Shown: one piece after another, positions 1 to 64,000 of the stretch
Numbering within the stretch: the first letter of the stretch is position 1
How the letters are laid out: every line of letters begins with the position of its first letter
DNA from: Saccharopolyspora gregorii
GTDB lineage: Bacteria > Actinomycetota > Actinomycetes > Mycobacteriales > Pseudonocardiaceae
DNA length: 64,000 nt
Assembly: GCF_024734405.1 (NCBI RefSeq)
Contig: NZ_CP059556.1
Coordinates: forward strand, 2,914,001-2,978,000
Direction of reading: 5' to 3'
The notes under the pieces: model-generated
What the model was told of the DNA's origin: nothing
The model's input: only the letters and a program-made list of their open reading frames with translations
Databases searched by the model: none
Program-made: the position numbers and the translations under genes

Positions 1-638
1 GCGGCGGCTATCTCGGCGATCGGCTCGTAGCTGCCGTCGATCGTGGACCCCAGGATGCTGACCACGCCGATGGTGTCCTCGTCGCAGCGTTCCGCCGCCT
101 GCTGTGCGGTCAGGTGCAGCCGGTCCTGCTGCGCGGGGGCGATGCGCGGCTCCACCTCCCAGTAGCGGCAGAACTTGTGCCAGCACACGTGCGCGTTCGA
201 GCCCAGCACCAGGTTCGGCTTCCGCCCGCCGGTGTCCCCGCGGTGCCGCCACCGCCGCAGCAGCGAGGTGCCGGCCAGCAGCGCGGCCTCGCTGGACCCG
301 GTGGTGGCGGTGCCGACGGCGGTGGACAGGTCCGCGTTCCACAGCCCCGCCAGGGTCTGCACGCAGTGCCGCTCCAGCTCGGTGGCGCCCGGGTACTGGT
401 CCCGGTCGATGAGGTTGTACGGCAGGTAGTCGCTGAAGAGCCGTTCGGCCTCCGGTTCGACGGAGCTGGTCAGGAACGTGGCCAGGTTCGACGCCGGGGC
501 GATGTCCTCCCGGAGCTTGATCCGGACCGCGTTGGCCGCCGCCGAGGCGGTCCAGCCCTTGCTGGGCATCGCTCCCGGTGGTCGCGCGGTCGTCGTGGGT
601 GGTGCGCTCGCCCGGCTTGCCGCCTGCGGACACGACAT
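1..638 (-). CDS. gad: glutamate decarboxylase, PLP-dependent (5' part, runs off left edge)
   Basis: The visible 212 residues match the N-terminal part of group II PLP decarboxylases of the GadB type, which convert glutamate to 4-aminobutyrate with uptake of a proton. Seen: NLATFLTS near residue 52, IDRDQYPGATELE near 79, and the substrate/PLP-site motif TTGSSEAALLAG near 114, then a cofactor-domain stretch SILGSTIDGSYEPI at the window edge. The PLP lysine lies beyond the window. The ATG at 638 is preceded by AAGGAGGT at good spacing, so the alanine/threonine-rich 27-residue leader before MPSKGW is probably translated. It points away from the LuxR gene at 1124. Glutamate specificity is inferred from the family. 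Confidence 0.9.
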   Translation of the reverse strand, partial: MSCPQAASRASAPPTTTARPPGAMPSKGWTASAAANAVRIKLREDIAPASNLATFLTSSVEPEAERLFSDYLPYNLIDRDQYPGATELERHCVQTLAGLWNADLSTAVGTATTGSSEAALLAGTSLLRRWRHRGDTGGRKPNLVLGSNAHVCWHKFCRYWEVEPRIAPAQQDRLHLTAQQAAERCDEDTIGVVSILGSTIDGSYEPIAEIAA

Positions 639-1123
639 GGCGAAGACCTCCTTGAGGGGGACTGCGACGTGGTTTCACTGGGGGCTGCGAACTCAGGTGG
701 CCTCGCAGCCGAGTGCAGCGGGAGGGATTGGGACGTGCGACGTTTCGAAACCTAGGCCCCGCTCGGCGGGGCAAACATGGTCACAAAGGCCTGCTCCGCC
801 GGACCTGGTCCTCCGAATGGCACCTCCGCGGTCGCTCGAACGTGTCCTTGATTGCGGCATCCGGGGGAAATCGGTGGCCGGTCGGTCACTTCTGCGGGGG
901 CTCCTGACGACATAGCCAGTGGAGGCAGCGACCGGTCCGGTGCAGGTGGGAAGGCCTTGCCCGGTGGTGAAGCGTCGGCCTGCGACGGTGCTCGAAGAAG
1001 ACCTGGTCATGGCGGTGGTGCGCCGCGATGTCCCGGTCCTGCGCCGGAACGATCTCGCGTCGTCCGGGGCACCCGTGTGCCCGGTGGCGCGGCCGATGTC
1101 ACCGAACCTGTGGGAGTCACCTG
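639..1123. other. intergenic region between divergent gad and luxR-type genes
   Basis: No convincing gene. It contains a perfect 10-bp palindrome GTTTCGAAAC at 742-751 and a GCCCCGC-TCG-GCGGGGC hairpin at 756-772, about 110-130 bp upstream of the gad start. These could be an operator and a hairpin in the gad leader, but no function can be shown. Confidence 0.4.
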
Positions 1124-1621
1124 ATGGCCAGTTCGTACCGGCGAGCCTTGGACACCGCGATCACCGCGATGATGCGGGAGGCGATCGAGCACTCCGCGGC
1201 GCTGGAGCAGGTGCTCGGGCAGGTGAACCAGCTGGTGACCCTGCGGGTGCGCCTGGGCCACAACGGGCTCGTCGCGGGCGAGGTCTACCGGGACGCGCTG
1301 CAGCGCGCGGCCGGCGCCGGGGTCGGCGGCGAACCGCGCTCGCAGGCGGCACCGCTGCTGCAGCGGCTCACCCCGCGCGAGCACGAAGTGCTGGGGCACC
1401 TGGTCCGCGGCAGCTCCAACCGGCAGATCGCCCGGTCGCTGGGCATCTCCGAGCGGACCGTGAAGAACCACCTGCGGGCCGTGTTCACCAAGCTGGAGGT
1501 CGCCGACCGCACCTCCGCCGCCGTCAAGGCGCTCACCGCGGGCCGCGCACCGGGCGAGCAGGGCGGCGGAGAACCTGGCCCCGTCGAAATCCCCCGGCAG
1601 AGCGCGGTGCACCGCGGTTGA
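1124..1621 (+). CDS. LuxR-family DNA-binding regulator without receiver domain
   Basis: A 165-residue protein with a helical N-terminal half (about residues 1-75) that matches no receiver or sensor domain I recognise, and a C-terminal LuxR/GerE helix-turn-helix at about residues 80-135 (LTPREHEVLGHLVRG, then RQIARSLGISERTVKNHL). It probably acts as a DNA-binding transcription factor controlled by an unknown signal. ATG at 1124 was chosen because GGGAG lies 8 bases upstream and the sequence before it reads as arginine-rich non-protein. It is divergent from the glutamate decarboxylase gene, which makes that gene a possible target, and lies 64 bp before the PrsW-like gene. Confidence 0.8.
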   Translation: MASSYRRALDTAITAMMREAIEHSAALEQVLGQVNQLVTLRVRLGHNGLVAGEVYRDALQRAAGAGVGGEPRSQAAPLLQRLTPREHEVLGHLVRGSSNRQIARSLGISERTVKNHLRAVFTKLEVADRTSAAVKALTAGRAPGEQGGGEPGPVEIPRQSAVHRG

Positions 1622-1685
1622 CCGACCGCGCCCGATCAGCGGGTGCGGGCCACCCCGAACGCGACGATCTTCTACTCTGCCGGAC

Positions 1686-3485
1686 ATGCCCGCGCTGAGT
1701 CCCAGGTCGATCCTCGAAGGCCGCAGCAGCGACCGCGTGCCGCTCCCGTTCATCATCGGGTTGATCGGGTGCGGCCTGTGCACGCTGCTGGCGGTCGCCT
1801 ACTACCTGCTCACCGGTGGCGTGCTCAGCACGGTGCTGAGCGGGTTGCTGGCGTTGCCGACGGTGGTGGTGCTGGTGGCGCTGGTGCTGCTGATGGACCG
1901 GCTGGAACCGGAACCGCGGGTGAACCTGCTGCTCGCGTTCGCGTGGGGCGCCGGAGTCGCCATCGTCGGCTCGTTCCTGGTGAACACGCTCGGCGGGTCG
2001 CTGCTGCACCCGGTGTACGGGCCGGAACTGGGCCGGGTGCTGACCGCCTCGGTGATCGCGCCGGTGGTGGAGGAGAGCTTCAAGGGCTTCTTCCTGCTGC
2101 TGATGCTGTGGTTCCGCCGGTTCGAGATCGACGGGCCGACCGACGGGCTGGTGTACGCGGGGCTGTGCGCGCTCGGCTTCGCGTTCGTGGAGAACGTCCT
2201 CTACTACCAGACCGGGTTGCTGGAGAACGGGTCCGCGGTGGCGGGCACGGTGCTGGTGCGCGGGGTGATCGCTCCGCTGGGGCACCCGATCTACACGGCG
2301 ATGACCGGGCTCGGCGTGGCCTACGCGGCGCACAGCAGGGGAAGCGGTCGCGGGTTCGCCGTGGTCGGCGGCTGGGTCGCGGCGGTGTTGCTGCACGCGC
2401 TGTGGAACTTCTCCTCGACGTTCGGCTACGGCGGGTTGGCGCTGGCGTACCTGGTGGAGCTCGGCGTGCTGGTGGCGCTGGTCCTGGTCGTGATCCGGGA
2501 CCGGCAGCGGCTCATCGGGCTGATCGGCACCCACCTGCCGCCCTACATCCCGAGCGGGCTGGTGCACGACGTGGACGTGCGGATGCTGGCGACGATGAAC
2601 GGGCGCAGGCGGGCGCGCACCTGGGCGCGGATGCAGGCGGGCCTGCCCGGGGCGCGGGCGATGGCGGACTACCAGCTGGCGGCCACGGAACTCGCGCTGC
2701 TGCACGACCACGCGACGCGGGCGACGATCCCGGTGGAGCTGTTCCACTCGCGGCGGGACGCGATCCTCGGGCTGATGCGGGTGGCGCGGAACGCGTTCTT
2801 CCAGCGCCGGCCGCTGCCGCAGGTGGCGCCGCCGCCGTGGGCCGGGACGCACCAGTCCGGCTTCTTCCGCACGTCGGAGCTGGCGACGACGCGGATGCCG
2901 GTGTACCGGCCCGCCCCGACGCCGCCTCCGCCGCCGCCCGGGCCGCTCGCGGTCTTGCGCACGCGGAAGATGCGGACGGTGGCGTCCGGCGGACGGCCGG
3001 GTGCGGGGGCGGGAGGTTCGCCGCAGCCCTCGGATCCGGAGGTGCGGACCGCTCGGTACTCGAACCCGCTGCGGCCGAGCACCCCGCGATCGGACTCGCG
3101 GCGGGCGAACCCGCGGTCGGCGAGCTCCCAGCGGTCGACCCCGCAGCCGCCGAACTCGCCATCGCCGAGCTCGCAGCCGGCGAACCCCCAGCAGTCGAGT
3201 CCGCAGTCGCCGAGCTCCCAACCGCCGAGCTCCCAACCGCCGAGCTCGCAGTCGCCGAGCTCGCAGTCGCCGAACCCCCACCAGTCGAGTCCGCAACCGC
3301 CGAGTCCGCAGCAGTCGAACCCGCAGCAGCCGAACCGGCCGCCCTCGAACCCGCAGCAGCCGGTCGCGCAGCAACCCGGTCCGCGGCGGCAGAACCCCCG
3401 GCAGCCCGGCGACCGGCGACCCGGACCCCAGCAGGGCCCGCCGGGACCACCGACCCCGCCGCCGAACCACCCGCCCCGCCCCTGA
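1686..3485 (+). CDS. PrsW-family intramembrane metalloprotease with proline/serine/glutamine-rich tail
   Basis: A 599-residue polytopic membrane protein. Residues about 20-290 hold several hydrophobic segments and the PrsW/CAAX-protease-like motifs: VVEESFKG (the EExxK-type glutamate pair), FVENVLYY, PLGHPIYTAM and LLHALWNF, which together supply the glutamates and histidines thought to bind the metal. Family members such as Bacillus PrsW cut anti-sigma factors in the membrane; many actinobacterial members have no known substrate. After a cytosolic stretch (about 290-430) the C-terminus is low-complexity, dominated by PSSQ/PPSSQ repeats encoded by 15-bp DNA repeats. The tail is much longer than in typical members. 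No anti-sigma gene lies next to it. Confidence 0.85.
   Translation: MPALSPRSILEGRSSDRVPLPFIIGLIGCGLCTLLAVAYYLLTGGVLSTVLSGLLALPTVVVLVALVLLMDRLEPEPRVNLLLAFAWGAGVAIVGSFLVNTLGGSLLHPVYGPELGRVLTASVIAPVVEESFKGFFLLLMLWFRRFEIDGPTDGLVYAGLCALGFAFVENVLYYQTGLLENGSAVAGTVLVRGVIAPLGHPIYTAMTGLGVAYAAHSRGSGRGFAVVGGWVAAVLLHALWNFSSTFGYGGLALAYLVELGVLVALVLVVIRDRQRLIGLIGTHLPPYIPSGLVHDVDVRMLATMNGRRRARTWARMQAGLPGARAMADYQLAATELALLHDHATRATIPVELFHSRRDAILGLMRVARNAFFQRRPLPQVAPPPWAGTHQSGFFRTSELATTRMPVYRPAPTPPPPPPGPLAVLRTRKMRTVASGGRPGAGAGGSPQPSDPEVRTARYSNPLRPSTPRSDSRRANPRSASSQRSTPQPPNSPSPSSQPANPQQSSPQSPSSQPPSSQPPSSQSPSSQSPNPHQSSPQPPSPQQSNPQQPNRPPSNPQQPVAQQPGPRRQNPRQPGDRRPGPQQGPPGPPTPPPNHPPRP
3130..3345 (+). repeat. degenerate 15-bp tandem repeats in the PrsW-like gene
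   Basis: Successive copies of a unit close to CCGCCGAGCTCCCAA encode P-P-S-S-Q style pentapeptides. The best copies lie around 3210-3270. The high GC repeats keep all reading frames open, which produces long false ORFs on both strands here. Confidence 0.75.
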
Positions 3486-3524
3486 GCGGTCCGCCCGAGC
3501 CCGCCCGGCGGACGCGCCTTCCGA

Positions 3525-5039
3525 TCAGCCGGTGCGGATCAGCGGCCACAGCCGGGACCACGGCCGCACCGGGTCCGAGTACCGGAGCACCGACACGCCC
3601 TGCGCGAGGTTCACCACCGGCCCGGTCCGCACCCGCGCGAGCGGAGTGCGTTCGGCGAAGTGCGGCGCGAGCGGCTCGGCGGCCCCCACGTACAGCAACA
3701 CCGTGGCGCCGTCCGGCGGAGCACCGAAGTACCAGTACCCGCGGTTCGGGCTGTGCACCGGAGGCAGCCCGGCCGCCGGCCCGAGCACGTCGAGCGCCGC
3801 CGCCAGGTGGTAGGTCTCGGCGACGAGCGCGGTCCGCCGCCGCTGCTCCGGCGGCAGCGAGCGGTAGGCGGCCGCGACGGTCGCGGTGAGCTCCGGCCAC
3901 CCCGTCTCGTACATCCGGCTGTAGGAGGCCAGCTGCGGGTGCCGGGCCGCTACCGGCAGCGGGGCGATCGGCAGCAGCGCCAGCGGCAGCACCGCCGAGA
4001 CCGCGAACGCGGGCCCCACCACCCACGACCACCGCGCGGTCCGCCGGTGCCGGAGACCGACGGCGCCCGCGGCGAACAACAGGCCGTAGAGCCCCGAGAG
4101 GTAGTTCGGCCGTCCCGAGGCCAGCAGGTGGAACGCGGCGAGCAGCAGCACCGCCCAGCCGAGGAACCGCACGGGCCGCAGCCGTTCGTCCCGCAGCAGG
4201 CACCACGTCCCGAAGCAGCACAGCGCGGCCCCCACCACGGGCCCGGCGTAGAGCAGCACCGCGGGCAGCAGCAGGAGCCGGTCGGTCTCACCACCCACCA
4301 CGCCCGCCATGTCCACCGCGGGCCAGCCGTGCGCGACCTGCCAGGCCAGCGCCGGTGCGGCCGCCACCGCGGCGAGCAGCGCACCGGCCCACAGCGCGGG
4401 GCGCCGCAGCAGCTCGCGCGGGCCGGAGATCAGCACCCCGAGCAGCAGCGCCGCGCACAGCAGCACGATCTGGAACTTCGTCTGCACCCCGACGGCGGCG
4501 ACCACCCCGGCGAGCAGCAGCAGCCGGTCCCGCCGGATCCCGGCCCGGTGCAGCCGGACCCACCGCGCCACCGGCCACAGCAGCGCGAGCCACTGCGCGG
4601 GCTCCAGCGTCGCGGCGGCCAGCCAGTGCCCGCTCAGCAGCAGCCACGGCGACAGCGCGCACGCGGCGGCGGCGATCACCTGGGCGCGCCGGTCCGCGCC
4701 GAGTTCGCGGGCGAGCAGCGCGGTGCCCGCGATGCCGAACGCGGCGATCAGCGCGGCGGGCAGCCGCAGCGCGAGCAGCGAACCGGGCGCGACGGCGTCG
4801 ATCGCGGCGGCCAGCAGCGGCACCAGCGGCTGCTGGTCCATGTAGCCCCAGTCCAGGTGCTTCCCGGCGGCGATGAAGTACAGCTCGTCGGACAGGTACC
4901 CGTAGCGCCCGCTGACCAGGACCAGCAGCAGCGCGGCGAACCCGGCGAGCAGCAGCACCGGCCCGCGCGCGAACGGCGGTGGCCCGGTGCTCTCCCCGCC
5001 GGTCGCGGCGCACGTGGGCTGCTCGGTCGGCGCTGGCAC
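3525..5039 (-). CDS. GT39-like membrane glycosyltransferase (ArnT/PMT type)
   Basis: A 504-residue integral membrane protein with about ten or more hydrophobic segments. Soon after the first segment comes the luminal acidic motif YLSDELYF followed by HLDWGYMDQQPLVP, typical of ArnT/PMT-like (GT39/PMT_2) transferases that move sugars from polyprenyl-phosphate donors to acceptors on the outer face of the membrane. The C-terminal 170 residues form an extracytoplasmic domain. The GTG at 5039 was preferred because GAGGGGGA precedes it at close spacing; an upstream in-frame start at 5213 would add a proline-rich leader running into the next gene. Acceptor and sugar are unknown. It converges with the PrsW-like gene. 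Confidence 0.8.
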   Translation of the reverse strand: MPAPTEQPTCAATGGESTGPPPFARGPVLLLAGFAALLLVLVSGRYGYLSDELYFIAAGKHLDWGYMDQQPLVPLLAAAIDAVAPGSLLALRLPAALIAAFGIAGTALLARELGADRRAQVIAAAACALSPWLLLSGHWLAAATLEPAQWLALLWPVARWVRLHRAGIRRDRLLLLAGVVAAVGVQTKFQIVLLCAALLLGVLISGPRELLRRPALWAGALLAAVAAAPALAWQVAHGWPAVDMAGVVGGETDRLLLLPAVLLYAGPVVGAALCCFGTWCLLRDERLRPVRFLGWAVLLLAAFHLLASGRPNYLSGLYGLLFAAGAVGLRHRRTARWSWVVGPAFAVSAVLPLALLPIAPLPVAARHPQLASYSRMYETGWPELTATVAAAYRSLPPEQRRRTALVAETYHLAAALDVLGPAAGLPPVHSPNRGYWYFGAPPDGATVLLYVGAAEPLAPHFAERTPLARVRTGPVVNLAQGVSVLRYSDPVRPWSRLWPLIRTG

Positions 5040-5133
5040 CCGTTCCCCCTCGTCGACGGCGGCCGGTGGACGTCCGGCGCGGCGCGAGTCTAGGCGCGGT
5101 GGCGGTGCGGGCGCGGCGACCCGCCCGGCGTGG

Positions 5134-5706
5134 TCAGCGGGCCGGTTGCCAGGGATGGGCGAGGAAGGTGCGCCACGCCAGTTCCCACGGGAACCGGTGC
5201 AGGTGGGCCGCACCGGTGCCGGGCTCGTGCTGCTCGTAGACGTCGGGCCCGGCGAGCACCTCGACGCCCCAGCCGCCGAGGCTGCGCATCGCCTCCCGCA
5301 CGGCGGGGAACGCGATCTGCGCCCGGTTGGAGAACGGCATCGCCACCACCGGCTGCCGCTTGCCGACGGCTTCCACCAGCAGCCCCAGCGGCAGCGTGTC
5401 GGAGATGCCCGCCGCCCACTTCGCGAGGCTGTTGCAGGTGATCGGCGCGGCGATCATGCCGTCCGCGGGCGGCAGTTCATCGGCCGCGGCGGGGTCCTTG
5501 TACTCGCTGCGCACCGGGTGCCCGGTCTTCGCGGCCAGCGCCTCGGCGTCGAGGAACCGCCTGCCGTCGGGGGAGGTGACCACGCACACCTCCCACCCGC
5601 CGGCCTGCGCGAGTTCCACCAGCCGCCCCACGTCGCGCGCCGCGGGCGAGCCCATCGCGAGCGCGTACAGCACGGGTCTGCCGTCGTCGAGCACGGTGCC
5701 GGTCAC
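5134..5706 (-). CDS. flavoprotein (phosphopantothenoylcysteine decarboxylase-like fold)
   Basis: A 190-residue protein starting VLYALAMGSPAARD, with a Rossmann-like first strand and the later motif DGMIAAPITCNSLAKWAAGI, which resembles the FMN-binding part of the flavoprotein (PPC decarboxylase/UbiX-like) superfamily (known of family). It is too short and divergent to be the house-keeping CoaBC enzyme, so its reaction is unknown. Start GTG 5706 overlaps the stop of the upstream XRE gene in a GTGA tetranucleotide, indicating translational coupling; the regulator and flavoprotein probably work together. Confidence 0.75.
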   Translation of the reverse strand: MTGTVLDDGRPVLYALAMGSPAARDVGRLVELAQAGGWEVCVVTSPDGRRFLDAEALAAKTGHPVRSEYKDPAAADELPPADGMIAAPITCNSLAKWAAGISDTLPLGLLVEAVGKRQPVVAMPFSNRAQIAFPAVREAMRSLGGWGVEVLAGPDVYEQHEPGTGAAHLHRFPWELAWRTFLAHPWQPAR

Positions 5707-6953
5707 CGCCGGATGCCGCACCAGGCGGCGAAGTGGGACAGGCTGTTCGTGGAGCGGGCGTCGCTGGCGGCCAGCGACTGCACCGTCTCGTGCACCTGCG
5801 GGTGGTACCGGGTCAGCTGCGGCGCGATCCGCCGCGCGGTCTGCAGGCACTCCAGCGAGCGCCGCCGGTCGCCGTGCAGCAGCCAGCCCCGGGAGAGGTC
5901 GATCCAGTAGTGCCCGCTGCGGCTCGGCGCGGTGTGCTCGGGCAGCTGCACGGTGGCGGCCCTGGTGACGGCGGTGGTGCCGTCGGCGAGCTCGACCGGT
6001 ACGGCGACGCCGTGGATGTCGACGTTGGTGGCACCGAACTTGGTGCCGTAGTGGTTGGCCTCGTCCTGGCCGTCGACGACCATCGCGCGGGCCTCCCGCA
6101 GGTGCTCGTCGGCGAGGTCGGCGTCGGCGGTGCGCGCGGCCATGATCGCGGCGCGCAGGTGCACCGCGCCGCGCACCGCGGAGGTCGCCGGGGTCTCCGG
6201 CTCCGACCCGATCAGGCCCAGCGACCGGTCCAGGGAGCGCAGCCCGGCGTTGTAGGAGCCGTCGAACAGCAGGACCAGCGCGTGGTTCCACTCGGCCACC
6301 GAACCGCGCACCGGGTCCGCGCCGCGGGCGGAGGCGGCCCGCGCCCGCTCGTCGGCCAGGTGGCACAGGTCGAGGTGCCCCAGCCGGTACAACGCGATCA
6401 TCGTGTAGGAGTACGCGGTCGCGAGCAGTTCGTGCACCGCGGGGACGTCCGGGTGCGCCCGCACCGCGTGGTGCAGGTGCCGGAGCACGTCGGGCAGCGC
6501 CTGCACCGCCTCGGCGTGCCGGGTACGCCGGTCCCACTCCTTGATGCGGGCCACGTCGGCGCGCAGGTCGGCGATGCTGCGCGGGTCGGTGTCCAGCTGC
6601 GGGTCGTCGCCCTCGACCAGCGCCTGGCGCAGCGCGGGCACGCCCGCCTGGTCCGAGGACGGCCCGGCGAGGCGGCTGTGGTGCGGTTGCTCGGTGAGGT
6701 CGGTGATGTTGATGGACAGCGCCCGCGCGACGGCGGCCACGAACGAGTGGCTGGCCGCGCGCTCACCGCGCTCCACCTTGCGCAGCAGCGAATAGGAGAC
6801 CGCCGCCCGCACCGACAGCGCCCGCTGCGTCACGCCGTGGATCTTGCGGAGTTCGGCGATGCGGGAACCGATCCGAGTCGGATTGTCGGTTTCGACGTCG
6901 TCGCCGGGACCCTCCGGTGCGAGGTCGGTTTCCATGCCGTTTCCGTGCGTCAT
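5703..6953 (-). CDS. XRE-family regulator with TPR-like C-terminal domain
   Basis: 416 residues. Residues about 20-85 form a helix-turn-helix (IGSRIAELRKIHGVTQRALS ... SYSLLRKVERGERA). The remaining 300 residues are alanine/leucine-rich helices suggestive of tetratricopeptide repeats, a layout used by actinobacterial regulators that sense small molecules or partner proteins. The ATG at 6953 is preceded by AGGGGGA; an earlier in-frame start at 7067 lacks such a site and reads through the promoter region. The stop overlaps the flavoprotein start by 4 bp. It is divergent from the small gene at 7077. Target and ligand are not evident. Confidence 0.8.
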   Translation of the reverse strand: MTHGNGMETDLAPEGPGDDVETDNPTRIGSRIAELRKIHGVTQRALSVRAAVSYSLLRKVERGERAASHSFVAAVARALSINITDLTEQPHHSRLAGPSSDQAGVPALRQALVEGDDPQLDTDPRSIADLRADVARIKEWDRRTRHAEAVQALPDVLRHLHHAVRAHPDVPAVHELLATAYSYTMIALYRLGHLDLCHLADERARAASARGADPVRGSVAEWNHALVLLFDGSYNAGLRSLDRSLGLIGSEPETPATSAVRGAVHLRAAIMAARTADADLADEHLREARAMVVDGQDEANHYGTKFGATNVDIHGVAVPVELADGTTAVTRAATVQLPEHTAPSRSGHYWIDLSRGWLLHGDRRRSLECLQTARRIAPQLTRYHPQVHETVQSLAASDARSTNSLSHFAAWCGIRR

Positions 6954-7076
6954 GCTGTCTTCCCCCTTGTACGCCCCGCTCACGAAACCTGATCGGCCGC
7001 GGGAGGGCAATCGGAACTCGGCGGGTGTGGCGATTGTGTGGCACTCCGATATCCGATTTCGGTCCACTGTCAGCCT

Positions 7077-7448
7077 ATGCGATCAGCAGCTGAGAATCGG
7101 CGCGCATTCCTCGATTCCCGCCCGGACGGCGCGGGAGAGGACACGACGAAGGGGGGTGTGGCGGCGTCCGCGGTGCGGGCCTACCCGGAGCTGGCGGGTC
7201 TCAACGACCTGCGAGCGGCGGGGTGGTCCTTCCGCGCCGTCGCGGACGACGAGGGGGAGATCGGCGGTCTGGTCGGCTGGCGGGACACCGCGACCTGCAT
7301 GGACGTGCTGTGGATCTTCGGTCAGGACGAGTGCCGCGCGGCGCGGATCATGCCCGCCGCCACCGCGGCGCCGGGGGAGTTGGTGTGGAGCCGGACGGGG
7401 GATCTGGCGACCTGCGTGGCGGCCCTGCTGGGCCTGCCCGGGGCCTGA
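7077..7448 (+). CDS. small protein of unknown function
   Basis: A 123-residue protein from the ATG at 7077, or 95 residues if translation starts at the GTG at 7158, which has AAGGGGGG just before it. The core (DLRAAGWSFRAVADDEGEI, then GWRDTATCMDVLWIF) has good actinobacterial codon bias, and a terminator-like hairpin follows 30 bp after the stop, both supporting a real gene. I do not recognise the family. It is divergent from the XRE-flavoprotein pair, so it may share a control region with it. Confidence 0.6.
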   Translation: MRSAAENRRAFLDSRPDGAGEDTTKGGVAASAVRAYPELAGLNDLRAAGWSFRAVADDEGEIGGLVGWRDTATCMDVLWIFGQDECRAARIMPAATAAPGELVWSRTGDLATCVAALLGLPGA

Positions 7449-7478
7449 CCGGAGCATCCGGTTCCCGAACGTTCGTGG

Positions 7479-7508
7479 ACGACCCGGCCGTGGGGGTGGC
7501 CGGGTCGT
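7479..7508 (+). terminator. hairpin terminator after the small gene at 7077
   Basis: Inverted repeat ACGACCCGGCC / GGCCGGGTCGT with an 8-base loop, 30 bp downstream of the stop at 7448. No long T run follows, as is usual in these genomes. Confidence 0.65.
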
Positions 7509-8369
7509 TCGCTTTCCGCGGTGCGCCCGCGCGGCGCTACCTACTAACGACTTCACTCGTTGGTACTAAGACGTCCGCTCCCCGGTTCCTACTTCGGGGG
7601 AATGATCGGCGTCACACCGATCAATTGCACGACTCTTCTCGTGGACGTTCTCGCGGCCCCGGATGAATGGTCGCGCGACGTTATCGGCCAGGCCCGCTGT
7701 CGAGGGGTCGGATCGTGTTCTGGTCGAGGAGTTGGGGCAATTGTGGAAATGCGAGATACTGTGCCGGAGCGCTCGTGCCGCGGAGCGTTCCGGTCGGTTC
7801 GAATCGAATTCCCGCGATGCTCTCCGGAATGGTGCCGCCGGACCCGCCGGAGCGTTCGGCGGAGGGCCGGTCGCCGTGGATCGATCGTCCCGCCGGTGGC
7901 GCGCGATGCGTCGGTCGGTGCAGCGGCGCCGCTGCGCCCGCCGAGGTGTGCCGGGCGTCCGGACCGGACGGCTTCGCGGCAGGTCGCGGGTGGGGCGGGT
8001 GGAGTGCCGCGCGGGCTGCCGCCCGGGTGCTCGGCGGCGGCCGAATGCCGTCGGGCCCGAGATGTCCGCCGATGCCGGTATCGTGCGGCGTGTCGCTCCG
8101 GAATGCCGGGGTGTCGCGCCGCGAACTCACCACGGGTGACCGGTCGGTGACGGTGCGCTGGACCATTCCGCGCGAGGTTTCGGCCCGGCGGGAATCGGGC
8201 GGGGAGGGTGCCTTCCGCCGGGGCGTCCTGATCCGGAGCGGGTGGGCCCGCGCCGTTTCGCCGCAAGGGCGCTCTTGTTTTACCCGGGAGTAGTGAATCG
8301 TCGCCGGGAAGACGCGCGGAGAACAGCTGCGGAATTCACGTCGACCGGCCCGCCGAGCGCGTCTCGCCC
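7509..8369. other. long region without a convincing gene upstream of korA
   Basis: Several overlapping ORFs exist on both strands, but none has normal codon bias, a ribosome site or a recognisable protein; their products are arginine/glycine-rich frameshadows. A near-perfect hairpin ACTAACGA / TCGTTGGT (one G-T pair) lies at 7543-7564 in a locally AT-richer stretch. The region may hold a non-coding RNA, a long leader or decayed DNA. Confidence 0.45.
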
Positions 8370-8398
8370 TTGAGTCCTCCGGGTGATCGGCGTAGGAA
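8370..8398 (+). promoter_or_regulatory. candidate promoter of korAB
   Basis: TTGAGT (8370-8375) and TAGGAA (8393-8398) are 17 bp apart, a reasonable sigma-A-like pair about 85 bp upstream of the korA start. Found by eye only. Confidence 0.3.
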
Positions 8399-8483
8399 CA
8401 CCACGCCGAGCTGTATCGTGCGTCACAGGGCGGCCGAGAGGCTCGCGGGCTGGCCCGCGGCCGGAAGGGGAACGGGTGCAGGT

Positions 8484-10396
8484 GTGAGTACGAACGGGCA
8501 CCAGCCTCCGCAGCGACCGGAGGCCGGTCCGGCCTCGAACGGCTCGGGGGAACCGCCGCGCAAGCTCAACCGCGTGGTGATCCGCTTCGCGGGCGACTCC
8601 GGCGACGGCATGCAGCTCACCGGCGACCGCTTCACCTCGGAAGCGGCGGCCTTCGGCAACGACCTGGCGACGCTGCCGAACTTCCCGGCCGAGATCCGGG
8701 CTCCCGCGGGCACGCTGCCCGGGGTCTCCAGCTTCCAGCTGCACTTCGCCGACTACGACATCCTCACCCCCGGCGACCGGCCCGACGTGCTGGTCGCGAT
8801 GAACCCGGCGGCGCTGAAGTCGAACCTCGGCGACCTGCCGCCCGGCGGCACCCTCATCGTCAACACCGACGAGTTCACCAAGCGGAACCTCACCAAGGTC
8901 GGCTACGCGCAGAACCCGCTCGAATCGGGCGAGCTCGAACCGTACGTGGTCCACCTGGTGCCGATGGCGGAGCTGACCCGCGGCGCGGCCGAACCGGCCG
9001 GGGTGGGGCGCAAGGACGCCGAACGCGCCAAGAACATGTTCGCGCTCGGCCTGCTCTCCTGGATGTACCACCGGCCCACCGAGGGCACCGAGCGGTTCCT
9101 GCGGGAGAAGTTCGCGAAGAAGCCCGACATCGCCGAGGCGAACGTGCTCGCGTTCCGCGCCGGCTGGAACTACGGCGAGACGACCGAGGCGTTCGCGGTC
9201 ACCTACGAGGTGGCGCCCGCGACGCTGCCGAAGGGCACCTACCGGCAGATCACCGGGAACGCGGCGCTCGCCTACGGGCTGGTCGCGGCCGGGCAGCGCA
9301 GCGGGCTGCCGGTGTTCCTCGGCACCTACCCGATCACCCCGGCCTCGGACGTGCTGCACGAGCTGGCCAAGCACAAGAACTTCGGCATCACCACCTTCCA
9401 GGCCGAGGACGAGATCGCCGGGGTCGGTGCCGCCCTCGGCGCCTCCTTCGGCGGTTCGCTGGGAGTGACGACGACCTCCGGGCCGGGCCTGGCGCTGAAA
9501 TCGGAGACCATTGGGCTCGCGGTCACCCTGGAACTGCCGCTGCTCGTCTGCGACATCCAGCGCGGCGGCCCCTCCACCGGGCTGCCCACCAAGACCGAGC
9601 AGGCCGACCTGCTGCAGGCGTTGCACGGCCGCAACGGCGAATCGCCGGTGCCGGTGCTGGCCCCGCGCTCCCCGGCGGACTGCTTCGAGGTGGCGCTGGA
9701 AGCCGCCCGGATCGCGCTGGTCTACCGCACCCCGGTGCTGCTGCTGTCCGACGGCGCGGTCGCCAACGGCTCCGAACCGTGGCTGATCCCGGACATCACC
9801 GCGCTGCCGGACCTGCGGGTGCGGTTCGCGACCGGACCGAACGCGCCGGACGGCTCCGGCGAGTTCTGGCCGTACGTGCGCGACCCGGAGACCCTGGCCC
9901 GCGAGTGGGCGGTGCCGGGCACCCCGGGCACCGAGCACCGCATCGGTGGGCTGGAGAAGGCCGACGGCTCCGGCGCGATCTCCTACGACCCGGACAACCA
10001 CGACCGGATGGTGCGGCTGCGCCAGGCGAAGGTCGACGGCGTCGAGGTGCCGGAGCTGGCGGTGGACGACCCGTCCGGCGAGGCCAGGGTGCTGGTGCTC
10101 GGCTGGGGCTCCTCGTACGGGCCGATCGGCGCCGCCTGCCGCCGCGTCCGCGGACTGGGCATGCCGATCGCGCAGGCGCACCTGCGCTACCTGAACCCGA
10201 TGCCGGCGAACCTCGGCGAGGTGCTGCACCGCTACGACCGGGTGATCGTGCCGGAGATGAACCTCGGCCAGCTCGCGATGCTGCTGCGCGCCCGCTTCCT
10301 GGTGGACGTGCACAGCCACACCAAGGTCGCGGGCCTGCCGTTCCAGGCGGAAGAACTCCAGAACGTGCTCACCGATGTGCTGCGAGGGGTGTCTGC

Positions 10397-10400
<4 letters not shown>
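8484..10400 (+). CDS. korA: 2-oxoacid:ferredoxin oxidoreductase, alpha (fused gamma-alpha) subunit
   Basis: A 638-residue subunit that, with KorB, oxidatively decarboxylates a 2-oxoacid (2-oxoglutarate in the mycobacterial KorAB) to the acyl-CoA and reduces ferredoxin. The N-terminal gamma domain (about residues 25-205) begins RFAGDSGDGMQLTGD; the alpha domain follows with TYPITPASDVLHEL near residue 280 and the TSGPGLALKSE segment near 335. Start GTG 8484 was chosen because the protein aligns from there and upstream sequence is non-coding. It overlaps korB by 4 bp (GTGA), so the two subunits are translationally coupled. In actinobacteria this complex supports the TCA cycle; the exact substrate here is inferred from family. 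Confidence 0.93.
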
Positions 10401-11461
<1,061 letters not shown>

Positions 11462-11491
11462 CCGCCCGCCGCGGCTTCGGGCCGGACGAGT

Positions 11492-12262
11492 TCACCGGGG
11501 TCGCTTGCGGGCGACCAGGGCGTCGATCAAGCGGGGCAGGTGTTCCCCGGACAGCCACAGGCTCAGCAGCAGCACCGTCCACGACGCCCCCAGCGCCCAG
11601 CCCGCCAGCACGTCGGTCGGCGAGTGCACCCCCAGCACCACCCGGCTGAACCCGGTGATCACGACCGCGAGGACCGCTCCGGCGAACACCGCGCCGCGCG
11701 CCCAGCGGGAGCGCAGCAGCCGCAGCCCGAACGCGCCCAACATCAGGTACAAAGCCGCCGCGTGCGCCGAATGCCCGGACGGGAAGCCGAAACCGTCCTC
11801 GACGACGAGCGCGTCCACCACCTGCGGCCGCGGCCGCGCGATCATGATCTTGAACAGGTACACGGCCAGGCCCGTCCCGGCCGAGGACGCCGCCAGCAGC
11901 ACCAGCGGCCCCCACCGCTTCCGGGTGACGCCGATCAGCACCCCGATCGCCAGGCTCACCGGCAGCACCACCAGCACGTCCCCGAGCCAGGTCAGCACCG
12001 ACAGCGCCCCGACCAGCAGCCCGGACCGCAGCCCCAGCGACACCCGCAGCAGGTGCTCGTCCACCCGAAGCACCGGCCCGCCCTGGTAGACCTGCTCGGC
12101 GAGCCCGGCGAAGCACCACACGCCGAACGCGCTCAGCAGCAGCCCCACCGGGATCGGCAGCCACGGGTAGGCGGCGATCAGGTCGCGCACCCCCGCGTGC
12201 CGCGCCGGGGGCTCGTCCCGCTCGTCCTGGTCCTCGGTGTCGGGGCGGGAGGCCGCGGCCAC
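11492..12262 (-). CDS. PAP2-family membrane phosphatase
   Basis: A 256-residue protein with about six membrane segments and the three-part lipid phosphatase signature: K...ARPRPQ near residue 150, FPSGHSAHAAA near 178, and SRVVLGVHSPTDV near 220, supplying the catalytic histidines. Such enzymes remove phosphate from lipid phosphates, including undecaprenyl pyrophosphate and phosphatidic acid, at the outer membrane face. The GTG at 12262 has GAGGAG upstream. It lies next to a glycan cluster, so a role in lipid-carrier recycling is plausible but unproven. Confidence 0.85.
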   Translation of the reverse strand: MAAASRPDTEDQDERDEPPARHAGVRDLIAAYPWLPIPVGLLLSAFGVWCFAGLAEQVYQGGPVLRVDEHLLRVSLGLRSGLLVGALSVLTWLGDVLVVLPVSLAIGVLIGVTRKRWGPLVLLAASSAGTGLAVYLFKIMIARPRPQVVDALVVEDGFGFPSGHSAHAAALYLMLGAFGLRLLRSRWARGAVFAGAVLAVVITGFSRVVLGVHSPTDVLAGWALGASWTVLLLSLWLSGEHLPRLIDALVARKRPR

Positions 12263-12352
12263 TGCTCAACTCCTCGCGTGCTGGTCGGTCCGGTGCGCGA
12301 CCGGCTGGGGGATTCGCCCGATCCTACCGATCAGCGCGCGGCGGACCGGCGA

Positions 12353-13087
12353 TCAGGCACCGCCGGTGGTGCGCCGGACGACGCGGGCGGCGACCTCGCG
12401 CAGCTTCACGTTGTGCCGCTGGCTCTGCTCCCGCAGCAGGTCGAACGCCTCGTCCGCGGTGCAGCCGCGCTGCGCCATCAGGATCCCCTTGGCCTGGTCG
12501 ATCTCGGCGCGCGAGGTCAGCGCCTGGTGCAGCTGGTCGCTCAGCTGCTGCTTGTCGGCGTGCTTGAGCAGGCACCACAGCCCGGTGGCGGCCAGGTCGG
12601 CGATGAGCCTGCCCAGCAGGAAGTCCTCGTCGTAGGAGTGCGGCGCCTTCGCGTAGTAGCTGACCACGCCGAGCGGCCGGTCCCCGACGAACATCGGCGC
12701 CGCGCAGCAGGACCCGACGCCCTGCTCGGCGGCCGCCGCCGCGAACTCCGGCCAGCGCGGCTCGTCGGCGGTGTCGGCGACCACGACCGCGGACCGGGAG
12801 GCCAGGGCTTCCGGCACCGGACCGGTCCCGGCCGCGTACTGCGACTGCTCCAGCGCGTTGTGCTCGGCGAGGTGCGGCACCAGCGACACCGGGTGCCCGT
12901 CGCGCAGCACCGTGACCCCGCACGAACCGGTCGGTTCGTGCGCGCGCACCGCCAGCATCGCGGTCTCCCACACGACCTCGTCGACCGCGTCGGTGGAGAG
13001 CACGATCGACGGCAGTTCGCTCAGCGAACCCACCAGCGCGGGCACCCCGCTCGTGACGGGTTCGTTCTCGGCTTCCCGCTGCGCCAC
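12353..13087 (-). CDS. GAF-ANTAR RNA-binding antiterminator-type regulator
   Basis: 244 residues: a GAF-like sensor domain (about 20-165, with GSCGVTVLRDGHPVSL and CCAAPMFVGDRPLGVVSYYA) followed by an ANTAR domain (about 180-240: SRAEIDQAKGILMAQRG ... LREQSQRHNVKLREVA). ANTAR domains bind paired RNA hairpins and suppress termination. The GTG at 13087 was chosen because GGGAG precedes it; a GTG at 13171 would add 28 residues but lacks a ribosome site. The gene is divergent from the polysaccharide deacetylase. Its RNA targets are unknown; hairpin-rich leaders elsewhere in the window are candidates only. Confidence 0.8.
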   Translation of the reverse strand: MAQREAENEPVTSGVPALVGSLSELPSIVLSTDAVDEVVWETAMLAVRAHEPTGSCGVTVLRDGHPVSLVPHLAEHNALEQSQYAAGTGPVPEALASRSAVVVADTADEPRWPEFAAAAAEQGVGSCCAAPMFVGDRPLGVVSYYAKAPHSYDEDFLLGRLIADLAATGLWCLLKHADKQQLSDQLHQALTSRAEIDQAKGILMAQRGCTADEAFDLLREQSQRHNVKLREVAARVVRRTTGGA

Positions 13088-13245
13088 GGCATCGCTCCCG
13101 CTGCTCGGCACCACCTGGACCCGGACCAGTATCCCCGAGACGTCTCGTGCATCCGCGGTACCGGAACTCACCCGCGCGACCGGTCCGCGCCCGCCCGCGC
13201 CGTGCGACGGTCCGCCGAGGACCGCGACGAGGAAGGCGGCCGGCG

Positions 13246-14004
13246 ATGACCCGGACAGAGCGCACAGCCACCCGGCAGCGGGTACCGCACTCGTTCCCGT
13301 ACGTGCTGATGTACCACTCGGTGTCCGAGTACACCGACGACCCGTACCTGGTGACCGTGGACCCGGCGCGCTTCGAGCGGCAGCTGCGCTGGCTGCGGGC
13401 CCGCGGCTGCACCGGGGTGTCCATGCGGGAGCTGCTGGCGGCGCGGCGGGCCGGGCGGGCCCGCGGGCTGGTGGGCCTGACCTTCGACGACGGCTACACC
13501 GACTTCGCCGAGGTGGTGCACCCGCTGCTGCGGCGCTTCGGCTGGACGGCGACGGTGTTCGTGATCTCCGGGATGCTCGGCGGGCACAACCGGTGGGACC
13601 CGGCGGGCCCGCGGAAACCGCTGATGACCGAGGAGCAGGTCGCGGAGGTCGCCGCCGCCGGGATGGAGATCGGTTCGCACAGCGTGCAGCACCGCAGGCT
13701 CACCGAGCTCGAACCGGCGGAGCTCGCCGCGGAGGTCGGCAAGAGCCGCCCGGTGCTGCAGGCCATCTCCGGGCAACCGGTGGACGGCTTCTGCTACCCG
13801 TACGGCGCGGTGGACGCGGCCGTCGTCGCCGCCGTCCGCGAAGCGGGCTACGGGTACGGCTGCGCCATCTGGCGCTCCGCGTCGTCCGGGACGCACGCGC
13901 TGCCCCGGACCTACGTCGGCGACCGGGACGGGACGCTGCGGCTCGACGCGAAGCGCGTCCGGCACGTGCTCGCCGCCGACTCGGGAATCCTGCGGTTTCG
14001 GTAG
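13246..14004 (+). CDS. polysaccharide deacetylase (CE4/NodB family)
   Basis: 252 residues with the NodB signature: a first motif LTFDDGYTD near residue 82 (catalytic base and metal aspartate), SHSVQHRRL near 145 (metal histidines) and CYPYGAVD near 182. These enzymes remove N-acetyl groups from GlcNAc-containing polymers. There is no signal peptide, so it is cytosolic or exported by another route. The ATG at 13246 has GAGGAAGG upstream. It opens the surface-glycan cluster but is separated from the next gene by 192 bp, so it may be its own transcript. Confidence 0.88.
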   Translation: MTRTERTATRQRVPHSFPYVLMYHSVSEYTDDPYLVTVDPARFERQLRWLRARGCTGVSMRELLAARRAGRARGLVGLTFDDGYTDFAEVVHPLLRRFGWTATVFVISGMLGGHNRWDPAGPRKPLMTEEQVAEVAAAGMEIGSHSVQHRRLTELEPAELAAEVGKSRPVLQAISGQPVDGFCYPYGAVDAAVVAAVREAGYGYGCAIWRSASSGTHALPRTYVGDRDGTLRLDAKRVRHVLAADSGILRFR

Positions 14005-14196
14005 GGGCGCTACCGCCGTTGGGGGAGCGGTCCGGACCCGCTGAGCTGGGAGTCTGAAGCCCGCAGCGAACCGACCGGCGCGGCGGATCGAGGTGGGGGC
14101 CGAGACCGCCGCGCCGGACGCGGCGACACCGGGCACCGGCGGGCGGAGCACGCCCCGGGCCCGGCAGGGGGGACACGCGCAACCGGGGGAGGAAAC

Positions 14197-15591
14197 GTGA
14201 CCCAGCATCACCTCGCGCTGGCGGTCAACGGGCGGGAACGCCAGCTGTCCGATCGGCTGGTGGCCTACCAGGACCGGTCGGAGGAGGACGCGGTCCGCCG
14301 CGTCGCCGGGCTCGACGTCCCGCTGCCGGGCACCCGGCAGGAAGCGGTGGTGATCCTCGGCCTCGGCTACGTCGGGCTGCCCACCGCCTGCGGGCTCGCC
14401 GCCCGCCGCTCCCGCGTCGTCGGCGTCGACATCAGCGAGCAGCGGCTGCGGGACATCGCCGACGGGGACGTGGACCTGCCGGAGGGGGAGCGGGCCGTGC
14501 TGCACGAGGCGCTCGGCGACGGGACGCTGCGGCTCGCCGAGGACCCGTCCGCGCTGGCCGAGGCCGACACCGTCGTGGTGTGCGTGCCGACCCCGGTGGA
14601 CGACGAGCGGAGCCCGGACCTGGCGGCGCTGCGGTCCGCCTGCGCGACCGCGGTGGCGCACGCCCGCTTGGGGCAGACGATCATCCTCACCTCCACGACG
14701 TTCGTCGGCACCACGCGGGAACTGCTGGTGGAACCGCTGCGGCGGCGCGGGCTGGCCGTCGGCAGCCAGGTGCACGTGGCGTTCAGCCCGGAGCGCATCG
14801 ACCCCGGCAACCACGACCACTCGCAGCGGCACACCCCGCGCATCGTCGGCGGCGTCACCCCCGAGTGCTCGGCGCGGGCGGCGCGGGTCATCGGCGACCT
14901 CACCGACTCGGTGTACCTGGTGAGCTCCCCGGAGGCGGCGGAGCTGACCAAGCTGTACGAGAACATCTTCCGCGCCGTGAACCTGGCGCTGGCCAACGAG
15001 ATGGCCGACATCTGCAGCGCGCTGGAGCTGGACCCGATCGAGGTGACGATCGCGGCGGGCACCAAGCCGTACGGCTTCCTCGGCAGCTTCCCCGGGCCGG
15101 GCGTCGGCGGGCACTGCATCCCCTGCGACCCGCACTACCTGCTGTGGCAGCTGCGGGAGCGGGGCGTGGCCGCGCCGATGATCGACCAGGCGATGCGGTC
15201 CATCGACCTGCGCCCGGACCAGGTGGTGCGCCGCGCCGAGCAGCTGCTGGCCGCCGCGGGCACCCCGGCGGCCGGGGCTCGGGTGCTGATCGCGGGCGTG
15301 AGCTACAAGGCGGGCGTGCGGGACCTGCGGGAGTCCCCGGCGCTGCCGATCATCGCCGGGCTCACCCGGCTCGGCGCGGACGTGCGCTACCACGACCCGC
15401 TCATCGGGGAGGTCGTGCTGCCCGACGGGTCCACGCTGACCGGGGAACCGGAACCGCGCGGCGCGGACTGGGACCTCGTCGTCGTGCACACCGTGCACCC
15501 CGGGCTGGACTACTCGTGGGCGGGGGACTGCCCGCAGGTCCTCGACGCGACCTACCAGTTCGACCTGGCCCCGCACCGGCAGGTCGTGTGA
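14197..15591 (+). CDS. UDP-N-acetyl-D-mannosamine dehydrogenase-like nucleotide-sugar dehydrogenase
   Basis: 464 residues in the UDP-Glc/ManNAc dehydrogenase family: NAD-binding ILGLGYVGLPTA near residue 53, central domain with AELTKLYENIFRAVN near 247, and the catalytic cysteine motif GGHCIPCDPHYLLW near 305. Two successive four-electron steps oxidise the sugar C6 alcohol to a carboxylate, giving a uronic acid. An unusual 45-residue N-terminal extension precedes the Rossmann fold. GTG at 14197 follows GGGGGAGGAAAC. It starts a run of genes that overlap or nearly touch through 26432. The carboxylate it makes may be the substrate of the ATP-grasp ligase next door (inference). Confidence 0.88.
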   Translation: MTQHHLALAVNGRERQLSDRLVAYQDRSEEDAVRRVAGLDVPLPGTRQEAVVILGLGYVGLPTACGLAARRSRVVGVDISEQRLRDIADGDVDLPEGERAVLHEALGDGTLRLAEDPSALAEADTVVVCVPTPVDDERSPDLAALRSACATAVAHARLGQTIILTSTTFVGTTRELLVEPLRRRGLAVGSQVHVAFSPERIDPGNHDHSQRHTPRIVGGVTPECSARAARVIGDLTDSVYLVSSPEAAELTKLYENIFRAVNLALANEMADICSALELDPIEVTIAAGTKPYGFLGSFPGPGVGGHCIPCDPHYLLWQLRERGVAAPMIDQAMRSIDLRPDQVVRRAEQLLAAAGTPAAGARVLIAGVSYKAGVRDLRESPALPIIAGLTRLGADVRYHDPLIGEVVLPDGSTLTGEPEPRGADWDLVVVHTVHPGLDYSWAGDCPQVLDATYQFDLAPHRQVV

Positions 15592-15594
15592 GGG

Positions 15595-16950
15595 ATGCGC
15601 ACCCCGGAACCGGCCGGCCTCGACACCGCCACGCCCGCGGTGGTGTTCAAGCTGGACCCGAACGTGCTGCACCACGGCGGGCTCGGGCTGATCCGCAGCC
15701 TGGGCCGCGCCGGGGTGCCGGTGTACGCGGTGCACGAGGACCCGATGGCGCCGGCCGCGCACTCCCGCTACCTGCGCGGCCGCTGGTGGTGGCGGCCGGA
15801 GCTCGCCGACCCGGAGCGGATCAACCTGGGGCTGGCGGCGCTGGCGGAGAAGCTCGGCAGGCCCGCGGTGCTGTTCCCCACCGACGACGCCGCCGCGATC
15901 CACCTGGCCGAGCACGGCGCGGCGCTGCGGCACTGGTTCCGGTTCCCGGACCCGCCGCCGGAGCTGCCGCGGGAGGTCGCGGGCAAGTTCACCCTGCAGG
16001 ACGTGTGCCGGGACCTGGGGATCCCGACGCCGCGCGCCGAACTCGTGCGCACCAGGGCGGAGGCCGCCGAGTTCGCCGCCGAGACCGGCTACCCGCTGGT
16101 GGCGAAGCTCGCCACGCCGTGGACCTCCGGCGGCCGGGCGAAGGTCCGCAGCACCTCCATCCTGCGCACGCCGCGGGACCTGCGGGAGCTCGGCGACGCG
16201 TGGGACGAGCAGGAGACCGAGCAGCAGCGGGCGGGACTGCTGATGCTGCAGGAGTACGTGCCCGGCGGCAGCGGCAACGACTGGTTCTTCCACGCCTACC
16301 GCGGGTCCGGCGGCTGCCGGCCTGCGTTCACCGGCGTGAAGCTGCGCTCCTACCCGGCGCACGCGGGCCTGACCACGCTGGGCCGCTGCCTGTCCAACAC
16401 GGTGCTGCGCGCGCAGGCGACGGAATTGTTGCGGCGCCTGGACTTCCGCGGCATCGCCGACCTGGACTTCCGGTTCGACCGGCGGGACGGCAGCTACCGG
16501 CTGCTGGACTTCAACCCCCGGCTGGGCGCGCAGTTCCGGTTGTTCCGGGACTCCGCGGGCATCGACGTGGTGCTGGCGGCCTACCTGGACCTGACCGGGC
16601 AGCCGGTGCCGGAGGGCCTGCCGCCGGTGGGCCGCCGGTTCCTGGTGGAGAACTACGACCCGCTCGGCGCGGTCGGCTACTGGCGCCGCGGCGACCTGGG
16701 GCTGCGGCAGTGGGTCCGGTCGGTGTGGCGGGCGGACGAGCTCGCGTGGTTCGCCCGCGACGACCTGGCGCCGTTCGCGCTGATGTGCGGGTGGATGGGC
16801 CGCCGCGCCCTCACCCGCAGGTTCGCGCCCCGCACCGGCGTGCAGGTGGTGGAGCCGCCGCGGTACCGCGAACGGATCGAGCGGGACGCGGGGGCGGCAA
16901 TCCGGCAGCGGCGACGGTCGCCGTATGCGGTCGAGGAGGGACACAGATGA
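15595..16950 (+). CDS. ATP-grasp ligase in the surface-glycan operon
   Basis: 451 residues with an ATP-grasp core: an N-terminal pre-ATP domain (about 1-115, FKLDPNVLHHGGLG), nucleotide-binding strands VAKLATPWTSGG near 162 and LMLQEYVPGGSGND near 215, and the metal-binding end LLDFNPRLGAQFR near 303. Such proteins form amide bonds by activating a carboxylate with ATP. It sits directly after a uronic-acid-forming dehydrogenase and overlaps the flavoprotein gene by 4 bp (ATGA), which suggests amide modification of a uronic acid or attachment of an amino acid. The substrate pair is unknown. Confidence 0.8.
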   Translation: MRTPEPAGLDTATPAVVFKLDPNVLHHGGLGLIRSLGRAGVPVYAVHEDPMAPAAHSRYLRGRWWWRPELADPERINLGLAALAEKLGRPAVLFPTDDAAAIHLAEHGAALRHWFRFPDPPPELPREVAGKFTLQDVCRDLGIPTPRAELVRTRAEAAEFAAETGYPLVAKLATPWTSGGRAKVRSTSILRTPRDLRELGDAWDEQETEQQRAGLLMLQEYVPGGSGNDWFFHAYRGSGGCRPAFTGVKLRSYPAHAGLTTLGRCLSNTVLRAQATELLRRLDFRGIADLDFRFDRRDGSYRLLDFNPRLGAQFRLFRDSAGIDVVLAAYLDLTGQPVPEGLPPVGRRFLVENYDPLGAVGYWRRGDLGLRQWVRSVWRADELAWFARDDLAPFALMCGWMGRRALTRRFAPRTGVQVVEPPRYRERIERDAGAAIRQRRRSPYAVEEGHR

Positions 16951-18176
16951 ACGACACCGTCGACGTCGCCATCGTGGGCGCCGGTCCGTACGGGCTGTCG
17001 CTGGCCGCGCACCTGCGGTCGGCCGGGGTCAGCTACCGGCAGTTCGGCATCCCGATGGACCTGTGGCGCAGCAGGATGCCGCGGGGCATGTTCTTGAAAT
17101 CGCAGGGGTTCGCCTCGAACCTGTCCGACCCGGACCGGTCGCACACGTTGCGGAACTTCTGCCAGGAGACCGGGCACGGCTACGCCGACTACGGCGTGCC
17201 GGTATCGCTGGAGAACTTCATCTCCTACGCCGACTGGTTCCGCGAGCAGCGCGGCCTGGAGGTGGAGGAGGTGCTGGTGACCGACGTGGACCGGCAGGCG
17301 GGCGAGTTCGAGCTGACCCTCGCCGACGGCGGCACCGCGAAGGCCCGCTCGGTGGTGGTCGCCGCGGGGGTGCAGCACTTCCCGCGCACCCCGGAGGTGT
17401 TCTCCGACCTGCCCGCCGAGCTGTGCACGCACAGCTCCGAGCACACCGACCTGTCCGGGTTCGACGGCGCCTCGGTGCTGGTGATCGGCGCGGGCCAGTC
17501 CGCGCTGGAATCGGCGGCGCTGCTGCACGAGCACGGCGCCGACGTGCGGCTGATCGCGCGCGCCCGGAACGTGGTGTGGAACGGGCGGCCGCTGCTGCCG
17601 GACCGGCCGCTGCTGCGCCGGATGCGGGAGCCGGAGGCGGGACTCGGCTCCGGGCTGTCCACCTGGTTCTACTCCGAGCACCCCGACCTGTTCCGGCACC
17701 TGCCGGAGAGCCAGCGGGTGCTGCGGGCGCGCACCGCGCTCGGGCCCGCCGGGGGGTGGTGGCTGCGCAGCCGCGTCGAAGGCGTGCTGCCGGTGCACGT
17801 GGGGCACACCGTGGACTGGGCGAAGACGGTGGGCGACCAGGTGCGGCTGGGAGTGCGCACCTTCGCGGGCGGGGGCCGCGAGTTCACCGCCGACCACGTG
17901 ATCTGCGCGACCGGCTACCCGCCGGACCTGGAGCGGCTCGCGTTCGTGAACTCGAGGCTGCGGTCGCGGCTGCGGACGCTGGACCGCACCCCGCGGGTCG
18001 GGGCGGACTTCGAGTCCTCGGTGCCGGGCCTGTTCTTCATCGGGGCCGCGGTGACCCCGAGCCACGGCCCGGTGATGCGCTTCGTCTACGGCGCCGACCA
18101 CGCGGTGCGGCGCGTCGGTGCCCGGCTGGCCTCGACCTCCGGCGCTCGGCGGGTCCGGGCCGGGGTGGCCGGATGA
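16947..18176 (+). CDS. FAD/NAD(P)-binding oxidoreductase (flavin monooxygenase-like)
   Basis: 409 residues with two dinucleotide-binding motifs: VAIVGAGPYGLSLAAH near residue 7 (FAD) and VLVIGAGQSALESAAL near 175 (NAD(P)H), and a late ATGYPPDLE motif typical of flavin monooxygenases and lysine-hydroxylase-like proteins. It may oxidise an amino or sugar group of the glycan precursor. It lies between the ATP-grasp ligase and the phosphoglycosyl transferase with ATGA overlaps on both sides. No membrane segment. The reaction cannot be told from sequence alone. Confidence 0.78.
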   Translation: MNDTVDVAIVGAGPYGLSLAAHLRSAGVSYRQFGIPMDLWRSRMPRGMFLKSQGFASNLSDPDRSHTLRNFCQETGHGYADYGVPVSLENFISYADWFREQRGLEVEEVLVTDVDRQAGEFELTLADGGTAKARSVVVAAGVQHFPRTPEVFSDLPAELCTHSSEHTDLSGFDGASVLVIGAGQSALESAALLHEHGADVRLIARARNVVWNGRPLLPDRPLLRRMREPEAGLGSGLSTWFYSEHPDLFRHLPESQRVLRARTALGPAGGWWLRSRVEGVLPVHVGHTVDWAKTVGDQVRLGVRTFAGGGREFTADHVICATGYPPDLERLAFVNSRLRSRLRTLDRTPRVGADFESSVPGLFFIGAAVTPSHGPVMRFVYGADHAVRRVGARLASTSGARRVRAGVAG

Positions 18177-19537
18177 GCATCGCCGACCTGCGGTCCGGCC
18201 CCGGCCCCGTGCCGTGCCGGTGGCGCGCCCCGGTGCGGTCCGGGGCGCGCGGGGTGCCGCGGCTGCTGCCGCTGGTGCTGTGGCCGCTGGTCGACGTGGT
18301 CGCGCTGACCGCGGTGGTGCTCGTGCTGGGCGTGCCGGTGCTGCCCGCGGCGCTGTACGTGGTGGCGGTGCTGCTGGCGGTGGGCGTGGACGGCGGGCAC
18401 CGGGCGCGGATCTGCCTGCGCGTCGGCGACCAGGTGCCGCGGCTGGTGCTGGACGCCGCGGTGCCCGCCGCGCTGCTGCTGCCGTGGACCGGCGCCGGGT
18501 GGCTGGTGCCCGCGGGGGCGGGCGGGCTGGTGCTGGCGCGCCTCGCCGGGGTCGCCGGGCTGCGGGCCGCGCACCGGCGCGGGCGGCTGGTGGAGGTGGT
18601 GCTGGTCGTGGGTGCCGGGGCCACCGGGGTGCGGATCTCCCGCGCGCTGCTGGAGCACCCGGAGTTCGGGCTGCGGCCGTTGCTGCTCGCCGACGAGCCG
18701 GTGCCGGCGGCGGTGCCGGTGCCGGGCCGGCCGCGGCAGCTGGCCGAGCTGGTGGCGCGGTACCGCGCCACCCGGGTGGTCCTGTGCGCCGCGGACACCG
18801 AAGCGGACCTGGTGGGCATCGTCCGGGCCGCCCGCCCGCTGCCCGCCGCGGTGCACCTGGTGCCCGCGCTGCCGGAGCTGGGGGTGGCGGTGCCGCAGCG
18901 GTTGCTCGACGAGGTCTGGGGGATCCCGCTGGTGCCGCTGCGCCGCTGGAACCACACCGCGGCCGCGGCTCTGATCAAGCGCGCGTTCGACGTGGTGCTG
19001 GCCGGGGCGCTGCTGGTGGTGCTGGCACCGCTGCTGCTGGTGCTGGCCGCCGTGGTCCGCCTCGGGGGCGGCGGTGCGGCGCTGTTCCGCCAGCGCCGCG
19101 TCACCGGTCCCGGCCGGTCGGCGACCGTGGTGAAGCTGCGCACCGTGCCGCGCGGCACCGCGCAGGGCTGGGCGGTGCGCCCGGCCGACACGACTCCGCT
19201 GGGCAGCTGGCTGCGCGGCACCCACTTCGACGAGCTGCCGCAGCTGGGCAACGTGCTGCGCGGCGAGATGTCGGTGGTGGGGCCGCGCCCGGAACGGCCC
19301 TGCTACGCCGAGCGCTTCGCCCGCGAGGTCCCGCGCTACCGGGACCGGCACCGGGTGCGCGGCGGCATGACGGGCTGGGCCCAGGTGCACGGCCTGCACG
19401 GGGACACCTCGATCCCCGAGCGGGCCGAGTTCGACAACCGCTACATCGAGAACTGGACGCCGTGGCTGGACGTGGTGGTCGTGGCCAGGACGGTCGGCAT
19501 CGTGCTGGCCACCGCGATGGGGGGAGACCAGGAATGA
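18173..19537 (+). CDS. polyprenyl-phosphate phosphoglycosyl transferase (WbaP/EpsL-like sugar transferase)
   Basis: 454 residues: four hydrophobic segments in the first 150 residues, a Rossmann-like middle domain (LVVGAGATGVRISRALLE), a fifth hydrophobic helix near 275 and the bacterial sugar transferase domain (about 265-450) with FRQRRVTGPG, HFDELPQLGNVLRGEMS and VGPRPERP. This family moves a sugar-1-phosphate from its nucleotide to undecaprenyl phosphate, starting repeat-unit assembly at the membrane. Key catalytic DE pair is within HFDELPQ. Overlaps both neighbours by ATGA. It marks the operon as making a lipid-linked glycan. Confidence 0.9.
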   Translation: MSIADLRSGPGPVPCRWRAPVRSGARGVPRLLPLVLWPLVDVVALTAVVLVLGVPVLPAALYVVAVLLAVGVDGGHRARICLRVGDQVPRLVLDAAVPAALLLPWTGAGWLVPAGAGGLVLARLAGVAGLRAAHRRGRLVEVVLVVGAGATGVRISRALLEHPEFGLRPLLLADEPVPAAVPVPGRPRQLAELVARYRATRVVLCAADTEADLVGIVRAARPLPAAVHLVPALPELGVAVPQRLLDEVWGIPLVPLRRWNHTAAAALIKRAFDVVLAGALLVVLAPLLLVLAAVVRLGGGGAALFRQRRVTGPGRSATVVKLRTVPRGTAQGWAVRPADTTPLGSWLRGTHFDELPQLGNVLRGEMSVVGPRPERPCYAERFAREVPRYRDRHRVRGGMTGWAQVHGLHGDTSIPERAEFDNRYIENWTPWLDVVVVARTVGIVLATAMGGDQE

Positions 19538-20670
19538 AGGTTCTGCACGTGATCACCGGTCTGGGGGTCGGCGGTGCCGAGCTGCAGCTCAGATCGATCT
19601 TGCAGCACACCCGGCACGACGCCGACGTGCTCGCGCTCTACAACCCGGGCGACGTCGCCGACATGATCACCGGGGACGGGGTCCGGGTCCGCGACCTCGG
19701 CATGACCAGCAACACGCAGCTGGGCGCCGTGCTCAAGATGCGGTCGCTGATCCGCGAGGGCGGCTACGACGTGGTGCACACCCACCTGTACCGGGCGTGC
19801 GTCTACGGCAAGCTCGCCGCCCGGCTCGCCGGGACCCCGGTGGTCGTCGGCACCGAGCACTCGATCGGCGAGACGCACCTGGAGCGCAGGCGGATGACCG
19901 CCGGGGTGCGCGGCCTGTACCTCGGCACCGACGTCTTCGCGCAGCGCACCATCGCGGTGTCGGAGACCGTGGCCGACCGGCTCGCGAACTGGGGGATGCG
20001 CGCAGAGAAGATCACCGTGATCCCGAACGGCGTCGACTTCGGCCGGGTGTCGTTCGACCCGGACGCGCGGTCGCGGGTGCGCGCCGAGCACGGCATCGAC
20101 GACCGGGCGCACGTGATCGGCGTGCTGGGCAGGCTGGACGCGAACAAGCGCTTCGACCTCGTCATCGAGGCGGCCTCCCCGCTGCTGGGCGAGGGCGCGA
20201 AGCTGCTCGTCGTCGGCGGCGGCGCCGAGCGGGAACGGCTGGAGCAGCAGGCGGCGGCGCTGGGCGTCGCCGACCACGTGGTCTTCGCCGGGGAACGCCA
20301 CGACGTGTCCGCGATGCTGTCCGCGTTCGACCTGTTCGTGGCCTCCTCCAAGCAGGAGACCTTCGGGCTGTCGGTGCTGGAGGCGCTGGCCAACGGCATG
20401 CCGGTGCTGTACACGACCTGCCCTGCGCTGGAGGGCGTGCACACCGATCGGGCCCGCCAGGTGCCCGGCGACGTCGAGGGAATGCGCTCGGAGATCGCCG
20501 CCGAGGTCACCGACCGGCGCCCGCGCGGCGACGTGCCGGTGATCCGCGACCTGTACGGCATCGAGGCCGTCACCGGCCGCATCGACGACCTCTACGAGCG
20601 GCTGCGCTCCGGGGGCAGGCGCGTCGCCGGCCGGGAGCTGGCCACCGAGCAGGGCGGAGGGGTCCGATGA
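19534..20670 (+). CDS. GT4-family glycosyltransferase
   Basis: 378 residues of GT-B fold. Start MKVLHVITGLGVGGAE is the typical acceptor-domain loop; VIPNGVDF near 168 begins the linker and the donor domain carries VGVLGRLDANKRFDL near 190 and the EX7E region SSKQETFGLSVLEALANG near 275. It should add a sugar from an NDP donor with retained configuration to the lipid-linked precursor. Translationally coupled to both neighbours (ATGA). Sugar specificity unknown. Confidence 0.9.
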   Translation: MKVLHVITGLGVGGAELQLRSILQHTRHDADVLALYNPGDVADMITGDGVRVRDLGMTSNTQLGAVLKMRSLIREGGYDVVHTHLYRACVYGKLAARLAGTPVVVGTEHSIGETHLERRRMTAGVRGLYLGTDVFAQRTIAVSETVADRLANWGMRAEKITVIPNGVDFGRVSFDPDARSRVRAEHGIDDRAHVIGVLGRLDANKRFDLVIEAASPLLGEGAKLLVVGGGAERERLEQQAAALGVADHVVFAGERHDVSAMLSAFDLFVASSKQETFGLSVLEALANGMPVLYTTCPALEGVHTDRARQVPGDVEGMRSEIAAEVTDRRPRGDVPVIRDLYGIEAVTGRIDDLYERLRSGGRRVAGRELATEQGGGVR

Positions 20671-21641
20671 GGGCGCTGGTCACCGGAGCCGCCGGGTTCA
20701 TCGGCTCGCACCTCGTGGAGTGGCTGCTGGCCGAGGGGAACACCGTGGTCGGCGTCGACGACCTCAGCACCGGCAGCGAGGCGAACCTGCCCGCGGACGA
20801 GCCGGACTTCCGGTTCGTGCGCGGCACCATCCTCGACGGTTCGCTGATCGACGACCTGGTGTCCGAAGTGGACGTGGTGTTCCACCTGGCCGCCGCGGTG
20901 GGCGCGTTCGTCATCCAGGAGCGCACGCTGCGCAGCCTGCTCACCAACGTGCACGGCACCGAGAACGTGCTCGACTCGGCGCACCGGCACGGGGCGCGGG
21001 TGCTGGTGGCCTCCACCAGCGAGATCTACGGCAAGAACACCAAACCGGGCCTGGCCGAGACCGACGACCGGCTGATCGGCTCGCCGCTGAAGACCCGCTG
21101 GACCTACTCCGAGGCGAAGGCCATCGACGAGAGCCTCACCTGCTGCTACGTCCGGGAACTCGGGCTGGACGCGGTGATCGTGCGGCTGTTCAACACCGTC
21201 GGGCCCCGGCAGAGCGGCCGCTACGGCATGGTGATCCCGCGGCTGGTGAGCCAGGCGCTGCACGGCAGGCCGCTCACCGTGTTCGGCACCGGGCACCAGG
21301 TCCGCTGCTTCTGCCACGTGCACGACGTGGTGCCCGCCCTGGCGCGGCTGGCGGAGCTGCCCGCCGCCAACGGGACCGCCGTCAACCTCGGCAGCACCGA
21401 GCAGGTGTCCATCATGGACCTGGCGAGCCGCGTGCTGGAGCTGACCGGCTCCGACGCGGGCGTGGTGAAGATGTCCTACGAGGACGCCTACGGCGCCGGC
21501 TACGAGGACCTGCAGCGGCGGGTGCCGGACTGCGCCAAGGCCCGCGAGCTCATCGGGTTCCAGCCCGCGCGCACCCTCGACGACATCATCCGCGCCGTCA
21601 TCGACGAGCAGACGCGCGCCGCGCAGGTCGTCTCGGCGTAA
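20667..21641 (+). CDS. NAD-dependent nucleotide-sugar epimerase/dehydratase
   Basis: 324 residues, extended short-chain dehydrogenase fold: GAAGFIGSHLVEWL at the N-terminus, FHLAAAVGAF near 77, active-site serine and YSEAK catalytic Tyr/Lys near 148-152, and NTVGPRQSGRYGMV near 178. Members epimerise or dehydrate NDP-hexoses or decarboxylate UDP-uronic acids. The position after a sugar dehydrogenase and glycosyltransferases suggests it makes one of the donor sugars. ATGA overlap with the GT4 gene; the GH18 gene begins 11 bp later. Confidence 0.9.
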   Translation: MRALVTGAAGFIGSHLVEWLLAEGNTVVGVDDLSTGSEANLPADEPDFRFVRGTILDGSLIDDLVSEVDVVFHLAAAVGAFVIQERTLRSLLTNVHGTENVLDSAHRHGARVLVASTSEIYGKNTKPGLAETDDRLIGSPLKTRWTYSEAKAIDESLTCCYVRELGLDAVIVRLFNTVGPRQSGRYGMVIPRLVSQALHGRPLTVFGTGHQVRCFCHVHDVVPALARLAELPAANGTAVNLGSTEQVSIMDLASRVLELTGSDAGVVKMSYEDAYGAGYEDLQRRVPDCAKARELIGFQPARTLDDIIRAVIDEQTRAAQVVSA

Positions 21642-21652
21642 GCGGGGCGGCG

Positions 21653-22927
21653 ATGAGCGACGACGGGGTTCGGGAAGGAGAACGAGATGGTGTGGCGACC
21701 GCGGACGGCGCCGAGCAGGACGGCCTCGGGGCGAAGCTCACCGCGTGGTGGCGGCGGACCTGGGCCGGATCCGGCCCGGACGAACCGGAACCGACCGGAC
21801 CGCGGTCCTGGCCGCCGGACCAGGGCCCCAGCCCGCGGGCGCGGCGGGTCCGGCACTTCGGCGGCTCCGTCTGGTTCATCGCGCTCATCGCGATCGCCGC
21901 GCTGCTGGTGGTCGTGATGGCGGCGCCGCGCATGATGTCGCCGTCGAAACCGGGCACGCTGGTGGTGGCGTCGCTGCCGTTCTGGAACCTCGGCAACGGC
22001 ACCACCACCGTCGTCGCCAACCGGGACTCGGTGAACGAGGTCTCGCCGTGGATCTACGGCCTCGGCGACGACGGGCGGATCACCCACCAGTTCCCGCCGG
22101 AGCGCACCGCAGAGGTCGCCGAGCAGGTCGGGAAGCTCCGCGAGGCCGGGGTGCCGGTGGTGGCCTCGCTGGCCAACATCACCGACGGGCGCTGGGCGTA
22201 CGAACCGGTCGCGAAGGTGCTGCACGACCCGCGGCTGCGGGACCGGCACGTGCGGGAGATCGTCGCGCTGGTCGAGCGCGAGGACTACGCGGGCATCGAC
22301 ATCGACTACGAGAACCTGCGCGCCGGGGACCGGGACGCGTTCAGCGCCTTCGTTACCGAACTGGGCGCGGCGCTGCGGGCCGAGCGCAAGACCCTGTCGG
22401 TGGCGGTGTTCGCGAAGGCCAGCGACGAGGGCTACGACGAGCGCAACGTCGCCCAGGACTTCGCCGTCATCGGCCGGGCCGCCGACCAGGTGCGGCTGAT
22501 GGGCTACGACTTCCACTGGGGGACCTCGCCGCCCGGGCCGGTCGCACCGATCGGCTGGGTGCGCGACGTCGTGAAGTACGCCAAGTCGAAGATCCCGCAG
22601 GAGCGGATCGTGCTCGGCATCCCGCTCTACGGCTACGACTGGGTCGGCGAGCACGGCACCAACGTCACCTGGCTGCAGGCCTTCCAGCTCGCCACCCAGC
22701 ACCGCGCCGAGACCAACTACGACCCGGTCAGCCAGACCCCGTGGTTCCGCTACACCGACGAGCGCGGCCGCGAGCACGAGGTGTGGTTCGAGAACTCGGT
22801 CAGCTCCAAGGCGAAGTTCGAAGTGGCCCGCGGCTCCGGCATCCGCGGCGTCTACCTGTGGATGTACGGCTACGAGGACACCGCCACCTGGAACCGGCTG
22901 GCGGAGAGCCTGCCGGTCGGCGAATGA
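21653..22927 (+). CDS. membrane-anchored GH18-family glycosidase
   Basis: 424 residues. A charged cytosolic stretch (1-70) is followed by one transmembrane helix at about 72-92 and an extracellular TIM-barrel. The GH18 active-site motif appears as GIDIDYENL near residue 213 (DxDxE, acid at the final Glu), with GYDFHWG near 284 and a late WMYGYED. It resembles YaaH/YdhD-type or polymer-specific hydrolases acting on beta-1,4-GlcNAc-type chains. Within a biosynthesis operon such a hydrolase may trim or release the polymer. It lies 10 bp before the GT2 gene. Confidence 0.85.
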   Translation: MSDDGVREGERDGVATADGAEQDGLGAKLTAWWRRTWAGSGPDEPEPTGPRSWPPDQGPSPRARRVRHFGGSVWFIALIAIAALLVVVMAAPRMMSPSKPGTLVVASLPFWNLGNGTTTVVANRDSVNEVSPWIYGLGDDGRITHQFPPERTAEVAEQVGKLREAGVPVVASLANITDGRWAYEPVAKVLHDPRLRDRHVREIVALVEREDYAGIDIDYENLRAGDRDAFSAFVTELGAALRAERKTLSVAVFAKASDEGYDERNVAQDFAVIGRAADQVRLMGYDFHWGTSPPGPVAPIGWVRDVVKYAKSKIPQERIVLGIPLYGYDWVGEHGTNVTWLQAFQLATQHRAETNYDPVSQTPWFRYTDERGREHEVWFENSVSSKAKFEVARGSGIRGVYLWMYGYEDTATWNRLAESLPVGE

Positions 22928-22937
22928 GGGGGCGGTC

Positions 22938-24320
22938 ATGATCCCGTGGTGGGTGCTGGCGATCGCGGTCTTCGGCGCGAACTTCACGTTGTGGGGCCTG
23001 ATCGGGCTGTTGCGGGTGCTCGACGGCTGGCGCGGCACCGCGCGGGAGCGGATGGTGCCGCGCCGGACGAAGGTCGCCGACCTGCAGGCGCACCGGGAGA
23101 AGAAGGCGCAGCCCGGGCGCCACCGGTTGCGCCGCGCCACCGGCCTGAAGCTCACCGACGTGGCCGTGCTCATCGCCGCCCACAACGAGGAGCTCGTCAT
23201 CGCGGAGAGCCTGCGGGCCATCACCCGGCTGGTGCCGCTGAAGCAGGTGCACGTGGTCTCCGACGGCTCCACCGACCGCACCGTCGAACTCGCCCGGCGC
23301 GCCGGGGTCAACGTGATCAGCACCGACGACAACGTGGGCAAGGCGGGCGCGCTGCAGGTCGGCATCCGCCGGTTCCGGCTGGTTCGCCGGTTCCGCCTGG
23401 TGATGCTGCTGGACGCCGACACCCGGGTGGAACCGGGTTACTTCCGCGCCGCCCTGCCGCTGTTCGACGATCCGGACGTGGTGGCGGTCGCGGGCTGCGT
23501 GCGCACCGAGTGGCGGGACCGCTCGCTGTCGTTCGCCGGGCGCGTGGTGGCGTTCCACCGGCAGCGGATCTACTCGATGACGCAGTACCTGCTGAAGTTC
23601 GGCCAGACCTGGCGGCACGTCAACGCCACCCACATCGTGCCGGGATTCGCCAGCGTCTACCGCACCGACGTGCTGCCGAACATCGAGGTGAACCCGCCGG
23701 GGCTGGTCATCGAGGACTTCAACATGACCTTCGAGGTCTACCAGAAGCGCCTCGGCAAGGTCGGGTTCACGCCCTCGGCGGTCGCCGCGACCCAGGACCC
23801 GGGCACGCTGCGGGACTACGTGCGCCAGTCGAAGCGGTGGTCGCTGGGGCTGTGGCAGACGGTGCGCAGGCACCCGCCGCGGCTGAACCTGTTCACCGCG
23901 ATGCTGACGCTGCTGCTGGTGGAGCTGCTCACCAGCGGGATCATGCTGGTGCTGCTGCCGCTGGTGCTGCTGGTGCTGCTGGTGCCGGAACTGGTGGGCG
24001 GGGTGCTCACCGTGCCGTGGTTCGCCGGCACCTACGAGGCGGTGTCGGGCTACCTCACGGTTCCCGCGCTGCTGCTGGGGATCGTGCTGCCGGACCTGCT
24101 GCTGACGGTCGTGGTGGCGATCATCCAGCGGCAGCCGCGGTTCCTGTTCTACGCGTGGCTGTTCCTGCCGATGCGGGTGCTGGACTCGGCGATCGCGCTC
24201 GCCGCGCTGCCGCTGGCGTGGTGGTCGCGCTCCACCGGCCGCTGGAGCAGCCCGCGCCGTCACCGGGTCGAGCCGCCCGGCGAGCAGCCCGGACTCGGCG
24301 CCGGTGCGCAGGCCGGCTGA
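22938..24320 (+). CDS. GT2-family processive membrane glycosyltransferase
   Basis: 460 residues: one N-terminal membrane helix, a GT-A catalytic domain (about 70-300) and about four C-terminal membrane helices. Seen: LIAAHNEELVIAESL, the donor-binding LLDADTRVEPG near 155, the acidic IEDFNMTFEVY near 258 and the product-site QSKRW near 299 (QxxRW). This D, DxD, ED, QxxRW set marks processive synthases such as cellulose, hyaluronan and poly-N-acetylglucosamine synthases, which also extrude the chain. With the deacetylase and GH18 protein it may form a PNAG-like machinery; that is inference. Confidence 0.88.
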   Translation: MIPWWVLAIAVFGANFTLWGLIGLLRVLDGWRGTARERMVPRRTKVADLQAHREKKAQPGRHRLRRATGLKLTDVAVLIAAHNEELVIAESLRAITRLVPLKQVHVVSDGSTDRTVELARRAGVNVISTDDNVGKAGALQVGIRRFRLVRRFRLVMLLDADTRVEPGYFRAALPLFDDPDVVAVAGCVRTEWRDRSLSFAGRVVAFHRQRIYSMTQYLLKFGQTWRHVNATHIVPGFASVYRTDVLPNIEVNPPGLVIEDFNMTFEVYQKRLGKVGFTPSAVAATQDPGTLRDYVRQSKRWSLGLWQTVRRHPPRLNLFTAMLTLLLVELLTSGIMLVLLPLVLLVLLVPELVGGVLTVPWFAGTYEAVSGYLTVPALLLGIVLPDLLLTVVVAIIQRQPRFLFYAWLFLPMRVLDSAIALAALPLAWWSRSTGRWSSPRRHRVEPPGEQPGLGAGAQAG

Positions 24321-24390
24321 GGTGGCGCGGAAGCCGGCCTGTCTCCCGCAGGTGGATGAGGACTTCCGCGCCGCGGCGCGGGACCGTGAG

Positions 24391-25248
24391 GTGGTGAACG
24401 TGCTGCGGCTGCTGATGGTGGACGACCACCTCATGCTCACCGAGGCGTTGAGCGCCCGGCTCTCCGAGGTGGCGGACGTGTGGGTGGTGGGCCGGTGCGC
24501 CACCGACGATCCGCAGCTGCCCGCCCTGGTCGACCGGTTGCGCCCGGACGTCGTCACCGTCGACGTGGACCCGGTGCGCTCCACCGGGGACCTGGTGGAG
24601 TCGGTGCGCACCCACCGGCCCGCGGTGCACGTCGTCGTCCTCACCGGTGGTCTCGACCCGCAGCGGGCGGTGGACGCGGCGCGCGCCGGGGCGGCCGGGT
24701 GGGTGCCGAAGGAGTGCGGGGTGGACGAGCTGACCACCGTGCTGCGCGGCGTGTGCCGCGGCCACGCCTGGTACCCGCCGGAGCTGCTCGGGGAGGTCCT
24801 GCGCGGGCTGCGGGCCGACGTGGTGCGCGCCGCCCGCCGGGACGGTCCGCTGGACGTGCTCAGCGACCGGGAGCTGGACGTGCTGCGCGGCATGGTCGAG
24901 GGCAAGCGCGGCAGCCGCATCGCCGCGGAGCTGCGGATCTCCGCCGAGACGGTGCGCACCCACACCCGCAGCATCCTCGCGAAGCTGCGGGTGCACTCCC
25001 AGCTGGAGGCCGTGAGCGTGGCCGCCGCGGCGGGGCTGCGCGCTCCCGGGCAACCGGGCGACTCCGGGGAGCCGGACGCTCCCGGGCGATCGAACACCTC
25101 CGGATCGCTGGACGTTCCCGGGCAGCTCGGCGCTTCCGGGCCACCGAGCACGTCGGGACGACCGGGCGCCGCCGGAGCGTCCGGCGAACCGCGCGCCCCC
25201 GGCGAGATCGGCACGATCGGCCGGCCCTCCCCGCCGGACCGGCGATGA
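24391..25248 (+). CDS. NarL/LuxR-type response regulator with Gly/Pro/Ser-rich tail, inside the glycan operon
   Basis: About 285 residues. Receiver domain 1-120: acidic pair VDDHLM, phospho-acceptor aspartate in VVTVDVDP, conserved Thr (VVLTGG) and Lys (WVPKECG). LuxR helix-turn-helix near 155-210 (LSDRELDVLRGMVEG ... SAETVRTHTRSIL). The last 70 residues are a low-complexity Gly/Pro/Ser tail. The start is uncertain: GTG codons at 24322, 24352, 24391 and 24394 are all possible; 24391 begins just before the first receiver strand. It overlaps the next glycosyltransferase by ATGA, so it is co-expressed with the enzymes and probably regulates the cluster. Confidence 0.8.
   Translation: MVNVLRLLMVDDHLMLTEALSARLSEVADVWVVGRCATDDPQLPALVDRLRPDVVTVDVDPVRSTGDLVESVRTHRPAVHVVVLTGGLDPQRAVDAARAGAAGWVPKECGVDELTTVLRGVCRGHAWYPPELLGEVLRGLRADVVRAARRDGPLDVLSDRELDVLRGMVEGKRGSRIAAELRISAETVRTHTRSILAKLRVHSQLEAVSVAAAAGLRAPGQPGDSGEPDAPGRSNTSGSLDVPGQLGASGPPSTSGRPGAAGASGEPRAPGEIGTIGRPSPPDRR
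25035..25215 (+). repeat. degenerate 15-18 bp repeats in the response regulator tail
   Basis: Imperfect units built around GCTCCCGGGC / GGTTCCGGG-like cores repeat about ten times and encode the Gly/Pro/Ser/Ala tail. Decayed tandem duplication is the simplest explanation. Confidence 0.5.
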
Positions 25249-26432
25249 ACCGCCCGCCGCGCGTCGCCACCGTGATCACCCGGCTCGAAGGCGGGGCGGG
25301 GGCGATGGCGCTGCGCGGCGCGCTCGCGCTGGACCGGCGCGAGTTCGACGTCACCGTCATCACCGGCAGCGGCGGCCGGTTGCTGCGGGACGCCGCGGCG
25401 GCGGGCGCCGCCTGCGTCCTCGAACCGTCGCTGCGCGCCCCGATCGCCCCCGCCGACGACCTGCGCGCGCTGCTGCGGCTGACGGCGCTGCTGCGGCGCG
25501 GTTCCTTCGACGTGGTGCACACCCACTGCGCCAAGGCCGGCGCGCTCGGCCGGGTCGCCGCGGTCCGGGCCGGGGTGCGGCGGATCGTGCACTCCTACCA
25601 CGGCTTCCCGTTCCACGAGTTCCAGCGCGCCCCGCGGCGGCGGACCTACCTGGCGGTGGAGCGCGCGCTGGGGCGGGTCACCGACGTGGCGCTGTGCGTC
25701 GGGACCGGGGTCGCGGTGGAAGCGGTGCGGCGCGGGCTGGTCGCCCCGGACCGGGTCCGCACCACCGGGGTCGCGGTGCCACCGGTGCCCGTCGACCCGA
25801 AGCGGGCGCGCCGCGAGCTGGGGCTGCCCGCCGCGGCGGTCGTCGTCGGCGCCGTCGGCAGGCTCGTCTACCAGAAGGCCCCGGAGGACTGGGTGGCCGC
25901 GTTGGCGGCGCTGCGGCGCCCGGACGTGACCGGGGTGTGGATCGGCGACGGGGAGCGGGCCGCGCGGGTGCGGGCGGCCGCGGCGCGGCTCGGGGCGCGC
26001 GTGGTGCTGGCCGGGGACCGCACGGACGCGCCGGAGCTGGTGCCCGCGTTCGACGTGTTCGTCCAGCCCAGCCACTACGAGGGGCTGCCGCTGGCGGTGG
26101 TGGAGGCGATGAGCGCGGGCGTGCCGGTGGTGGCCACCGCGGTGAACGCGATCGGCGACGTCGTGGTGCCCGGGGTGACGGGCCTGCTGGTGCCCCCGGC
26201 CCGCCCGGACCTGCTGGCCTCCGCGGTGTCCCGGCTGCTGGCCGACCCGGAGCTGGCCGCCGGGCTCGCCACCGCCGCGCGGCGGCGGGTGCTCGGCGCG
26301 CACACCGCGGCGGCCCTGGCCGCCGACCTCGCCGCCGCCTACCGCGGCGAGCCGGTGACCGCCGCCGCGACCGGGTCGGACCGGTTCGGCGGGCCGGTGG
26401 AGCCGCCGCGCCACATCCGTGACCTGCGGTGA
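25245..26432 (+). CDS. GT4-family glycosyltransferase
   Basis: 395 residues, GT-B fold: N-terminal ATVITRLEGGAGAMAL, VVHTHCAKAGALGRVAA near 90, VGAVGRLVYQKAPEDW near 200 in the donor domain, and QPSHYEGLPLAVVEAM near 270 carrying the EX7E catalytic/donor site. A retaining transferase for the surface glycan. Coupled to the response regulator by ATGA. It closes the polysaccharide operon; about 105 bp separate it from the kinase gene. Confidence 0.9.
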   Translation: MNRPPRVATVITRLEGGAGAMALRGALALDRREFDVTVITGSGGRLLRDAAAAGAACVLEPSLRAPIAPADDLRALLRLTALLRRGSFDVVHTHCAKAGALGRVAAVRAGVRRIVHSYHGFPFHEFQRAPRRRTYLAVERALGRVTDVALCVGTGVAVEAVRRGLVAPDRVRTTGVAVPPVPVDPKRARRELGLPAAAVVVGAVGRLVYQKAPEDWVAALAALRRPDVTGVWIGDGERAARVRAAAARLGARVVLAGDRTDAPELVPAFDVFVQPSHYEGLPLAVVEAMSAGVPVVATAVNAIGDVVVPGVTGLLVPPARPDLLASAVSRLLADPELAAGLATAARRRVLGAHTAAALAADLAAAYRGEPVTAAATGSDRFGGPVEPPRHIRDLR

Positions 26433-26536
26433 CGGTCATCCCCTGAAGGTATGAGACTGCAACGAGCGGGCAGTGCTGACGCGAAGTCCGGGTAGCGCGG
26501 CCCGACGGCCGCGGCGTCTCGGAGCGGAGGGGAGCG

Positions 26537-27160
26537 GTGGTGCGAACCGGATCCTTGCCCGCGCCTGCACCGCCCGGAGCGGACCGGTGGCTGCGCGGCT
26601 TGCTGCACGACCTGGGGCACGGCCTGGCGGCCGCGTCCTACTTGACCGAGGGCATGCGCTCGGAAGCGGAACTGCCCGCGCAGGCCCGCGACCGGTTGGA
26701 GCTGGTGCACCAGGAGCTGGTGCGCCTGCTGGAGCTGGTCTCGGCGGGCGGCGCCCCGGGCGAACCGGTGGCGGTGGAACTGCGCGGGCTGCTCGGCGGG
26801 CTCGCCGCGTCCCGCGCGGGAGCCGGTGCGCCGACGCTGCTGGTGCACCCGGGCGCCCCGGTGCACGTGCGCGCCGACCCCGCGGCGGTGTGGCGGATGC
26901 TGGCGAACCTGCTGGACAACGCGGCGCGCGCGGCGGGCCCGGGTGGCGTGGTGGAACTGGGGGCCACCCGCCACCCGGGCGGCGCGGTGACGGCGGAGGT
27001 CGTCGACGACGGCCCCGGTCTCGGCCGCGCACCCGCCGCGGGCAGCGGGCTCGGCCTGGGCATCGTGACCGCGCTGGCGCAGTCCTGCGGTGCGCGGCTG
27101 CACCTGGATCCGGCGCCGCGGCGGGGGACGCGGGCTCGGCTGGTGTTCCCGGCGGCGTGA
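26537..27160 (+). CDS. small soluble histidine kinase-like protein
   Basis: 207 residues without any membrane segment or sensor domain. An H-box-like LLHDLGHGLAA near residue 23 carries a candidate phospho-histidine; the ATPase half has an N-box NLLDNAARAA near 125, DDGPGLG near 158 and GSGLGLGIV near 170. It could phosphorylate the NarL-type regulator encoded 31 bp downstream, or the one at 24391. GTG at 26537 follows GGAGGGGAGCG. Input signal must come from a partner protein. Alternatively it is an anti-sigma-like ATPase, but the H-box argues for a kinase. Confidence 0.75.
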   Translation: MVRTGSLPAPAPPGADRWLRGLLHDLGHGLAAASYLTEGMRSEAELPAQARDRLELVHQELVRLLELVSAGGAPGEPVAVELRGLLGGLAASRAGAGAPTLLVHPGAPVHVRADPAAVWRMLANLLDNAARAAGPGGVVELGATRHPGGAVTAEVVDDGPGLGRAPAAGSGLGLGIVTALAQSCGARLHLDPAPRRGTRARLVFPAA

Positions 27161-27191
27161 GGCTCGCACGGGGCGACGATGGGGGAGAGCG

Positions 27192-27860
27192 ATGAGGGAC
27201 GGTTCGACGCGGGTGCTGCTCGGCGACGACCACGCGATCTTCGTGGACGCGCTGGTCTCGGCGCTGTCCGCACGCGGGTTCCCGGTGGTCGGCACCGCGG
27301 GTTCGATCGCGGGCACGGTCGCCGCGGTGCGCAGGCTGGCCCCGGACATCTGCTTGCTGGACCGGTTCTTCGGCGACGGGGACGGGGTGGCGCGGCTCGC
27401 GGAGGTGCGAGCCGCCGGGCCGGCCACGAAAGTCGTGGTGCTCACCGCCGACGGGGACGCCCGCGGGGTGCGCGGCGCGCTGGCGGCGGGCGCGGCGGGG
27501 TACGTGAACAAGATGTGCGGGCTGTCGAACCTGCTGGACGCGCTCACCGCGGTCGCGGCGGGGGAGACCGTCGTGGCGCTGGCCGCGTCCCGCGTTCCCG
27601 CCCAGCAGCAGCGCGGCGATGCGCTCGACGCGCGGCGGCTCGCCTCCTACCTGACCGCCCGCGAACGCGAGTGCCTCGGCATGCTCACCGAGGGGGCGCA
27701 GACGGCGACGATGGCGAAGTCGCTGGGGGTGTCCCCGGCAACGGTGCGCACCCACGTGCAGGCGGTGCTCACCAAGCTCGGCGTGCACTCCCGCCTCGAA
27801 GCCGCCTCCCTCGCGCTCCGCCACGACCTGATCGCCGCACCGCAGCGCTGCGTCAAGTGA
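27192..27860 (+). CDS. NarL/LuxR-type response regulator
   Basis: 222 residues. Receiver domain with GDDHAIF, phospho-acceptor Asp in CLLDRFFG near 56, Thr in VVLTADG and Lys in YVNKMCG near 108; C-terminal LuxR helix-turn-helix near 160-215 (LTARERECLGMLTEG ... SPATVRTHVQAVL). ATG 27192 follows GGGGGAGAG. It forms a two-gene unit with the kinase upstream and is followed by a strong bidirectional terminator. Confidence 0.85.
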   Translation: MRDGSTRVLLGDDHAIFVDALVSALSARGFPVVGTAGSIAGTVAAVRRLAPDICLLDRFFGDGDGVARLAEVRAAGPATKVVVLTADGDARGVRGALAAGAAGYVNKMCGLSNLLDALTAVAAGETVVALAASRVPAQQQRGDALDARRLASYLTARERECLGMLTEGAQTATMAKSLGVSPATVRTHVQAVLTKLGVHSRLEAASLALRHDLIAAPQRCVK

Positions 27861-27870
27861 GGCCGGTGGA

Positions 27871-27909
27871 CCGGCCCGTTCGACCGGCGGCGCGGGACGA
27901 ACGGGCCGG
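27871..27909. terminator. bidirectional hairpin terminator
   Basis: Perfect 12-bp inverted repeat CCGGCCCGTTCG / CGAACGGGCCGG with a 15-base loop between two convergent genes (stop at 27860 on +, stop at 27921 on -). Confidence 0.75.
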
Positions 27910-27920
27910 GTCGCGGCGGG

Positions 27921-29462
27921 TCAGGGCAGGACGGCTTCGATGAGGTGCGGTCCGGGTTCGGCGGTGGCGCGGCGCAGGGCGGTGCGGAGCTCCTCGCCGG
28001 TGGTGGCGCGCACGGCGGGGACGCCGAAGCCGGTGGCCAGCGCGACCCAGTCGGCGCCGGGATCGGCGAGGCTGGTCATGCCGGTCGCCGCGGGCCCCGG
28101 ACGGCGCACCCCGGCGCGGCCGAGCTCGGCCTCCAGGATGCGGTACCGGGAGTTCGCGCAGATCACGGTCGTCACGTCGAGCCCTTCCCTGGCCTGCGTC
28201 CACAACCCCTGCAACGTGTAGGCGGCGCTGCCGTCGGCCTGCAAGGTGATGACCGGCCGGTCGGGGGCGGCGAGCGCGGCGCCGGTGGCGACCGGGATGC
28301 CCATGCCGATCGCCCCTCCGGTCAGCGCGAGCTCGGTGTGCGCGGGCGCGGCGCCGGCGACCGCCGGGTAGGCCGCGGCGGCGGTGACGCCCTCGTTGAC
28401 GATGATCGCCCCGTCGGGCTGTTCGAGCGCGATGGCGCTGGCGACGGCCTTCGCGTGCAGCTCGCCCTCCGGCGGGCGCAGCACCGGCTGCTCGCGGGCG
28501 GGAGGTTCCGCGTCGGCCCCGGCCGCCTCGGCGAGCGCGGCCAGCGCGCCGACGGCGTCCTCGTCGAGGTCGGCGAGGGTGTGCACCTGGACGTGCTCGG
28601 GCACCGGAACGCTCGGCTGACCCTGGTAGCCGAAGAACGACACCGGGACGCCGGTGCCGACGAGCACCAGGTGGGTGTGCTCGGCGAGCGCGGCGAGCGT
28701 GTCCTCCGGGAAGTACGGCAGCGAGCGGACGGTGGGCACGCCGGGGCCGCGTTCCAGGCGCGCCGGGTTCCGCTCGGCGAACACCCGCCCGCCGGTGGCG
28801 GCGGCGATCCGCGCGCCCAGCCGCAGTCCCTCCGCGCCCAGCGCCTCCCCGCCGAGCAACAGCACCGGGCGGCCCGGCCCGGCGAGCAGCTTCGCGATCC
28901 CCGCGACCCGCTGCTCGTCCACAGTGGATCGATCCGGTTCTGCCGGGACCGCGGGGACTTCGCCGCCATCGGTCCACATGTGGTCGGCGGCGGCGATCAG
29001 CGTCGCGGGCATCCGCTCGCGCAGCGCGGCCTGCCGGACTTCGAGGAATTCGCCCGCGGCCGCCGCGGTGCTCGTCGTGCGGACCACCCGGCACGACACC
29101 GGCCGCGCCAGCGAATCGATGTCGGCGGCGAGCGGCGCGTCCGCGGCCTGGTGCCAGGTGGCGTGCTCGCCGATCACGTTGAGCACCGGCGTGCGGGCGC
29201 GCCGCGCGTTGTGCAGGTTCGCGATCCCGTTGGCGAAGCCCGGACCCAGGTGCAGCAGCGTCATCGCCGGTAGCCCGGTGATCCGCGCGTAGCCGTCGGC
29301 GGCGCCGGTCACCACGCCCTCCGCGAGGCCGAGCACCGTTCGGATGCCGCCGACCGAGTCGAACGCCTCCACCAGCGGAAGTTCCGTCGTGCCCGGGTTC
29401 GCGAAGCACGTCGTTACGCCCGCCTCGCGGGCCGCGGTGAGCAGGCTCTCCGCACCGTTCAC
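27921..29462 (-). CDS. TPP-dependent acetolactate synthase large-subunit-like protein
   Basis: 513 residues with the three-domain layout of TPP enzymes of the acetohydroxyacid synthase/benzoylformate decarboxylase family: N-terminal Pyr domain with FANPGTTELPLVEAF and the conserved Glu in LAEGVVTGAADGYA; central domain; C-terminal PP domain with TGGAIGMGIPVATGAAL and the TPP/Mg motif QADGSAAYTLQGLWTQA near 430 (GDG replaced by ADG). It is shorter than true IlvB and resembles mycobacterial IlvX, whose reaction is not settled. GTG 29462 has GAGAGGGGA upstream. It stands alone, with no small subunit. Confidence 0.82.
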   Translation of the reverse strand: MNGAESLLTAAREAGVTTCFANPGTTELPLVEAFDSVGGIRTVLGLAEGVVTGAADGYARITGLPAMTLLHLGPGFANGIANLHNARRARTPVLNVIGEHATWHQAADAPLAADIDSLARPVSCRVVRTTSTAAAAGEFLEVRQAALRERMPATLIAAADHMWTDGGEVPAVPAEPDRSTVDEQRVAGIAKLLAGPGRPVLLLGGEALGAEGLRLGARIAAATGGRVFAERNPARLERGPGVPTVRSLPYFPEDTLAALAEHTHLVLVGTGVPVSFFGYQGQPSVPVPEHVQVHTLADLDEDAVGALAALAEAAGADAEPPAREQPVLRPPEGELHAKAVASAIALEQPDGAIIVNEGVTAAAAYPAVAGAAPAHTELALTGGAIGMGIPVATGAALAAPDRPVITLQADGSAAYTLQGLWTQAREGLDVTTVICANSRYRILEAELGRAGVRRPGPAATGMTSLADPGADWVALATGFGVPAVRATTGEELRTALRRATAEPGPHLIEAVLP

Positions 29463-29566
29463 ACCCGTTCCCCTCTCCACTCGGTTCCCAGGTCATGCTG
29501 CAACCGCCCAGCCTCGCGGACAACCACTGACTCTGCCGGGTTCGAACTTCTGTTGCGTGATGCTGG

Positions 29567-29718
29567 GGTGGCGGCACCTCACCGTTCTCCTCGCTGCGGG
29601 ATCTTTTTCCCGAGTGGCTCCGCCACGAGGGAAAAAGTGTCCTCGCGAGGAGAACGCTGAGAACCCGCGGGTGGTCCGGTTGCTTGCTGGGTCGCTGCTC
29701 ATCGGCTTCGCCGCTGAC
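29567..29718. repeat. dispersed palindromic repeat, copy 1
   Basis: About 152 bp closely similar to 48884-49036. Core hairpin: outer arms CGTTCTCCTCGC (29583-29594) and GCGAGGAGAACG (29645-29656); inner arms CTTTTTCCC (29603-29611) and GGGAAAAAG (29629-29637); apical GTGGC-TCC-GCCAC, separated from the inner arms by opposed GA/GA. A second weaker hairpin is at 29693-29716. In this copy GTGGCGG (29568) is matched by CCGCCAC (29725). It sits between divergent genes, so it is not simply a terminator. Confidence 0.85.
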
Positions 29719-29839
29719 AGGACACCGCCACGACCCGCAGGGCCGGTTCGGAGGCGTGGCGGTGGCCGCACTGCGCAACACGAGTCGAGGGACGACCAGT
29801 AAAGTGTTCGCGGGACGTTGACGACGTGGTGGCAGGCGA

Positions 29840-30742
29840 ATGCGGAACGTGAGACTGGGGCGGCGGAGCCTGCTGTCCTTGATGGGTGTGACGGCGGTCG
29901 GTGCGACCGCGGCGGCGTGCGGGCGCTCCAACCCGGGCGTGGCCACGGCCGAGGCGCCGCTGCGCAGACCGATGCCGCGGACCCCGGCGGCGACCGGGCC
30001 GGTGCTCCGGGTCGACACCGAGCGGTCCTACTACCGGGACGGGGACGTGCAGCTCATGTTCGCGTTCCCGAACGGGCTGGAGGCCACCGAGAACCTGCCG
30101 ATCGTGCTGTACCTGCACGGCAGGGACGGGATGAGCCCCACCCCGATCCCGTACGAGACGCTGAGCAAGCTCGAAACCGAGTACGCCGGCGGCGCCATCC
30201 CGCCGTTCGGCCTGCTGGCGGTGGACGGCGGCTTCAACTCGTACTGGAACGACGGCTCCGCCAACGGCGACCTGCTCAGCATGCTGCTGGAAGAGGTCCC
30301 GGCCTGGCTGCGGTCCCGCCACCTCGGCGACCGCGACGGGCTGCCGTTCGCGGTCGCCGGAATATCGACCGGCGGCTTCGGCGCGCTGAACTACGCGGCC
30401 GAACGCACCCAGGTGGGCCTGCCCGTGGAGGCCGCGGCGCTGCTGGCACCCGCGCTGCCCGTGACCTGGGAGCTGATGAACGAGAAGGGCGTGTTCGCCA
30501 CCGAGCAGGAGTGGCACGAGCACGACCCGCTGCGCCACACCGACCGGCTCGGCGACGTCCCGCTCGGCATCTGGGTCGGCGACGTCGACGTGTACCGGGA
30601 AGGCGCCGAGCAGCTGGCCGCGGAGCACCCGAACACGCCGGTGATGTCGGTGCTGCCCGGCGGGCACGACGGATCGGTGTTCGACGCGGTCGGCTCGGAG
30701 ATGCTGCGGTTCCTCGCGACCGGGGTGTCCGCGGAGGGCTGA
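29840..30742 (+). CDS. secreted lipoprotein esterase-like alpha/beta hydrolase (Tat type)
   Basis: 300 residues. N-terminus carries a twin-arginine motif (GRRSLLSL) followed by a hydrophobic stretch and a lipobox-like TAAACG, so the product is probably exported by Tat and lipid-anchored at the cysteine near residue 27. The body is an alpha/beta hydrolase of the esterase D/antigen 85-like type: LYLHGRDG oxyanion region, nucleophile serine in AGISTGGFGALN near 178, and late GGHDGS histidine near 276. Substrate unknown. The ATG at 29840 has GGCAGG upstream. A repeat element lies in its upstream region. Confidence 0.82.
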   Translation: MRNVRLGRRSLLSLMGVTAVGATAAACGRSNPGVATAEAPLRRPMPRTPAATGPVLRVDTERSYYRDGDVQLMFAFPNGLEATENLPIVLYLHGRDGMSPTPIPYETLSKLETEYAGGAIPPFGLLAVDGGFNSYWNDGSANGDLLSMLLEEVPAWLRSRHLGDRDGLPFAVAGISTGGFGALNYAAERTQVGLPVEAAALLAPALPVTWELMNEKGVFATEQEWHEHDPLRHTDRLGDVPLGIWVGDVDVYREGAEQLAAEHPNTPVMSVLPGGHDGSVFDAVGSEMLRFLATGVSAEG

Positions 30743-30747
30743 CCGGA

Positions 30748-30789
30748 GAGCGGGGCCGCGGTGGGGAACCCGCCCACCGGACCCCGCTC
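30748..30789. terminator. bidirectional hairpin terminator
   Basis: GAGCGGGG (30748-30755) pairs with CCCCGCTC (30782-30789), with an inner GGTGGG/CCCACC pairing, between convergent genes ending at 30742 and 30788. Confidence 0.6.
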
Positions 30790-31627
30790 ACGCCTCCTGG
30801 TGGGCGATGAGGTGTTCCAGGAGGAACCGGGTCAACTCCTCCGGTGCCTGTTCCGGGACCCAGTGCGAGACGTCCTCGACCATCTCGAACCGGTAGTCGC
30901 CGTCGACGTGGTCGCCGGTGGCCAGCGCCGCCGTGGAGCCGAGCGCGGCGTCCTCGGTGCTCCACACGTACAGCGTCGGCACCTGGATCCGCCCGATGGG
31001 CCCGGCGAACTTCGCCGCGCGGTACCAGTTCAGCGCGGCGTCCAGCGCGCCCGGTTCGGTGAAGCGCTGCACGTACTCCTCGACGTGCGGCTCCGGGATC
31101 TTGTGCTCGTAGATCCGGCGCAACCGCCGCGCGCCGTCCTCCAGCAGCTGCTTGTCGGAGCCGGAGCGGCGGAACACCTGCATGTACTCGGAGCGCCGCT
31201 GCTGGTCCTCGTCCTCGCGCAGCGCGCGGGCGAACGCGTCCAGGTGCGGCACGGACACCGCGGTGAGCGTCGTGATCCGCTCCGGGTGGGCCGCGGCGAC
31301 CGACCAGGCCACCGCCGCACCCCAGTCGTGCCCGACCACGTCGAACCGGTCCCAGCCGAGCTGGTCGGCGATGGCGAGCACGTCGCCGACCAGCGCCTCC
31401 ATCCGGTACTCGAAGACCTCCGCCGGGCGCACTCCGGGGGAGTAACCGCGCTGATCGGGCGCCACGGCGTGGCAGCCCGCGCCGCCGAGCACGGCGAGCT
31501 GCTCCCGCCACTCGATGGCGGCCTGCGGGAACCCGTGCAGCAGCAGGATGGGGCGGTCGCCTTCGGCGCCGGCGCTGAGCGCGTCGAAGGTGCCCGCGGG
31601 GGTGGGGATCTGGATGTAGTCGGCCAC
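30788..31627 (-). CDS. alpha/beta hydrolase, epoxide hydrolase-like
   Basis: 279 residues. LLLHGFPQAAIEW near residue 28 gives the HGxP oxyanion motif, APDQRGYSPG near 56, and the nucleophile elbow VVGHDWGAAVAW near 97 has aspartate rather than serine, as in epoxide hydrolases and haloalkane dehalogenases. Late Asp (STEDAALG) and His (DVSHWVP) complete a triad. Soluble. GTG start at 31627 has no strong ribosome site but no better candidate exists. Substrate unknown. Confidence 0.85.
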   Translation of the reverse strand: MADYIQIPTPAGTFDALSAGAEGDRPILLLHGFPQAAIEWREQLAVLGGAGCHAVAPDQRGYSPGVRPAEVFEYRMEALVGDVLAIADQLGWDRFDVVGHDWGAAVAWSVAAAHPERITTLTAVSVPHLDAFARALREDEDQQRRSEYMQVFRRSGSDKQLLEDGARRLRRIYEHKIPEPHVEEYVQRFTEPGALDAALNWYRAAKFAGPIGRIQVPTLYVWSTEDAALGSTAALATGDHVDGDYRFEMVEDVSHWVPEQAPEELTRFLLEHLIAHQEA

Positions 31628-31704
31628 GACTGCACTGTAGGACTTCGGCCGTCGCCCCGGTCCGCGCGGTGGCGGGCGGTGCCACCGCGCGGGCGGGCGG
31701 CGGA

Positions 31705-32769
31705 CTACTCCTCGATGCGGTAGCCCCAGCTGCCGCGGTGCTCCTGCCCGGGACGCAGCACGATCAATCCGTCACCGGTGACGAAAGCGTTGGGGGCGCA
31801 CGTCATCGGCTCCACGGTGATGCCGGAGCGCGCGGGCCGGTCGGCCTCCGGCGAGTCGTCGGTGTAGACCTGCAGGTAGCCGTGCGTGCGGTCCACCCAC
31901 AGCGCCACCTCGCTCCCGTCCGACCGTCCGAACCGGACGGTCGCGGTGCCCTCGGCGTCCCGGGCCAGGTCGGTGAACGCGGTGTCCATCACCGTCGACC
32001 CGATCGGCCGCGCCGCGCGGAAGTCGAACTCGCCGCCCGCCACCGGGGAGGTGCCGGTGGGCAGCAGCCGGTCGTCCACCTCGTAGTAGGTGTCCGCGGG
32101 CAGCTCCAGCACGAGGTCGTCGAGGGTGCCGGTGCCCGCCGCCAGGTAGGTGTGGTTCGCCGTGGCGAACGGGGCGTCGCCGGAGCCGATGTTACGCGCG
32201 GACAGCGTGCTGCGGAACCCGCCGCGCTCCAAGGCGAACTCGATGCGGAACGCCAGCTGGAACGGGTAGCCGTAGTGCGGCGGCAGCACGTGCTCCAGCA
32301 CCACGCGGTCCCGCCGGTGCTCCACCGGGCTCCACTCGGTGAAGCCCATCAGGCCGTGCAGCGCGCAGTCGCGTTCCGGCTCGTTGATCGGCACCTGCAG
32401 CCGCTCGCCGCCGAACTCGTAGCTGCCGCCGTCGATGCGGTTCGCCCACGGCAGCAGCGTCTTGCCCTGCCAGCCCTCGCCGAGCTCGTCGGCGCCGTGG
32501 GTCAGCAGCATCTCGGTCCCGTCGACCTGCCAGGACAGCATCGTCGCCGCCACGCCCGCGACCACGGCGGTGTGCCGCCCGGAGCGCAGCTCGTAGAGCC
32601 TGCCGTGCATCGACCTCCCGGCACCGGCCGGGGGTTCCGCCGCGGCGCGCCCGGCACCGGGCAGCGCCCCGGCCGCGGCGGTCAGCCCGGCCGCGCCGGC
32701 CGCGGCGAGCGCGGCACCGCCCAACGATCGCCTGCTCCACCTGGTGGGGGAACCGTGCTCCTGGGACAT
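31705..32769 (-). CDS. secreted aldose 1-epimerase-like protein (Tat signal)
   Basis: 354 residues. The N-terminus SRRSLGGAALAAAGAAG is a Tat-type signal with cleavage probably after about residue 44. The mature part is a galactose mutarotase-like beta-sandwich: NRIDGGSYEF, the conserved ALHGLMGF histidine near 137, TANHTYLA near 203 and a late glutamate (ITVEPMTC). It probably interconverts sugar anomers outside the cell or binds carbohydrates. ATG 32769 follows GAGGAGGACG. It lies downstream of the secreted GH2 glycosidase on the same strand, separated by a hairpin, and may handle the sugars that enzyme releases. Confidence 0.82.
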   Translation of the reverse strand: MSQEHGSPTRWSRRSLGGAALAAAGAAGLTAAAGALPGAGRAAAEPPAGAGRSMHGRLYELRSGRHTAVVAGVAATMLSWQVDGTEMLLTHGADELGEGWQGKTLLPWANRIDGGSYEFGGERLQVPINEPERDCALHGLMGFTEWSPVEHRRDRVVLEHVLPPHYGYPFQLAFRIEFALERGGFRSTLSARNIGSGDAPFATANHTYLAAGTGTLDDLVLELPADTYYEVDDRLLPTGTSPVAGGEFDFRAARPIGSTVMDTAFTDLARDAEGTATVRFGRSDGSEVALWVDRTHGYLQVYTDDSPEADRPARSGITVEPMTCAPNAFVTGDGLIVLRPGQEHRGSWGYRIEE

Positions 32770-32813
32770 CGTCGTCCTCCTCGTCGCGGGAATCCGTTGC
32801 TGCGGTGGGAAGA

Positions 32814-32847
32814 ACGCCCCGGCCGGTAGTGGGTCCGGCCGGGGCGT
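32814..32847 (-). terminator. hairpin terminator after the GH2 gene
   Basis: Perfect 13-bp inverted repeat ACGCCCCGGCCGG / CCGGCCGGGGCGT with an 8-base loop, 38 bp beyond the GH2 stop and just upstream of the mutarotase gene. Confidence 0.7.
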
Positions 32848-32885
32848 CGCTCACGGGGTGGCCGGGTCGGCCACGCCCCGACCGA

Positions 32886-34715
32886 TCACGGGGTGCCCGC
32901 GTCGATCACGGCCCGGTTCGCGGCGCGCACCGCCTCCAGGTCCGGCTTCAGGATCTGCCGGTCGTAGGTGAAGAAGCCGTTCACCTCGTTCTCCACGTCG
33001 GTGGTCTGCGTGTAGACCGACGCCGACAGCCCCTTCTCACCGATGATGCGCACCAGGTCGTCGTGCACCTCCTGGTATCGGCGGGTCAGGTCCGCGCGGG
33101 TGTCGACGATCTCGTAGGACGAGGGCTCACCGGGCCACAGGTGGCCGTCCTCGACGAGGCCCAGCCCGCCGTACTCGCCGTCCACCGAGGCGCGGTCGCC
33201 GGTCACGTCCGGCGCGCCGGGGCCGACGTAGGTGTGGTCGTCGTAGATGTGCCCGGCACCGGTGTCCGGCAGCGAGTCGCAGCAGTTCACGCCGCTGGCC
33301 GGGTTCACCAGCCGGGTCGGGTCCTGCGCTTCGACCTGCTCGGCGACGCGGGCGGTGTCGAACTCGCCCCAGCCTTCGTTGAACGGCACCCAGGTGACGA
33401 TGGACGGCGAGTTGTGCAGCTGGTCGACGATGTCGGCGGCCTCGGCCTCGAAGTTCGCCTTCGCCTCGTCGCCGGGGGTCTGCCCGTTGACCAGCGCGGG
33501 GATGTCCTGCCACACCAGCAGGCCCAGCTGGTCGGCGTGGTAGTACCAGCGGGCGGGCTCCACCTTGATGTGCTTGCGCACCATGTTGAAGCCGAGTTCC
33601 TTGGTCTGCTCCAGGTCGAAGCGCAGCGCCTCGTCGGTCGGCGCGGTGAAGATGCCGTCCGGCCAGTAGCCCTGGTCCAGCGGGCCGTGCTGGAACAGGA
33701 TCTTCCCGTTCAGCGCGAGCCGCGGCCTGCCCTGCTCGTCGTCGACGAGCCCGATGGAGCGCATCCCGGCGTAGCTGCCGACCTCGTCGACGGGCTGCCC
33801 GTCCTCGCCGAGCAGCCGCACCCGCACGTCGTAGAGGTACGGGTCGTCCGGCGACCACAGGTGCGGGTCCGGCACTTCCAGGCGCACGTCCTGGCCGGCC
33901 TCACCGGTGGCGGTGGCGACCTCCGCGCCGCCGTCCCGCTCGCTGAGCACGACTTCGACCCGGCCGCCCCGCGAACCGTCCGCGCGCACGGCGAGGCTGC
34001 TCGACGCCAGGTCCGGGGTGATCTCGAGGTCGGTGATGTGCGCGTCGGCGACCGGTTCCATCCACACCGTCTGCCAGATGCCGGAGGCGCCGGTGTAGAA
34101 GATGCCGCTGGGGTCGTTGCGCTGCTTGCCGACCGGGAACGGGGAATCCTCGTTGCGGTCCTCGACCGCGACGGTCAGCTGCTGCGGGCCCTCGCCGGTG
34201 AGCGCGTCGGTGACGTCGGCGCTGAACTCGGTGAAGCCGCCCTGGTGGGTGGCGACCTCCTGGCCGTTGACGCTGACGGTCGCCTGCTGGTCCACGGCGC
34301 CGAAGTGCAGCAGCACCCGCTGCCCGGACCAGTCCGCGGGCACCTCGAACTCGCGTTGGTACAGCAGGTGGTCGTCGTGGCGCTGGATGCCGGACAGGCC
34401 GGACTCCGGCGGGTAGGGCACCAGGATCTGCTCGTCGGTCTCGGCGGGCGGGGAGTCGGATCCGGCGAAGTCCCACAGCCCGTTGAGGTTCTGCCAGCGT
34501 TCGCGCGTGAGCTGCGGGCGCGGGTAGTCGGGCAGGGCGTTGTCCGGGCCGACCTGGTCGGTCCACGGGGTCGCCAGCGGCGGGTCCTTCGGTTCCCATG
34601 CGGCGGGTTCGGCCTGAGCGGGCATGCCGGTCACGGTAGCGAGCATGGCGGCGCCGATCAGAGCGCCGACGCGGAATCGGACTAGTGGTCGGCGGGTCAA
34701 CGCGCGGCGGTGCAC
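32886..34715 (-). CDS. secreted glycoside hydrolase family 2 protein
   Basis: 609 residues. A Sec-type signal peptide (about 1-35, ending MPAQAEPA) precedes a GH2 layout: sugar-binding jelly roll (SGIQRHDDHLLYQREF), Ig-like domain and a TIM barrel with FNMVRKHIKVEP, acid/base glutamate in WVPFNEGWGEFD near 445 and a candidate nucleophile glutamate in VDGEYGGLG near 520. GH2 covers beta-galactosidases, mannosidases and glucuronidases; specificity cannot be assigned. GTG 34715 was chosen because CAGGAGG lies just upstream and a signal peptide starts there; a longer in-frame ORF to 34931 is probably untranslated. Confidence 0.88.
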   Translation of the reverse strand: MHRRALTRRPLVRFRVGALIGAAMLATVTGMPAQAEPAAWEPKDPPLATPWTDQVGPDNALPDYPRPQLTRERWQNLNGLWDFAGSDSPPAETDEQILVPYPPESGLSGIQRHDDHLLYQREFEVPADWSGQRVLLHFGAVDQQATVSVNGQEVATHQGGFTEFSADVTDALTGEGPQQLTVAVEDRNEDSPFPVGKQRNDPSGIFYTGASGIWQTVWMEPVADAHITDLEITPDLASSSLAVRADGSRGGRVEVVLSERDGGAEVATATGEAGQDVRLEVPDPHLWSPDDPYLYDVRVRLLGEDGQPVDEVGSYAGMRSIGLVDDEQGRPRLALNGKILFQHGPLDQGYWPDGIFTAPTDEALRFDLEQTKELGFNMVRKHIKVEPARWYYHADQLGLLVWQDIPALVNGQTPGDEAKANFEAEAADIVDQLHNSPSIVTWVPFNEGWGEFDTARVAEQVEAQDPTRLVNPASGVNCCDSLPDTGAGHIYDDHTYVGPGAPDVTGDRASVDGEYGGLGLVEDGHLWPGEPSSYEIVDTRADLTRRYQEVHDDLVRIIGEKGLSASVYTQTTDVENEVNGFFTYDRQILKPDLEAVRAANRAVIDAGTP

Positions 34716-35042
34716 GTGGCCTCCTGGTGGATTCGAGCCGGTGGGGGAGGGGACGGGTCGAATCGGCTCGCGCCGATCGGTGCAGCCCCCAGGCGCCGCG
34801 GCTCGCGCTCGCGCCCCCCGGAGACGGTGAAAAAGGACGAAAGCGAAGCCACAACAAGCAACAAGAATGACCACGACCACACGTGAAGTCAACGGCACCA
34901 CCCGAATGCCCGCGCATCGGACCAACGCCATGGATCTGATCGGGCGTGCCGGTTAAGTTGGTCCGGCGCGCCGGCGATCGTCCGAACGGGACGGTCGGCG
35001 GCCGCGCGGCACGTGCACCCGGTGGCCGAGGAGGACGCGGAC
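34716..35042. other. intergenic region between divergent GH2 and acyl-CoA synthetase genes
   Basis: No gene. The middle part (about 34825-34900) is clearly less GC-rich than its surroundings and purine/A-rich on the + strand, consistent with a promoter region, but no convincing paired boxes were found. Confidence 0.4.
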
Positions 35043-36767
35043 GTGACCGAGCAGACCGATGCGGGCGCGGTGGCGGCAGGACCCGGTGGCGTCGAGTTCC
35101 TCGCTGCCCGGGACCTGCTGCTGAACACGCGCGAGGACTACGCCGCCGCCAGGGACGCGTTCCGCTGGCCGCGCCCCGCCGAGTTCAACTGGGCGCTGGA
35201 CTGGTTCGACACCATCGCCGGACGCCAGGACCGCACCGCGCTGTGGATCGTCGAATCCGACGGCTCCGAGCGGAAGTTCTCCTTCGGCGAGCTGTCCCGC
35301 CGCTCGAACCAGGTCGCGAACTGGCTGCGCGGGCTCGGCGTGGCCCGCGGCGACCGGCTGATCCTCATGCTCGGCAACCAGGTCGAGCTGTGGGAGACCA
35401 TCCTCGCCGCGATGAAGCTCGGCGCGGTGATCATCCCGGCGACGCCGCTGCTGGGGCCCGCGGACCTGCGCGACCGCGTCGACCGCGGCGCCGCGAAGCA
35501 CGTGGTGACGACCTCCGCGCACGCGCCGAAGTTCGCCGACGTGCCCGGGGACTACACCCGGATCGCGGTCGGCGGAGCCGACGGCTGGCACGCCTACGCC
35601 GACAGCGCGGCGGCCGCGGAGACCTTCGAACCGGACGGACCGACCTCGGCGGCGGACCCGCTGCTGCTGTACTTCACCTCCGGCACCACCGCGAAGCCGA
35701 AGCTGGTCGAGCACACCCACGTCTCCTACCCGGTCGGGCACCTGTCCACGATGTACTGGATCGGGCTGGAACCGGGCGACGTGCACCTGAACATCTCCTC
35801 GCCGGGCTGGGCGAAGCACGCGTGGAGCAACGTGTTCGCGCCGTGGAACGCCGAAGCGACGGTGTTCATCCACAACTACGAGCGCTTCGACGCGACCGCC
35901 CTGCTCGGCGAGATGCAGCGCTGCGGCGTGACCAGCTTCTGCGCCCCGCCGACGGTGTGGCGGATGCTCATCCAGGCCGACCTGACCGCGCTGCGCACCC
36001 CGCCGCGGAAGGTGCTGGGCGCGGGCGAGCCGCTGAACCCGGAGGTGATCGAGCAGGTCCGCCGCGCCTGGGGCGTGACCATCCGGGACGGCTTCGGCCA
36101 GACCGAGACCAGCGTGCAGGTCGCCAACACGCCCGGCCAGGAGCTCAAGCCCGGCTCGATGGGGCGGGCGCTGCCCGGCTTCGAGGTGGCGCTGATCGAT
36201 CCCGCGACCGGTGCGGAGGCCGAGGAGGGCGAGATCTGCCTGCGGCTGGACCCGCGGCCGGTGGGCCTGATGACCGGCTACGCCGACGACGCCGAGCGCA
36301 ACGCCGAGGTGCTGCGCGGCGGCTACTACCACACCGGGGACGTGGGTTCGCGGGACGCGGACGGCTACATCACCTACGTGGGCCGCACCGACGACGTGTT
36401 CAAGGCCTCCGACTACCGGATCTCGCCGTTCGAGCTGGAGAGCGTGCTGCTGGAGCACGAGGCGGTCGCCGAGGCCGCGGTGGTGCCGTCCCCGGACCCG
36501 ATCCGGCTGGCGGTGCCGAAGGCGTACGTGGTGCTCGCCGCGGGCTGGGAGCCGGGGGAGGCCACGGCGCTGGCGATCCTGCGCTTCGCCCGCGAACACC
36601 TCGCCCCGTACAAGCGGATTCGCCGCCTGGAGTTCACCGAGCTGCCGAAGACGATCTCCGGCAAGATCCGCCGCGTCGAGCTGCGCACCCGCGAGGAGGA
36701 GATCCACGCGGAGCCGTCCCCCGCGGGCGAGTACCGCGAGGAGGACTTCCCGGACCTCAAGTCCTGA
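35043..36767 (+). CDS. AMP-forming acyl-CoA synthetase (ACSM/acetyl-CoA synthetase-like)
   Basis: 574 residues of the adenylate-forming family: P-loop YFTSGTTAKPKLVEHTH near 212, GAGEPLNPE near 333, DGFGQTET near 355, YYHTGDVGSRDADGYI near 432 and the catalytic lysine SGKIRRVE near 545. It activates a carboxylic acid to an acyl-adenylate and then the CoA thioester; sequence style fits medium-chain or aromatic acyl-CoA synthetases. GTG 35043 follows GAGGAGGA. A PPOX protein gene lies 24 bp downstream in the same direction, probably co-transcribed. Confidence 0.9.
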   Translation: MTEQTDAGAVAAGPGGVEFLAARDLLLNTREDYAAARDAFRWPRPAEFNWALDWFDTIAGRQDRTALWIVESDGSERKFSFGELSRRSNQVANWLRGLGVARGDRLILMLGNQVELWETILAAMKLGAVIIPATPLLGPADLRDRVDRGAAKHVVTTSAHAPKFADVPGDYTRIAVGGADGWHAYADSAAAAETFEPDGPTSAADPLLLYFTSGTTAKPKLVEHTHVSYPVGHLSTMYWIGLEPGDVHLNISSPGWAKHAWSNVFAPWNAEATVFIHNYERFDATALLGEMQRCGVTSFCAPPTVWRMLIQADLTALRTPPRKVLGAGEPLNPEVIEQVRRAWGVTIRDGFGQTETSVQVANTPGQELKPGSMGRALPGFEVALIDPATGAEAEEGEICLRLDPRPVGLMTGYADDAERNAEVLRGGYYHTGDVGSRDADGYITYVGRTDDVFKASDYRISPFELESVLLEHEAVAEAAVVPSPDPIRLAVPKAYVVLAAGWEPGEATALAILRFAREHLAPYKRIRRLEFTELPKTISGKIRRVELRTREEEIHAEPSPAGEYREEDFPDLKS

Positions 36768-36791
36768 TCGCGTCGGTTCCCGCGCCGGGCG

Positions 36792-37400
36792 GTGCCGTTC
36801 GGCCGTCCGGCGCAACGACGTTCCCGCGCCGTCCACCCGCGCCCGCAGGCGGGTCCGGGCGGCGCGGGGTGCGTTCGGCGGCCGCCCCGGTGCTCCGGGC
36901 TCCGGTTCTTCGTGCTGGCCACCACGTGCCCGGACGGTTCGATGGACGTCTCGCCGCGCGGCGACGCCCCCGGCGGGGTGCTGGTGGTCGAGGAGGGCCG
37001 GGCGCTGGTGTTCGCCGACCGCAAGGGCAACCGGCGGCTGGACAGCCTGCGCAACGTCCTGCGGCACCCGCAGGTGGGCATGCTGTTCTTCGTCCCCGGC
37101 TCGAACGACACGGTGCGGGTCAACGGCACCGCCACCGTCCTGCGCGGCGGGCCGCACCTCGACGAGCTGGCGGTGGACGGCAAGCGCCCGGACCTGGCGA
37201 TCCGGGTGCGGATCGACGAGCTGTACCTGCACTGCGCGAAGGCGTTCCTGCGGTCCTCGATGTGGGACCCGGCGAGCTGGCCGGAGCCCGGCACGGTGCC
37301 GAGCGCGGGGCGCATCGCGAAGAGCCAGGCGGGCAGCCGGATGCCGGAGTCGGTGTTCAACGCCGCGCTCAAGCTCGACGCCCGCTTCCGGAAGTACTGA
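36792..37400 (+). CDS. PPOX-family FMN-binding protein, abnormal N-terminus
   Basis: 202 residues in the ORF. From about residue 40 it matches actinobacterial pyridoxamine-phosphate-oxidase-like split-barrel proteins (FFVLATTCPDGSMDVSPRGD, then VFADRKGNRRLDSLRN and MPESV near the end). The first 40 residues are proline/arginine-rich, have poor codon bias and do not resemble the helical N-terminus usual in the family; no other frame supplies it. Either translation starts inside and the protein is short, or the 5' end has been lost. Ribosome site before 36792 is weak. Confidence 0.6.
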   Translation: MPFGRPAQRRSRAVHPRPQAGPGGAGCVRRPPRCSGLRFFVLATTCPDGSMDVSPRGDAPGGVLVVEEGRALVFADRKGNRRLDSLRNVLRHPQVGMLFFVPGSNDTVRVNGTATVLRGGPHLDELAVDGKRPDLAIRVRIDELYLHCAKAFLRSSMWDPASWPEPGTVPSAGRIAKSQAGSRMPESVFNAALKLDARFRKY

Positions 37401-37402
37401 CC

Positions 37403-37427
37403 CCTCCGCGCGCACGTCCGGCGGAGG
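37403..37427 (+). terminator. hairpin after the PPOX gene
   Basis: CCTCCGC / GCGGAGG inverted repeat with an 11-base loop, immediately after the stop at 37400. Confidence 0.5.
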
Positions 37428-38007
37428 TCGGATGGGCGCGGCGCGGGGAGCGGAATTCGGGTGAGACTTGTCTCCGGCCGGGAGCGGCCGCCATTCGCGG
37501 GGATCAATTCAGAATTCGCCGAATTCGTGCCGCTCCAGTTCGGCTCCCGGGAGCGCGGGCGGCCGGTGCGGTCCGCCGGCGCGGGGGCGCTCCGCGGTCC
37601 TCGGGGCTGGTCGCGCGTGTGCGCTGCGACGATGGTCCGATCGGTGGAGCGGGGCGGCGGCCGGGCCGGGCAGGCGGACTCAGTGGAAAATCCCGGAAAA
37701 ACCTCGTCGGGGGCTGGCGCATCGGCCGTGGGCATCGTAACATCCCTAGCTCCCCGGACCGATGTCACCGGCGCAAATAGGGAAATCGGTACCCGCCGCG
37801 AGCCCCGTCCCCGAAGTTTTGTGGGTATTCGCGGTTGCGCTATTCGCTGTTGTCGTGGTAAGTGCTGCGTACGCGATCGTACACACATCGGCGCTGCGGT
37901 GCACTTATGCGATCGTGACATGCCGCAAAATGGGGAAGAAAAAACGCTGGTGGCAGCGCATATTTTTACCCAGGGTGACGACGCGAATCACGCTTATATC
38001 CCATTGC

Positions 38008-38023
38008 TGTGATCAGTGTCACA
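38008..38023. promoter_or_regulatory. CRP/GlxR-like binding site
   Basis: TGTGATCAGTGTCACA has perfect TGTGA and TCACA half-sites with a 6-bp spacer, the consensus for cAMP-receptor-type regulators including mycobacterial Crp and corynebacterial GlxR (known of family). It lies about 275 bp upstream of the glycine methyltransferase start and just upstream of the candidate promoter. Confidence 0.6.
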
Positions 38024-38034
38024 TCTCTGCACGC

Positions 38035-38062
38035 TTGCTTCGGCAACTCATTCGAATAGTTT
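38035..38062 (+). promoter_or_regulatory. candidate promoter of the betaine synthase gene
   Basis: TTGCTT (38035-38040) and TAGTTT (38057-38062) with a 16-bp spacer. The implied leader would be about 230 bases and would contain a GGTGcGCGGCC / GGCCGCcCAC-type hairpin at about 38137-38166. By eye only. Confidence 0.3.
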
Positions 38063-38297
38063 GGTCACTCGACGCACGGATTTCGCGTCGAGCGCCGGTC
38101 GGCAATGGAGCGGGCCGAGTGCGACGACTGGCGTAGGTGCGCGGCCTGAATTCATCGGCCGCCCACGCCGGCGCGTAGGTGTCGCCTTTATTCGAGCGGC
38201 GACCCCGCACGACCGCGAGTTGATCTCGACGAGGCGGATTCGCGCGGACTGAGTGGTGCATGAGGCGCATGACCAACGCGAGTGGTGGGAGTGAAGC

Positions 38298-40007
38298 ATG
38301 GCCAAGAGCGTGGACGACCTGGCTCAGCACGGTGAACGCGGTGGAGCGGCCGAGGACCCGGCCGAACTGGTGGCCCGCGAGGAGCAGGTCTTCGGCGACA
38401 ACCCGTTGGAAGTGCGCGAATCCGACCATTACACGCACGAGTACGTCGGCGGGTTCGTCGACAAGTGGGACGACCTGATCGACTGGAAGAAGCGCTACGA
38501 GAGCGAGGGCCGGTTCTTCATCGACCAGCTCAAGGCGCGTGGTGTCGAGTCCGTGCTGGACGTCGCCACCGGCACCGGGTTCCACTCGGTGCGCCTGCTG
38601 GAGGAGGGCTTCGAGACGGTCAGCGCCGACGGCAGCCCCCAGATGCTGGCCAAGGCGTTCAGCAACGGCCTGACCTACGGCGGGCACATCCTGCGCGTCG
38701 TGCACGCCGACTGGCGCTGGCTGAACCGCGACGTGCACGGCGAGTACGACGCCATCATCTGCCTGGGCAACTCGTTCACGCACCTGTTCTCCGAGCGCGA
38801 CCGGCGCAAGGCCCTGGCCGAGTTCTACGCCATGCTCAAGCACGACGGCGTGCTGATCATCGACCAGCGCAACTACGACGCCATCCTGGACGACGGGTTC
38901 TCCAGCAAGCACACCTACTACTACGCAGGTGACGACGTCTCCGCGGAGCCCGACCACGTCGACGAGGGCCTCGCCCGGTTCAAGTACACCTTCCCGGACA
39001 AGAGCGAGTTCTTCCTCAACATGTACCCGCTGCGGAAGAACTACGTGCGGCGGTTGCTGCGCGAAGTCGGATTCCAGCGGATCGACACGTACGGCGATTT
39101 CCAGGAAACCTACGCCGATCAGGACCCGGACTTCTTCATCCACGTCGCGGAGAAGAACTACCGAACCGAGGAAGAATTGTCGGACGTGTATTCCACGGCG
39201 GTGCACACCGCCCGGGATTACTACAATTCCGAGGACGCCGACAACTTCTACTACCACGTGTGGGGCGGCAACGACATCCACGTCGGTCTCTACAACACCC
39301 CGGACGAGGACATCGACGCCGCCTCCCGGCGCACCGTGGAGCGCATGGCGAGCAAGGTCGAGATCACCCCGGAGACCCGGATCCTCGACATCGGCTCCGG
39401 CTACGGCGGTGCCGCTCGCTACCTGGCCAAGACCTACGGCTGCAAGGTGGCGTGCCTGAACCTCAGCGAGGTGGAGAACGCCCGCAACGTCCAGTTCAAC
39501 GAGGCCGCGGGCCTCAGCGAGCTCATCGAGGTCAAGGACGGCTCCTTCGAGGACATCCCGTTCCAGGACAACGCCTTCGACCTGGTGTGGTCCCAGGACG
39601 CGATCCTGCACAGCGGTGACCGCGAGCGCGTGCTGGAGGAGGTGACCCGGGTGCTGAGCAAGGGCGGTTCGTTCGTGTTCACCGACCCGATGGCCGCCGA
39701 CACGGCGCGCAAGCGGGACCTGGGTCCGATCCTGGATCGGCTGAACCTGGACACTATGGGTTCGCCCGGCTTCTACCGGCGCGAACTGGCCCGCTTGGGC
39801 CTCCAGACGATCGACTTCGAGGACCTCAGCTCGTACCTGCCCGTGCACTACCAGCGGGTGCTGGACGTGCTGGAGTCCCGGGAGTCCGAACTGTCCGACC
39901 GCATCGGTGAGGAATATCGCACGAAGATGAAGCGGGGCCTGCGGGCCTGGGTGGAGTCCGGCAACGCCGGAAGCCTGGCATGGGGCATCATCCACGCCCG
40001 TGCATGA
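38298..40007 (+). CDS. fused glycine sarcosine N-methyltransferase / sarcosine dimethylglycine N-methyltransferase
   Basis: 569 residues with two class I methyltransferase domains. Domain 1 (about 20-285) has HEYVGGFVDKWDDLIDWKKR and the SAM motif LDVATGTGFHSVRLL, typical of glycine sarcosine methyltransferase. Domain 2 (about 290-569) has ADNFYYHVWGGNDIHVGLY and ILDIGSGYGGAARYL, typical of sarcosine dimethylglycine methyltransferase. Together they should carry glycine through sarcosine and dimethylglycine to the compatible solute betaine, using three SAM. In most bacteria the two activities are separate proteins; fused forms are known from halophilic actinomycetes. ATG 38298 has GGGAG upstream. 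Downstream genes regenerate the SAM. Likely osmotically induced (inference). Confidence 0.93.
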   Translation: MAKSVDDLAQHGERGGAAEDPAELVAREEQVFGDNPLEVRESDHYTHEYVGGFVDKWDDLIDWKKRYESEGRFFIDQLKARGVESVLDVATGTGFHSVRLLEEGFETVSADGSPQMLAKAFSNGLTYGGHILRVVHADWRWLNRDVHGEYDAIICLGNSFTHLFSERDRRKALAEFYAMLKHDGVLIIDQRNYDAILDDGFSSKHTYYYAGDDVSAEPDHVDEGLARFKYTFPDKSEFFLNMYPLRKNYVRRLLREVGFQRIDTYGDFQETYADQDPDFFIHVAEKNYRTEEELSDVYSTAVHTARDYYNSEDADNFYYHVWGGNDIHVGLYNTPDEDIDAASRRTVERMASKVEITPETRILDIGSGYGGAARYLAKTYGCKVACLNLSEVENARNVQFNEAAGLSELIEVKDGSFEDIPFQDNAFDLVWSQDAILHSGDRERVLEEVTRVLSKGGSFVFTDPMAADTARKRDLGPILDRLNLDTMGSPGFYRRELARLGLQTIDFEDLSSYLPVHYQRVLDVLESRESELSDRIGEEYRTKMKRGLRAWVESGNAGSLAWGIIHARA

Positions 40008-40059
40008 TCATCGATCGTGCGTGCGGTCGGCTCCGCTGGGCCGGTCGGCGGGGTGCCAG

Positions 40060-40087
40060 TGAGTGGACACTCATGACATCCGTGTCA
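40060..40087. promoter_or_regulatory. two back-to-back 14-bp palindromes, candidate operator
   Basis: TGAGTG-GA-CACTCA (40060-40073) is followed without a gap by TGACA-TCCG-TGTCA (40074-40087). Both read TGA-N8-TCA. They lie in the 132-bp space between the betaine synthase and metK, 53 bp before the metK start, where a dimeric repressor could control metK. Confidence 0.5.
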
Positions 40088-40139
40088 CGAGTGCGCAAGG
40101 ATCGAAGCAGCCAAAGAAGCTGAGAGGTGAGGTTGAGCC

Positions 40140-41342
<1,203 letters not shown>

Positions 41343-41374
41343 TCGACTAGTGCGGACGAACGCACGGGCTGCCA

Positions 41375-41399
41375 CGGGGCGCGGTACTGCCGCGCCCCG
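41375..41399 (+). terminator. hairpin between metK and adoK
   Basis: Perfect 10-bp inverted repeat CGGGGCGCGG / CCGCGCCCCG with a 5-base loop TACTG, 32 bp after the metK stop. Terminator or attenuator. Confidence 0.65.
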
Positions 41400-41483
41400 C
41401 GGCCCGGTGCGCCCCAGGTATCGAGAAGTTCTCAAGGCCGGTGGCCGACGATGTCGCCGGCCGGCCGAGAAGGAGTTGTTGCA

Positions 41484-42458
41484 GTGCGGATTGCGGTGAC
41501 CGGGTCGATCGCCACCGACCACCTGATGTCCTTCCCGGGCAGGATCGCCGAGCAGCTGATCGCGGACCAGCTGGAGCAGGTGTCCCTGTCCTTCCTCGTC
41601 GACGAGCTGGAGGTGCGTCGCGGCGGGGTCGCGGCGAACATCACCTTCGGTCTCGGCAAGCTCGGAGTCACCTCGCTGCTGGTCGGCGCCGTCGGCCAGG
41701 ACTTCGAAGAGTACCGCGCGTGGCTGGAGCGCCACGGAGTGGACACCGCGTCGGTGCACGTGTCCGAGACCAAGCACACGTCCCGCTTCCTGTGCACCAC
41801 CGACCAGGACTTCAACCAGATCGCCTCGTTCTACCCGGGCGCCATGTCGGAGGCCGCGCAGATCGAGCTCAAGTCCGTCGCGGACCGCGCGGGCGGGCTG
41901 GACCTCGTGGTGATCTCCGCGAACGATCCGGACGCGATGGTCAAGTACACCGCGGAATGCCGGGAGCGCGGCTACGCGTTCCTCGCCGACCCCGGCCAGC
42001 AGCTGGCCCGGATGGACGGCGAGTCGGTCCGCGAACTCGTCCGGGGCGCGAAGTACCTGTTCACCAACGAGTACGAGCACAGCCTGCTGCTGCAGAGCAC
42101 CGGCTGGAGCCACGACGAGGTGCTCGCCGAGGTCGGCGCGTGGGTGACCTCGCTGGGCGCCAAGGGCCTCAAGGTCGAGTCGGCGGACGCCCCGACCTTC
42201 GAGATCCAGCCGCCCAAGGAGAAGCAGAAGGGCGACCCGACCGGGGTCGGCGACGCCCTGCGCGCCGGCTTCCTGGCGGGGCTCTCCGGCGAGCTGAGCG
42301 TGGAACGGGCCCTGCAGCTGGGCTGCACGCTGGCGACCGTCTCGCTGGAGACGGACGGGCCGCAGGAGTACGACGTCGAGCGCGAGTCGTTCCTCGCGCG
42401 CATCGGTGAGGCGTACGGCGACACCGCCGCCGCCGAGATCGGTTCGAAGCTGCGTTGA
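41484..42458 (+). CDS. adoK: adenosine kinase, actinobacterial PfkB type
   Basis: 324 residues of the ribokinase/PfkB family closely resembling mycobacterial AdoK: start VRIAVTGSIATDHLMSFPGR, RRGGVAANITFGLGKLG near 48, IASFYPGAMSEA near 113, and the anion-hole/catalytic motif GDPTGVGDALRAGF near 253. It phosphorylates adenosine to AMP, removing the adenosine that S-adenosylhomocysteine hydrolase releases and pulling that reversible reaction forward. GTG 41484 follows AGAAGGAG. The location between metK and metH fits this recycling role. Confidence 0.9.
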   Translation: MRIAVTGSIATDHLMSFPGRIAEQLIADQLEQVSLSFLVDELEVRRGGVAANITFGLGKLGVTSLLVGAVGQDFEEYRAWLERHGVDTASVHVSETKHTSRFLCTTDQDFNQIASFYPGAMSEAAQIELKSVADRAGGLDLVVISANDPDAMVKYTAECRERGYAFLADPGQQLARMDGESVRELVRGAKYLFTNEYEHSLLLQSTGWSHDEVLAEVGAWVTSLGAKGLKVESADAPTFEIQPPKEKQKGDPTGVGDALRAGFLAGLSGELSVERALQLGCTLATVSLETDGPQEYDVERESFLARIGEAYGDTAAAEIGSKLR

Positions 42459-42464
42459 GTTCCC

Positions 42465-42503
42465 CGGGGCGGTGCCGGGGCGGCGGTCCCCGGCACCGCC
42501 CCG
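42465..42503 (+). terminator. strong hairpin terminator after adoK
   Basis: Perfect 16-bp inverted repeat CGGGGCGGTGCCGGGG / CCCCGGCACCGCCCCG with a 7-base loop, starting 6 bp after the adoK stop. Confidence 0.75.
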
Positions 42504-42556
42504 GCGAGCACACTGGGTTCGGGCGTGGCGCAGGTAGCGTGGGAAGAGGCAGTTGG

Positions 42557-45500
42557 ATGAATGGGGTCAACACGAACGGCGGCAACGGCTCGGGGCGTGA
42601 TCCGAGCGGATTCTTGACCGCGCTCAACGAGCGCGTGCTCGTCGCGGACGGCGGCATGGGTACCGCGTTGCAGGGCTACGACCTGTCGTTGGACGACTTC
42701 GCGAACCTCGAAGGCTGCAACGAGATCTTGAACGAGACCCGGCCGGACGTGGTCTCCGGGGTCTACCGGGGCTTCCTGGAGGCCGGTTCGGACGCGATCG
42801 AGTCCAACACCTTCGGCACCAACCTCGCCAACCTCGGCGAGTACGGGATCCCGGAGCGCATCCGCGACCTCGCGGAGAAGGGCGCCCGGCTGGCCCGCGA
42901 GGCCGCCGACGAGTACGCCACGAAGGACAAGCCGCGCTTCGTGCTCGGTTCGATGGGGCCGGGCACCAAGCTGCCCACCCTCGGTCACGCGCCGTACGCG
43001 GACCTGCGCGACGCGTACGTCGAGAACGTGCTCGGCATGATCGACGGCGGCATCGACGTGGTCCTGGTGGAGACCTCCCAGGACCTGCTGCAGACCAAGG
43101 CGGCGATCGTGGCCGCCAAGCGCGCGATGGAGCAGACCGGCCGTTGGCTGCCGATCATCGCGCAGGTGACGGTGGAGCAGACCGGCACCATGCTGGTCGG
43201 CTCCGAGATCGGCGCCGCGCTCACCGCGCTGGAGCCGCTGGGCATCGACCTGATCGGCATGAACTGCGCCACCGGCCCCGCCGAGATGAGCGAGCACCTG
43301 CGGGTGCTGGCCCAGCACGCGCAGATCCCGATCTCGGTGATGCCGAACGCGGGCCTGCCCGAGCTCGGCCCGAACGGCGCGGTGTACCCGCTGCAACCGG
43401 ACGAGCTGGCGACGGCGTTGGCCGGCTTCGTCACCGACTTCGGCGCGCGGCTGGTCGGCGGCTGCTGCGGCACCACCGGCGAGCACGTGCGCGCCGTCTC
43501 CGAGGCCGTCGCCGAACTGGCCCCGCAGGCGCGCACCCCCGAGGTGATCCCCGCGGTGTCCTCGGTGTACCAGTCGGTGCCGTTCGAGCAGGACGCCAGC
43601 ATCCTCAACGTCGGCGAGCGCACCAACACCAACGGCTCCAAGAAGTTCCGCGAAGCGATGCTCGACGGCCGCTACGAGGACTGCGTGGAGATCGCGAAGG
43701 CCCAGACCCGCGAGGGCGCGCACATGCTCGACCTGTGCGTGGACTACGTGGGCCGCGACGGCGCCGAGGACATGCGGGAGCTCGCCAGCAGGCTCGCGAC
43801 CGCCTCCACGCTGCCGATCATGGTGGACTCCACCGAGGCCGACGTGATCCAGGCGGGGTTGGAGCACCTCGGCGGGCGCTGCGCGGTGAACTCGGTGAAC
43901 TACGAAGACGGCGACGGGCCGGACTCGCGGTTCCAGAAGGTGATGGCGATGGTGCGCGAGCACGGCGCCACCGTCGTCGCGCTGTGCATCGACGAGGAGG
44001 GCCAGGCCCGCACCGCCGAGTGGAAGCTGCGGATCGCCGAGCGGCTCATCGCCGAGATCACCGGCACCTGGGGCCTGGACGAGTCGGCGATCATCATCGA
44101 CTGCCTGGTCTTCCCGATCACCACCGGTCAGGAGGAGGTGCGCCGGGACGGCATCGAGACCATCGAGGCCATCCGGGAGCTCAAGCGCCGCCACCCGCGG
44201 GTGCAGACCACGCTGGGCCTGTCCAACGTGTCGTTCGGCCTGAACCCGGCCGCGCGGCAGGTGCTGAACTCGGTGTTCCTCAACGAGTGCCGCGAGGCCG
44301 GCCTGGACTCGGCGATCCTGAACGCCTCCAAGATCCTGCCGATGAGCAAGATCGACGAGGAGCAGCGCCAGGTCGCCCTGGACCTGGTCTACGACCGCCG
44401 CACCGAGGACTACGACCCGCTGCAGAAGCTGATGCAGCTGTTCGAGGGCAAGACCGCGTCCTCGGCAGGCGCCTCCCGCGCGGAGGAGCTGGCGAAGCTG
44501 CCGCTGTTCGAGCGGCTGGAGAAGCGCATCGTCGACGGCGAGCGCAACGGCCTGGAGGCGGACCTCGACGCCGCCATGCAGGAGAAGGCGCCGCTGCAGA
44601 TCGTCAACGAGAACCTGCTCGCGGGGATGAAGGTCGTCGGCGACCTGTTCGGCTCCGGGCAGATGCAGCTGCCGTTCGTGCTGCAGTCCGCGGAGACGAT
44701 GAAGACCGCGGTGGCCTACCTCGAACCGCACATGGAGAAGGACGACTCCGGCGGCAAGGGCAAGCTGCTGCTGGCCACGGTCAAGGGCGACGTGCACGAC
44801 ATCGGCAAGAACCTCGTCGACATCATCGTGTCCAACAACGGCTACGACGTGGTCAACATCGGCATCAAGCAGCCGGTGAACGCGATCCTGGACGCGGCGG
44901 ACGAGAACAAGGTCGACGTGATCGGCATGTCCGGCCTGCTGGTGAAGTCCACTGTGATCATGAAGGACAACCTGAAGGAGATGAACGAGCGCGGCATCGC
45001 CGAGAAGTACCCGGTGATGCTGGGCGGCGCGGCGCTGACCCGCTCGTTCGTGGAGAACGACCTCGACGAGGTCTACCAGGGCGATGTCCGCTACGCGAAG
45101 GACGCCTTCGAGGGCCTCAACCTGATGGACCGGCTGATGGCCATCAAGCGCGGCGACTCCCCGGAGATCAGCGAGGCCGAAGAGGCGAAGAAGGCCGAGC
45201 GCAAGGAGCGCCACGAGCGCTCCAAGCGCATCGCCGAGAAGCGCAAGGCCGAGCAGGGCCCGCTGCCCGACCTCTACGACGACACCGTCCGGTCCGATGT
45301 GGACGGTGACGCTCCGGTGCCGACCCCGCCGTTCTGGGGATCGCGCGTCGTCAAGGGCGTGCCCACCGCCGACTACCTGGCGCTGCTCGACGAGCGCGCC
45401 ACGTTCTTCGGCCAGTGGGGGCTGCGCGGCGCCCGCAAGGGCGAAGGGCCGTCGTACGAGGAACTCGTCGAATCCGAGGGCAGGCCGCGGCTGCGCTACT

Positions 45501-46150
45501 GGATGGACGAGCTGGCCACCGCGGGCATCCTGCAGCACGCCGCGGTCGTCTACGGCTACTTCCCGGTCGTCACCGAGGGGAACTCGGTGATCGTGCTGGA
45601 CAAGGAGGAGCCGGACGCTCCCGAACGCACCCGGTTCACGTTCCCGCGCCAGCAGCGCGACCGCAGGCTCAGCCTCGCCGACTTCTTCCGCACCAGGGAG
45701 AAGGCGCTGGAGACCGGGCAGGTCGACGTGCTGCCGATGCAGCTGGTCACGATGGGCCAGCCCATCGCCGACTACGCCAACGAGCTGTTCGCGAAGAACT
45801 CCTACCGGGACTACCTGGAGATCCACGGGATGGGCGTGCAGCTGACCGAGGCGCTCGCCGAGTACTGGCACCGCCGGGTCCGGCGGGAACTGCTGTGGTC
45901 CAGCGGCCGCGCGGTGTCCGAAGAGGACCCGTCGGACGTGACCGAGTTCTTCAAGCTCGGTTACCGCGGCGCTCGCTACTCGTTCGGCTACGGTGCCTGC
46001 CCCGAGATCGAGGACCGGGCGAAGATCGTCGAACTGCTGGAGAGCGAGCGCATCGGCGTGGAGCTGTCCGAGGAATACCAGCTGCACCCGGAGCAGTCCA
46101 CCGACGCGATCATCGCCCACCACCCCGAGGCGAAGTACTTCAACACATGA
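42557..46150 (+). CDS. metH: cobalamin-dependent methionine synthase
   Basis: 1197 residues with the four MetH modules: homocysteine/zinc domain (about 20-330, [11 protein letters not shown] and [10 protein letters not shown] giving the zinc cysteines), pterin domain (about 350-620, [17 protein letters not shown]), cobalamin domain (about 640-880, with [15 protein letters not shown] supplying the lower-axial histidine) and the C-terminal SAM-binding reactivation domain (about 930-1197, [19 protein letters not shown]). It transfers the methyl group of 5-methyltetrahydrofolate to homocysteine. ATG 42557 follows GGAAGAGG. No cobalamin riboswitch fits in the short upstream gap. It closes the methyl cycle feeding betaine synthesis. 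Confidence 0.97.
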
Positions 46151-46204
46151 GGCTCCGCGCGCGGACCGCAGGGCCGATCACCGGCGCTCCGCGCGCGTGC
46201 CGCG

Positions 46205-46255
46205 GAAACCCGAGCAGGGAAAGCGCCCTGACAGGGATGAAACCCGAGCAGGGAA
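46205..46255. repeat. 17-bp direct repeat pair upstream of ahcY
   Basis: GAAACCCGAGCAGGGAA occurs exactly at 46205-46221 and 46239-46255, a 34-bp period, with a small CCCTG-A-CAGGG palindrome between. The second copy ends 16 bp before the ahcY start, overlapping or flanking the ribosome site. A repressor or RNA-binding site is possible. Confidence 0.65.
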
Positions 46256-46271
46256 CTCTAGAAAGGAAATC

Positions 46272-47732
<1,461 letters not shown>

Positions 47733-47761
47733 TCCGCCACCGCGGACCAGCCCCGCGTGGG

Positions 47762-47795
47762 CGCCACCGCCCGGACCTCGTCCCGGGCGGTGGCG
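47762..47795 (+). terminator. hairpin terminator after ahcY
   Basis: Perfect 13-bp inverted repeat CGCCACCGCCCGG / CCGGGCGGTGGCG with an 8-base loop, 29 bp after the ahcY stop. Confidence 0.7.
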
Positions 47796-47954
47796 GCCCC
47801 CGCCTGCCACGACAAGACCCGTCGAGGGGTCGGCGCCCTCCCGCTCCCGTCCCTCGAACCCGATTTCCGGTCGCGGTCCGCACGCGCCCGGCCCCCACGC
47901 GCGCGGCCGGGCGGGTTCGCGAGGACCCGCGAGGAAGGAAGGCCTGAGGCCGAC

Positions 47955-48848
47955 ATGGACACGATCGCACTCGAACTGGCACCGCCCGACCTCGACGGTG
48001 GACACGAGAAGGCCGTGGCGGAAGGCCGCAAGGTGGCCGAGAACAGCCGCGCCGCCGGGCTCGCCGACCGCATCGGTCACCTGATGATCCCGGGCATCAT
48101 CGCCGAGGACGACGACCGCCCGATCGAGATGAAGCCGAAGATGGACGTCATCGACTTCTGGAACGCGGTGCGCCCGGAGATCGGCGACGTGAAGGGGCTG
48201 TGCACCCAGGTCACCGCCTTCCTCGACGAGCAGCAGCTCGGCGACCGGCTGGTGGACCTGCGCAAGGCGGGCATGGAGGGCATCGCGTTCGTCGGCGTGC
48301 CCCGCACCATGTCCGACGGCGAAGGCGGCGGGGTGCCGCCGACCGACGCGCTCGCCAAGTTCCAGGACGTGGTGCCGAACCGCGGTTCCATCCTCATCCC
48401 GACCCGCGAGGGCGAGCACGGCCGGTTCAACTTCAAGTGCGAGCGCGGCGCCAACTACGGCATGACGCAGCTGCTGTACTCGGACGCCATCGTCGGCTTC
48501 CTGCGGGAGTTCGCCGCGAAGACGCCGCACCGGCCGGAGATCCTGCTGTCGTTCGGCTTCGTGCCGGGCGTGGAGGCCAAGCGCGGGCTCATCGACTGGC
48601 TCATCCAGGACCCCGGCAATCCGGCGGTGGAGGCCGAGCAGCGGTTCGTCGCCTCGATCACCGGCCTGTCCTTCGAGGAGCGCAAGCGCAAGCTGCTCGA
48701 CCTGTACAAGAGCGTCATCGACGGCGTGGCCGGGCTCGGGTTCCCGCTGAGCCTGCACCTGGAAGCCCCGTACGGGTACTCGAAGCCCGCGTTCGAGGTG
48801 TTCGCCGAGATGATCGACTACTGGGCGCCGGCCCAGCGGGCGGCCTGA
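47955..48848 (+). CDS. metF: methylenetetrahydrofolate reductase, mycobacterial (Rv2172c-like) type
   Basis: 297 residues. Motifs DDDRPIEMKPKMDVIDFWN near 52, GIAFVGVPRTMSDGEGGG near 108, ILIPTREGEHGRFNFKC near 137 and LSFGFVPG near 193 match the unusual actinobacterial reductase family represented by M. tuberculosis Rv2172c, which differs from classical MetF and was reported to work without bound flavin. It should supply 5-methyltetrahydrofolate to MetH. ATG 47955 has GAGG and GGAAGGAAGG upstream. Last member of the methyl-cycle block. Assignment rests on family resemblance from memory. Confidence 0.85.
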   Translation: MDTIALELAPPDLDGGHEKAVAEGRKVAENSRAAGLADRIGHLMIPGIIAEDDDRPIEMKPKMDVIDFWNAVRPEIGDVKGLCTQVTAFLDEQQLGDRLVDLRKAGMEGIAFVGVPRTMSDGEGGGVPPTDALAKFQDVVPNRGSILIPTREGEHGRFNFKCERGANYGMTQLLYSDAIVGFLREFAAKTPHRPEILLSFGFVPGVEAKRGLIDWLIQDPGNPAVEAEQRFVASITGLSFEERKRKLLDLYKSVIDGVAGLGFPLSLHLEAPYGYSKPAFEVFAEMIDYWAPAQRAA

Positions 48849-48883
48849 GGGGCCTTTGCTCGGGTCTTCCTCCGCAGTGGTCG

Positions 48884-49036
48884 GGTGGCGGAACCTCGGC
48901 GGCCCCCTCGCTGCGGGATCTTTTTCCCGAGTGGCTCCGCCACGAGGGAAAAAGCTGTCCTCGCGAGGGGGCCGCTGAGAACCCGCGGGTGGTCCGGCTG
49001 CTTGCCGGGTCGCTGCTCAGCGGCTCCGCCGCTGAC
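48884..49036. repeat. dispersed palindromic repeat, copy 2
   Basis: About 153 bp similar to 29567-29718. Outer arms CGGCCCCCTCGC (48900-48911) and GCGAGGGGGCCG (48963-48974) differ from copy 1 but still pair perfectly; inner arms CTTTTTCCC (48920-48928) and GGGAAAAAG (48946-48954) and the apical GTGGC-TCC-GCCAC are identical to copy 1. A second 8-bp hairpin TCAGCGGC / GCCGCTGA lies at 49017-49035. It sits between convergent metF and mmuM, beside a separate terminator. Confidence 0.85.
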
Positions 49037-49116
49037 GGGAAGCAGATGAGAACGGTGGCGCGGGCTTGATGCCTGGCCGTGCGCCACTCTGGGACCGGCG
49101 TTCGGCGCCGCGCATC

Positions 49117-49159
49117 GAACGGACCGCTCGGCCACTCCCTTGGGCCGAGCGGTCCGTTC
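49117..49159. terminator. bidirectional hairpin terminator
   Basis: Perfect 17-bp inverted repeat GAACGGACCGCTCGGCC / GGCCGAGCGGTCCGTTC with a 9-base loop, ending 3 bp from the mmuM stop, between convergent metF and mmuM. Confidence 0.8.
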
Positions 49160-49162
49160 TCG

Positions 49163-50092
49163 TCAGCGCAGGCGTTCGGCGATCGCGGCGATGTCGGCGG
49201 GGGACACCCGGCAGCAGCCGCCGACGAGCGCGGCACCGTCGGCGACCCACCGGTCCACCAGCGCCGGGTCGAACCGCGAGGTGCCGGTCCACTGCTGGTG
49301 CACCGCGTCCCAGCCCTCGCCGCTGTTCGGGTACACCACCACGGGTTTGCCGGTGACCTCCCGCGCCACCGGCACCGCGCGGGTCGCGTCCGCGGGCGAG
49401 CAGCAGTTCACCCCGACCGCGAGCACGTCGTCCCGCCCGGCCACGAGCGCGAACGCCTCGTCCAAGGGCTGGCCGGCGCGGGTGCGCTCCCCGGAGATCG
49501 TGTACGACAGCCAGGCCGGGACGCCGAGCCCGCTCAACGCGTCCAGCAGCGCGGCCGCCTCGTCGACGTCCGGCACCGTCTCCAGCGCGAACAGGTCCGG
49601 CGCGGCCTCGGCGAAGACCTCCATCCGGCTGCGGTGGAACGCCACCAGCTCGCGGTGCCCCAACCCGTAGCGGCCGCGGTACTCGGAGCCGTCCGCGAGC
49701 ACCGCCCCGTACGGCCCCACCGAGGCGGCCACGAACCGGCCGGTGCGGTGCGCCGCGGTCTTGCCCACCCGGTGCGGCACCGGCGCCAGGTGCGCGGCCT
49801 CCTGCGCGAGCTCCACGCTGCGCCGCATCAGCTCCGCCGCCTGCTCGCGGCCGATGCCGTGCGCCGCGAACCCCTCGAAGCTCGCCTGGTACCCGGCGGA
49901 CTTCGCGACCTCCGCGCCCGCGGCGAAGAAGTCCTCGTGCGTCGCCACGACGTCGTCCGGCGCGTCCACCAGGTAGCGCGCCGACCACAACCCGCCGGAC
50001 AGGTCCGCGCCCCGCGCCTCCAGCGCCGTCGCCAGCCCGCCGTCCAAGATCCGCGGACCGCCCGCGACCAGCTCGTCCACCCCGACACCCAT
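49163..50092 (-). CDS. mmuM: homocysteine S-methyltransferase
   Basis: 309 residues. N-terminal ILDGGLATALEARGADL and the zinc cysteines in AVGVNCCSPAD near 220 and LVGGCCRVSP near 290 place it with S-methylmethionine/SAM:homocysteine methyltransferases (MmuM) rather than MetH. It makes methionine from homocysteine with S-methylmethionine or SAM as donor. Converges on metF, so it adds a cobalamin-independent route next to the methyl cycle. ATG 50092 with a weak AAGGAT site. A betaine donor is possible in the wider family but not shown here. Confidence 0.9.
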   Translation of the reverse strand: MGVGVDELVAGGPRILDGGLATALEARGADLSGGLWSARYLVDAPDDVVATHEDFFAAGAEVAKSAGYQASFEGFAAHGIGREQAAELMRRSVELAQEAAHLAPVPHRVGKTAAHRTGRFVAASVGPYGAVLADGSEYRGRYGLGHRELVAFHRSRMEVFAEAAPDLFALETVPDVDEAAALLDALSGLGVPAWLSYTISGERTRAGQPLDEAFALVAGRDDVLAVGVNCCSPADATRAVPVAREVTGKPVVVYPNSGEGWDAVHQQWTGTSRFDPALVDRWVADGAALVGGCCRVSPADIAAIAERLR

Positions 50093-50146
50093 ACGGGCAA
50101 GGTAATCCTTCCGGCGCGCGTCCTCCCGCCGCCCACGCCGCGCCTC

Positions 50147-50371
50147 TCACCAGGTGGGCTGCAACCCCTCCGCCACGTCGGACTGCTCGGCGCGCATCAG
50201 CTCGTGCAGGTAGAACGCCCGGTCGGCCAGCTCACCGAGCTGCGCGGTGGTCAGCTCGATCGCCGCCTCCCCCTGCCGCAGCGCCACCGAACGCGGTGTC
50301 GCGACGCTCAGCACCACCTCCGCGTTCGCCGGGTCCACCCCTGCCGGAATGCGCCATCCCTCGTTCGCCAC
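50147..50371 (-). CDS. small protein of unknown function
   Basis: 74 residues, acidic, beginning with GTG at 50371 preceded by GAGGAG. Content: GWRIPAGVDPANAEVVLSV, then a helical stretch TTAQLGELADRAFYLHELMRAE. Codon bias and ribosome site support a real gene. It lies 54 bp upstream of mmuM on the same strand and is divergent from the XRE gene. No family recognised. Confidence 0.65.
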   Translation of the reverse strand: MANEGWRIPAGVDPANAEVVLSVATPRSVALRQGEAAIELTTAQLGELADRAFYLHELMRAEQSDVAEGLQPTW

Positions 50372-50524
50372 GTCATCTCCTCATGATCAACCGATTGCGT
50401 GAAGCGCACGCTAGAAGGCTTCCGGATGGAACGGCAACCGGTTACAACTCGGGGTGAGTATCGCGGGTGTATCAGCTGTTTCACGAAGTGTGCCAACGGA
50501 ACGCGCGGAAGCGGAGGTAGGCCG

Positions 50525-51357
50525 GTGCGGCGGGGGAGCAAGGTGCGTCAGGTGGGGCTGGGCGCGGATCTGCGCAAGGCCCGCGAGGGGTGCCGGATGT
50601 CCACCCGATCGGTGGCCGAACGGATCGGCGTCTCGCACACCTCCATCGCCCGCACCGAACTCGGGACGCGGACACCGGAACCGGAAGAGGTCATCGCCTG
50701 TGCGCCGTGTACGGCATCACCGGAAGGCGTCGGGACCAGCTGATCGAGCAGGTGGACGGGACCGACTTCAGCACCGCCTGGCTGGCCACCGGGCCCGCCA
50801 CCGCGCAGCAGATCACCAGCCTGGTGGCGCTGGAGACGCGGGCTTCGGAGATCACCGATGTCTCCCTCGGCCTGGTGCCGGGACTGCTGCAGACACCTGA
50901 GTACGCCCGCGCCGTCATCGGAACCGGGAACGATGCCGAATGGCTGCTATCGACGAGGCTGGCCCGGCAGGCGTTGTTGACCCGGCCGGACGGCCCGTCG
51001 GTGCGCTTCCTCGTCGACGAGTTCGCGCTGCGCCGAGTGATCGGCGGGAACACGGCCACCCGCCACCAGCTCGAGCACCTGAACCGGGTGCAGGAGAACC
51101 CGCGAGTCCGAATTCAGGTCGTGCCGCGCGATGCAGGGGTCCACGCCGGGTTGGACGGTGCTTTCGTCGTGCTCGAGTTCCCGGCGCGCGAACCCCACGT
51201 GTACGTCGAAGCGCGTCGAGTCGGGCTCTTCCTGACTCGCCCCCAGGACGTTGAACCCTTCATCAGCGGAGTGGAAGATATCGATTCGAAAGCGCTGTGC
51301 GAGCAGAGCTCTGCGAAGCTCATCCGGCGGATCTGCGAGGAACTGGGCGAAGTCTGA
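50525..51357 (+). pseudogene. XRE/DUF5753 regulator broken by a one-base frameshift
   Basis: The N-terminal helix-turn-helix (GADLRKAREGCRMSTRSVAE, then GVSHTSIARTELG) reads in one frame to about 50698, then the protein continues in another frame as ALCAVYGITGRRRDQLIE and the DUF5753 ligand-domain (about 180 residues: LVPGLLQTPEYARAVI, VDEFALRRVIGG, VYVEARRVGLFL). Adding one C in the GCC-TGT at 50697-50699 restores a single protein of about 277 residues. GTG 50525 follows GGAGG. Partner DUF397 gene overlaps the stop and is intact. Either a true mutation or a sequencing error. Confidence 0.8.
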
Positions 51358-51542
51358 TGGCTGAGGTGTGGCGCAAGAGCACCCGTAGCGGCTCCAACGG
51401 CAACTGCGTCGAAGTGGCCATCGCCCCCGCCGAGACCCGGGTGCGGGACTCCAAGGAACCCGACGGCGCGTGGCTGCGGATTCCGGCTGCGCGGTGGCGC
51501 GGATTCCTGAACTCGGTGGTGCGCGGGCGCTTCGGCGGGTGA
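51357..51542 (+). CDS. DUF397 small protein, partner of the XRE/DUF5753 regulator
   Basis: 61 residues: WRKSTRSGSNGNCVEVA, VRDSKEPDGAWLRIP and a final WRGFL are the conserved DUF397 features. In streptomycetes such proteins pair with adjacent XRE regulators (WhiJ-type systems) and modulate them. Its ATG shares a base with the regulator stop (TGATG), showing translational coupling. Confidence 0.85.
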   Translation: MAEVWRKSTRSGSNGNCVEVAIAPAETRVRDSKEPDGAWLRIPAARWRGFLNSVVRGRFGG

Positions 51543-51605
51543 ACGGCCTGGCGGGATGTCGCCAGGAGGGCCCGGGAGCAGCGGTGGTGGCGCGATCATC
51601 GCCGC

Positions 51606-52598
51606 ATGACCACCGCCTCGACCACCGCCCGCATCGCCGTCGCGTTCGCGGCGGCGCTCGCCGTGACCCTCGTGCCCGCCGGGACCGCGCAGGCCGCCAC
51701 GGCCTACTGCGAAACCCTCACCGACGCCTCGCACCCCGACTGGATGGGCGGGCTGCCCGACGACACCAGCCTCGCCGCGCTGTCCATCCCCGGCACCCAC
51801 GACACGCTCTCGCTGCACGGCGGCGACATCACCCAGACCCAGGAGGACCACGGCGACAGCGCGGAAACGCTCACCGCGCAGCTCGACGCCGGGGTTCGCG
51901 CCATCGACATCCGGGTGCGGAAGGTGGACGACCTGTTCACCATCCACCACGGCACCTTCTACCAGAACGCCAACTTCGCCGACGTGCTCGCCAAGGCCGA
52001 CGGTTTCCTCGCCGCACACCCCGGCGAGACGATCGTGCTGCGGCTCAAAGCCGAGTGCACCGGCGACATCGGGTCCTGCACCGACGAGAACAGCAGCAAG
52101 GACACCGCCGAGATCCTCGACTGGTACCGGGACAACGACCCGAACGGTGGGCGGCTGCTCAACCCCGCCGACGACGGCATGCCCGACCTCGGCTCGGTGC
52201 GCGGGAAGATCGTGCTCGGCTCGCTGCAGGAAGCGCAGGGCGGGCTCGTCGACGGGTACGGGCTGTCCCAGTTCACCAACGACAACTGGGGCGACTACGT
52301 GCAGGACGAGTACCAGGTGCCGACCATCGGCGACATCGAGACCAAGTGGAACCACGTGCGCGACCACTGGGACAAGACCAACGGCGCCGACTCCGGCGAG
52401 ATGTTCTGGAACTTCAGCAGCGGGTCCAGCCTCGGCGCCAATCCGAAGACCGTGGCCTGCGGAACCGGCGGCATCCGCGGCGTCAACGACCACGCGCTCG
52501 AACACCTCGCGGGCAACGACGTGCCGCGCACCGGGGTCGTGCTGATGGACTTCCCCGGCGGGGAACTCATCGACCAGATCATCGCGCGCAACTCCTGA
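51606..52598 (+). CDS. secreted phosphatidylinositol-specific phospholipase C-like protein
   Basis: 330 residues. A Sec signal peptide (about 1-30, ending GTAQA-ATA) is followed by a PI-PLC X-type TIM barrel: ALSIPGTHDTLSLHG with the first catalytic histidine near 62, RAIDIRVRK near 97 and FTIHHGTFY with the second histidine near 108, then GETIVLRLKAE near 138. It would cleave phosphoinositides or GPI-like lipids outside the cell. Stands alone; no clear operon partners. Confidence 0.88.
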   Translation: MTTASTTARIAVAFAAALAVTLVPAGTAQAATAYCETLTDASHPDWMGGLPDDTSLAALSIPGTHDTLSLHGGDITQTQEDHGDSAETLTAQLDAGVRAIDIRVRKVDDLFTIHHGTFYQNANFADVLAKADGFLAAHPGETIVLRLKAECTGDIGSCTDENSSKDTAEILDWYRDNDPNGGRLLNPADDGMPDLGSVRGKIVLGSLQEAQGGLVDGYGLSQFTNDNWGDYVQDEYQVPTIGDIETKWNHVRDHWDKTNGADSGEMFWNFSSGSSLGANPKTVACGTGGIRGVNDHALEHLAGNDVPRTGVVLMDFPGGELIDQIIARNS

Positions 52599-52896
52599 CC
52601 CGCGGCGGCACCGTTCGCGCTGCCGGTCGGGTCGTCGGTCCGGCGGTTCGAGCGGCCGATGCTCCAGCAGCAGTTCGTGATCTTCACCTTTCGTGATCGG
52701 ATTGCTGCTGGTAGCGGTCTGGGGTGGTGCCGGACGTGGCCCGGCTGCCGCGGTCGGGGTGTGGGCGAAGCGTTCGATGTCGCCGTTGGTCCGGGATCGG
52801 GGCAGCGGACTCGAACCGGTCCAGTGCACGGCGTCGACCGAACAAGTCCTGCTCGCCGGATTTCCGCGCAGTACCGAGGAATGCGGCACTGCGGCC

Positions 52897-53492
52897 GTGC
52901 GGATCACCAAGTTCACCCATGCCTGCGTACGGCTGGAACACGAGGGCAGGTCCTGGTCATCGATCCGGGGACCTAAAGTGAGCCCGGGGGCGCTCATCGG
53001 CGCGGACGCCGTGCTCGTGACCCATGAGCACGCGGACCACATCGACGTCCTCCGCTCGGCGGGGCTCCGCGTTCCGGTCTACGCCCCGGCTGGCGCCGCC
53101 ATCACCGGTGTGGACTTCGTCGGCGTCTCTTCCGGCGAAGCGTTCACCGCAGCGGGTTTCCCGGTGTCGCGTTCGGCAGCCCGCACGCAGCCGTCCACAA
53201 CGGACAGTCCGGCTGCGCGAACCTGGGCCATCTGGTCGACGGTTCGCTCTGCCACCCCGGCGATTCGCTGCACGTGCCCGGGCAGCCGGTGGGGACGCTG
53301 CTCGTCCCGGCCCACGCGTCCTGGCTGAAACTCGCGGAAGCCATCGAGTTCGTCAACGCGGTGCACCCGCGACGCGCGTTCGCGATCCACGATGCCATGC
53401 TCAACGAGCGCGGCCTGCGGAGCATCAACAACTGGCTCGCGCAAGCCACCGACAGCGACTACCGCTATCCGGCGCCCGGCGAGTCCCTGTGA
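52897..53492 (+). pseudogene. UlaG-like metallo-beta-lactamase-fold hydrolase, multiply frameshifted
   Basis: Start RITKFTHACVRLEHEG reads from GTG 52897. At about 52949 one base is missing; the correct frame then gives VLVIDPGT and a TAA at 52974. The first frame resumes at about 52986 (SPGALIGADAVLVTHEHADHID, the HxHxDH metal motif; AGLRVPVYAPAGA), and at about 53165 reading moves to a third frame (FGSPHAAVHNGQSGCANLGH ... AIHDAMLNERGLRSINNWL) ending at 53492. Two or three frameshifts plus a stop show decay of an MBL-fold hydrolase. Confidence 0.85.
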
Positions 53493-53499
53493 ACCGTTG

Positions 53500-53765
53500 G
53501 TGCTCCAGCCGGGTTCGGTGATCTGGTTCGTGTCTTCGCCGGTAGTGCCGAAGTCGTGGATGGCCGAACCCAGCCCGGTGCCGCGAGGCAGGCGTACCCG
53601 AGGATGTGCAGTGCGCGCGGAGGTCATCGCGGACCCGTCGGCATCCGAGGTCGCGACCTTCGACAGCCGCTGCGTCCCATCCGGGCCGGCATCGCCGGTC
53701 ACCTCCGGCAGCGTCCACCCGTTCTTGCCAGCCAGTGGCGCCGGCGAACCTCGCGCGTACGCCGC
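53500..53765 (-). mobile_element. decayed IS701-family transposase fragment
   Basis: Reading leftwards, the minus strand encodes YARGSPAPLAGKNGWTLPE and GDAGPDGTQRLSKVATSDAD, then, in a shifted frame, VRDDLRAH. These are the N-terminal landmarks of IS701-like DDE transposases (usually ARGLLAP-KNGW, GD-PDG-QRLL, RDDLR). The DDE catalytic part is missing or unreadable and no terminal inverted repeats were found. A remnant next to frameshifted genes. Confidence 0.65.
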
Positions 53766-53837
53766 AGCCCGCCGCCGCGGCCCACCCGGTAAGACCGGCC
53801 CGACCGCTGCGGCCAGGTGGTGCGCACCGCCGAGGCG

Positions 53838-53930
53838 TTCGTGCGGTCGCCCGGTTCGTCCGGTCGAGCGTTTCGTGCGGTCGCCGGTTCGTGCGGTCGA
53901 GCGTCGCCCGGTCGCCGGTTCGTGCCGCCA
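53838..53930. repeat. short imperfect tandem repeats
   Basis: TTCGTGCGGTCG-type units (TTCGTGCGGTCGCC, TTCGTCCGGTCGAGCG, TTTCGTGCGGTCGCC, TTCGTGCGGTCGAGCG) repeat four or five times with period about 21-28 bp. The rest of 53766-54107 shows no gene. Confidence 0.55.
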
Positions 53931-54107
53931 GGTGCTGGGGACCGCCGGTCGGTTCGCCCGGCCGAACCGGACAGCGCCGCCGGGCCGGGCGAACGGTGCA
54001 GCGCCCGTCTTCGCTCGGCGCACGGTGTTACTGCAGGTGCCCACTGGAACACGCCGCGGCAGCAACGAAGATGGACCTGTCACCCGTCTCCAGCAGAGAG
54101 GGCCGGC

Positions 54108-54296
54108 ATGTCCGAGAAATGGCTTCGCAGCAGCCGCAGCGGCTCGGTCGGCAACTGCGTCGAGGTCGCCCGCTGCGCCGATGTCACCCTCATCCGCGAC
54201 TCCAAGCAACCGCACGGCGCGCGGCTGCGCGTCTCCCCGGAACGCTGGCGGGGCTTCCTGGACCTCGTCGGCTCCGACCACTGGCACCACCCCTGA
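54108..54296 (+). CDS. second DUF397 small protein, without an adjacent regulator
   Basis: 62 residues: WLRSSRSGSVGNCVEVA, LIRDSKQPHGARLRV and WRGFLDLV, closely matching the DUF397 protein at 51357. AGAGAGGG precedes the ATG. Its expected XRE partner is absent; the region upstream is decayed sequence, so it may be an orphan that serves another regulator. Confidence 0.8.
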   Translation: MSEKWLRSSRSGSVGNCVEVARCADVTLIRDSKQPHGARLRVSPERWRGFLDLVGSDHWHHP

Positions 54297-54552
54297 CCCG
54301 CCGGTCGCGGCCCCTGCGCGGCCTCAGGTGAGCACCCCGTTCGTCCGACGGCGATGGTCGAACGCACCTGTCGCCGTCGTGCCGGAACCGGGCTCGTAGG
54401 ACTCGCCGAGAGCGGGCGGTGGGCCGTTCACCTGCGGTGGGGCCGGGTGGCGGCCGCGGGGGAGACCATGATCGCGTTTTCCGGAACGGTGCTGGGTGGT
54501 GTCACCGCACCGGGTTAACGTGGGGGGAAAGTCAGGTGGGAACGGAGGCGTG

Positions 54553-55947
54553 ATGGACACGGAGAGCACGCTCGCGGCGCTGCGGGCACGGGTACCGGAA
54601 CAGCGGTTGGTGACCGACCCGGACTCCGTCGGCCGGTACGCCCACGACGAAGCCGAGTGGGCCCCGCACGGCACCCCCGCCGCCGTCGTGCGCCCGGAGA
54701 GCACCGACGACGTGGTGGCGGCCGTGCAGGTCTGCCACGAACTCGGCGTGCCCGTGGTGCCGCGCGGCGCCGGTACCGGCCTCTCCGGCGGTGCCAATGC
54801 CCTCGACGGCTGCGTGCTGATCTCCTTCGAGCGGATGAACCGGATCCTCGAGATCAACCCGCGGGAGCAGCTCGCCGTCACCCAGCCCGGCGTGGTCAAC
54901 GACGACTTCCGGGCCGCCTGCCGGGAACACGGCGCCTGGTACCCGCCGGACCCGGCCAGCTCACCCTGGTCGACGATCGGCGGCAACGTCGCCACCAACG
55001 CCGGTGGGGTGTGCTGCGTGAAGTACGGCGTCACCCGGGACTACGTGCTCGGGCTCGAAGCCGTCGTCGGCAGCGGCGAGGTCGTGCGCCTCGGGCGGCG
55101 CACCGCGAAGGGCGTCACCGGCTACGACCTGTGCGGGCTGTTCGTCGGCTCCGAAGGGACCCTCGGCATCATCACCGAGATCACCGTCAAGCTGCTGCCG
55201 GGCGTGCGCGCCCCGGAACGCACCGTCGTCGGCTACTTCGACTCGCTCGTCGCCGCCGGCGAAGCCGTCGCCGCCGTCGCGGCCTCGGGCGTGGTGCCCT
55301 CCGCGCTGGAACTGCTCGACCGGCACTGCCTGCGCGCCGTGGACGAGTGGAAGAACATGGGCCTCAGCGACGAAGCCGAAGTGCTGCTGCTCGGCCGCTC
55401 CGACACCCCGGGCGAGGCGGGTGAGCAGGAGGTCGCCACGCTCGTCGAGTGCTTCGAGAAGGGCGGCGCCACCTTCAGCGCCGCCTCCACCGACCAGCAC
55501 GAGGCCGACGCCCTGTTCGCCGCGCGCAGGTTGGCGTACCCGGCGCTGGAACGGCTCGGCCCGCTGCTCACCGAGGACGTGTGCGTGCCGCGAGCCCTGG
55601 TGCCGGACATGCTCGCGAAGGTCGAGGCGGCTGCGCAGCGGCACGACACCCTCATCGCGAACATCGCGCACGCCGGGGACGGCAACCTGCACCCGCTGAT
55701 CATCACCCCCGCCGGGGACGAGGCGGCGCGGACGCGTGCGCAACGCGCGTTCGACGACATCGTCGCCGACGCCATCGCCCTCGGCGGCACCGTCAGCGGC
55801 GAGCACGGCATCGGCCTGCTCAAGCGGGCGGGCCTGCACGACGAGCTCGGGCCCACCGTGGTCGGCATGCACCACGCGGTGAAGAACGGCCTCGACCCGG
55901 CGGGGATCTTCAACCCCGGCAAGGTCTTCGGCACGCCGGAGGGGTGA
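54553..55947 (+). CDS. FAD-linked oxidase, GlcD/D-lactate dehydrogenase type
   Basis: 464 residues, VAO-fold FAD-binding domain (about 35-215: VVPRGAGTGLSGGANAL, the PPDPASSPWSTIGGNVATNAGG cofactor loop in which the family usually carries PPDP-S, GLFVGSEGTLGIIT) and a C-terminal substrate domain with NIAHAGDGNLHP near 375 and SGEHGIGLLKR near 416 carrying the metal-binding histidines. The family oxidises 2-hydroxy acids such as glycolate or D-lactate. ATG 54553 has GGAGG upstream. Its partner subunits are not nearby; it converges with the E1 gene. Confidence 0.88.
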   Translation: MDTESTLAALRARVPEQRLVTDPDSVGRYAHDEAEWAPHGTPAAVVRPESTDDVVAAVQVCHELGVPVVPRGAGTGLSGGANALDGCVLISFERMNRILEINPREQLAVTQPGVVNDDFRAACREHGAWYPPDPASSPWSTIGGNVATNAGGVCCVKYGVTRDYVLGLEAVVGSGEVVRLGRRTAKGVTGYDLCGLFVGSEGTLGIITEITVKLLPGVRAPERTVVGYFDSLVAAGEAVAAVAASGVVPSALELLDRHCLRAVDEWKNMGLSDEAEVLLLGRSDTPGEAGEQEVATLVECFEKGGATFSAASTDQHEADALFAARRLAYPALERLGPLLTEDVCVPRALVPDMLAKVEAAAQRHDTLIANIAHAGDGNLHPLIITPAGDEAARTRAQRAFDDIVADAIALGGTVSGEHGIGLLKRAGLHDELGPTVVGMHHAVKNGLDPAGIFNPGKVFGTPEG

Positions 55948-56019
55948 TCTCCTCGTTCGCTCAGCCTCGGTCGATCGATCGGGCCGCGCTCGGCTCTGCT
56001 GGGGCTCGGGTGCGGGAGC

Positions 56020-58227
56020 TCATCTCGGTCGCCCGCGGAGGAGGTCTCGGGCGGCGTCCTCCACGGTCTGCTCGTCCAGCAGCACGTGCCCTGCGGCGGC
56101 GCCGAGCGGGATGAAGCTGTCCGCGCTGGTCACGCGGGTGATCGGTCCGGTGAAACCGCCGTCGACCAGCGCGGTCACCACCGGTTCGGAGACGCCGCCG
56201 CTGCGGCGGGTCTCGTCGACCACCAGCACCCGGCCGGTCGCCCGGGCCGCGGCGAGCAGGTCGGCGGCGGGCAGCGGGCTCAGCCAGCGCAGGTCCAGCA
56301 CCCGGACACCCGCGCCCTCGCGGCGCAGGCGCCGCGCCACCCGCAGGCACCTGGGCAGGCCGTTGCCGAAGGTCACCAGGGTCAGCTCGCCGCCGTCGCC
56401 GTGGGTGCGGGCCCGGCCGATCGGCACGTGCTCCTCGCTCGGCGCGGGGTACCGGGCGCGCCAGCCGTCGTCGCCCGGCTCGTGCAGATCCCGCTCGTGG
56501 TAGAGCGCGATCGGTTCGAGGAACACGCATACGCGCCCGTCCTCGCGCGCCGCGGCCACGCAGGTGCGCAGCATCGCCGCGGCGTCCTCCGGCCGGGACG
56601 GGGAGGCCACCACCAGGCCGGGGATGTCCCGCAGCGCCGCCACCGAGTTGTCGTTGTGGAAGTGCCCGCCGAACCCCTTCTGGTAGCCGTAGCCCGCGAT
56701 CCGCACCACCATCGGGTTGCGGAACCGGCCGTCGGAGAAGAACCCCAGCGTCGCCGCCTCGCCGCGCAGCTGGTCCGCCGCGTTGTGCAGGTAGGCGAGG
56801 TACTGGATCTCCGGGATCGGCAGCATCCCGGCCAGCCCGCTGCCGAGGGCGGTGCCGAGGATGCTCTGCTCGTCGAGCAGGGTGTCGAACACGCGCAGCC
56901 CGCCGAAGCTCCGGCGCAGGCCGCGCGTCACCCCGTACACCCCGCCCTTGGTCCCCACGTCCTCGCCGAACACGAGCACCCCGGGATCGGTGGCCAACGC
57001 GTCCGCCAACCCGCGGTTGATCGACTCGGCGAGGGTGAGCGGTCCTTCCGATTCCGGTGGCGCGGTGCCGAAGTGCGCCGCGCGCCCCGGTTCGACGCGG
57101 GTCGCCCGGTCGCGCACCGCCGCGGGATGCGCCGGGGCGATCGCGGCCATCACCTCGGCGCGGTCGGCGAGCTTCGGCCGGGACAACACTTGCTCTGCGG
57201 TGCGGGCGACCGCAGCGCGCGCGGCTTCGTAGCGCTCCAGCACCGCGTCGGGGGAGCGGACGCCGCGGTGCACCAGCGCGGTCGCGGTGGCCAGCAGCGG
57301 GTCCCGCGCGTGGTCGGCGAGGATCTCGGACCTCGTGCGGTAGCCCGATTCGACGTCGGAACCGGCGTGCCCCATCAGCCGGACCGTGCGCAGGTGCAGC
57401 AGCGCGGGCCGCCGGTGCACCCGCACCCAGTCCGCCAGCTCGGCCGCGATCTCCAGGCAGCGCACCGGATCGGCACCGTCCGAAGTGGAGTACCGGAGCG
57501 CCGGGTGCCGTGCCGCGGCGATCCAGTCCGGTGGGGTGCGCACGCTGATGCCGATCCCGTTGTCCTCGCACACCAGCAGCAGCGGCACCGGCAGACCCTG
57601 GTGCGCGGTGTGCGCCGCGGCGTTGATCGCGCCGAGCGCGGTGGAGTGGTTCGCGGAGGCGTCGCCGAAGCTGGTCACCACCACCGAGTCCGGCGGCCAC
57701 TCGCAGCGCAGCCCGAGCCGCTCGGCGCGGCCCAGCGCGAACGCCAGCCCGGTGGCCCGCGGCAGGTGCGAGGCGATGGTGGAGGTCTGCGGGACGATGC
57801 CGAGCTCGCCGTGTCCGAAGACCTTGTGCCTGCCCGCCGAGATCGGTTCCTCCGCGGAGGCGACGACGCCGAGCAGCACGTCCCGCAGCGCGTCGTGCTC
57901 CGGAACCTGCGCGGCCCGGCGCAGGTAGAACGCCCCGGAGCGGTAGTGCAGCAGCGCCGGATCGGTGGGCCGCAGCGCGGCCGCGACCGCGGCGTTCGAC
58001 TCGTGCCCGCTGGAACCGATGCTGTAGAAGCCGAGCTTGCGGCGGCCCAGCGACCGCGCGGCGAAGTCCAGGTGCCTGCTCCCGGCCTGCGCGTCGAACA
58101 GGTCCAGCAGTGCGGCGCCGGAGACGGGACCGTCGGCGGGGCCGGGCTCGTCGCCCGGCGCGAGTTCCGCCACCGCGGTGCGGAAGTGCTCGTCGATCTG
58201 CTCGACCTGCTCACCGACGTGGTTCAT
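56020..58227 (-). CDS. fused alpha-beta 2-oxoacid dehydrogenase E1
   Basis: 735 residues. The E1-alpha-like half (about 30-360) has GSSGHESNAAVAAAL and the TPP/Mg motif TSFGDASANHSTALGAIN near 190; the E1-beta-like half (about 395-735) has ESINRGLADALATDPGVLVFGEDVG, LPIPEIQYLAYLHNAADQLRGE and the late DETRRSGGVSEPV. Single-chain E1 of this branched-chain type decarboxylates a 2-oxoacid and passes the acyl group to an E2 lipoyl arm. No E2 or E3 gene is in the window. ATG 58227 has CGGAG upstream and overlaps the end of the LysR gene by 17 bp, indicating coupled expression. Confidence 0.85.
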   Translation of the reverse strand: MNHVGEQVEQIDEHFRTAVAELAPGDEPGPADGPVSGAALLDLFDAQAGSRHLDFAARSLGRRKLGFYSIGSSGHESNAAVAAALRPTDPALLHYRSGAFYLRRAAQVPEHDALRDVLLGVVASAEEPISAGRHKVFGHGELGIVPQTSTIASHLPRATGLAFALGRAERLGLRCEWPPDSVVVTSFGDASANHSTALGAINAAAHTAHQGLPVPLLLVCEDNGIGISVRTPPDWIAAARHPALRYSTSDGADPVRCLEIAAELADWVRVHRRPALLHLRTVRLMGHAGSDVESGYRTRSEILADHARDPLLATATALVHRGVRSPDAVLERYEAARAAVARTAEQVLSRPKLADRAEVMAAIAPAHPAAVRDRATRVEPGRAAHFGTAPPESEGPLTLAESINRGLADALATDPGVLVFGEDVGTKGGVYGVTRGLRRSFGGLRVFDTLLDEQSILGTALGSGLAGMLPIPEIQYLAYLHNAADQLRGEAATLGFFSDGRFRNPMVVRIAGYGYQKGFGGHFHNDNSVAALRDIPGLVVASPSRPEDAAAMLRTCVAAAREDGRVCVFLEPIALYHERDLHEPGDDGWRARYPAPSEEHVPIGRARTHGDGGELTLVTFGNGLPRCLRVARRLRREGAGVRVLDLRWLSPLPAADLLAAARATGRVLVVDETRRSGGVSEPVVTALVDGGFTGPITRVTSADSFIPLGAAAGHVLLDEQTVEDAARDLLRGRPR

Positions 58228-59287
58228 GATCACTCCGTTCCGCTCGCGCACCGACCACGGGACCCGCGCCCGCTTCCGGTTTGGTGTCGTGCCACCGCAG
58301 GTCGACCGGTCCTTCCGGCGGGGCGGCGGGTTCTCGGCCGGGTTCGGCGCCGTCGGGCCACACGGGGAACTCGCCCTCGCCCGCCCAGCGCTCGGCGAGG
58401 TCCGCGCCCGCTCGGTGCAGGCAGTCCAGCGCTATCGGCAGCAGCGGGTTGGTGTTCTCCTTGCGGTACAGCACTCGCACCCGCCGCTGCGGTTGCCGCC
58501 CGGCGAGCCGGATGATGCGCACCGAGGCCGCGCCGAGCGCGAGACCCGGCAGCAGCGCGACGCCCATGCCGCGGGCCACCAGGTCCCGGATCACCGAGTA
58601 GTCGTTGCTGCGGAAGGTGATCCGCGGGACGAACCCGCTCGCGGCGGCCAGCCGCACCAGGGATCGCGCCCCCGAGGTGTCCCGGCGGGTGCAGATCCAC
58701 GGTTCGTCGGCCAGTTCGTGCAGCGGGATCTCCGCCGCGCCGGTCAGCCGGTGTCCGGCGGGCAGCACCAGCCGCATCGGTTCGGAGACCACTTCGTCCA
58801 CCCGCAGCTCCGCGGGCCACTGGCGCGGGTCCAGGTCGTACTCGAACACCACCGCGGCGTCGAGCACGCCGTCGAGCACGCTGTCCACCACCTCGTCCGG
58901 TTCGCCTTCGTCCAGCTGCAGTTCCGCGTGCGGGCGCCGCTCGAGCACCGAGGCGAGCACGCCGGGCAGGATGCGGGCGTTGGCGGTGGCGAAACCAGCC
59001 AGCCGCAGGCTGCCCTCCTCGCCGCTGACCATCGCGCGCACCTCGCGTTCGAGGGATTCCAGCGCCCCCAGCGCGTCCCGGCTGCGTTCGGTGAGCCGGA
59101 CGGCGAGCGCGGTGCAGCGGGCGCTGCGCGCCGAGCGCTCGAACAGCGGAGCCCCGACGGCGCGTTCGAGCAGCGCCATCTGCTGGGACACCGCCGAGGC
59201 GGTGTAGCCCAGTGCCCGGCCCGCCTCCGCGAAGGAGCCGGTGCGCACGCATTCCTGCAGGGTCCGCAGGTGGATCGGGTTGAGCAC
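58211..59287 (-). CDS. LysR-family transcriptional regulator
   Basis: 358 residues. N-terminal winged helix-turn-helix (HLRTLQECVRTGSFAEAGRA ... ASAVSQQMALLERAVG), then a LysR substrate-binding domain (about 90-300; VVFEYDLDP, DYSVIRDLVARGMGVALLPG). A proline/glutamate-rich 50-residue tail is unusual. GTG 59287 lies 6 bp after the stop of the dehydrogenase gene. It is encoded within the same leftward transcript as the dehydrogenase and the E1, so it probably responds to a metabolite of that pathway. Confidence 0.88.
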   Translation of the reverse strand: MLNPIHLRTLQECVRTGSFAEAGRALGYTASAVSQQMALLERAVGAPLFERSARSARCTALAVRLTERSRDALGALESLEREVRAMVSGEEGSLRLAGFATANARILPGVLASVLERRPHAELQLDEGEPDEVVDSVLDGVLDAAVVFEYDLDPRQWPAELRVDEVVSEPMRLVLPAGHRLTGAAEIPLHELADEPWICTRRDTSGARSLVRLAAASGFVPRITFRSNDYSVIRDLVARGMGVALLPGLALGAASVRIIRLAGRQPQRRVRVLYRKENTNPLLPIALDCLHRAGADLAERWAGEGEFPVWPDGAEPGREPAAPPEGPVDLRWHDTKPEAGAGPVVGARAERSDHEPRR

Positions 59288-59292
59288 GCTGA

Positions 59293-60468
59293 TCAGCCAC
59301 CCGCGCCGATCGGTTCCGCCTCGGCCCGCGCCGACCGGCCGCGCAGTTCCATCGCCGCCCGCACCCGGTCCTGCGCCAGGTCCAGCGCGGCGGTGCGCGG
59401 ATCGAGGCCGCGGTCCCGCGCGGAGCGCAGCACCAGGGAGGTGTTGTCGCGGCAGCGCTCGGCGACCTCGTCGAGGATCCGGTCCGCGGCGGGGCGGAAC
59501 GCGGACCGGCGCGCGTCCATCGCGAATCCGGCGGCGATGGCACCCCCGGCGTTGGCGATGAAGTCCGGCACGACGGTGATCCCGCGGTCGGCCAGCACCG
59601 CGCGGGCTCCCGGCGTGGTCGGCAGGTTGGCGCCTTCGACCACGAGGTCGGCGCGGACCTCGGCGGCGAGCTCTGCGCCGAGCACGTCCTGCCCGGCCGC
59701 GGGCAGCAGCACGTCGCAGTCGACGAGCAGTTCGGCGCCGCGGTCGAGCCGCTTGACCGCCGGGGCGTCGCGCACGCAGGCGTCGCCGTGCTCGGTGCGG
59801 CGCGCCAGCCACCACGGCACGTCCAGCCCGTCCGGGTCGTGCACCGCTCCGTCCACTGTGGATAGCGCGACGACCTGCGCACCGAGCTCGTGCAGGCGGC
59901 GGACGGCGGCCGCGCCGACCGCGCCGAACCCCTGGACCGACACCCGCGCCCCGGCGATCGGCCGGCCGCGCAGCCGGAGCGCCGCGTCCAACGCGGCCAC
60001 GACGCCGTGCCCGGTGACGCCGAGCTCGTCGTAGGGCACGCCGCCCAGCACCTCGGGCACCCCGACGGCGGCGCCCCGGTCGCCGAGCTCGTCCTGGATG
60101 ATCGCGGCGTCCCGCTCGGTCATGCCCATGTCCAGGCCCGCGACGTAGCTGGCGGGGATCTGGTCGGCGAGCTTGCGCGCGAACGCGCGCACCACGCGCT
60201 CCTTGTCCGGCGCGGCCGGGTCGGCGACGATGCCCGCCTTCGCACCGCCGTGGAACAGATCGGCGGCGGCCCACTTCCACGTCATCACCCGGGCCAGCCG
60301 GGCGATCTCGGTGACCGTCACCGCGGGGCTCATCCGGATGCCGCCCTTGCCGGTGCCCCGGGCGGTGTTGTCCACCACCAGCACGCCGCGCATCCCGGTC
60401 CGGGAGTCGGAGACGCAGACGATCTTCTCGGGTCCCCATTCGTCGATCGACTGCAACGGGTCGTTCAC
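59293..60468 (-). CDS. Glu/Leu/Phe/Val-type amino acid dehydrogenase
   Basis: 391 residues. Dimerisation/substrate domain with RGTGKGGIRMSP near 48, the lysine-containing MTWKWAAADLFHGGAKAGI near 75 and ASYVAGLDMGMTE with the catalytic aspartate near 122; NAD(P)-binding domain with VSVQGFGAVGAAAVRRL near 192 and VVEGANLPTT near 280. It oxidatively deaminates an amino acid to its 2-oxoacid. GTG 60468 has CTGGAGGC upstream. Downstream LysR and 2-oxoacid dehydrogenase E1 suggest the 2-oxoacid is then decarboxylated. Substrate not assignable. Confidence 0.88.
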   Translation of the reverse strand: MNDPLQSIDEWGPEKIVCVSDSRTGMRGVLVVDNTARGTGKGGIRMSPAVTVTEIARLARVMTWKWAAADLFHGGAKAGIVADPAAPDKERVVRAFARKLADQIPASYVAGLDMGMTERDAAIIQDELGDRGAAVGVPEVLGGVPYDELGVTGHGVVAALDAALRLRGRPIAGARVSVQGFGAVGAAAVRRLHELGAQVVALSTVDGAVHDPDGLDVPWWLARRTEHGDACVRDAPAVKRLDRGAELLVDCDVLLPAAGQDVLGAELAAEVRADLVVEGANLPTTPGARAVLADRGITVVPDFIANAGGAIAAGFAMDARRSAFRPAADRILDEVAERCRDNTSLVLRSARDRGLDPRTAALDLAQDRVRAAMELRGRSARAEAEPIGAGG

Positions 60469-60619
60469 GGCTGCCTCCAGCGTGATGTCGTCGTGCTGCG
60501 ATGGCGGAACCGCGCGGGTTCCGGGGCGTGCTCGGCGGTCCGGTCGGTCGGCCACCGGCGAGGTGAGGTTCGAGCGGTTCCGCGCGCGAGCGGAGGTCGA
60601 AGGGCCGCCGACGGGGTGC

Positions 60620-61762
60620 TCAGACGAGATTGCGTTCCGGGCGGTGCTCGTCGCGGGCGAAGCGGTCCACGCCGAGCCCGCTGACGTCGACCGGTGGTGG
60701 CCGGTCCAGCACCAGGTCGCGGACCACTTCGCCCACCGCCGGGCTCTGCAGGAAGCCGTGCCCGGAAAAACCGGTCGCGTACAGGAACCCGCGCACCTCC
60801 GCGGCCGAGCCGATCAGCGCGTTGTGGTCGGGGCTCAGTTCGTAGAGCCCGGCCCAGCGGTGCGCCGCGCCCAGCGCGGCCAGCGCCGGTGCCCGCCGTT
60901 CAACGGTGTCCGCGAGCAGTTCGAGCCAGCCGTCGTCGAGGTGCGGCTCGGCGCTGTCCACCGGGTCCGGCATGCCCATCAGCAGCCCGAGCCCCTCCTC
61001 GTGGAAGTAGAAGCCGGTCCCGAAGTCGATGGTGAACGGCAACCGGTCGGGCAACCCGGGTGCCGGTTCGGTGACCAGGATCTGCCGCCGCAGCGGCCGG
61101 ACCGGCAGCTCGACCCCGGCCATCGCCCCGACGGCCGCCGACCAGGCGCCGGCCGCGCACACCACCGCGGAGGTGGCGACCGGGCCCGCGTCGGTGCGCA
61201 CCCCGGTGACCGCACCGCCGGTGACCTCGATGCCGGTCACGGCGCAGTGCCGCTGGATCCGCGCGCCGCAGCGGCGCGCTCCGGCGGCGTAGCCCTGCAC
61301 CACGCCGTCCGGGGTGCAGTGCCCGTCGGTGGGGGAGAAGGCGCCGGCGAGCACGCCGTCCACGGACACGGGTGGCGAGAGCTCGCCGGCCTCCCGGGCG
61401 GTGAGCATCCGGCTGGGGACGCCGCAGGCGTTCTGCAGCCGCACGGACTCCTCGAACGCCGCCACGTCCGCCGGATCGGTGAGCAGGAATAGGTAGCCGT
61501 TCCGGCGCAGGTCGATGCAGCCGCCGGGCCGTTCGTCGAAGCGGGCGAACGCGTGCAGGCTGCGCGCACCGAGCTCGATGTTGACCGGGTCGGAGAACTG
61601 CGCCCGCACCCCGCCTGCCGCCTTGCCGGTGCTGCCGGAGCCGAGTTCGCCGCGTTCCAGCAGGAGCACGTCCGCTCCCGCCTCGGCGAGGTGGAAGGCG
61701 ATGGAGGTGCCCATCGCCCCGCCACCGATCACGACGACCTCGGCCCGGCCCGGCGGGGTCAC
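60620..61762 (-). CDS. FAD-dependent amine/amino acid oxidase, sarcosine oxidase-like (DAO family)
   Basis: 380 residues. FAD motif VVVIGGGAMGTSIAFHLAE at the N-terminus, LGSGSTGKAAGGVRAQFSD near 40, and a late GLYELSPDHNALIG and YATGFSGHGFLQSPAVGE cofactor motif near 330-350, as in sarcosine oxidase subunit beta and pipecolate oxidase. It should oxidise a secondary amine or imino acid. GTG 61762 overlaps the aldehyde dehydrogenase stop by GTGA, so the two are coupled: the oxidase product could open to an aldehyde that the partner oxidises. Confidence 0.87.
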   Translation of the reverse strand: MTPPGRAEVVVIGGGAMGTSIAFHLAEAGADVLLLERGELGSGSTGKAAGGVRAQFSDPVNIELGARSLHAFARFDERPGGCIDLRRNGYLFLLTDPADVAAFEESVRLQNACGVPSRMLTAREAGELSPPVSVDGVLAGAFSPTDGHCTPDGVVQGYAAGARRCGARIQRHCAVTGIEVTGGAVTGVRTDAGPVATSAVVCAAGAWSAAVGAMAGVELPVRPLRRQILVTEPAPGLPDRLPFTIDFGTGFYFHEEGLGLLMGMPDPVDSAEPHLDDGWLELLADTVERRAPALAALGAAHRWAGLYELSPDHNALIGSAAEVRGFLYATGFSGHGFLQSPAVGEVVRDLVLDRPPPVDVSGLGVDRFARDEHRPERNLV

Positions 61763-63342
61763 TCGGTGCCGCCCAGTTCGGGCGGCAACCGGTAGCCGCG
61801 GTCCGGCTCGACGGTGGCCACGTCCATCTGGGCCTTCTGCAGCTTGCCGGAGAAGTCCCAGTTCAACGACTGCCAGCGGGTGAACTGGTCGAGCACCCAG
61901 ATGCCCGACTGCCTGCTGCCGTTCCCGGACCGCCCGTTGCCGCCGAACGGCAGGTGCGCCTCCGCGCCGGAGGTCGAGTTGTTCACGCTGACCATGCCTG
62001 CCCGGGTGCCCTGGCGGAACCGGAAGGCCGTGGCCGGGTCGGTGGTGTAGACGGCGGCGGAGAGGCCGTATCCGGGCGCGTCGCCTAGCTCGATCGCCTC
62101 GTCCAGGCTGTCGAAGGTGCTGACCCCGACGATCGGGCCGAAGGTCTCCTGGGCGAACACGTGGTCCTCGGGGCGCAAGCCGTCCAGCAGCACGGGGTGG
62201 TAGAACAGCCCGGCCTCCGGGTCGCCCAGGAACCCGGCGCGCGGCGCGTCACCGCGGATCCGCCCGACGAACTCGGACCCCAGGACCCGGTGGTGGTCGG
62301 CGATGGTGTCCAGCACCGCTTCGAAGCCGTCGGCGAACTTCTGGTCGAGCAGCGGCCCGTAGAGCACCTCCTGCGCCGGGTCGCCGATCACCGCGTCGCG
62401 CAGCGCGCGGTCGAGTCTGCTCACGAACTCGTCGTGCACGTCCCGGTGCACGATCAGGTTGCCGAGCGAGGTGCAGCGCTGCCCCGCCGTTCCCCAGCCG
62501 GAGAACAGCGCGCCCTCCACGGCCAGGTCGAGGTCGGCGTCCGCGGCCACCACCATCGGGTTCTTCCCGCCGAGCTCCAGGCAGGGGCTCTGGGCGTAGC
62601 GGCCGCACAGCTCGCCGATGCGCGAGCCGACGGCGCTGGAGCCGGTGAAACCCACCTTGTCGACCAGGCCGTCGCGCAGCGCGGTCTCCAGCCCGGCGTA
62701 GGTGGCGTCGCCGTCGGCGTACACCAGGTTCAGCACGCCGCGCGGCACCCCGGCCCGCCAGGCCAGCTCGGCGACGGCGCGCGCGGCCGCGGCGGCGTAC
62801 TCGGCCGGTTTCCACACCACCGCGTTGCCGCAGAGCAAGGCCGGCACCAGGTACCAGGACGGCACCGCGACCGGGAAGTTCCCCGCGGTGATCACCGCGG
62901 CCACACCCACGGGCACCCGGAAGGTGAACAGCTGCTTGTCCGGCATCTCGGAGGGCACCGTCTGCCCGTAGAGCCGCCTGCCCTCGCCGAGGAAGAAGTC
63001 GCAGGTGTCGACGATCTCCTGGACCTCGCCGAGCGCTTCGGCGTAGGGCTTGCCGATCTCCCTGGTCACGAGCCGGGCGAGCGACTCCTTGTTCGCCTCG
63101 ACCAGCCTGCCGAGCTCGGCGACGACCCGGCCGCGCACCGGGGCGGGCACCTGCGCCCACTCGCGCTGCGCGGTGCGGGCGGCCTTCGCGGCGGCGTGCA
63201 GCGCGTCCGCTCCGCCGAGCTCGACCCGCGCCACCACGTCGTCCAGCCGCGCGGGGTTGCGGGAGAGGTACTCGCCGGTGCCGGACCCGGTCGCCGCCTC
63301 GTGCGCGCCTGTTCCGATCACCGAACTCACCGTCGTCGACAC
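61759..63342 (-). CDS. aldehyde dehydrogenase, ALDH7/antiquitin-like
   Basis: 527 residues. NAD(P)-binding and catalytic motifs: AAVITAGNFPVAVPSW near 160, VGFTGSSAVGSRIG near 238, catalytic glutamate in CLELGGKNPM near 260 and catalytic cysteine in GTAGQRCTSLGNLIVH near 295. The GTAGQRCT context is characteristic of ALDH7-type alpha-aminoadipate-semialdehyde dehydrogenases. GTG 63342 was chosen because AGGAAGAGGTGG precedes it; an earlier in-frame start at 63576 would add an unlikely proline-rich leader. Coupled to the FAD oxidase downstream; divergent from the ornithine-cyclodeaminase-like gene. Confidence 0.88.
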   Translation of the reverse strand: MSTTVSSVIGTGAHEAATGSGTGEYLSRNPARLDDVVARVELGGADALHAAAKAARTAQREWAQVPAPVRGRVVAELGRLVEANKESLARLVTREIGKPYAEALGEVQEIVDTCDFFLGEGRRLYGQTVPSEMPDKQLFTFRVPVGVAAVITAGNFPVAVPSWYLVPALLCGNAVVWKPAEYAAAAARAVAELAWRAGVPRGVLNLVYADGDATYAGLETALRDGLVDKVGFTGSSAVGSRIGELCGRYAQSPCLELGGKNPMVVAADADLDLAVEGALFSGWGTAGQRCTSLGNLIVHRDVHDEFVSRLDRALRDAVIGDPAQEVLYGPLLDQKFADGFEAVLDTIADHHRVLGSEFVGRIRGDAPRAGFLGDPEAGLFYHPVLLDGLRPEDHVFAQETFGPIVGVSTFDSLDEAIELGDAPGYGLSAAVYTTDPATAFRFRQGTRAGMVSVNNSTSGAEAHLPFGGNGRSGNGSRQSGIWVLDQFTRWQSLNWDFSGKLQKAQMDVATVEPDRGYRLPPELGGTE

Positions 63343-63767
63343 CGTGGTCCACCTCTTCCTCGTGCGTGCTTGCGGGTGCGTGCTCGCGCTCGTGCCGTCG
63401 GCGGCCGGGGCCGGTCGGCGGGTCGCTCGTCGGGAACCGGGGGCGTCGGGAACCGGGAAATCGGGTACCGGGGCGTCGGGGCAGGGCGGAGCGGGGAGCC
63501 GCCGGAGCGGCGGACTGCCGGCTGCGGTGTGCGACCGGGCGTGGAACTCACGGTAACCGCGCAGGCGTTCGAACATCGAGCATCAGAAGAGTGATTTCCT
63601 GACGTTCTGAGCGACAGCGAAGCTATTGCTCAGCAAGATCGTCCGCCGGGCGTCCTGAGGCTCCGCATCCCGAGACTCCGCGTCCCGGGAGCCCGGTGCC
63701 CGAACCCCGTTCCCAGCACCCCGCCCCGCGTGCCAGGTTGCGGGGGAACCGCGAACCGGAGGAACCG
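63343..63767. other. control region between divergent ALDH and ornithine-cyclodeaminase-like genes
   Basis: No gene. It holds short GGGGCGTCGGG/AACCGGG repeats at about 63425-63485 and an inverted repeat CTGAGC-N15-GCTCAG at 63607-63633 in a locally AT-richer stretch, a possible regulator site (for example for the LysR protein at 58211). Confidence 0.45.
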
Positions 63768-64000
63768 ATGACCGACCTGATGTGGACCGACGCGGACGTG
63801 ACCGCGGCCCTGGACCTCGACACGGCGATCCGCTCGCAGCGGACCGCGTTCGAAGCGCTCGCCGACGGCCGGGCGCGGCTCGCCCCGAAGGTCTCGGTGC
63901 CCAGCGGCACCGGCACCGCGCTGAGCTACCTCGGCACCATCTCGCCGGAGCACGGCGCCGTCGCCAAGCTCGTCTCGGTGCACCCGGGCAACGCCGAGCT
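63768..64000 (+). CDS. ornithine cyclodeaminase / mu-crystallin family protein (5' part, runs off right edge)
   Basis: The visible 77 residues (WTDADVTAALDLDTAIRSQR, AFEALADGRARLAPKV, YLGTISPEHGAVAKLVSVHP) match the N-terminal domain of the ornithine cyclodeaminase/mu-crystallin family, whose members include ketimine and 1-piperideine/1-pyrroline-2-carboxylate reductases as well as alanine dehydrogenases. ATG 63768 follows GGAGGAACC. Divergent from the ALDH and FAD oxidase genes, suggesting a common pathway. The NAD(P) domain lies outside the window. Confidence 0.85.
   Translation, partial: MTDLMWTDADVTAALDLDTAIRSQRTAFEALADGRARLAPKVSVPSGTGTALSYLGTISPEHGAVAKLVSVHPGNAE

Follow-up and report, generated by a model that had tools for sequence, protein, structure and literature searches.

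A predicted exopolysaccharide operon of a Saccharopolyspora-like chromosome and its recurrent ATP-grasp/flavoprotein gene pair

Several described systems resemble parts of the operon analysed here. The Gram-positive Pel loci (Whitfield et al. 2020, PMC7112168) likewise combine a polysaccharide deacetylase with glycosyltransferase genes in one locus, and an ATP-grasp protein is not mentioned in the passages of that paper that were consulted. The PNAG systems PgaABCD/IcaADBC and the MatAB system of Streptomyces share a PgaC/IcaA-related GT2 enzyme, a CE4 deacetylase and a glycoside hydrolase with the operon. Actinomycete Wzx/Wzy exopolysaccharide (EPS) clusters have a sugar transferase, a GT4 enzyme and a deacetylase in common with it, and the Streptomyces loci also carry its adjacent ATP-grasp and flavoprotein genes. 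The wps-3 cluster of Actinoplanes (PMC13390465) contains a deacetylase and an FAD monooxygenase, the latter called a PheA/TfdB type, and ATP-grasp goes unmentioned in the main text of its description. The siderophore N-hydroxylases SsDesB, DfoA, PvdA and KtzI are similar to the flavoprotein in fold (Z about 32) and in their nucleotide-binding motifs. Finally, Pyl, from UDP-yelosamine synthesis in Bacillus cereus, is an ATP-grasp enzyme that joins a carboxylic acid to an amino sugar; it works on the nucleotide sugar, downstream of an aminotransferase step.

The window is a 64-kb part of a complete 6.34-Mb Saccharopolyspora-like chromosome. Its region 14197-26432 is a tightly packed series of genes, all on the + strand, with five 4-bp overlaps (from gene calls and gap measurement); families were assigned by Pfam and NCBIfam profiles. 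A nucleotide-sugar dehydrogenase (NDPDH, 14197-15591) is followed after 3 bp by an ATP-grasp ligase (GRASP, 15595-16950; PF02786), and four 4-bp overlaps in a row then join GRASP to an FAD/NADPH flavoprotein (FLAVO, 16947-18176), a polyprenyl-phosphate sugar-1-phosphate transferase (PGT, 18173-19537), a GT4 glycosyltransferase (GT4a, 19534-20670) and an extended SDR (20667-21641). After 11 bp comes a GH18 glycoside hydrolase anchored by a single transmembrane segment at its N-terminus (21653-22927, start ATG 21653; PF00704, E 3.6e-28; YdhD/YaaH relatives), after a further 10 bp a PgaC/IcaA-like GT2 membrane synthase (22938-24320), and after 1 bp a LuxR-type response regulator (24322-25248, alternative starts 24304-24418; PF00072 and PF00196), which overlaps the last gene, a second GT4 enzyme (GT4b, 25245-26432; PF13692/PF00534), by 4 bp. 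A CE4 polysaccharide deacetylase (PDA, 13246-14004; +) lies a short way upstream. Downstream are a short histidine kinase-like protein (HisKA-HATPase, 26537-27160; +; PF02518), whose position is conserved in relatives, and a second LuxR-type response regulator (27192-27860; +; PF00072 and PF00196), which is linked in relatives. An earlier, sequence-only reading of this DNA gave PDA, GH18, the SDR and the regulatory pair at 26537-27860 no place in its title or reasoning, and it also overlooked a response regulator.

The gene order is kept in all sampled Saccharopolyspora, in Actinopolyspora, in Halopolyspora and in related MAGs, so that the gene set does recur in other actinobacteria, where the sequence-only reading had proposed to look for it. 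Against Saccharopolyspora sp. NFXS83, dN/dS values of the operon genes are 0.17-0.49, and together with the cross-genus order this indicates that they are real genes under purifying selection. Scans of the region for sigma-70 promoters and terminators returned nothing useful. The earlier proposal of a coupled glycan operon holds up on packing, gene families and conserved order, and the assignment of 14197-26432 as an EPS operon is well supported by gene content, packing and conservation across genera, all of them read from sequence.

The same reading had pointed to the lack of a Wzx or Wzy protein, and this extends beyond the operon, which contains neither a flippase nor a polymerase: profile searches gave no match to Wzy_C or to Polysacc_synt genome-wide. 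The genome has two MurJ proteins, the second of which lies outside any EPS cluster and adjoins MurT/GatD-like genes (recognised by eye in the stretch read), and on these grounds we rejected a dedicated Wzx/Wzy partner hidden elsewhere. ABC2_membrane proteins are present elsewhere in the genome and none is in the operon. Initiation on polyprenyl phosphate, as earlier suggested, agrees with PGT (PF02397, E 1.4e-49; TIGR03025 at 272 bits, slightly below cut-off), which is of the type found in Wzx/Wzy loci and is the only Bac_transf protein in a search of the genome. GT2 falls far short of the PgaC/IcaA equivalog TIGR03937 (69.8 bits, cut-off 422.3) and has the features of a processive synthase, namely DGS-D, DAD (DADT), ED (EDFN) and QxxRW (QSKRW) motifs plus membrane segments, with the same motifs in most orthologues; it is likely, from these motifs, to be the polymeriser and exporter, the role for which it had already been put forward. 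A Pel assignment is not borne out, as GT4a and GT4b score 34 and 37 bits against a PelF cut-off of 100 and the operon has no PelG-like multi-TM gene. GT4a, whose best NCBIfam GT4 match (TIGR03088, 135 bits) is under cut-off, is common to all the related locus types described below (homologues 45-90%).

The co-occurrence of a GT2 synthase and a lipid-carrier PGT in one operon fits no single clear assembly route, and this counts against our preferred explanation. A rival explanation is that the operon makes two separate products: an oligosaccharide built on the lipid carrier, destined to glycosylate the cell wall or proteins, and a PNAG-like chain from GT2. The PgaC-like character of GT2 and the occurrence of an adjacent GH18-GT2 pair without the other operon genes in a distant actinobacterium speak for such a division, but gene order and content are fixed across genera and no separate exporter or ligase was found nearby; we consider it unlikely.

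For sugar supply, NDPDH is above the TIGR03026 cut-off, below those of the WecC and TviB equivalogs, and has Cap5O as its nearest solved relative (E 1.4e-51); it carries the GGHCIPxDP site of UDP-HexNAc 6-dehydrogenases (GVGGHCIPCDP). As an enzyme of this type it probably yields an acetamido-uronic acid. The SDR (PF01370) is a putative nucleotide-sugar epimerase or decarboxylase, with UXS1 as nearest structure (4lk3, E 1.3e-49) and many epimerases close too. PDA (PF01522, E 4e-29; motifs TFDDGY and HSVQH) matches PgaB/IcaB/HfsH-like models only under their cut-offs. Its N-terminus has no hydrophobic segment or secretion signal, and low hydrophobicity is also seen in most homologues; PDA is probably cytoplasmic.

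The AlphaFold model of GRASP (pLDDT 83) matches ATP-grasp enzymes with Z values of 21-27, among them 2pn1 (26.6), the L-amino acid ligase 3vot (23.9) and PylC (23.0), as well as PurK and PurT, and K131, K171 and the D305-x-N307-P-R segment are invariant. By its modelled fold and the conserved ATP-/metal-binding residues K131, K171, D305 and N307, GRASP is an ATP-grasp enzyme, and the fold is too general to name its substrate, which also weighs against our preferred explanation. FLAVO is above the PF13434 cut-off (also PF13738) and contains GAGPYG, GAGQSA, CATGY and HSSEH, in other words the FAD and NADPH dinucleotide motifs and the ATGY of N-hydroxylating flavin monooxygenases. It fits these enzymes, and by its fold it is not the sugar oxidase earlier envisaged. 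An invariant Ser57, located by profile alignment to SsDesB, falls at the position of the carboxylate-binding Lys107 of SidA; the substrate might accordingly lack an alpha-carboxylate, but the sign is too faint to be used.

GRASP and FLAVO lie within 600 bp of each other in 75 of 80 named loci, in both gene orders, and where both are present (77 loci) they share a strand in 74; in three loci GRASP has no FLAVO close by, a point against our preferred explanation. The loci span three phyla (Actinomycetota, Pseudomonadota and Dormibacterota) and are mostly without NDPDH. Patristic distances in the GRASP and FLAVO trees (the latter built with FastTree) correlate with r 0.85, a value reached in none of 2000 permutations, and the trees have 16 well-supported splits in common and 4 conflicting split pairs; the two histories are congruent.

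Related loci basically fall into three types, which we call SYN (GT2/GH18 synthase loci, the type of this operon), PEL (PelF-type) and WZY (Wzy/MurJ). A five-gene core of deacetylase, GRASP, FLAVO, PGT and GT4 is combined with one or other of these modules in 21 SYN, 4 PEL and 12 WZY loci, the exceptions being a single WZY locus where PGT gave no score and two where FLAVO gave none; a PDA homologue is found in every one. The PelF-type module occurs in Lentzea, Amycolatopsis and Streptosporangiaceae (L084 and L085 both score over the curated PelF cut-off), and the Wzy/MurJ module in Streptomyces, Nonomuraea and Planobispora (both Wzy_C and MurJ are over cut-off in L051). In the GRASP tree PEL and SYN loci are interleaved, forcing at least two changes. 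The best reading of these comparisons is that the GRASP-FLAVO pair is a portable module, which recurs beside several different polymer-making machines.

The sequence-only reading had NDPDH form a uronic acid, GRASP amidate or aminoacylate its carboxylate and FLAVO oxidise the sugar; teichuronopeptide-like polymers offer a parallel for the carboxylate step. The direct order of the three genes here and in most SYN loci, and the amide-forming ligases among the fold relatives of GRASP, are in keeping with this route. However, an NDPDH homologue is missing from 4/4 PEL, 12/12 WZY and 37/37 nuo-adjacent Streptomyces loci, all of which have GRASP, while FLAVO is its neighbour in 75 of 80 named loci; FLAVO, moreover, resembles N-hydroxylases rather than sugar oxidases. 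We rejected uronic-acid amidation as a fixed role of GRASP, and regard the route as improbable for this operon.

In the nuo-adjacent Streptomyces loci the pair is flanked by nuoN/FAH-like genes on one side and polyprenyl synthase genes on the other, and no glycan genes are within reach. The EPS-type deacetylase is missing from 9 of 14 such genomes, from which it follows that the pair does not depend on the EPS core, a point against our preferred explanation. Both observations would suit a small, diffusible product (an N-hydroxylated amide, for instance) that has nothing to do with the glycan and whose genes are merely co-transcribed with those for EPS. Against this, Actinomycetota have the pair independently placed in EPS loci with three kinds of assembly, and in Bradyrhizobium it also sits within an EPS locus, amid polysaccharide lyase, Wza, Bac_transf and Wzz genes; a diffusible product is accordingly a doubtful though serious contender. 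A plasmid search for the pair gave no result.

We therefore favour, at about an even chance, an EPS locus in which GRASP and the N-oxygenase add an N-oxidised acyl or amide decoration, plausibly on the amine bared by the deacetylase. The glycan locus itself is well supported, and the chemistry of the decoration is inferred. PGT would load a sugar phosphate onto polyprenyl phosphate and the GT4 enzymes would lengthen the lipid-linked sugar, with NDPDH and the SDR providing a HexNAc-uronic acid or derivative. GT2 would polymerise and extrude the chain, which the membrane-anchored GH18 would trim, and cytoplasmic PDA would deacetylate a sugar before export, baring an amine. With less confidence, FLAVO may N-oxidise a small amine-containing compound and GRASP may couple a carboxylate to an amine, giving the N-oxidised acyl or amide group on the glycan.

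The group attached by the pair is probably an unusual one; our literature search found neither a description of such a group nor one of the pair in EPS loci. That the group is hydroxamate-like and metal-binding, set on deacetylase-exposed amino sugars by a pair plugged into three polysaccharide assembly machines, is a long shot. If the favoured explanation is true, the two enzymes form a modification module that does not depend on the way in which the polymer is built, and matrix polysaccharides of actinobacteria and some rhizobia could bear an undescribed, possibly metal-binding, N-oxidised group. The polysaccharide core could then exchange the entire apparatus for polymerisation and export (synthase, PelF-type or Wzx/Wzy) and still keep initiation and decoration, so that the relation of a gene locus to the chemistry of its polymer becomes open to testing.

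Set against the known systems, the operon stands apart from each. Related actinobacterial loci that share its core have a PelF scoring over the curated threshold, whereas this operon lacks PelF and has a GT2 synthase, PGT, NDPDH, GRASP and FLAVO. Compared with PNAG systems, its proteins are far under the PgaC and PgaB cut-offs, PDA is not secreted, and PGT and NDPDH are additional. The actinomycete Wzx/Wzy clusters differ in having Wzy and MurJ, both absent from the operon, and Pyl, which we liken to GRASP by described activity, follows an aminotransferase, for which the operon has no gene. FLAVO, finally, is only 16-20% identical to the siderophore N-hydroxylases, and it has no siderophore synthetase beside it but nearly always an ATP-grasp partner.

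The operon occupies 14197-26432 on the plus strand of the window, which corresponds to positions 2914001-2978000 of a complete 6.34-Mb chromosome. By gene calls its order is NDP-sugar dehydrogenase (14197-15591), ATP-grasp protein (15595-16950), flavoprotein (16947-18176), polyprenyl sugar-phosphate transferase (18173-19537), GT4 (GT4a, 19534-20670), SDR (20667-21641), GH18 (21653-22927), GT2 (22938-24320), response regulator and a second GT4 (GT4b, 25245-26432), with gaps of -4 to 11 bp from the dehydrogenase to the last GT4. The sequence-only reading described this packed run correctly, though not completely: a CE4 deacetylase (13246-14004) lies 192 bp 5' of it, and a kinase/regulator pair 104 bp 3'. 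From the deacetylase through GT4b, dN/dS is below 0.5 in a comparison with two relatives. The nearest relatives of the dehydrogenase, SDR and GH18 are Cap5O, UXS1 and YdhD/YaaH, respectively. As the earlier reading had proposed looking for, the same gene set occurs elsewhere, in identical order, in regions of the same genus, of sister genera and of MAGs. Saccharopolyspora supplies the nearest named ATP-grasp homologues (sp. NFXS83, 89%); the gene is present in all five same-genus genomes searched (77-89%) and in 3 of 30 genomes from elsewhere in the family, and 35 of 396 sampled genomes of the phylum have a relative that reaches E<=1e-20, often a distant one. This is a genuine conserved exopolysaccharide (EPS) operon with an ordinary backbone.

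Elsewhere in the window, consecutive genes for a two-domain methyltransferase, MetK, a PfkB kinase, MetH, SahH and an MTHFR of mycobacterial type (38298-48848, plus strand) look like a SAM-recycling operon, perhaps one serving glycine betaine synthesis. The gene at 51606-52598 (plus strand) encodes a protein that has a PI-PLC-X domain and a signal-like N-terminus.

The GT2, which carries QxxRW, is the best candidate, judged from its sequence, for both polymeriser and exporter. This agrees with the earlier reading, which named it as the only candidate exporter. The genome has no Wzy_C and no Polysacc_synt. There are two MurJ proteins, the second away from any EPS gene, and ABC2 proteins are found only outside the operon. 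The genome's single Bac_transf is located in the operon. The GT2 synthase and the lipid-carrier route may cooperate in some way or may make two products. Few genomes carry this GT2 (2 of 396 sampled, at E<=1e-60), and in the one other genome that bears it a GH18 gene adjoins it, so that GH18 and GT2 form a pair in themselves.

One hundred retrieved loci, with a few genomes counted twice, were sorted by marker genes into SYN (GT2, GH18, dehydrogenase and SDR; n=21), PEL (PelF; n=4), WZY (Wzy/MurJ; n=12), CORE (adjoining nuo/FAH/polyprenyl synthase genes, without glycan genes; n=37) and other or truncated loci (n=26). Deacetylase, GT4a, sugar transferase and ATP-grasp are common to SYN, PEL and WZY, and the flavoprotein is nearly always so; among WZY loci the transferase is without a score in one and the flavoprotein in two. 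PelF exceeds its curated cut-off in two PEL loci (L084, L085), as do Wzy_C and MurJ theirs in one WZY locus (L051). In the ATP-grasp tree SYN and PEL are interleaved, well-supported branches requiring no fewer than two changes for PEL, and WZY is a group apart. Taken together, the sorting and the tree indicate that the polymerisation module has been swapped around a stable core.

Beside the same core as in the window, PelF in the actinobacterial loci L084, L085, L086 and L089 precedes a protein rich in TM segments (9-11 predicted) with no Pfam or NCBIfam match; L085 and L089 also encode a 657-aa protein without a match. In Streptomyces, a Wzy-type locus bearing the ATP-grasp/flavoprotein pair adjoins a small gene that by eye is chaplin-like (L051:13504-13731, minus strand), and likewise at the corresponding position in L055. 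In the Streptomyces loci L101-L145 the pair has nuoN/FAH-like genes on one side and a polyprenyl diphosphate synthase gene on the other, and glycan genes are absent around it.

The pairing was counted in 80 loci from one scan of genome contigs with an ATP-grasp alignment, the flavoprotein being left out of the query. A flavoprotein homologue lies within the stretch in 77 of the 80, at most 600 bp from the ATP-grasp gene in 75 and on the same strand in 74; both gene orders occur. Because many loci are from Streptomyces, these are not counts of independent events, and the weight of the evidence is in the spread across more than 12 genera, with members in Actinomycetota, Bradyrhizobium and one Dormibacterota MAG. 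The two protein trees have a distance correlation of r 0.85, with 16 well-supported splits in common and four split pairs in conflict. In the Bradyrhizobium locus L092, a polysaccharide lyase gene (7627-8529) is immediately 5' of the pair.

The flavoprotein model (pLDDT 83) best matches N-hydroxylating monooxygenases (SsDesB, Z 32.7; PvdA, 32.7; DfoA, 32.1; KtzI, 31.9). Since some FMO-type enzymes and YpdA follow closely (Z 30-31.6), the assignment also leans on the motifs GAGQSA, CATGY and HSSEH. The ATP-grasp model matches many ATP-grasp enzymes (2pn1 best, Z 26.6; L-amino acid ligase 3vot, 23.9; PylC, 23.0), and the predicted fold alone does not give the substrate. Judged on a simple scale, the window's deacetylase has no hydrophobic N-terminus, and nor do 28 of 30 homologues, the other two being short gene calls; this argues that the enzyme should work in the cell, ahead of export.

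The proposal that the ATP-grasp enzyme acts on a uronic carboxylate fares poorly, as the dehydrogenase accompanies it in 0 of 4 PEL, 0 of 12 WZY and 0 of 37 CORE loci. It is the deacetylase that travels with it, in all glycan loci of the SYN, PEL and WZY types, so an amine bared by deacetylation is the better guess for the acceptor. The deacetylase would expose this amine for the ATP-grasp enzyme, with the flavoprotein as the proposed source of an N-oxidised compound. The main objection to this amine mechanism is the CORE pair: an EPS-type deacetylase is absent from 9 of 14 Streptomyces genomes with it, and therefore the pair would have to work without the deacetylase too, or on another amine. 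In L092 the pair sits in an EPS locus with no such deacetylase nearby.

Text searches of the open-licence literature returned no description of the ATP-grasp/flavoprotein pair in polysaccharide loci. What is new in the operon is this putative decoration pair, together with the exchange of assembly modules; the closest literature consists of a paper on Gram-positive Pel (PMC7112168) and the sporangium-matrix clusters of Actinoplanes (PMC13390465).

Follow-up and report, generated by a model that had tools for sequence, protein, structure and literature searches.

The window, a 64,000-nt stretch of DNA from Saccharopolyspora gregorii, contains two copies of a structured repeat, both on the forward strand. 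An earlier note had described a repeat of about 150 bp at these two places, and a covariance-model search (cmsearch) recovered it at both, at 29566-29720 with 168 bits (copy 1) and at 48883-49038 with 176 bits (copy 2). Copy 1 lies between divergent genes and copy 2 between convergent genes. The gene upstream of copy 2 is predicted to encode a methylenetetrahydrofolate reductase-like protein (MTHFR, PF19345) and ends in a TGA stop codon at 48846-48848 that is identical in genomes G001-G003. From this stop codon a weakly conserved 5' leader of 34 nt (48849-48882) leads to the core. At 49117-49159, outside the element, sequence comparison identified an older hairpin that resembles a terminator and belongs to the convergent gene pair.

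The element has a core of about 156 nt (model positions 1-156) and, with weakly conserved flanks, is about 220 bp long overall. The core consists of two outer arms, left and right, an internal loop, an apical hairpin whose loop is TCC and, close to the 3' end, another short hairpin. In copy 1 the outer arms are CGTTCTCCTCGC (29583-29594) and GCGAGGAGAACG (29645-29656), both located by exact match, and in copy 2 they are CGGCCCCCTCGC (48900-48911) and GCGAGGGGGCCG (48963-48974). These 12-bp arms had been placed correctly in the earlier note, which counted four differences per arm between the copies; we count three. The inner hairpin, located by exact match and folding as both DNA and RNA, has the triloop TCC, which reads GGA on the opposite strand, and is, as had been claimed, the same sequence at 29603-29637 and 48920-48954. 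A second conserved hairpin is also part of the repeat; it is found at 29700-29716 with the triloop TTC (GAA on the opposite strand) and at 49018-49034 as CAGCGGC-TCC-GCCGCTG. One side of the internal loop carries the invariant TGCGGGATC and the other side TGTCCTC. Directly behind the inner hairpin copy 1 is short of one base, and a C.C mismatch lies immediately outside its 12-bp stem. An outer inverted repeat (CTGAC.GCCTGTCTTCGAAC) is weakly present in some copies of the element and degraded or missing in many others. Two types of tail were observed, type A with a terminal CAGCGGC-TTC-GCCGCTG and type B, seen in congeners, with a terminal run of GGCACGGCTTCGCCGC-like hairpins. Type B elements at congener loci L440, L441, L485, L486 and L470 share the main hairpin, and the hairpins of their terminal run are in tandem. 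Single strands of the element folded better than shuffled sequences as both RNA and DNA and on both strands, with RNA z-scores of -6.9 and -4.95 for the whole of copies 1 and 2 and DNA z-scores of -6.9 to -8.7 for the main hairpin on either strand. The proposal that the hairpin acts as DNA or RNA holds up.

We searched the genome and its relatives, as the earlier note had suggested, with a covariance model trained on 30 copies. This genome of 6,344,421 bp contains at least 137 copies among the matches listed (E <= 0.001), so the repeat is not a chance match; paired changes are abundant among the copies, and the outcome named as fatal to the claim, two copies only and no paired changes elsewhere, was not what we found. 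A core motif, CTCGCTGCGGGATC, occurs 139 times in this genome with up to one mismatch. Under the same rule five congeners have 350, 200, 266, 34 and 34 occurrences, a genome from a different genus (G018) has 114, and four genomes that lack model matches have 4-7 each. The reversed-motif control gave 0-3 occurrences, and 0-1 for the congeners. Across the sampled genomes of the family, 65 of 249 contained model matches, representing 14 of 46 genera, and in a sample of 200 genomes from the order all genomes with matches fall in the same family. Among the matches listed in a pattern scan, the named carriers include many Saccharopolyspora species, a Saccharomonospora, Halopolyspora algeriensis, and Amycolatopsis bartoniae. 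The earlier note could not match the repeat to a named family, and Rfam likewise returned nothing at the gathering threshold (best permissive E 0.46). Searches of plasmid and phage collections gave no match to the element, and a search of open-licence papers found no description of the hairpin family, which apparently is undescribed so far. Identity between nearest neighbours among the copies was at most 0.97, and no very recent copy was seen.

The claim that pairing is retained despite sequence change was borne out across the family. In the variable columns of the stem arms the paired fraction was 0.91, compared with 0.52 after shuffling. Over six variable columns, copy sets of 48, 108, 56 and 77 gave paired fractions of 0.92, 0.91, 0.84 and 0.99, and redealing the right arms among copies lowered these to 0.52-0.57, a contrast that is not a probability since such shuffles do not preserve relatedness. 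Compensated changes on both arms numbered 638 versus 177 changes on one arm. At the site between gap and pgk, four species have four distinct left arms (CTCAGTCGTCTTCTCGC, CTCAGGTGGCCTCTCGC, CTCAGTGGTCCTCCCGC and CTCAGGTGTCCTCTCGC), each of them paired or nearly so with its right arm. The earlier note took such changes as a sign of selection on a hairpin. The kept pairing stands, and selection is one of two accounts of it; the arms could likewise stay paired through concerted change by template switching or gene conversion, and the covariation is compatible both with selection on the hairpin and with one arm being copied from the other.

Placement was examined with 120 copies and their 3-kb flanks, in which genes were called with a custom codon-preference caller; the gene calls are approximate. 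Nearly all copies (119/120) are intergenic, and most lie immediately behind a gene and in the same direction as that gene: 100 of the 120 have a co-directional gene directly upstream, and in 90 of those 100 the core starts 5-46 nt past the stop codon, with a mode of 32-37. Placement between convergent genes accounts for 68 of 119 copies versus 50 of 389 other gene pairs at the same loci; divergent placement, as for copy 1, accounts for 5 of 119. For 30 of the 32 copies between tandem genes the core begins 23-41 nt from the upstream stop codon, and the next start codon lies at widely varying distances. In the nearest congener, 45 of 59 copies are co-directional with the upstream gene, 43 of them at 5-39 nt. 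Only 3 of 60 copies in that congener are at sites in common with our 120; therefore, the placement recurs independently.

Several simple associations were rejected. Ten neighbouring proteins examined with Pfam are all ordinary metabolic or housekeeping proteins, and inspection of the 93 listed upstream proteins revealed no evident transposase, which speaks against an association with special upstream genes. A target motif of C before the stop codon was discarded because this base is C in 54% of cases versus 57% for other genes, and TGA as a target because its use, at 98%, is barely above background (about 91%). The stop codon is not part of the element, since the same stop codon is present at empty sites. 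In the last five codons upstream of the element (L091-L210), third-position T is found at 11.5% versus 3.8% in other genes (Fisher p about 6e-7). At def, these T's are missing in two congeners that have no element, which hints at changes after insertion. At one copy near a contig end in G004 (L233), the upstream coding end resembles, by eye, an integrase-type IS transposase C-terminus, unlike the ordinary sequence upstream of a congener's matching copy (L225).

Comparison of orthologous sites indicated that the element moves or turns over. Element-free sites with the upstream stop codon unchanged were found in congeners at def, cdd and three further loci, and at the empty def site the convergent stop codons are a few nt apart. 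At the MTHFR locus the position of copy 2 is empty in G001-G003, where a different copy is present beyond the retained older terminator-like hairpin; G004 and G005 contain no full copy there and seem to retain a remnant. Other sites are shared. The gap-pgk site is occupied in four species, and the truA site and a convergent site (L187) in three species each; shared sites of the gap-pgk type could be functional. The ends of the element were placed to within several nt, the flanks being too diverged between species to fix a target or a duplication. The copies are dispersed and non-coding, and their positions turn over between species.

Two asymmetries point to the strand that folds. One-step mismatches in the stems are A.C on the sense strand, hence G.T on the antisense strand, in 132 cases versus 36 cases of sense G.T, and 424 of 511 perfect triloop hairpins have TNC on the sense strand, which is GNA (N being any base) on the antisense strand, nearly always closed by a C-G pair. 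GNA loops combined with G-C pairs make DNA mini-hairpins that resist nucleases and have exceptional stability (PMC4686876). Judging from these wobble pairs and triloops, the functional fold is most likely formed by single-stranded DNA of the strand that is antisense to the upstream gene. The folding energy model did not clearly favour either strand, and strand-biased mutation is a possible confounder of the wobble asymmetry. With the position of the origin approximate, 87 of 120 copies in this genome are co-oriented with replication, versus 57% of flanking genes; among convergent placements the count is 49 of 69, where the replichore split was fitted to the same data. In G018, 57 of 68 exact core motifs are co-oriented when the contig start is taken as origin and the contig middle as terminus. 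With such co-orientation, the strand that folds better would serve as the leading-strand template and may be single-stranded less often, which may favour survival.

We consider it somewhat probable that this family consists of non-autonomous, REP-like mobile DNA hairpins of about 220 bp whose insertion depends on a trans-acting enzyme. Every copy combines a long hairpin, the arms of which co-vary, with at least one short hairpin; the putative enzyme would recognise these hairpins together with the conserved internal loop and would insert the element at gene 3' ends. Such an enzyme would not be a Y1/RAYT protein encoded in this genome. Pairing of the arms might be a requirement for being copied, or the arms might be copied from each other. 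We found no mobilising enzyme, no exact target or duplication and no very recent copy, and these points count against reading the family as mobile, as do sites shared by four species. More specifically, though only tentatively, the family may be mobile DNA of a new class, travelling as a folded single strand antisense to the upstream gene, targeting gene ends behind the stop codon and using an enzyme outside the recognised types of transposase. Miniature inverted-repeat elements (MITEs) and similar non-autonomous elements are likewise short, non-coding, dispersed and dependent on a trans factor, and the weak outer inverted repeat of some copies is a further likeness. Unlike MITEs, the element has an outer repeat that is often missing or degraded, and neither a target duplication nor a parent transposon was found.

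The family could instead be an RNA element of the 3' untranslated region, acting as a terminator, a stabiliser or a brake on the last ribosome in the upstream mRNA, selected near stop codons and spread by recombination or in an old mobile phase. The sense orientation and the narrow spacing from the stop codon, in particular among the tandem cases, favour such a role, as do the strong RNA fold and the retention of the gap-pgk copy in four species. An effect on translation is reported for REPs of Escherichia coli that lie at most 15 nt from a stop codon (PMC12306157). However, the GNA loops and G.T wobbles sit on the antisense strand, the older terminator-like hairpin still adjoins copy 2, and an intrinsic terminator, meaning a GC hairpin and then a T run, was rejected: a T run precedes the inner hairpin and an A run follows it, which is the wrong polarity, and terminator scans were near chance level. 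We think a role as an RNA element unlikely.

The repeat might also be a fossil in which replication template switching or gene conversion keeps the arms paired with no selection. The excess of both-arm over one-arm changes and the four different stem words at the shared gap-pgk site speak for such copying. This account leaves unexplained the invariance of the loop sequences across genera, the GNA loops in which the middle base alone is free, and the fixed placement, and it seems to us quite doubtful.

Extragenic palindromes of the REP/BIME/REPIN type are, like the element, non-coding, intergenic, palindromic and present in high copy number near gene 3' ends, E. coli REPs being reported 1-20 nt from ORF ends (PMC12306157). 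The element differs from them in its length and its long hairpin with an internal loop, in an orientation that is fixed relative to the upstream gene, and in having copy-rich genomes, including this one, with no RAYT. The earlier note had suggested a mobilising transposase of the REP-associated (Y1, RAYT) type; searches with PF01797, in which the controls worked, returned no match in this genome and none in G001-G003 or G018, the genomes with the highest copy counts. Y1 genes were present in 20 of 65 carrier genomes versus 30 of 184 others (Fisher p=0.02, phylogeny ignored), and the extragenic, palindromic copies are as expected of such a family. The core, at 156 nt (about 220 with flanks), is several times the length of a REP unit of about 20-40 nt. 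Membership in a RAYT-mobilised REP/REPIN family was thus rejected as very improbable, a lost ancestral RAYT being the sole form in which it is possible.

An integron attC site is barely credible: attC sites share with the element a position directly behind a stop codon, a fold antisense to the gene and a structure that outlasts sequence, but inspection of the alignment showed AAC on both arms (GGAACC, AGAACC) and not inverted AAC/GTT boxes, so the R boxes (RYYYAAC ... GTTRRRY) are missing, as are cassette arrays, the copies being dispersed over the chromosome, and with no cassette movement of the upstream gene the neighbouring genes hold their position in species with empty sites.

Saccharopolyspora includes the producers of erythromycin and spinosyn. 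In these genomes the ends of ordinary genes, gap-pgk among them, appear to carry structured elements that are unannotated and number in the hundreds. Their strict placement behind stop codons offers a test of how mobile elements find safe sites, and with hundreds of natural copies the coordinated evolution of the arms, by selection or by template switching, is directly testable. If the element also alters mRNA 3' ends, a few per cent of genes would be affected.

Two other repetitive stretches were observed. In G003 (L481), a tandem array of CCAGTTCTCCCGCGG-like units of about 15 bp lies between convergent genes where this genome has the element. In the window, positions 3104-3332 contain a series of GCCGAGCTCGCAGTC-like near-repeats of 15 bp, possibly a repetitive coding stretch.
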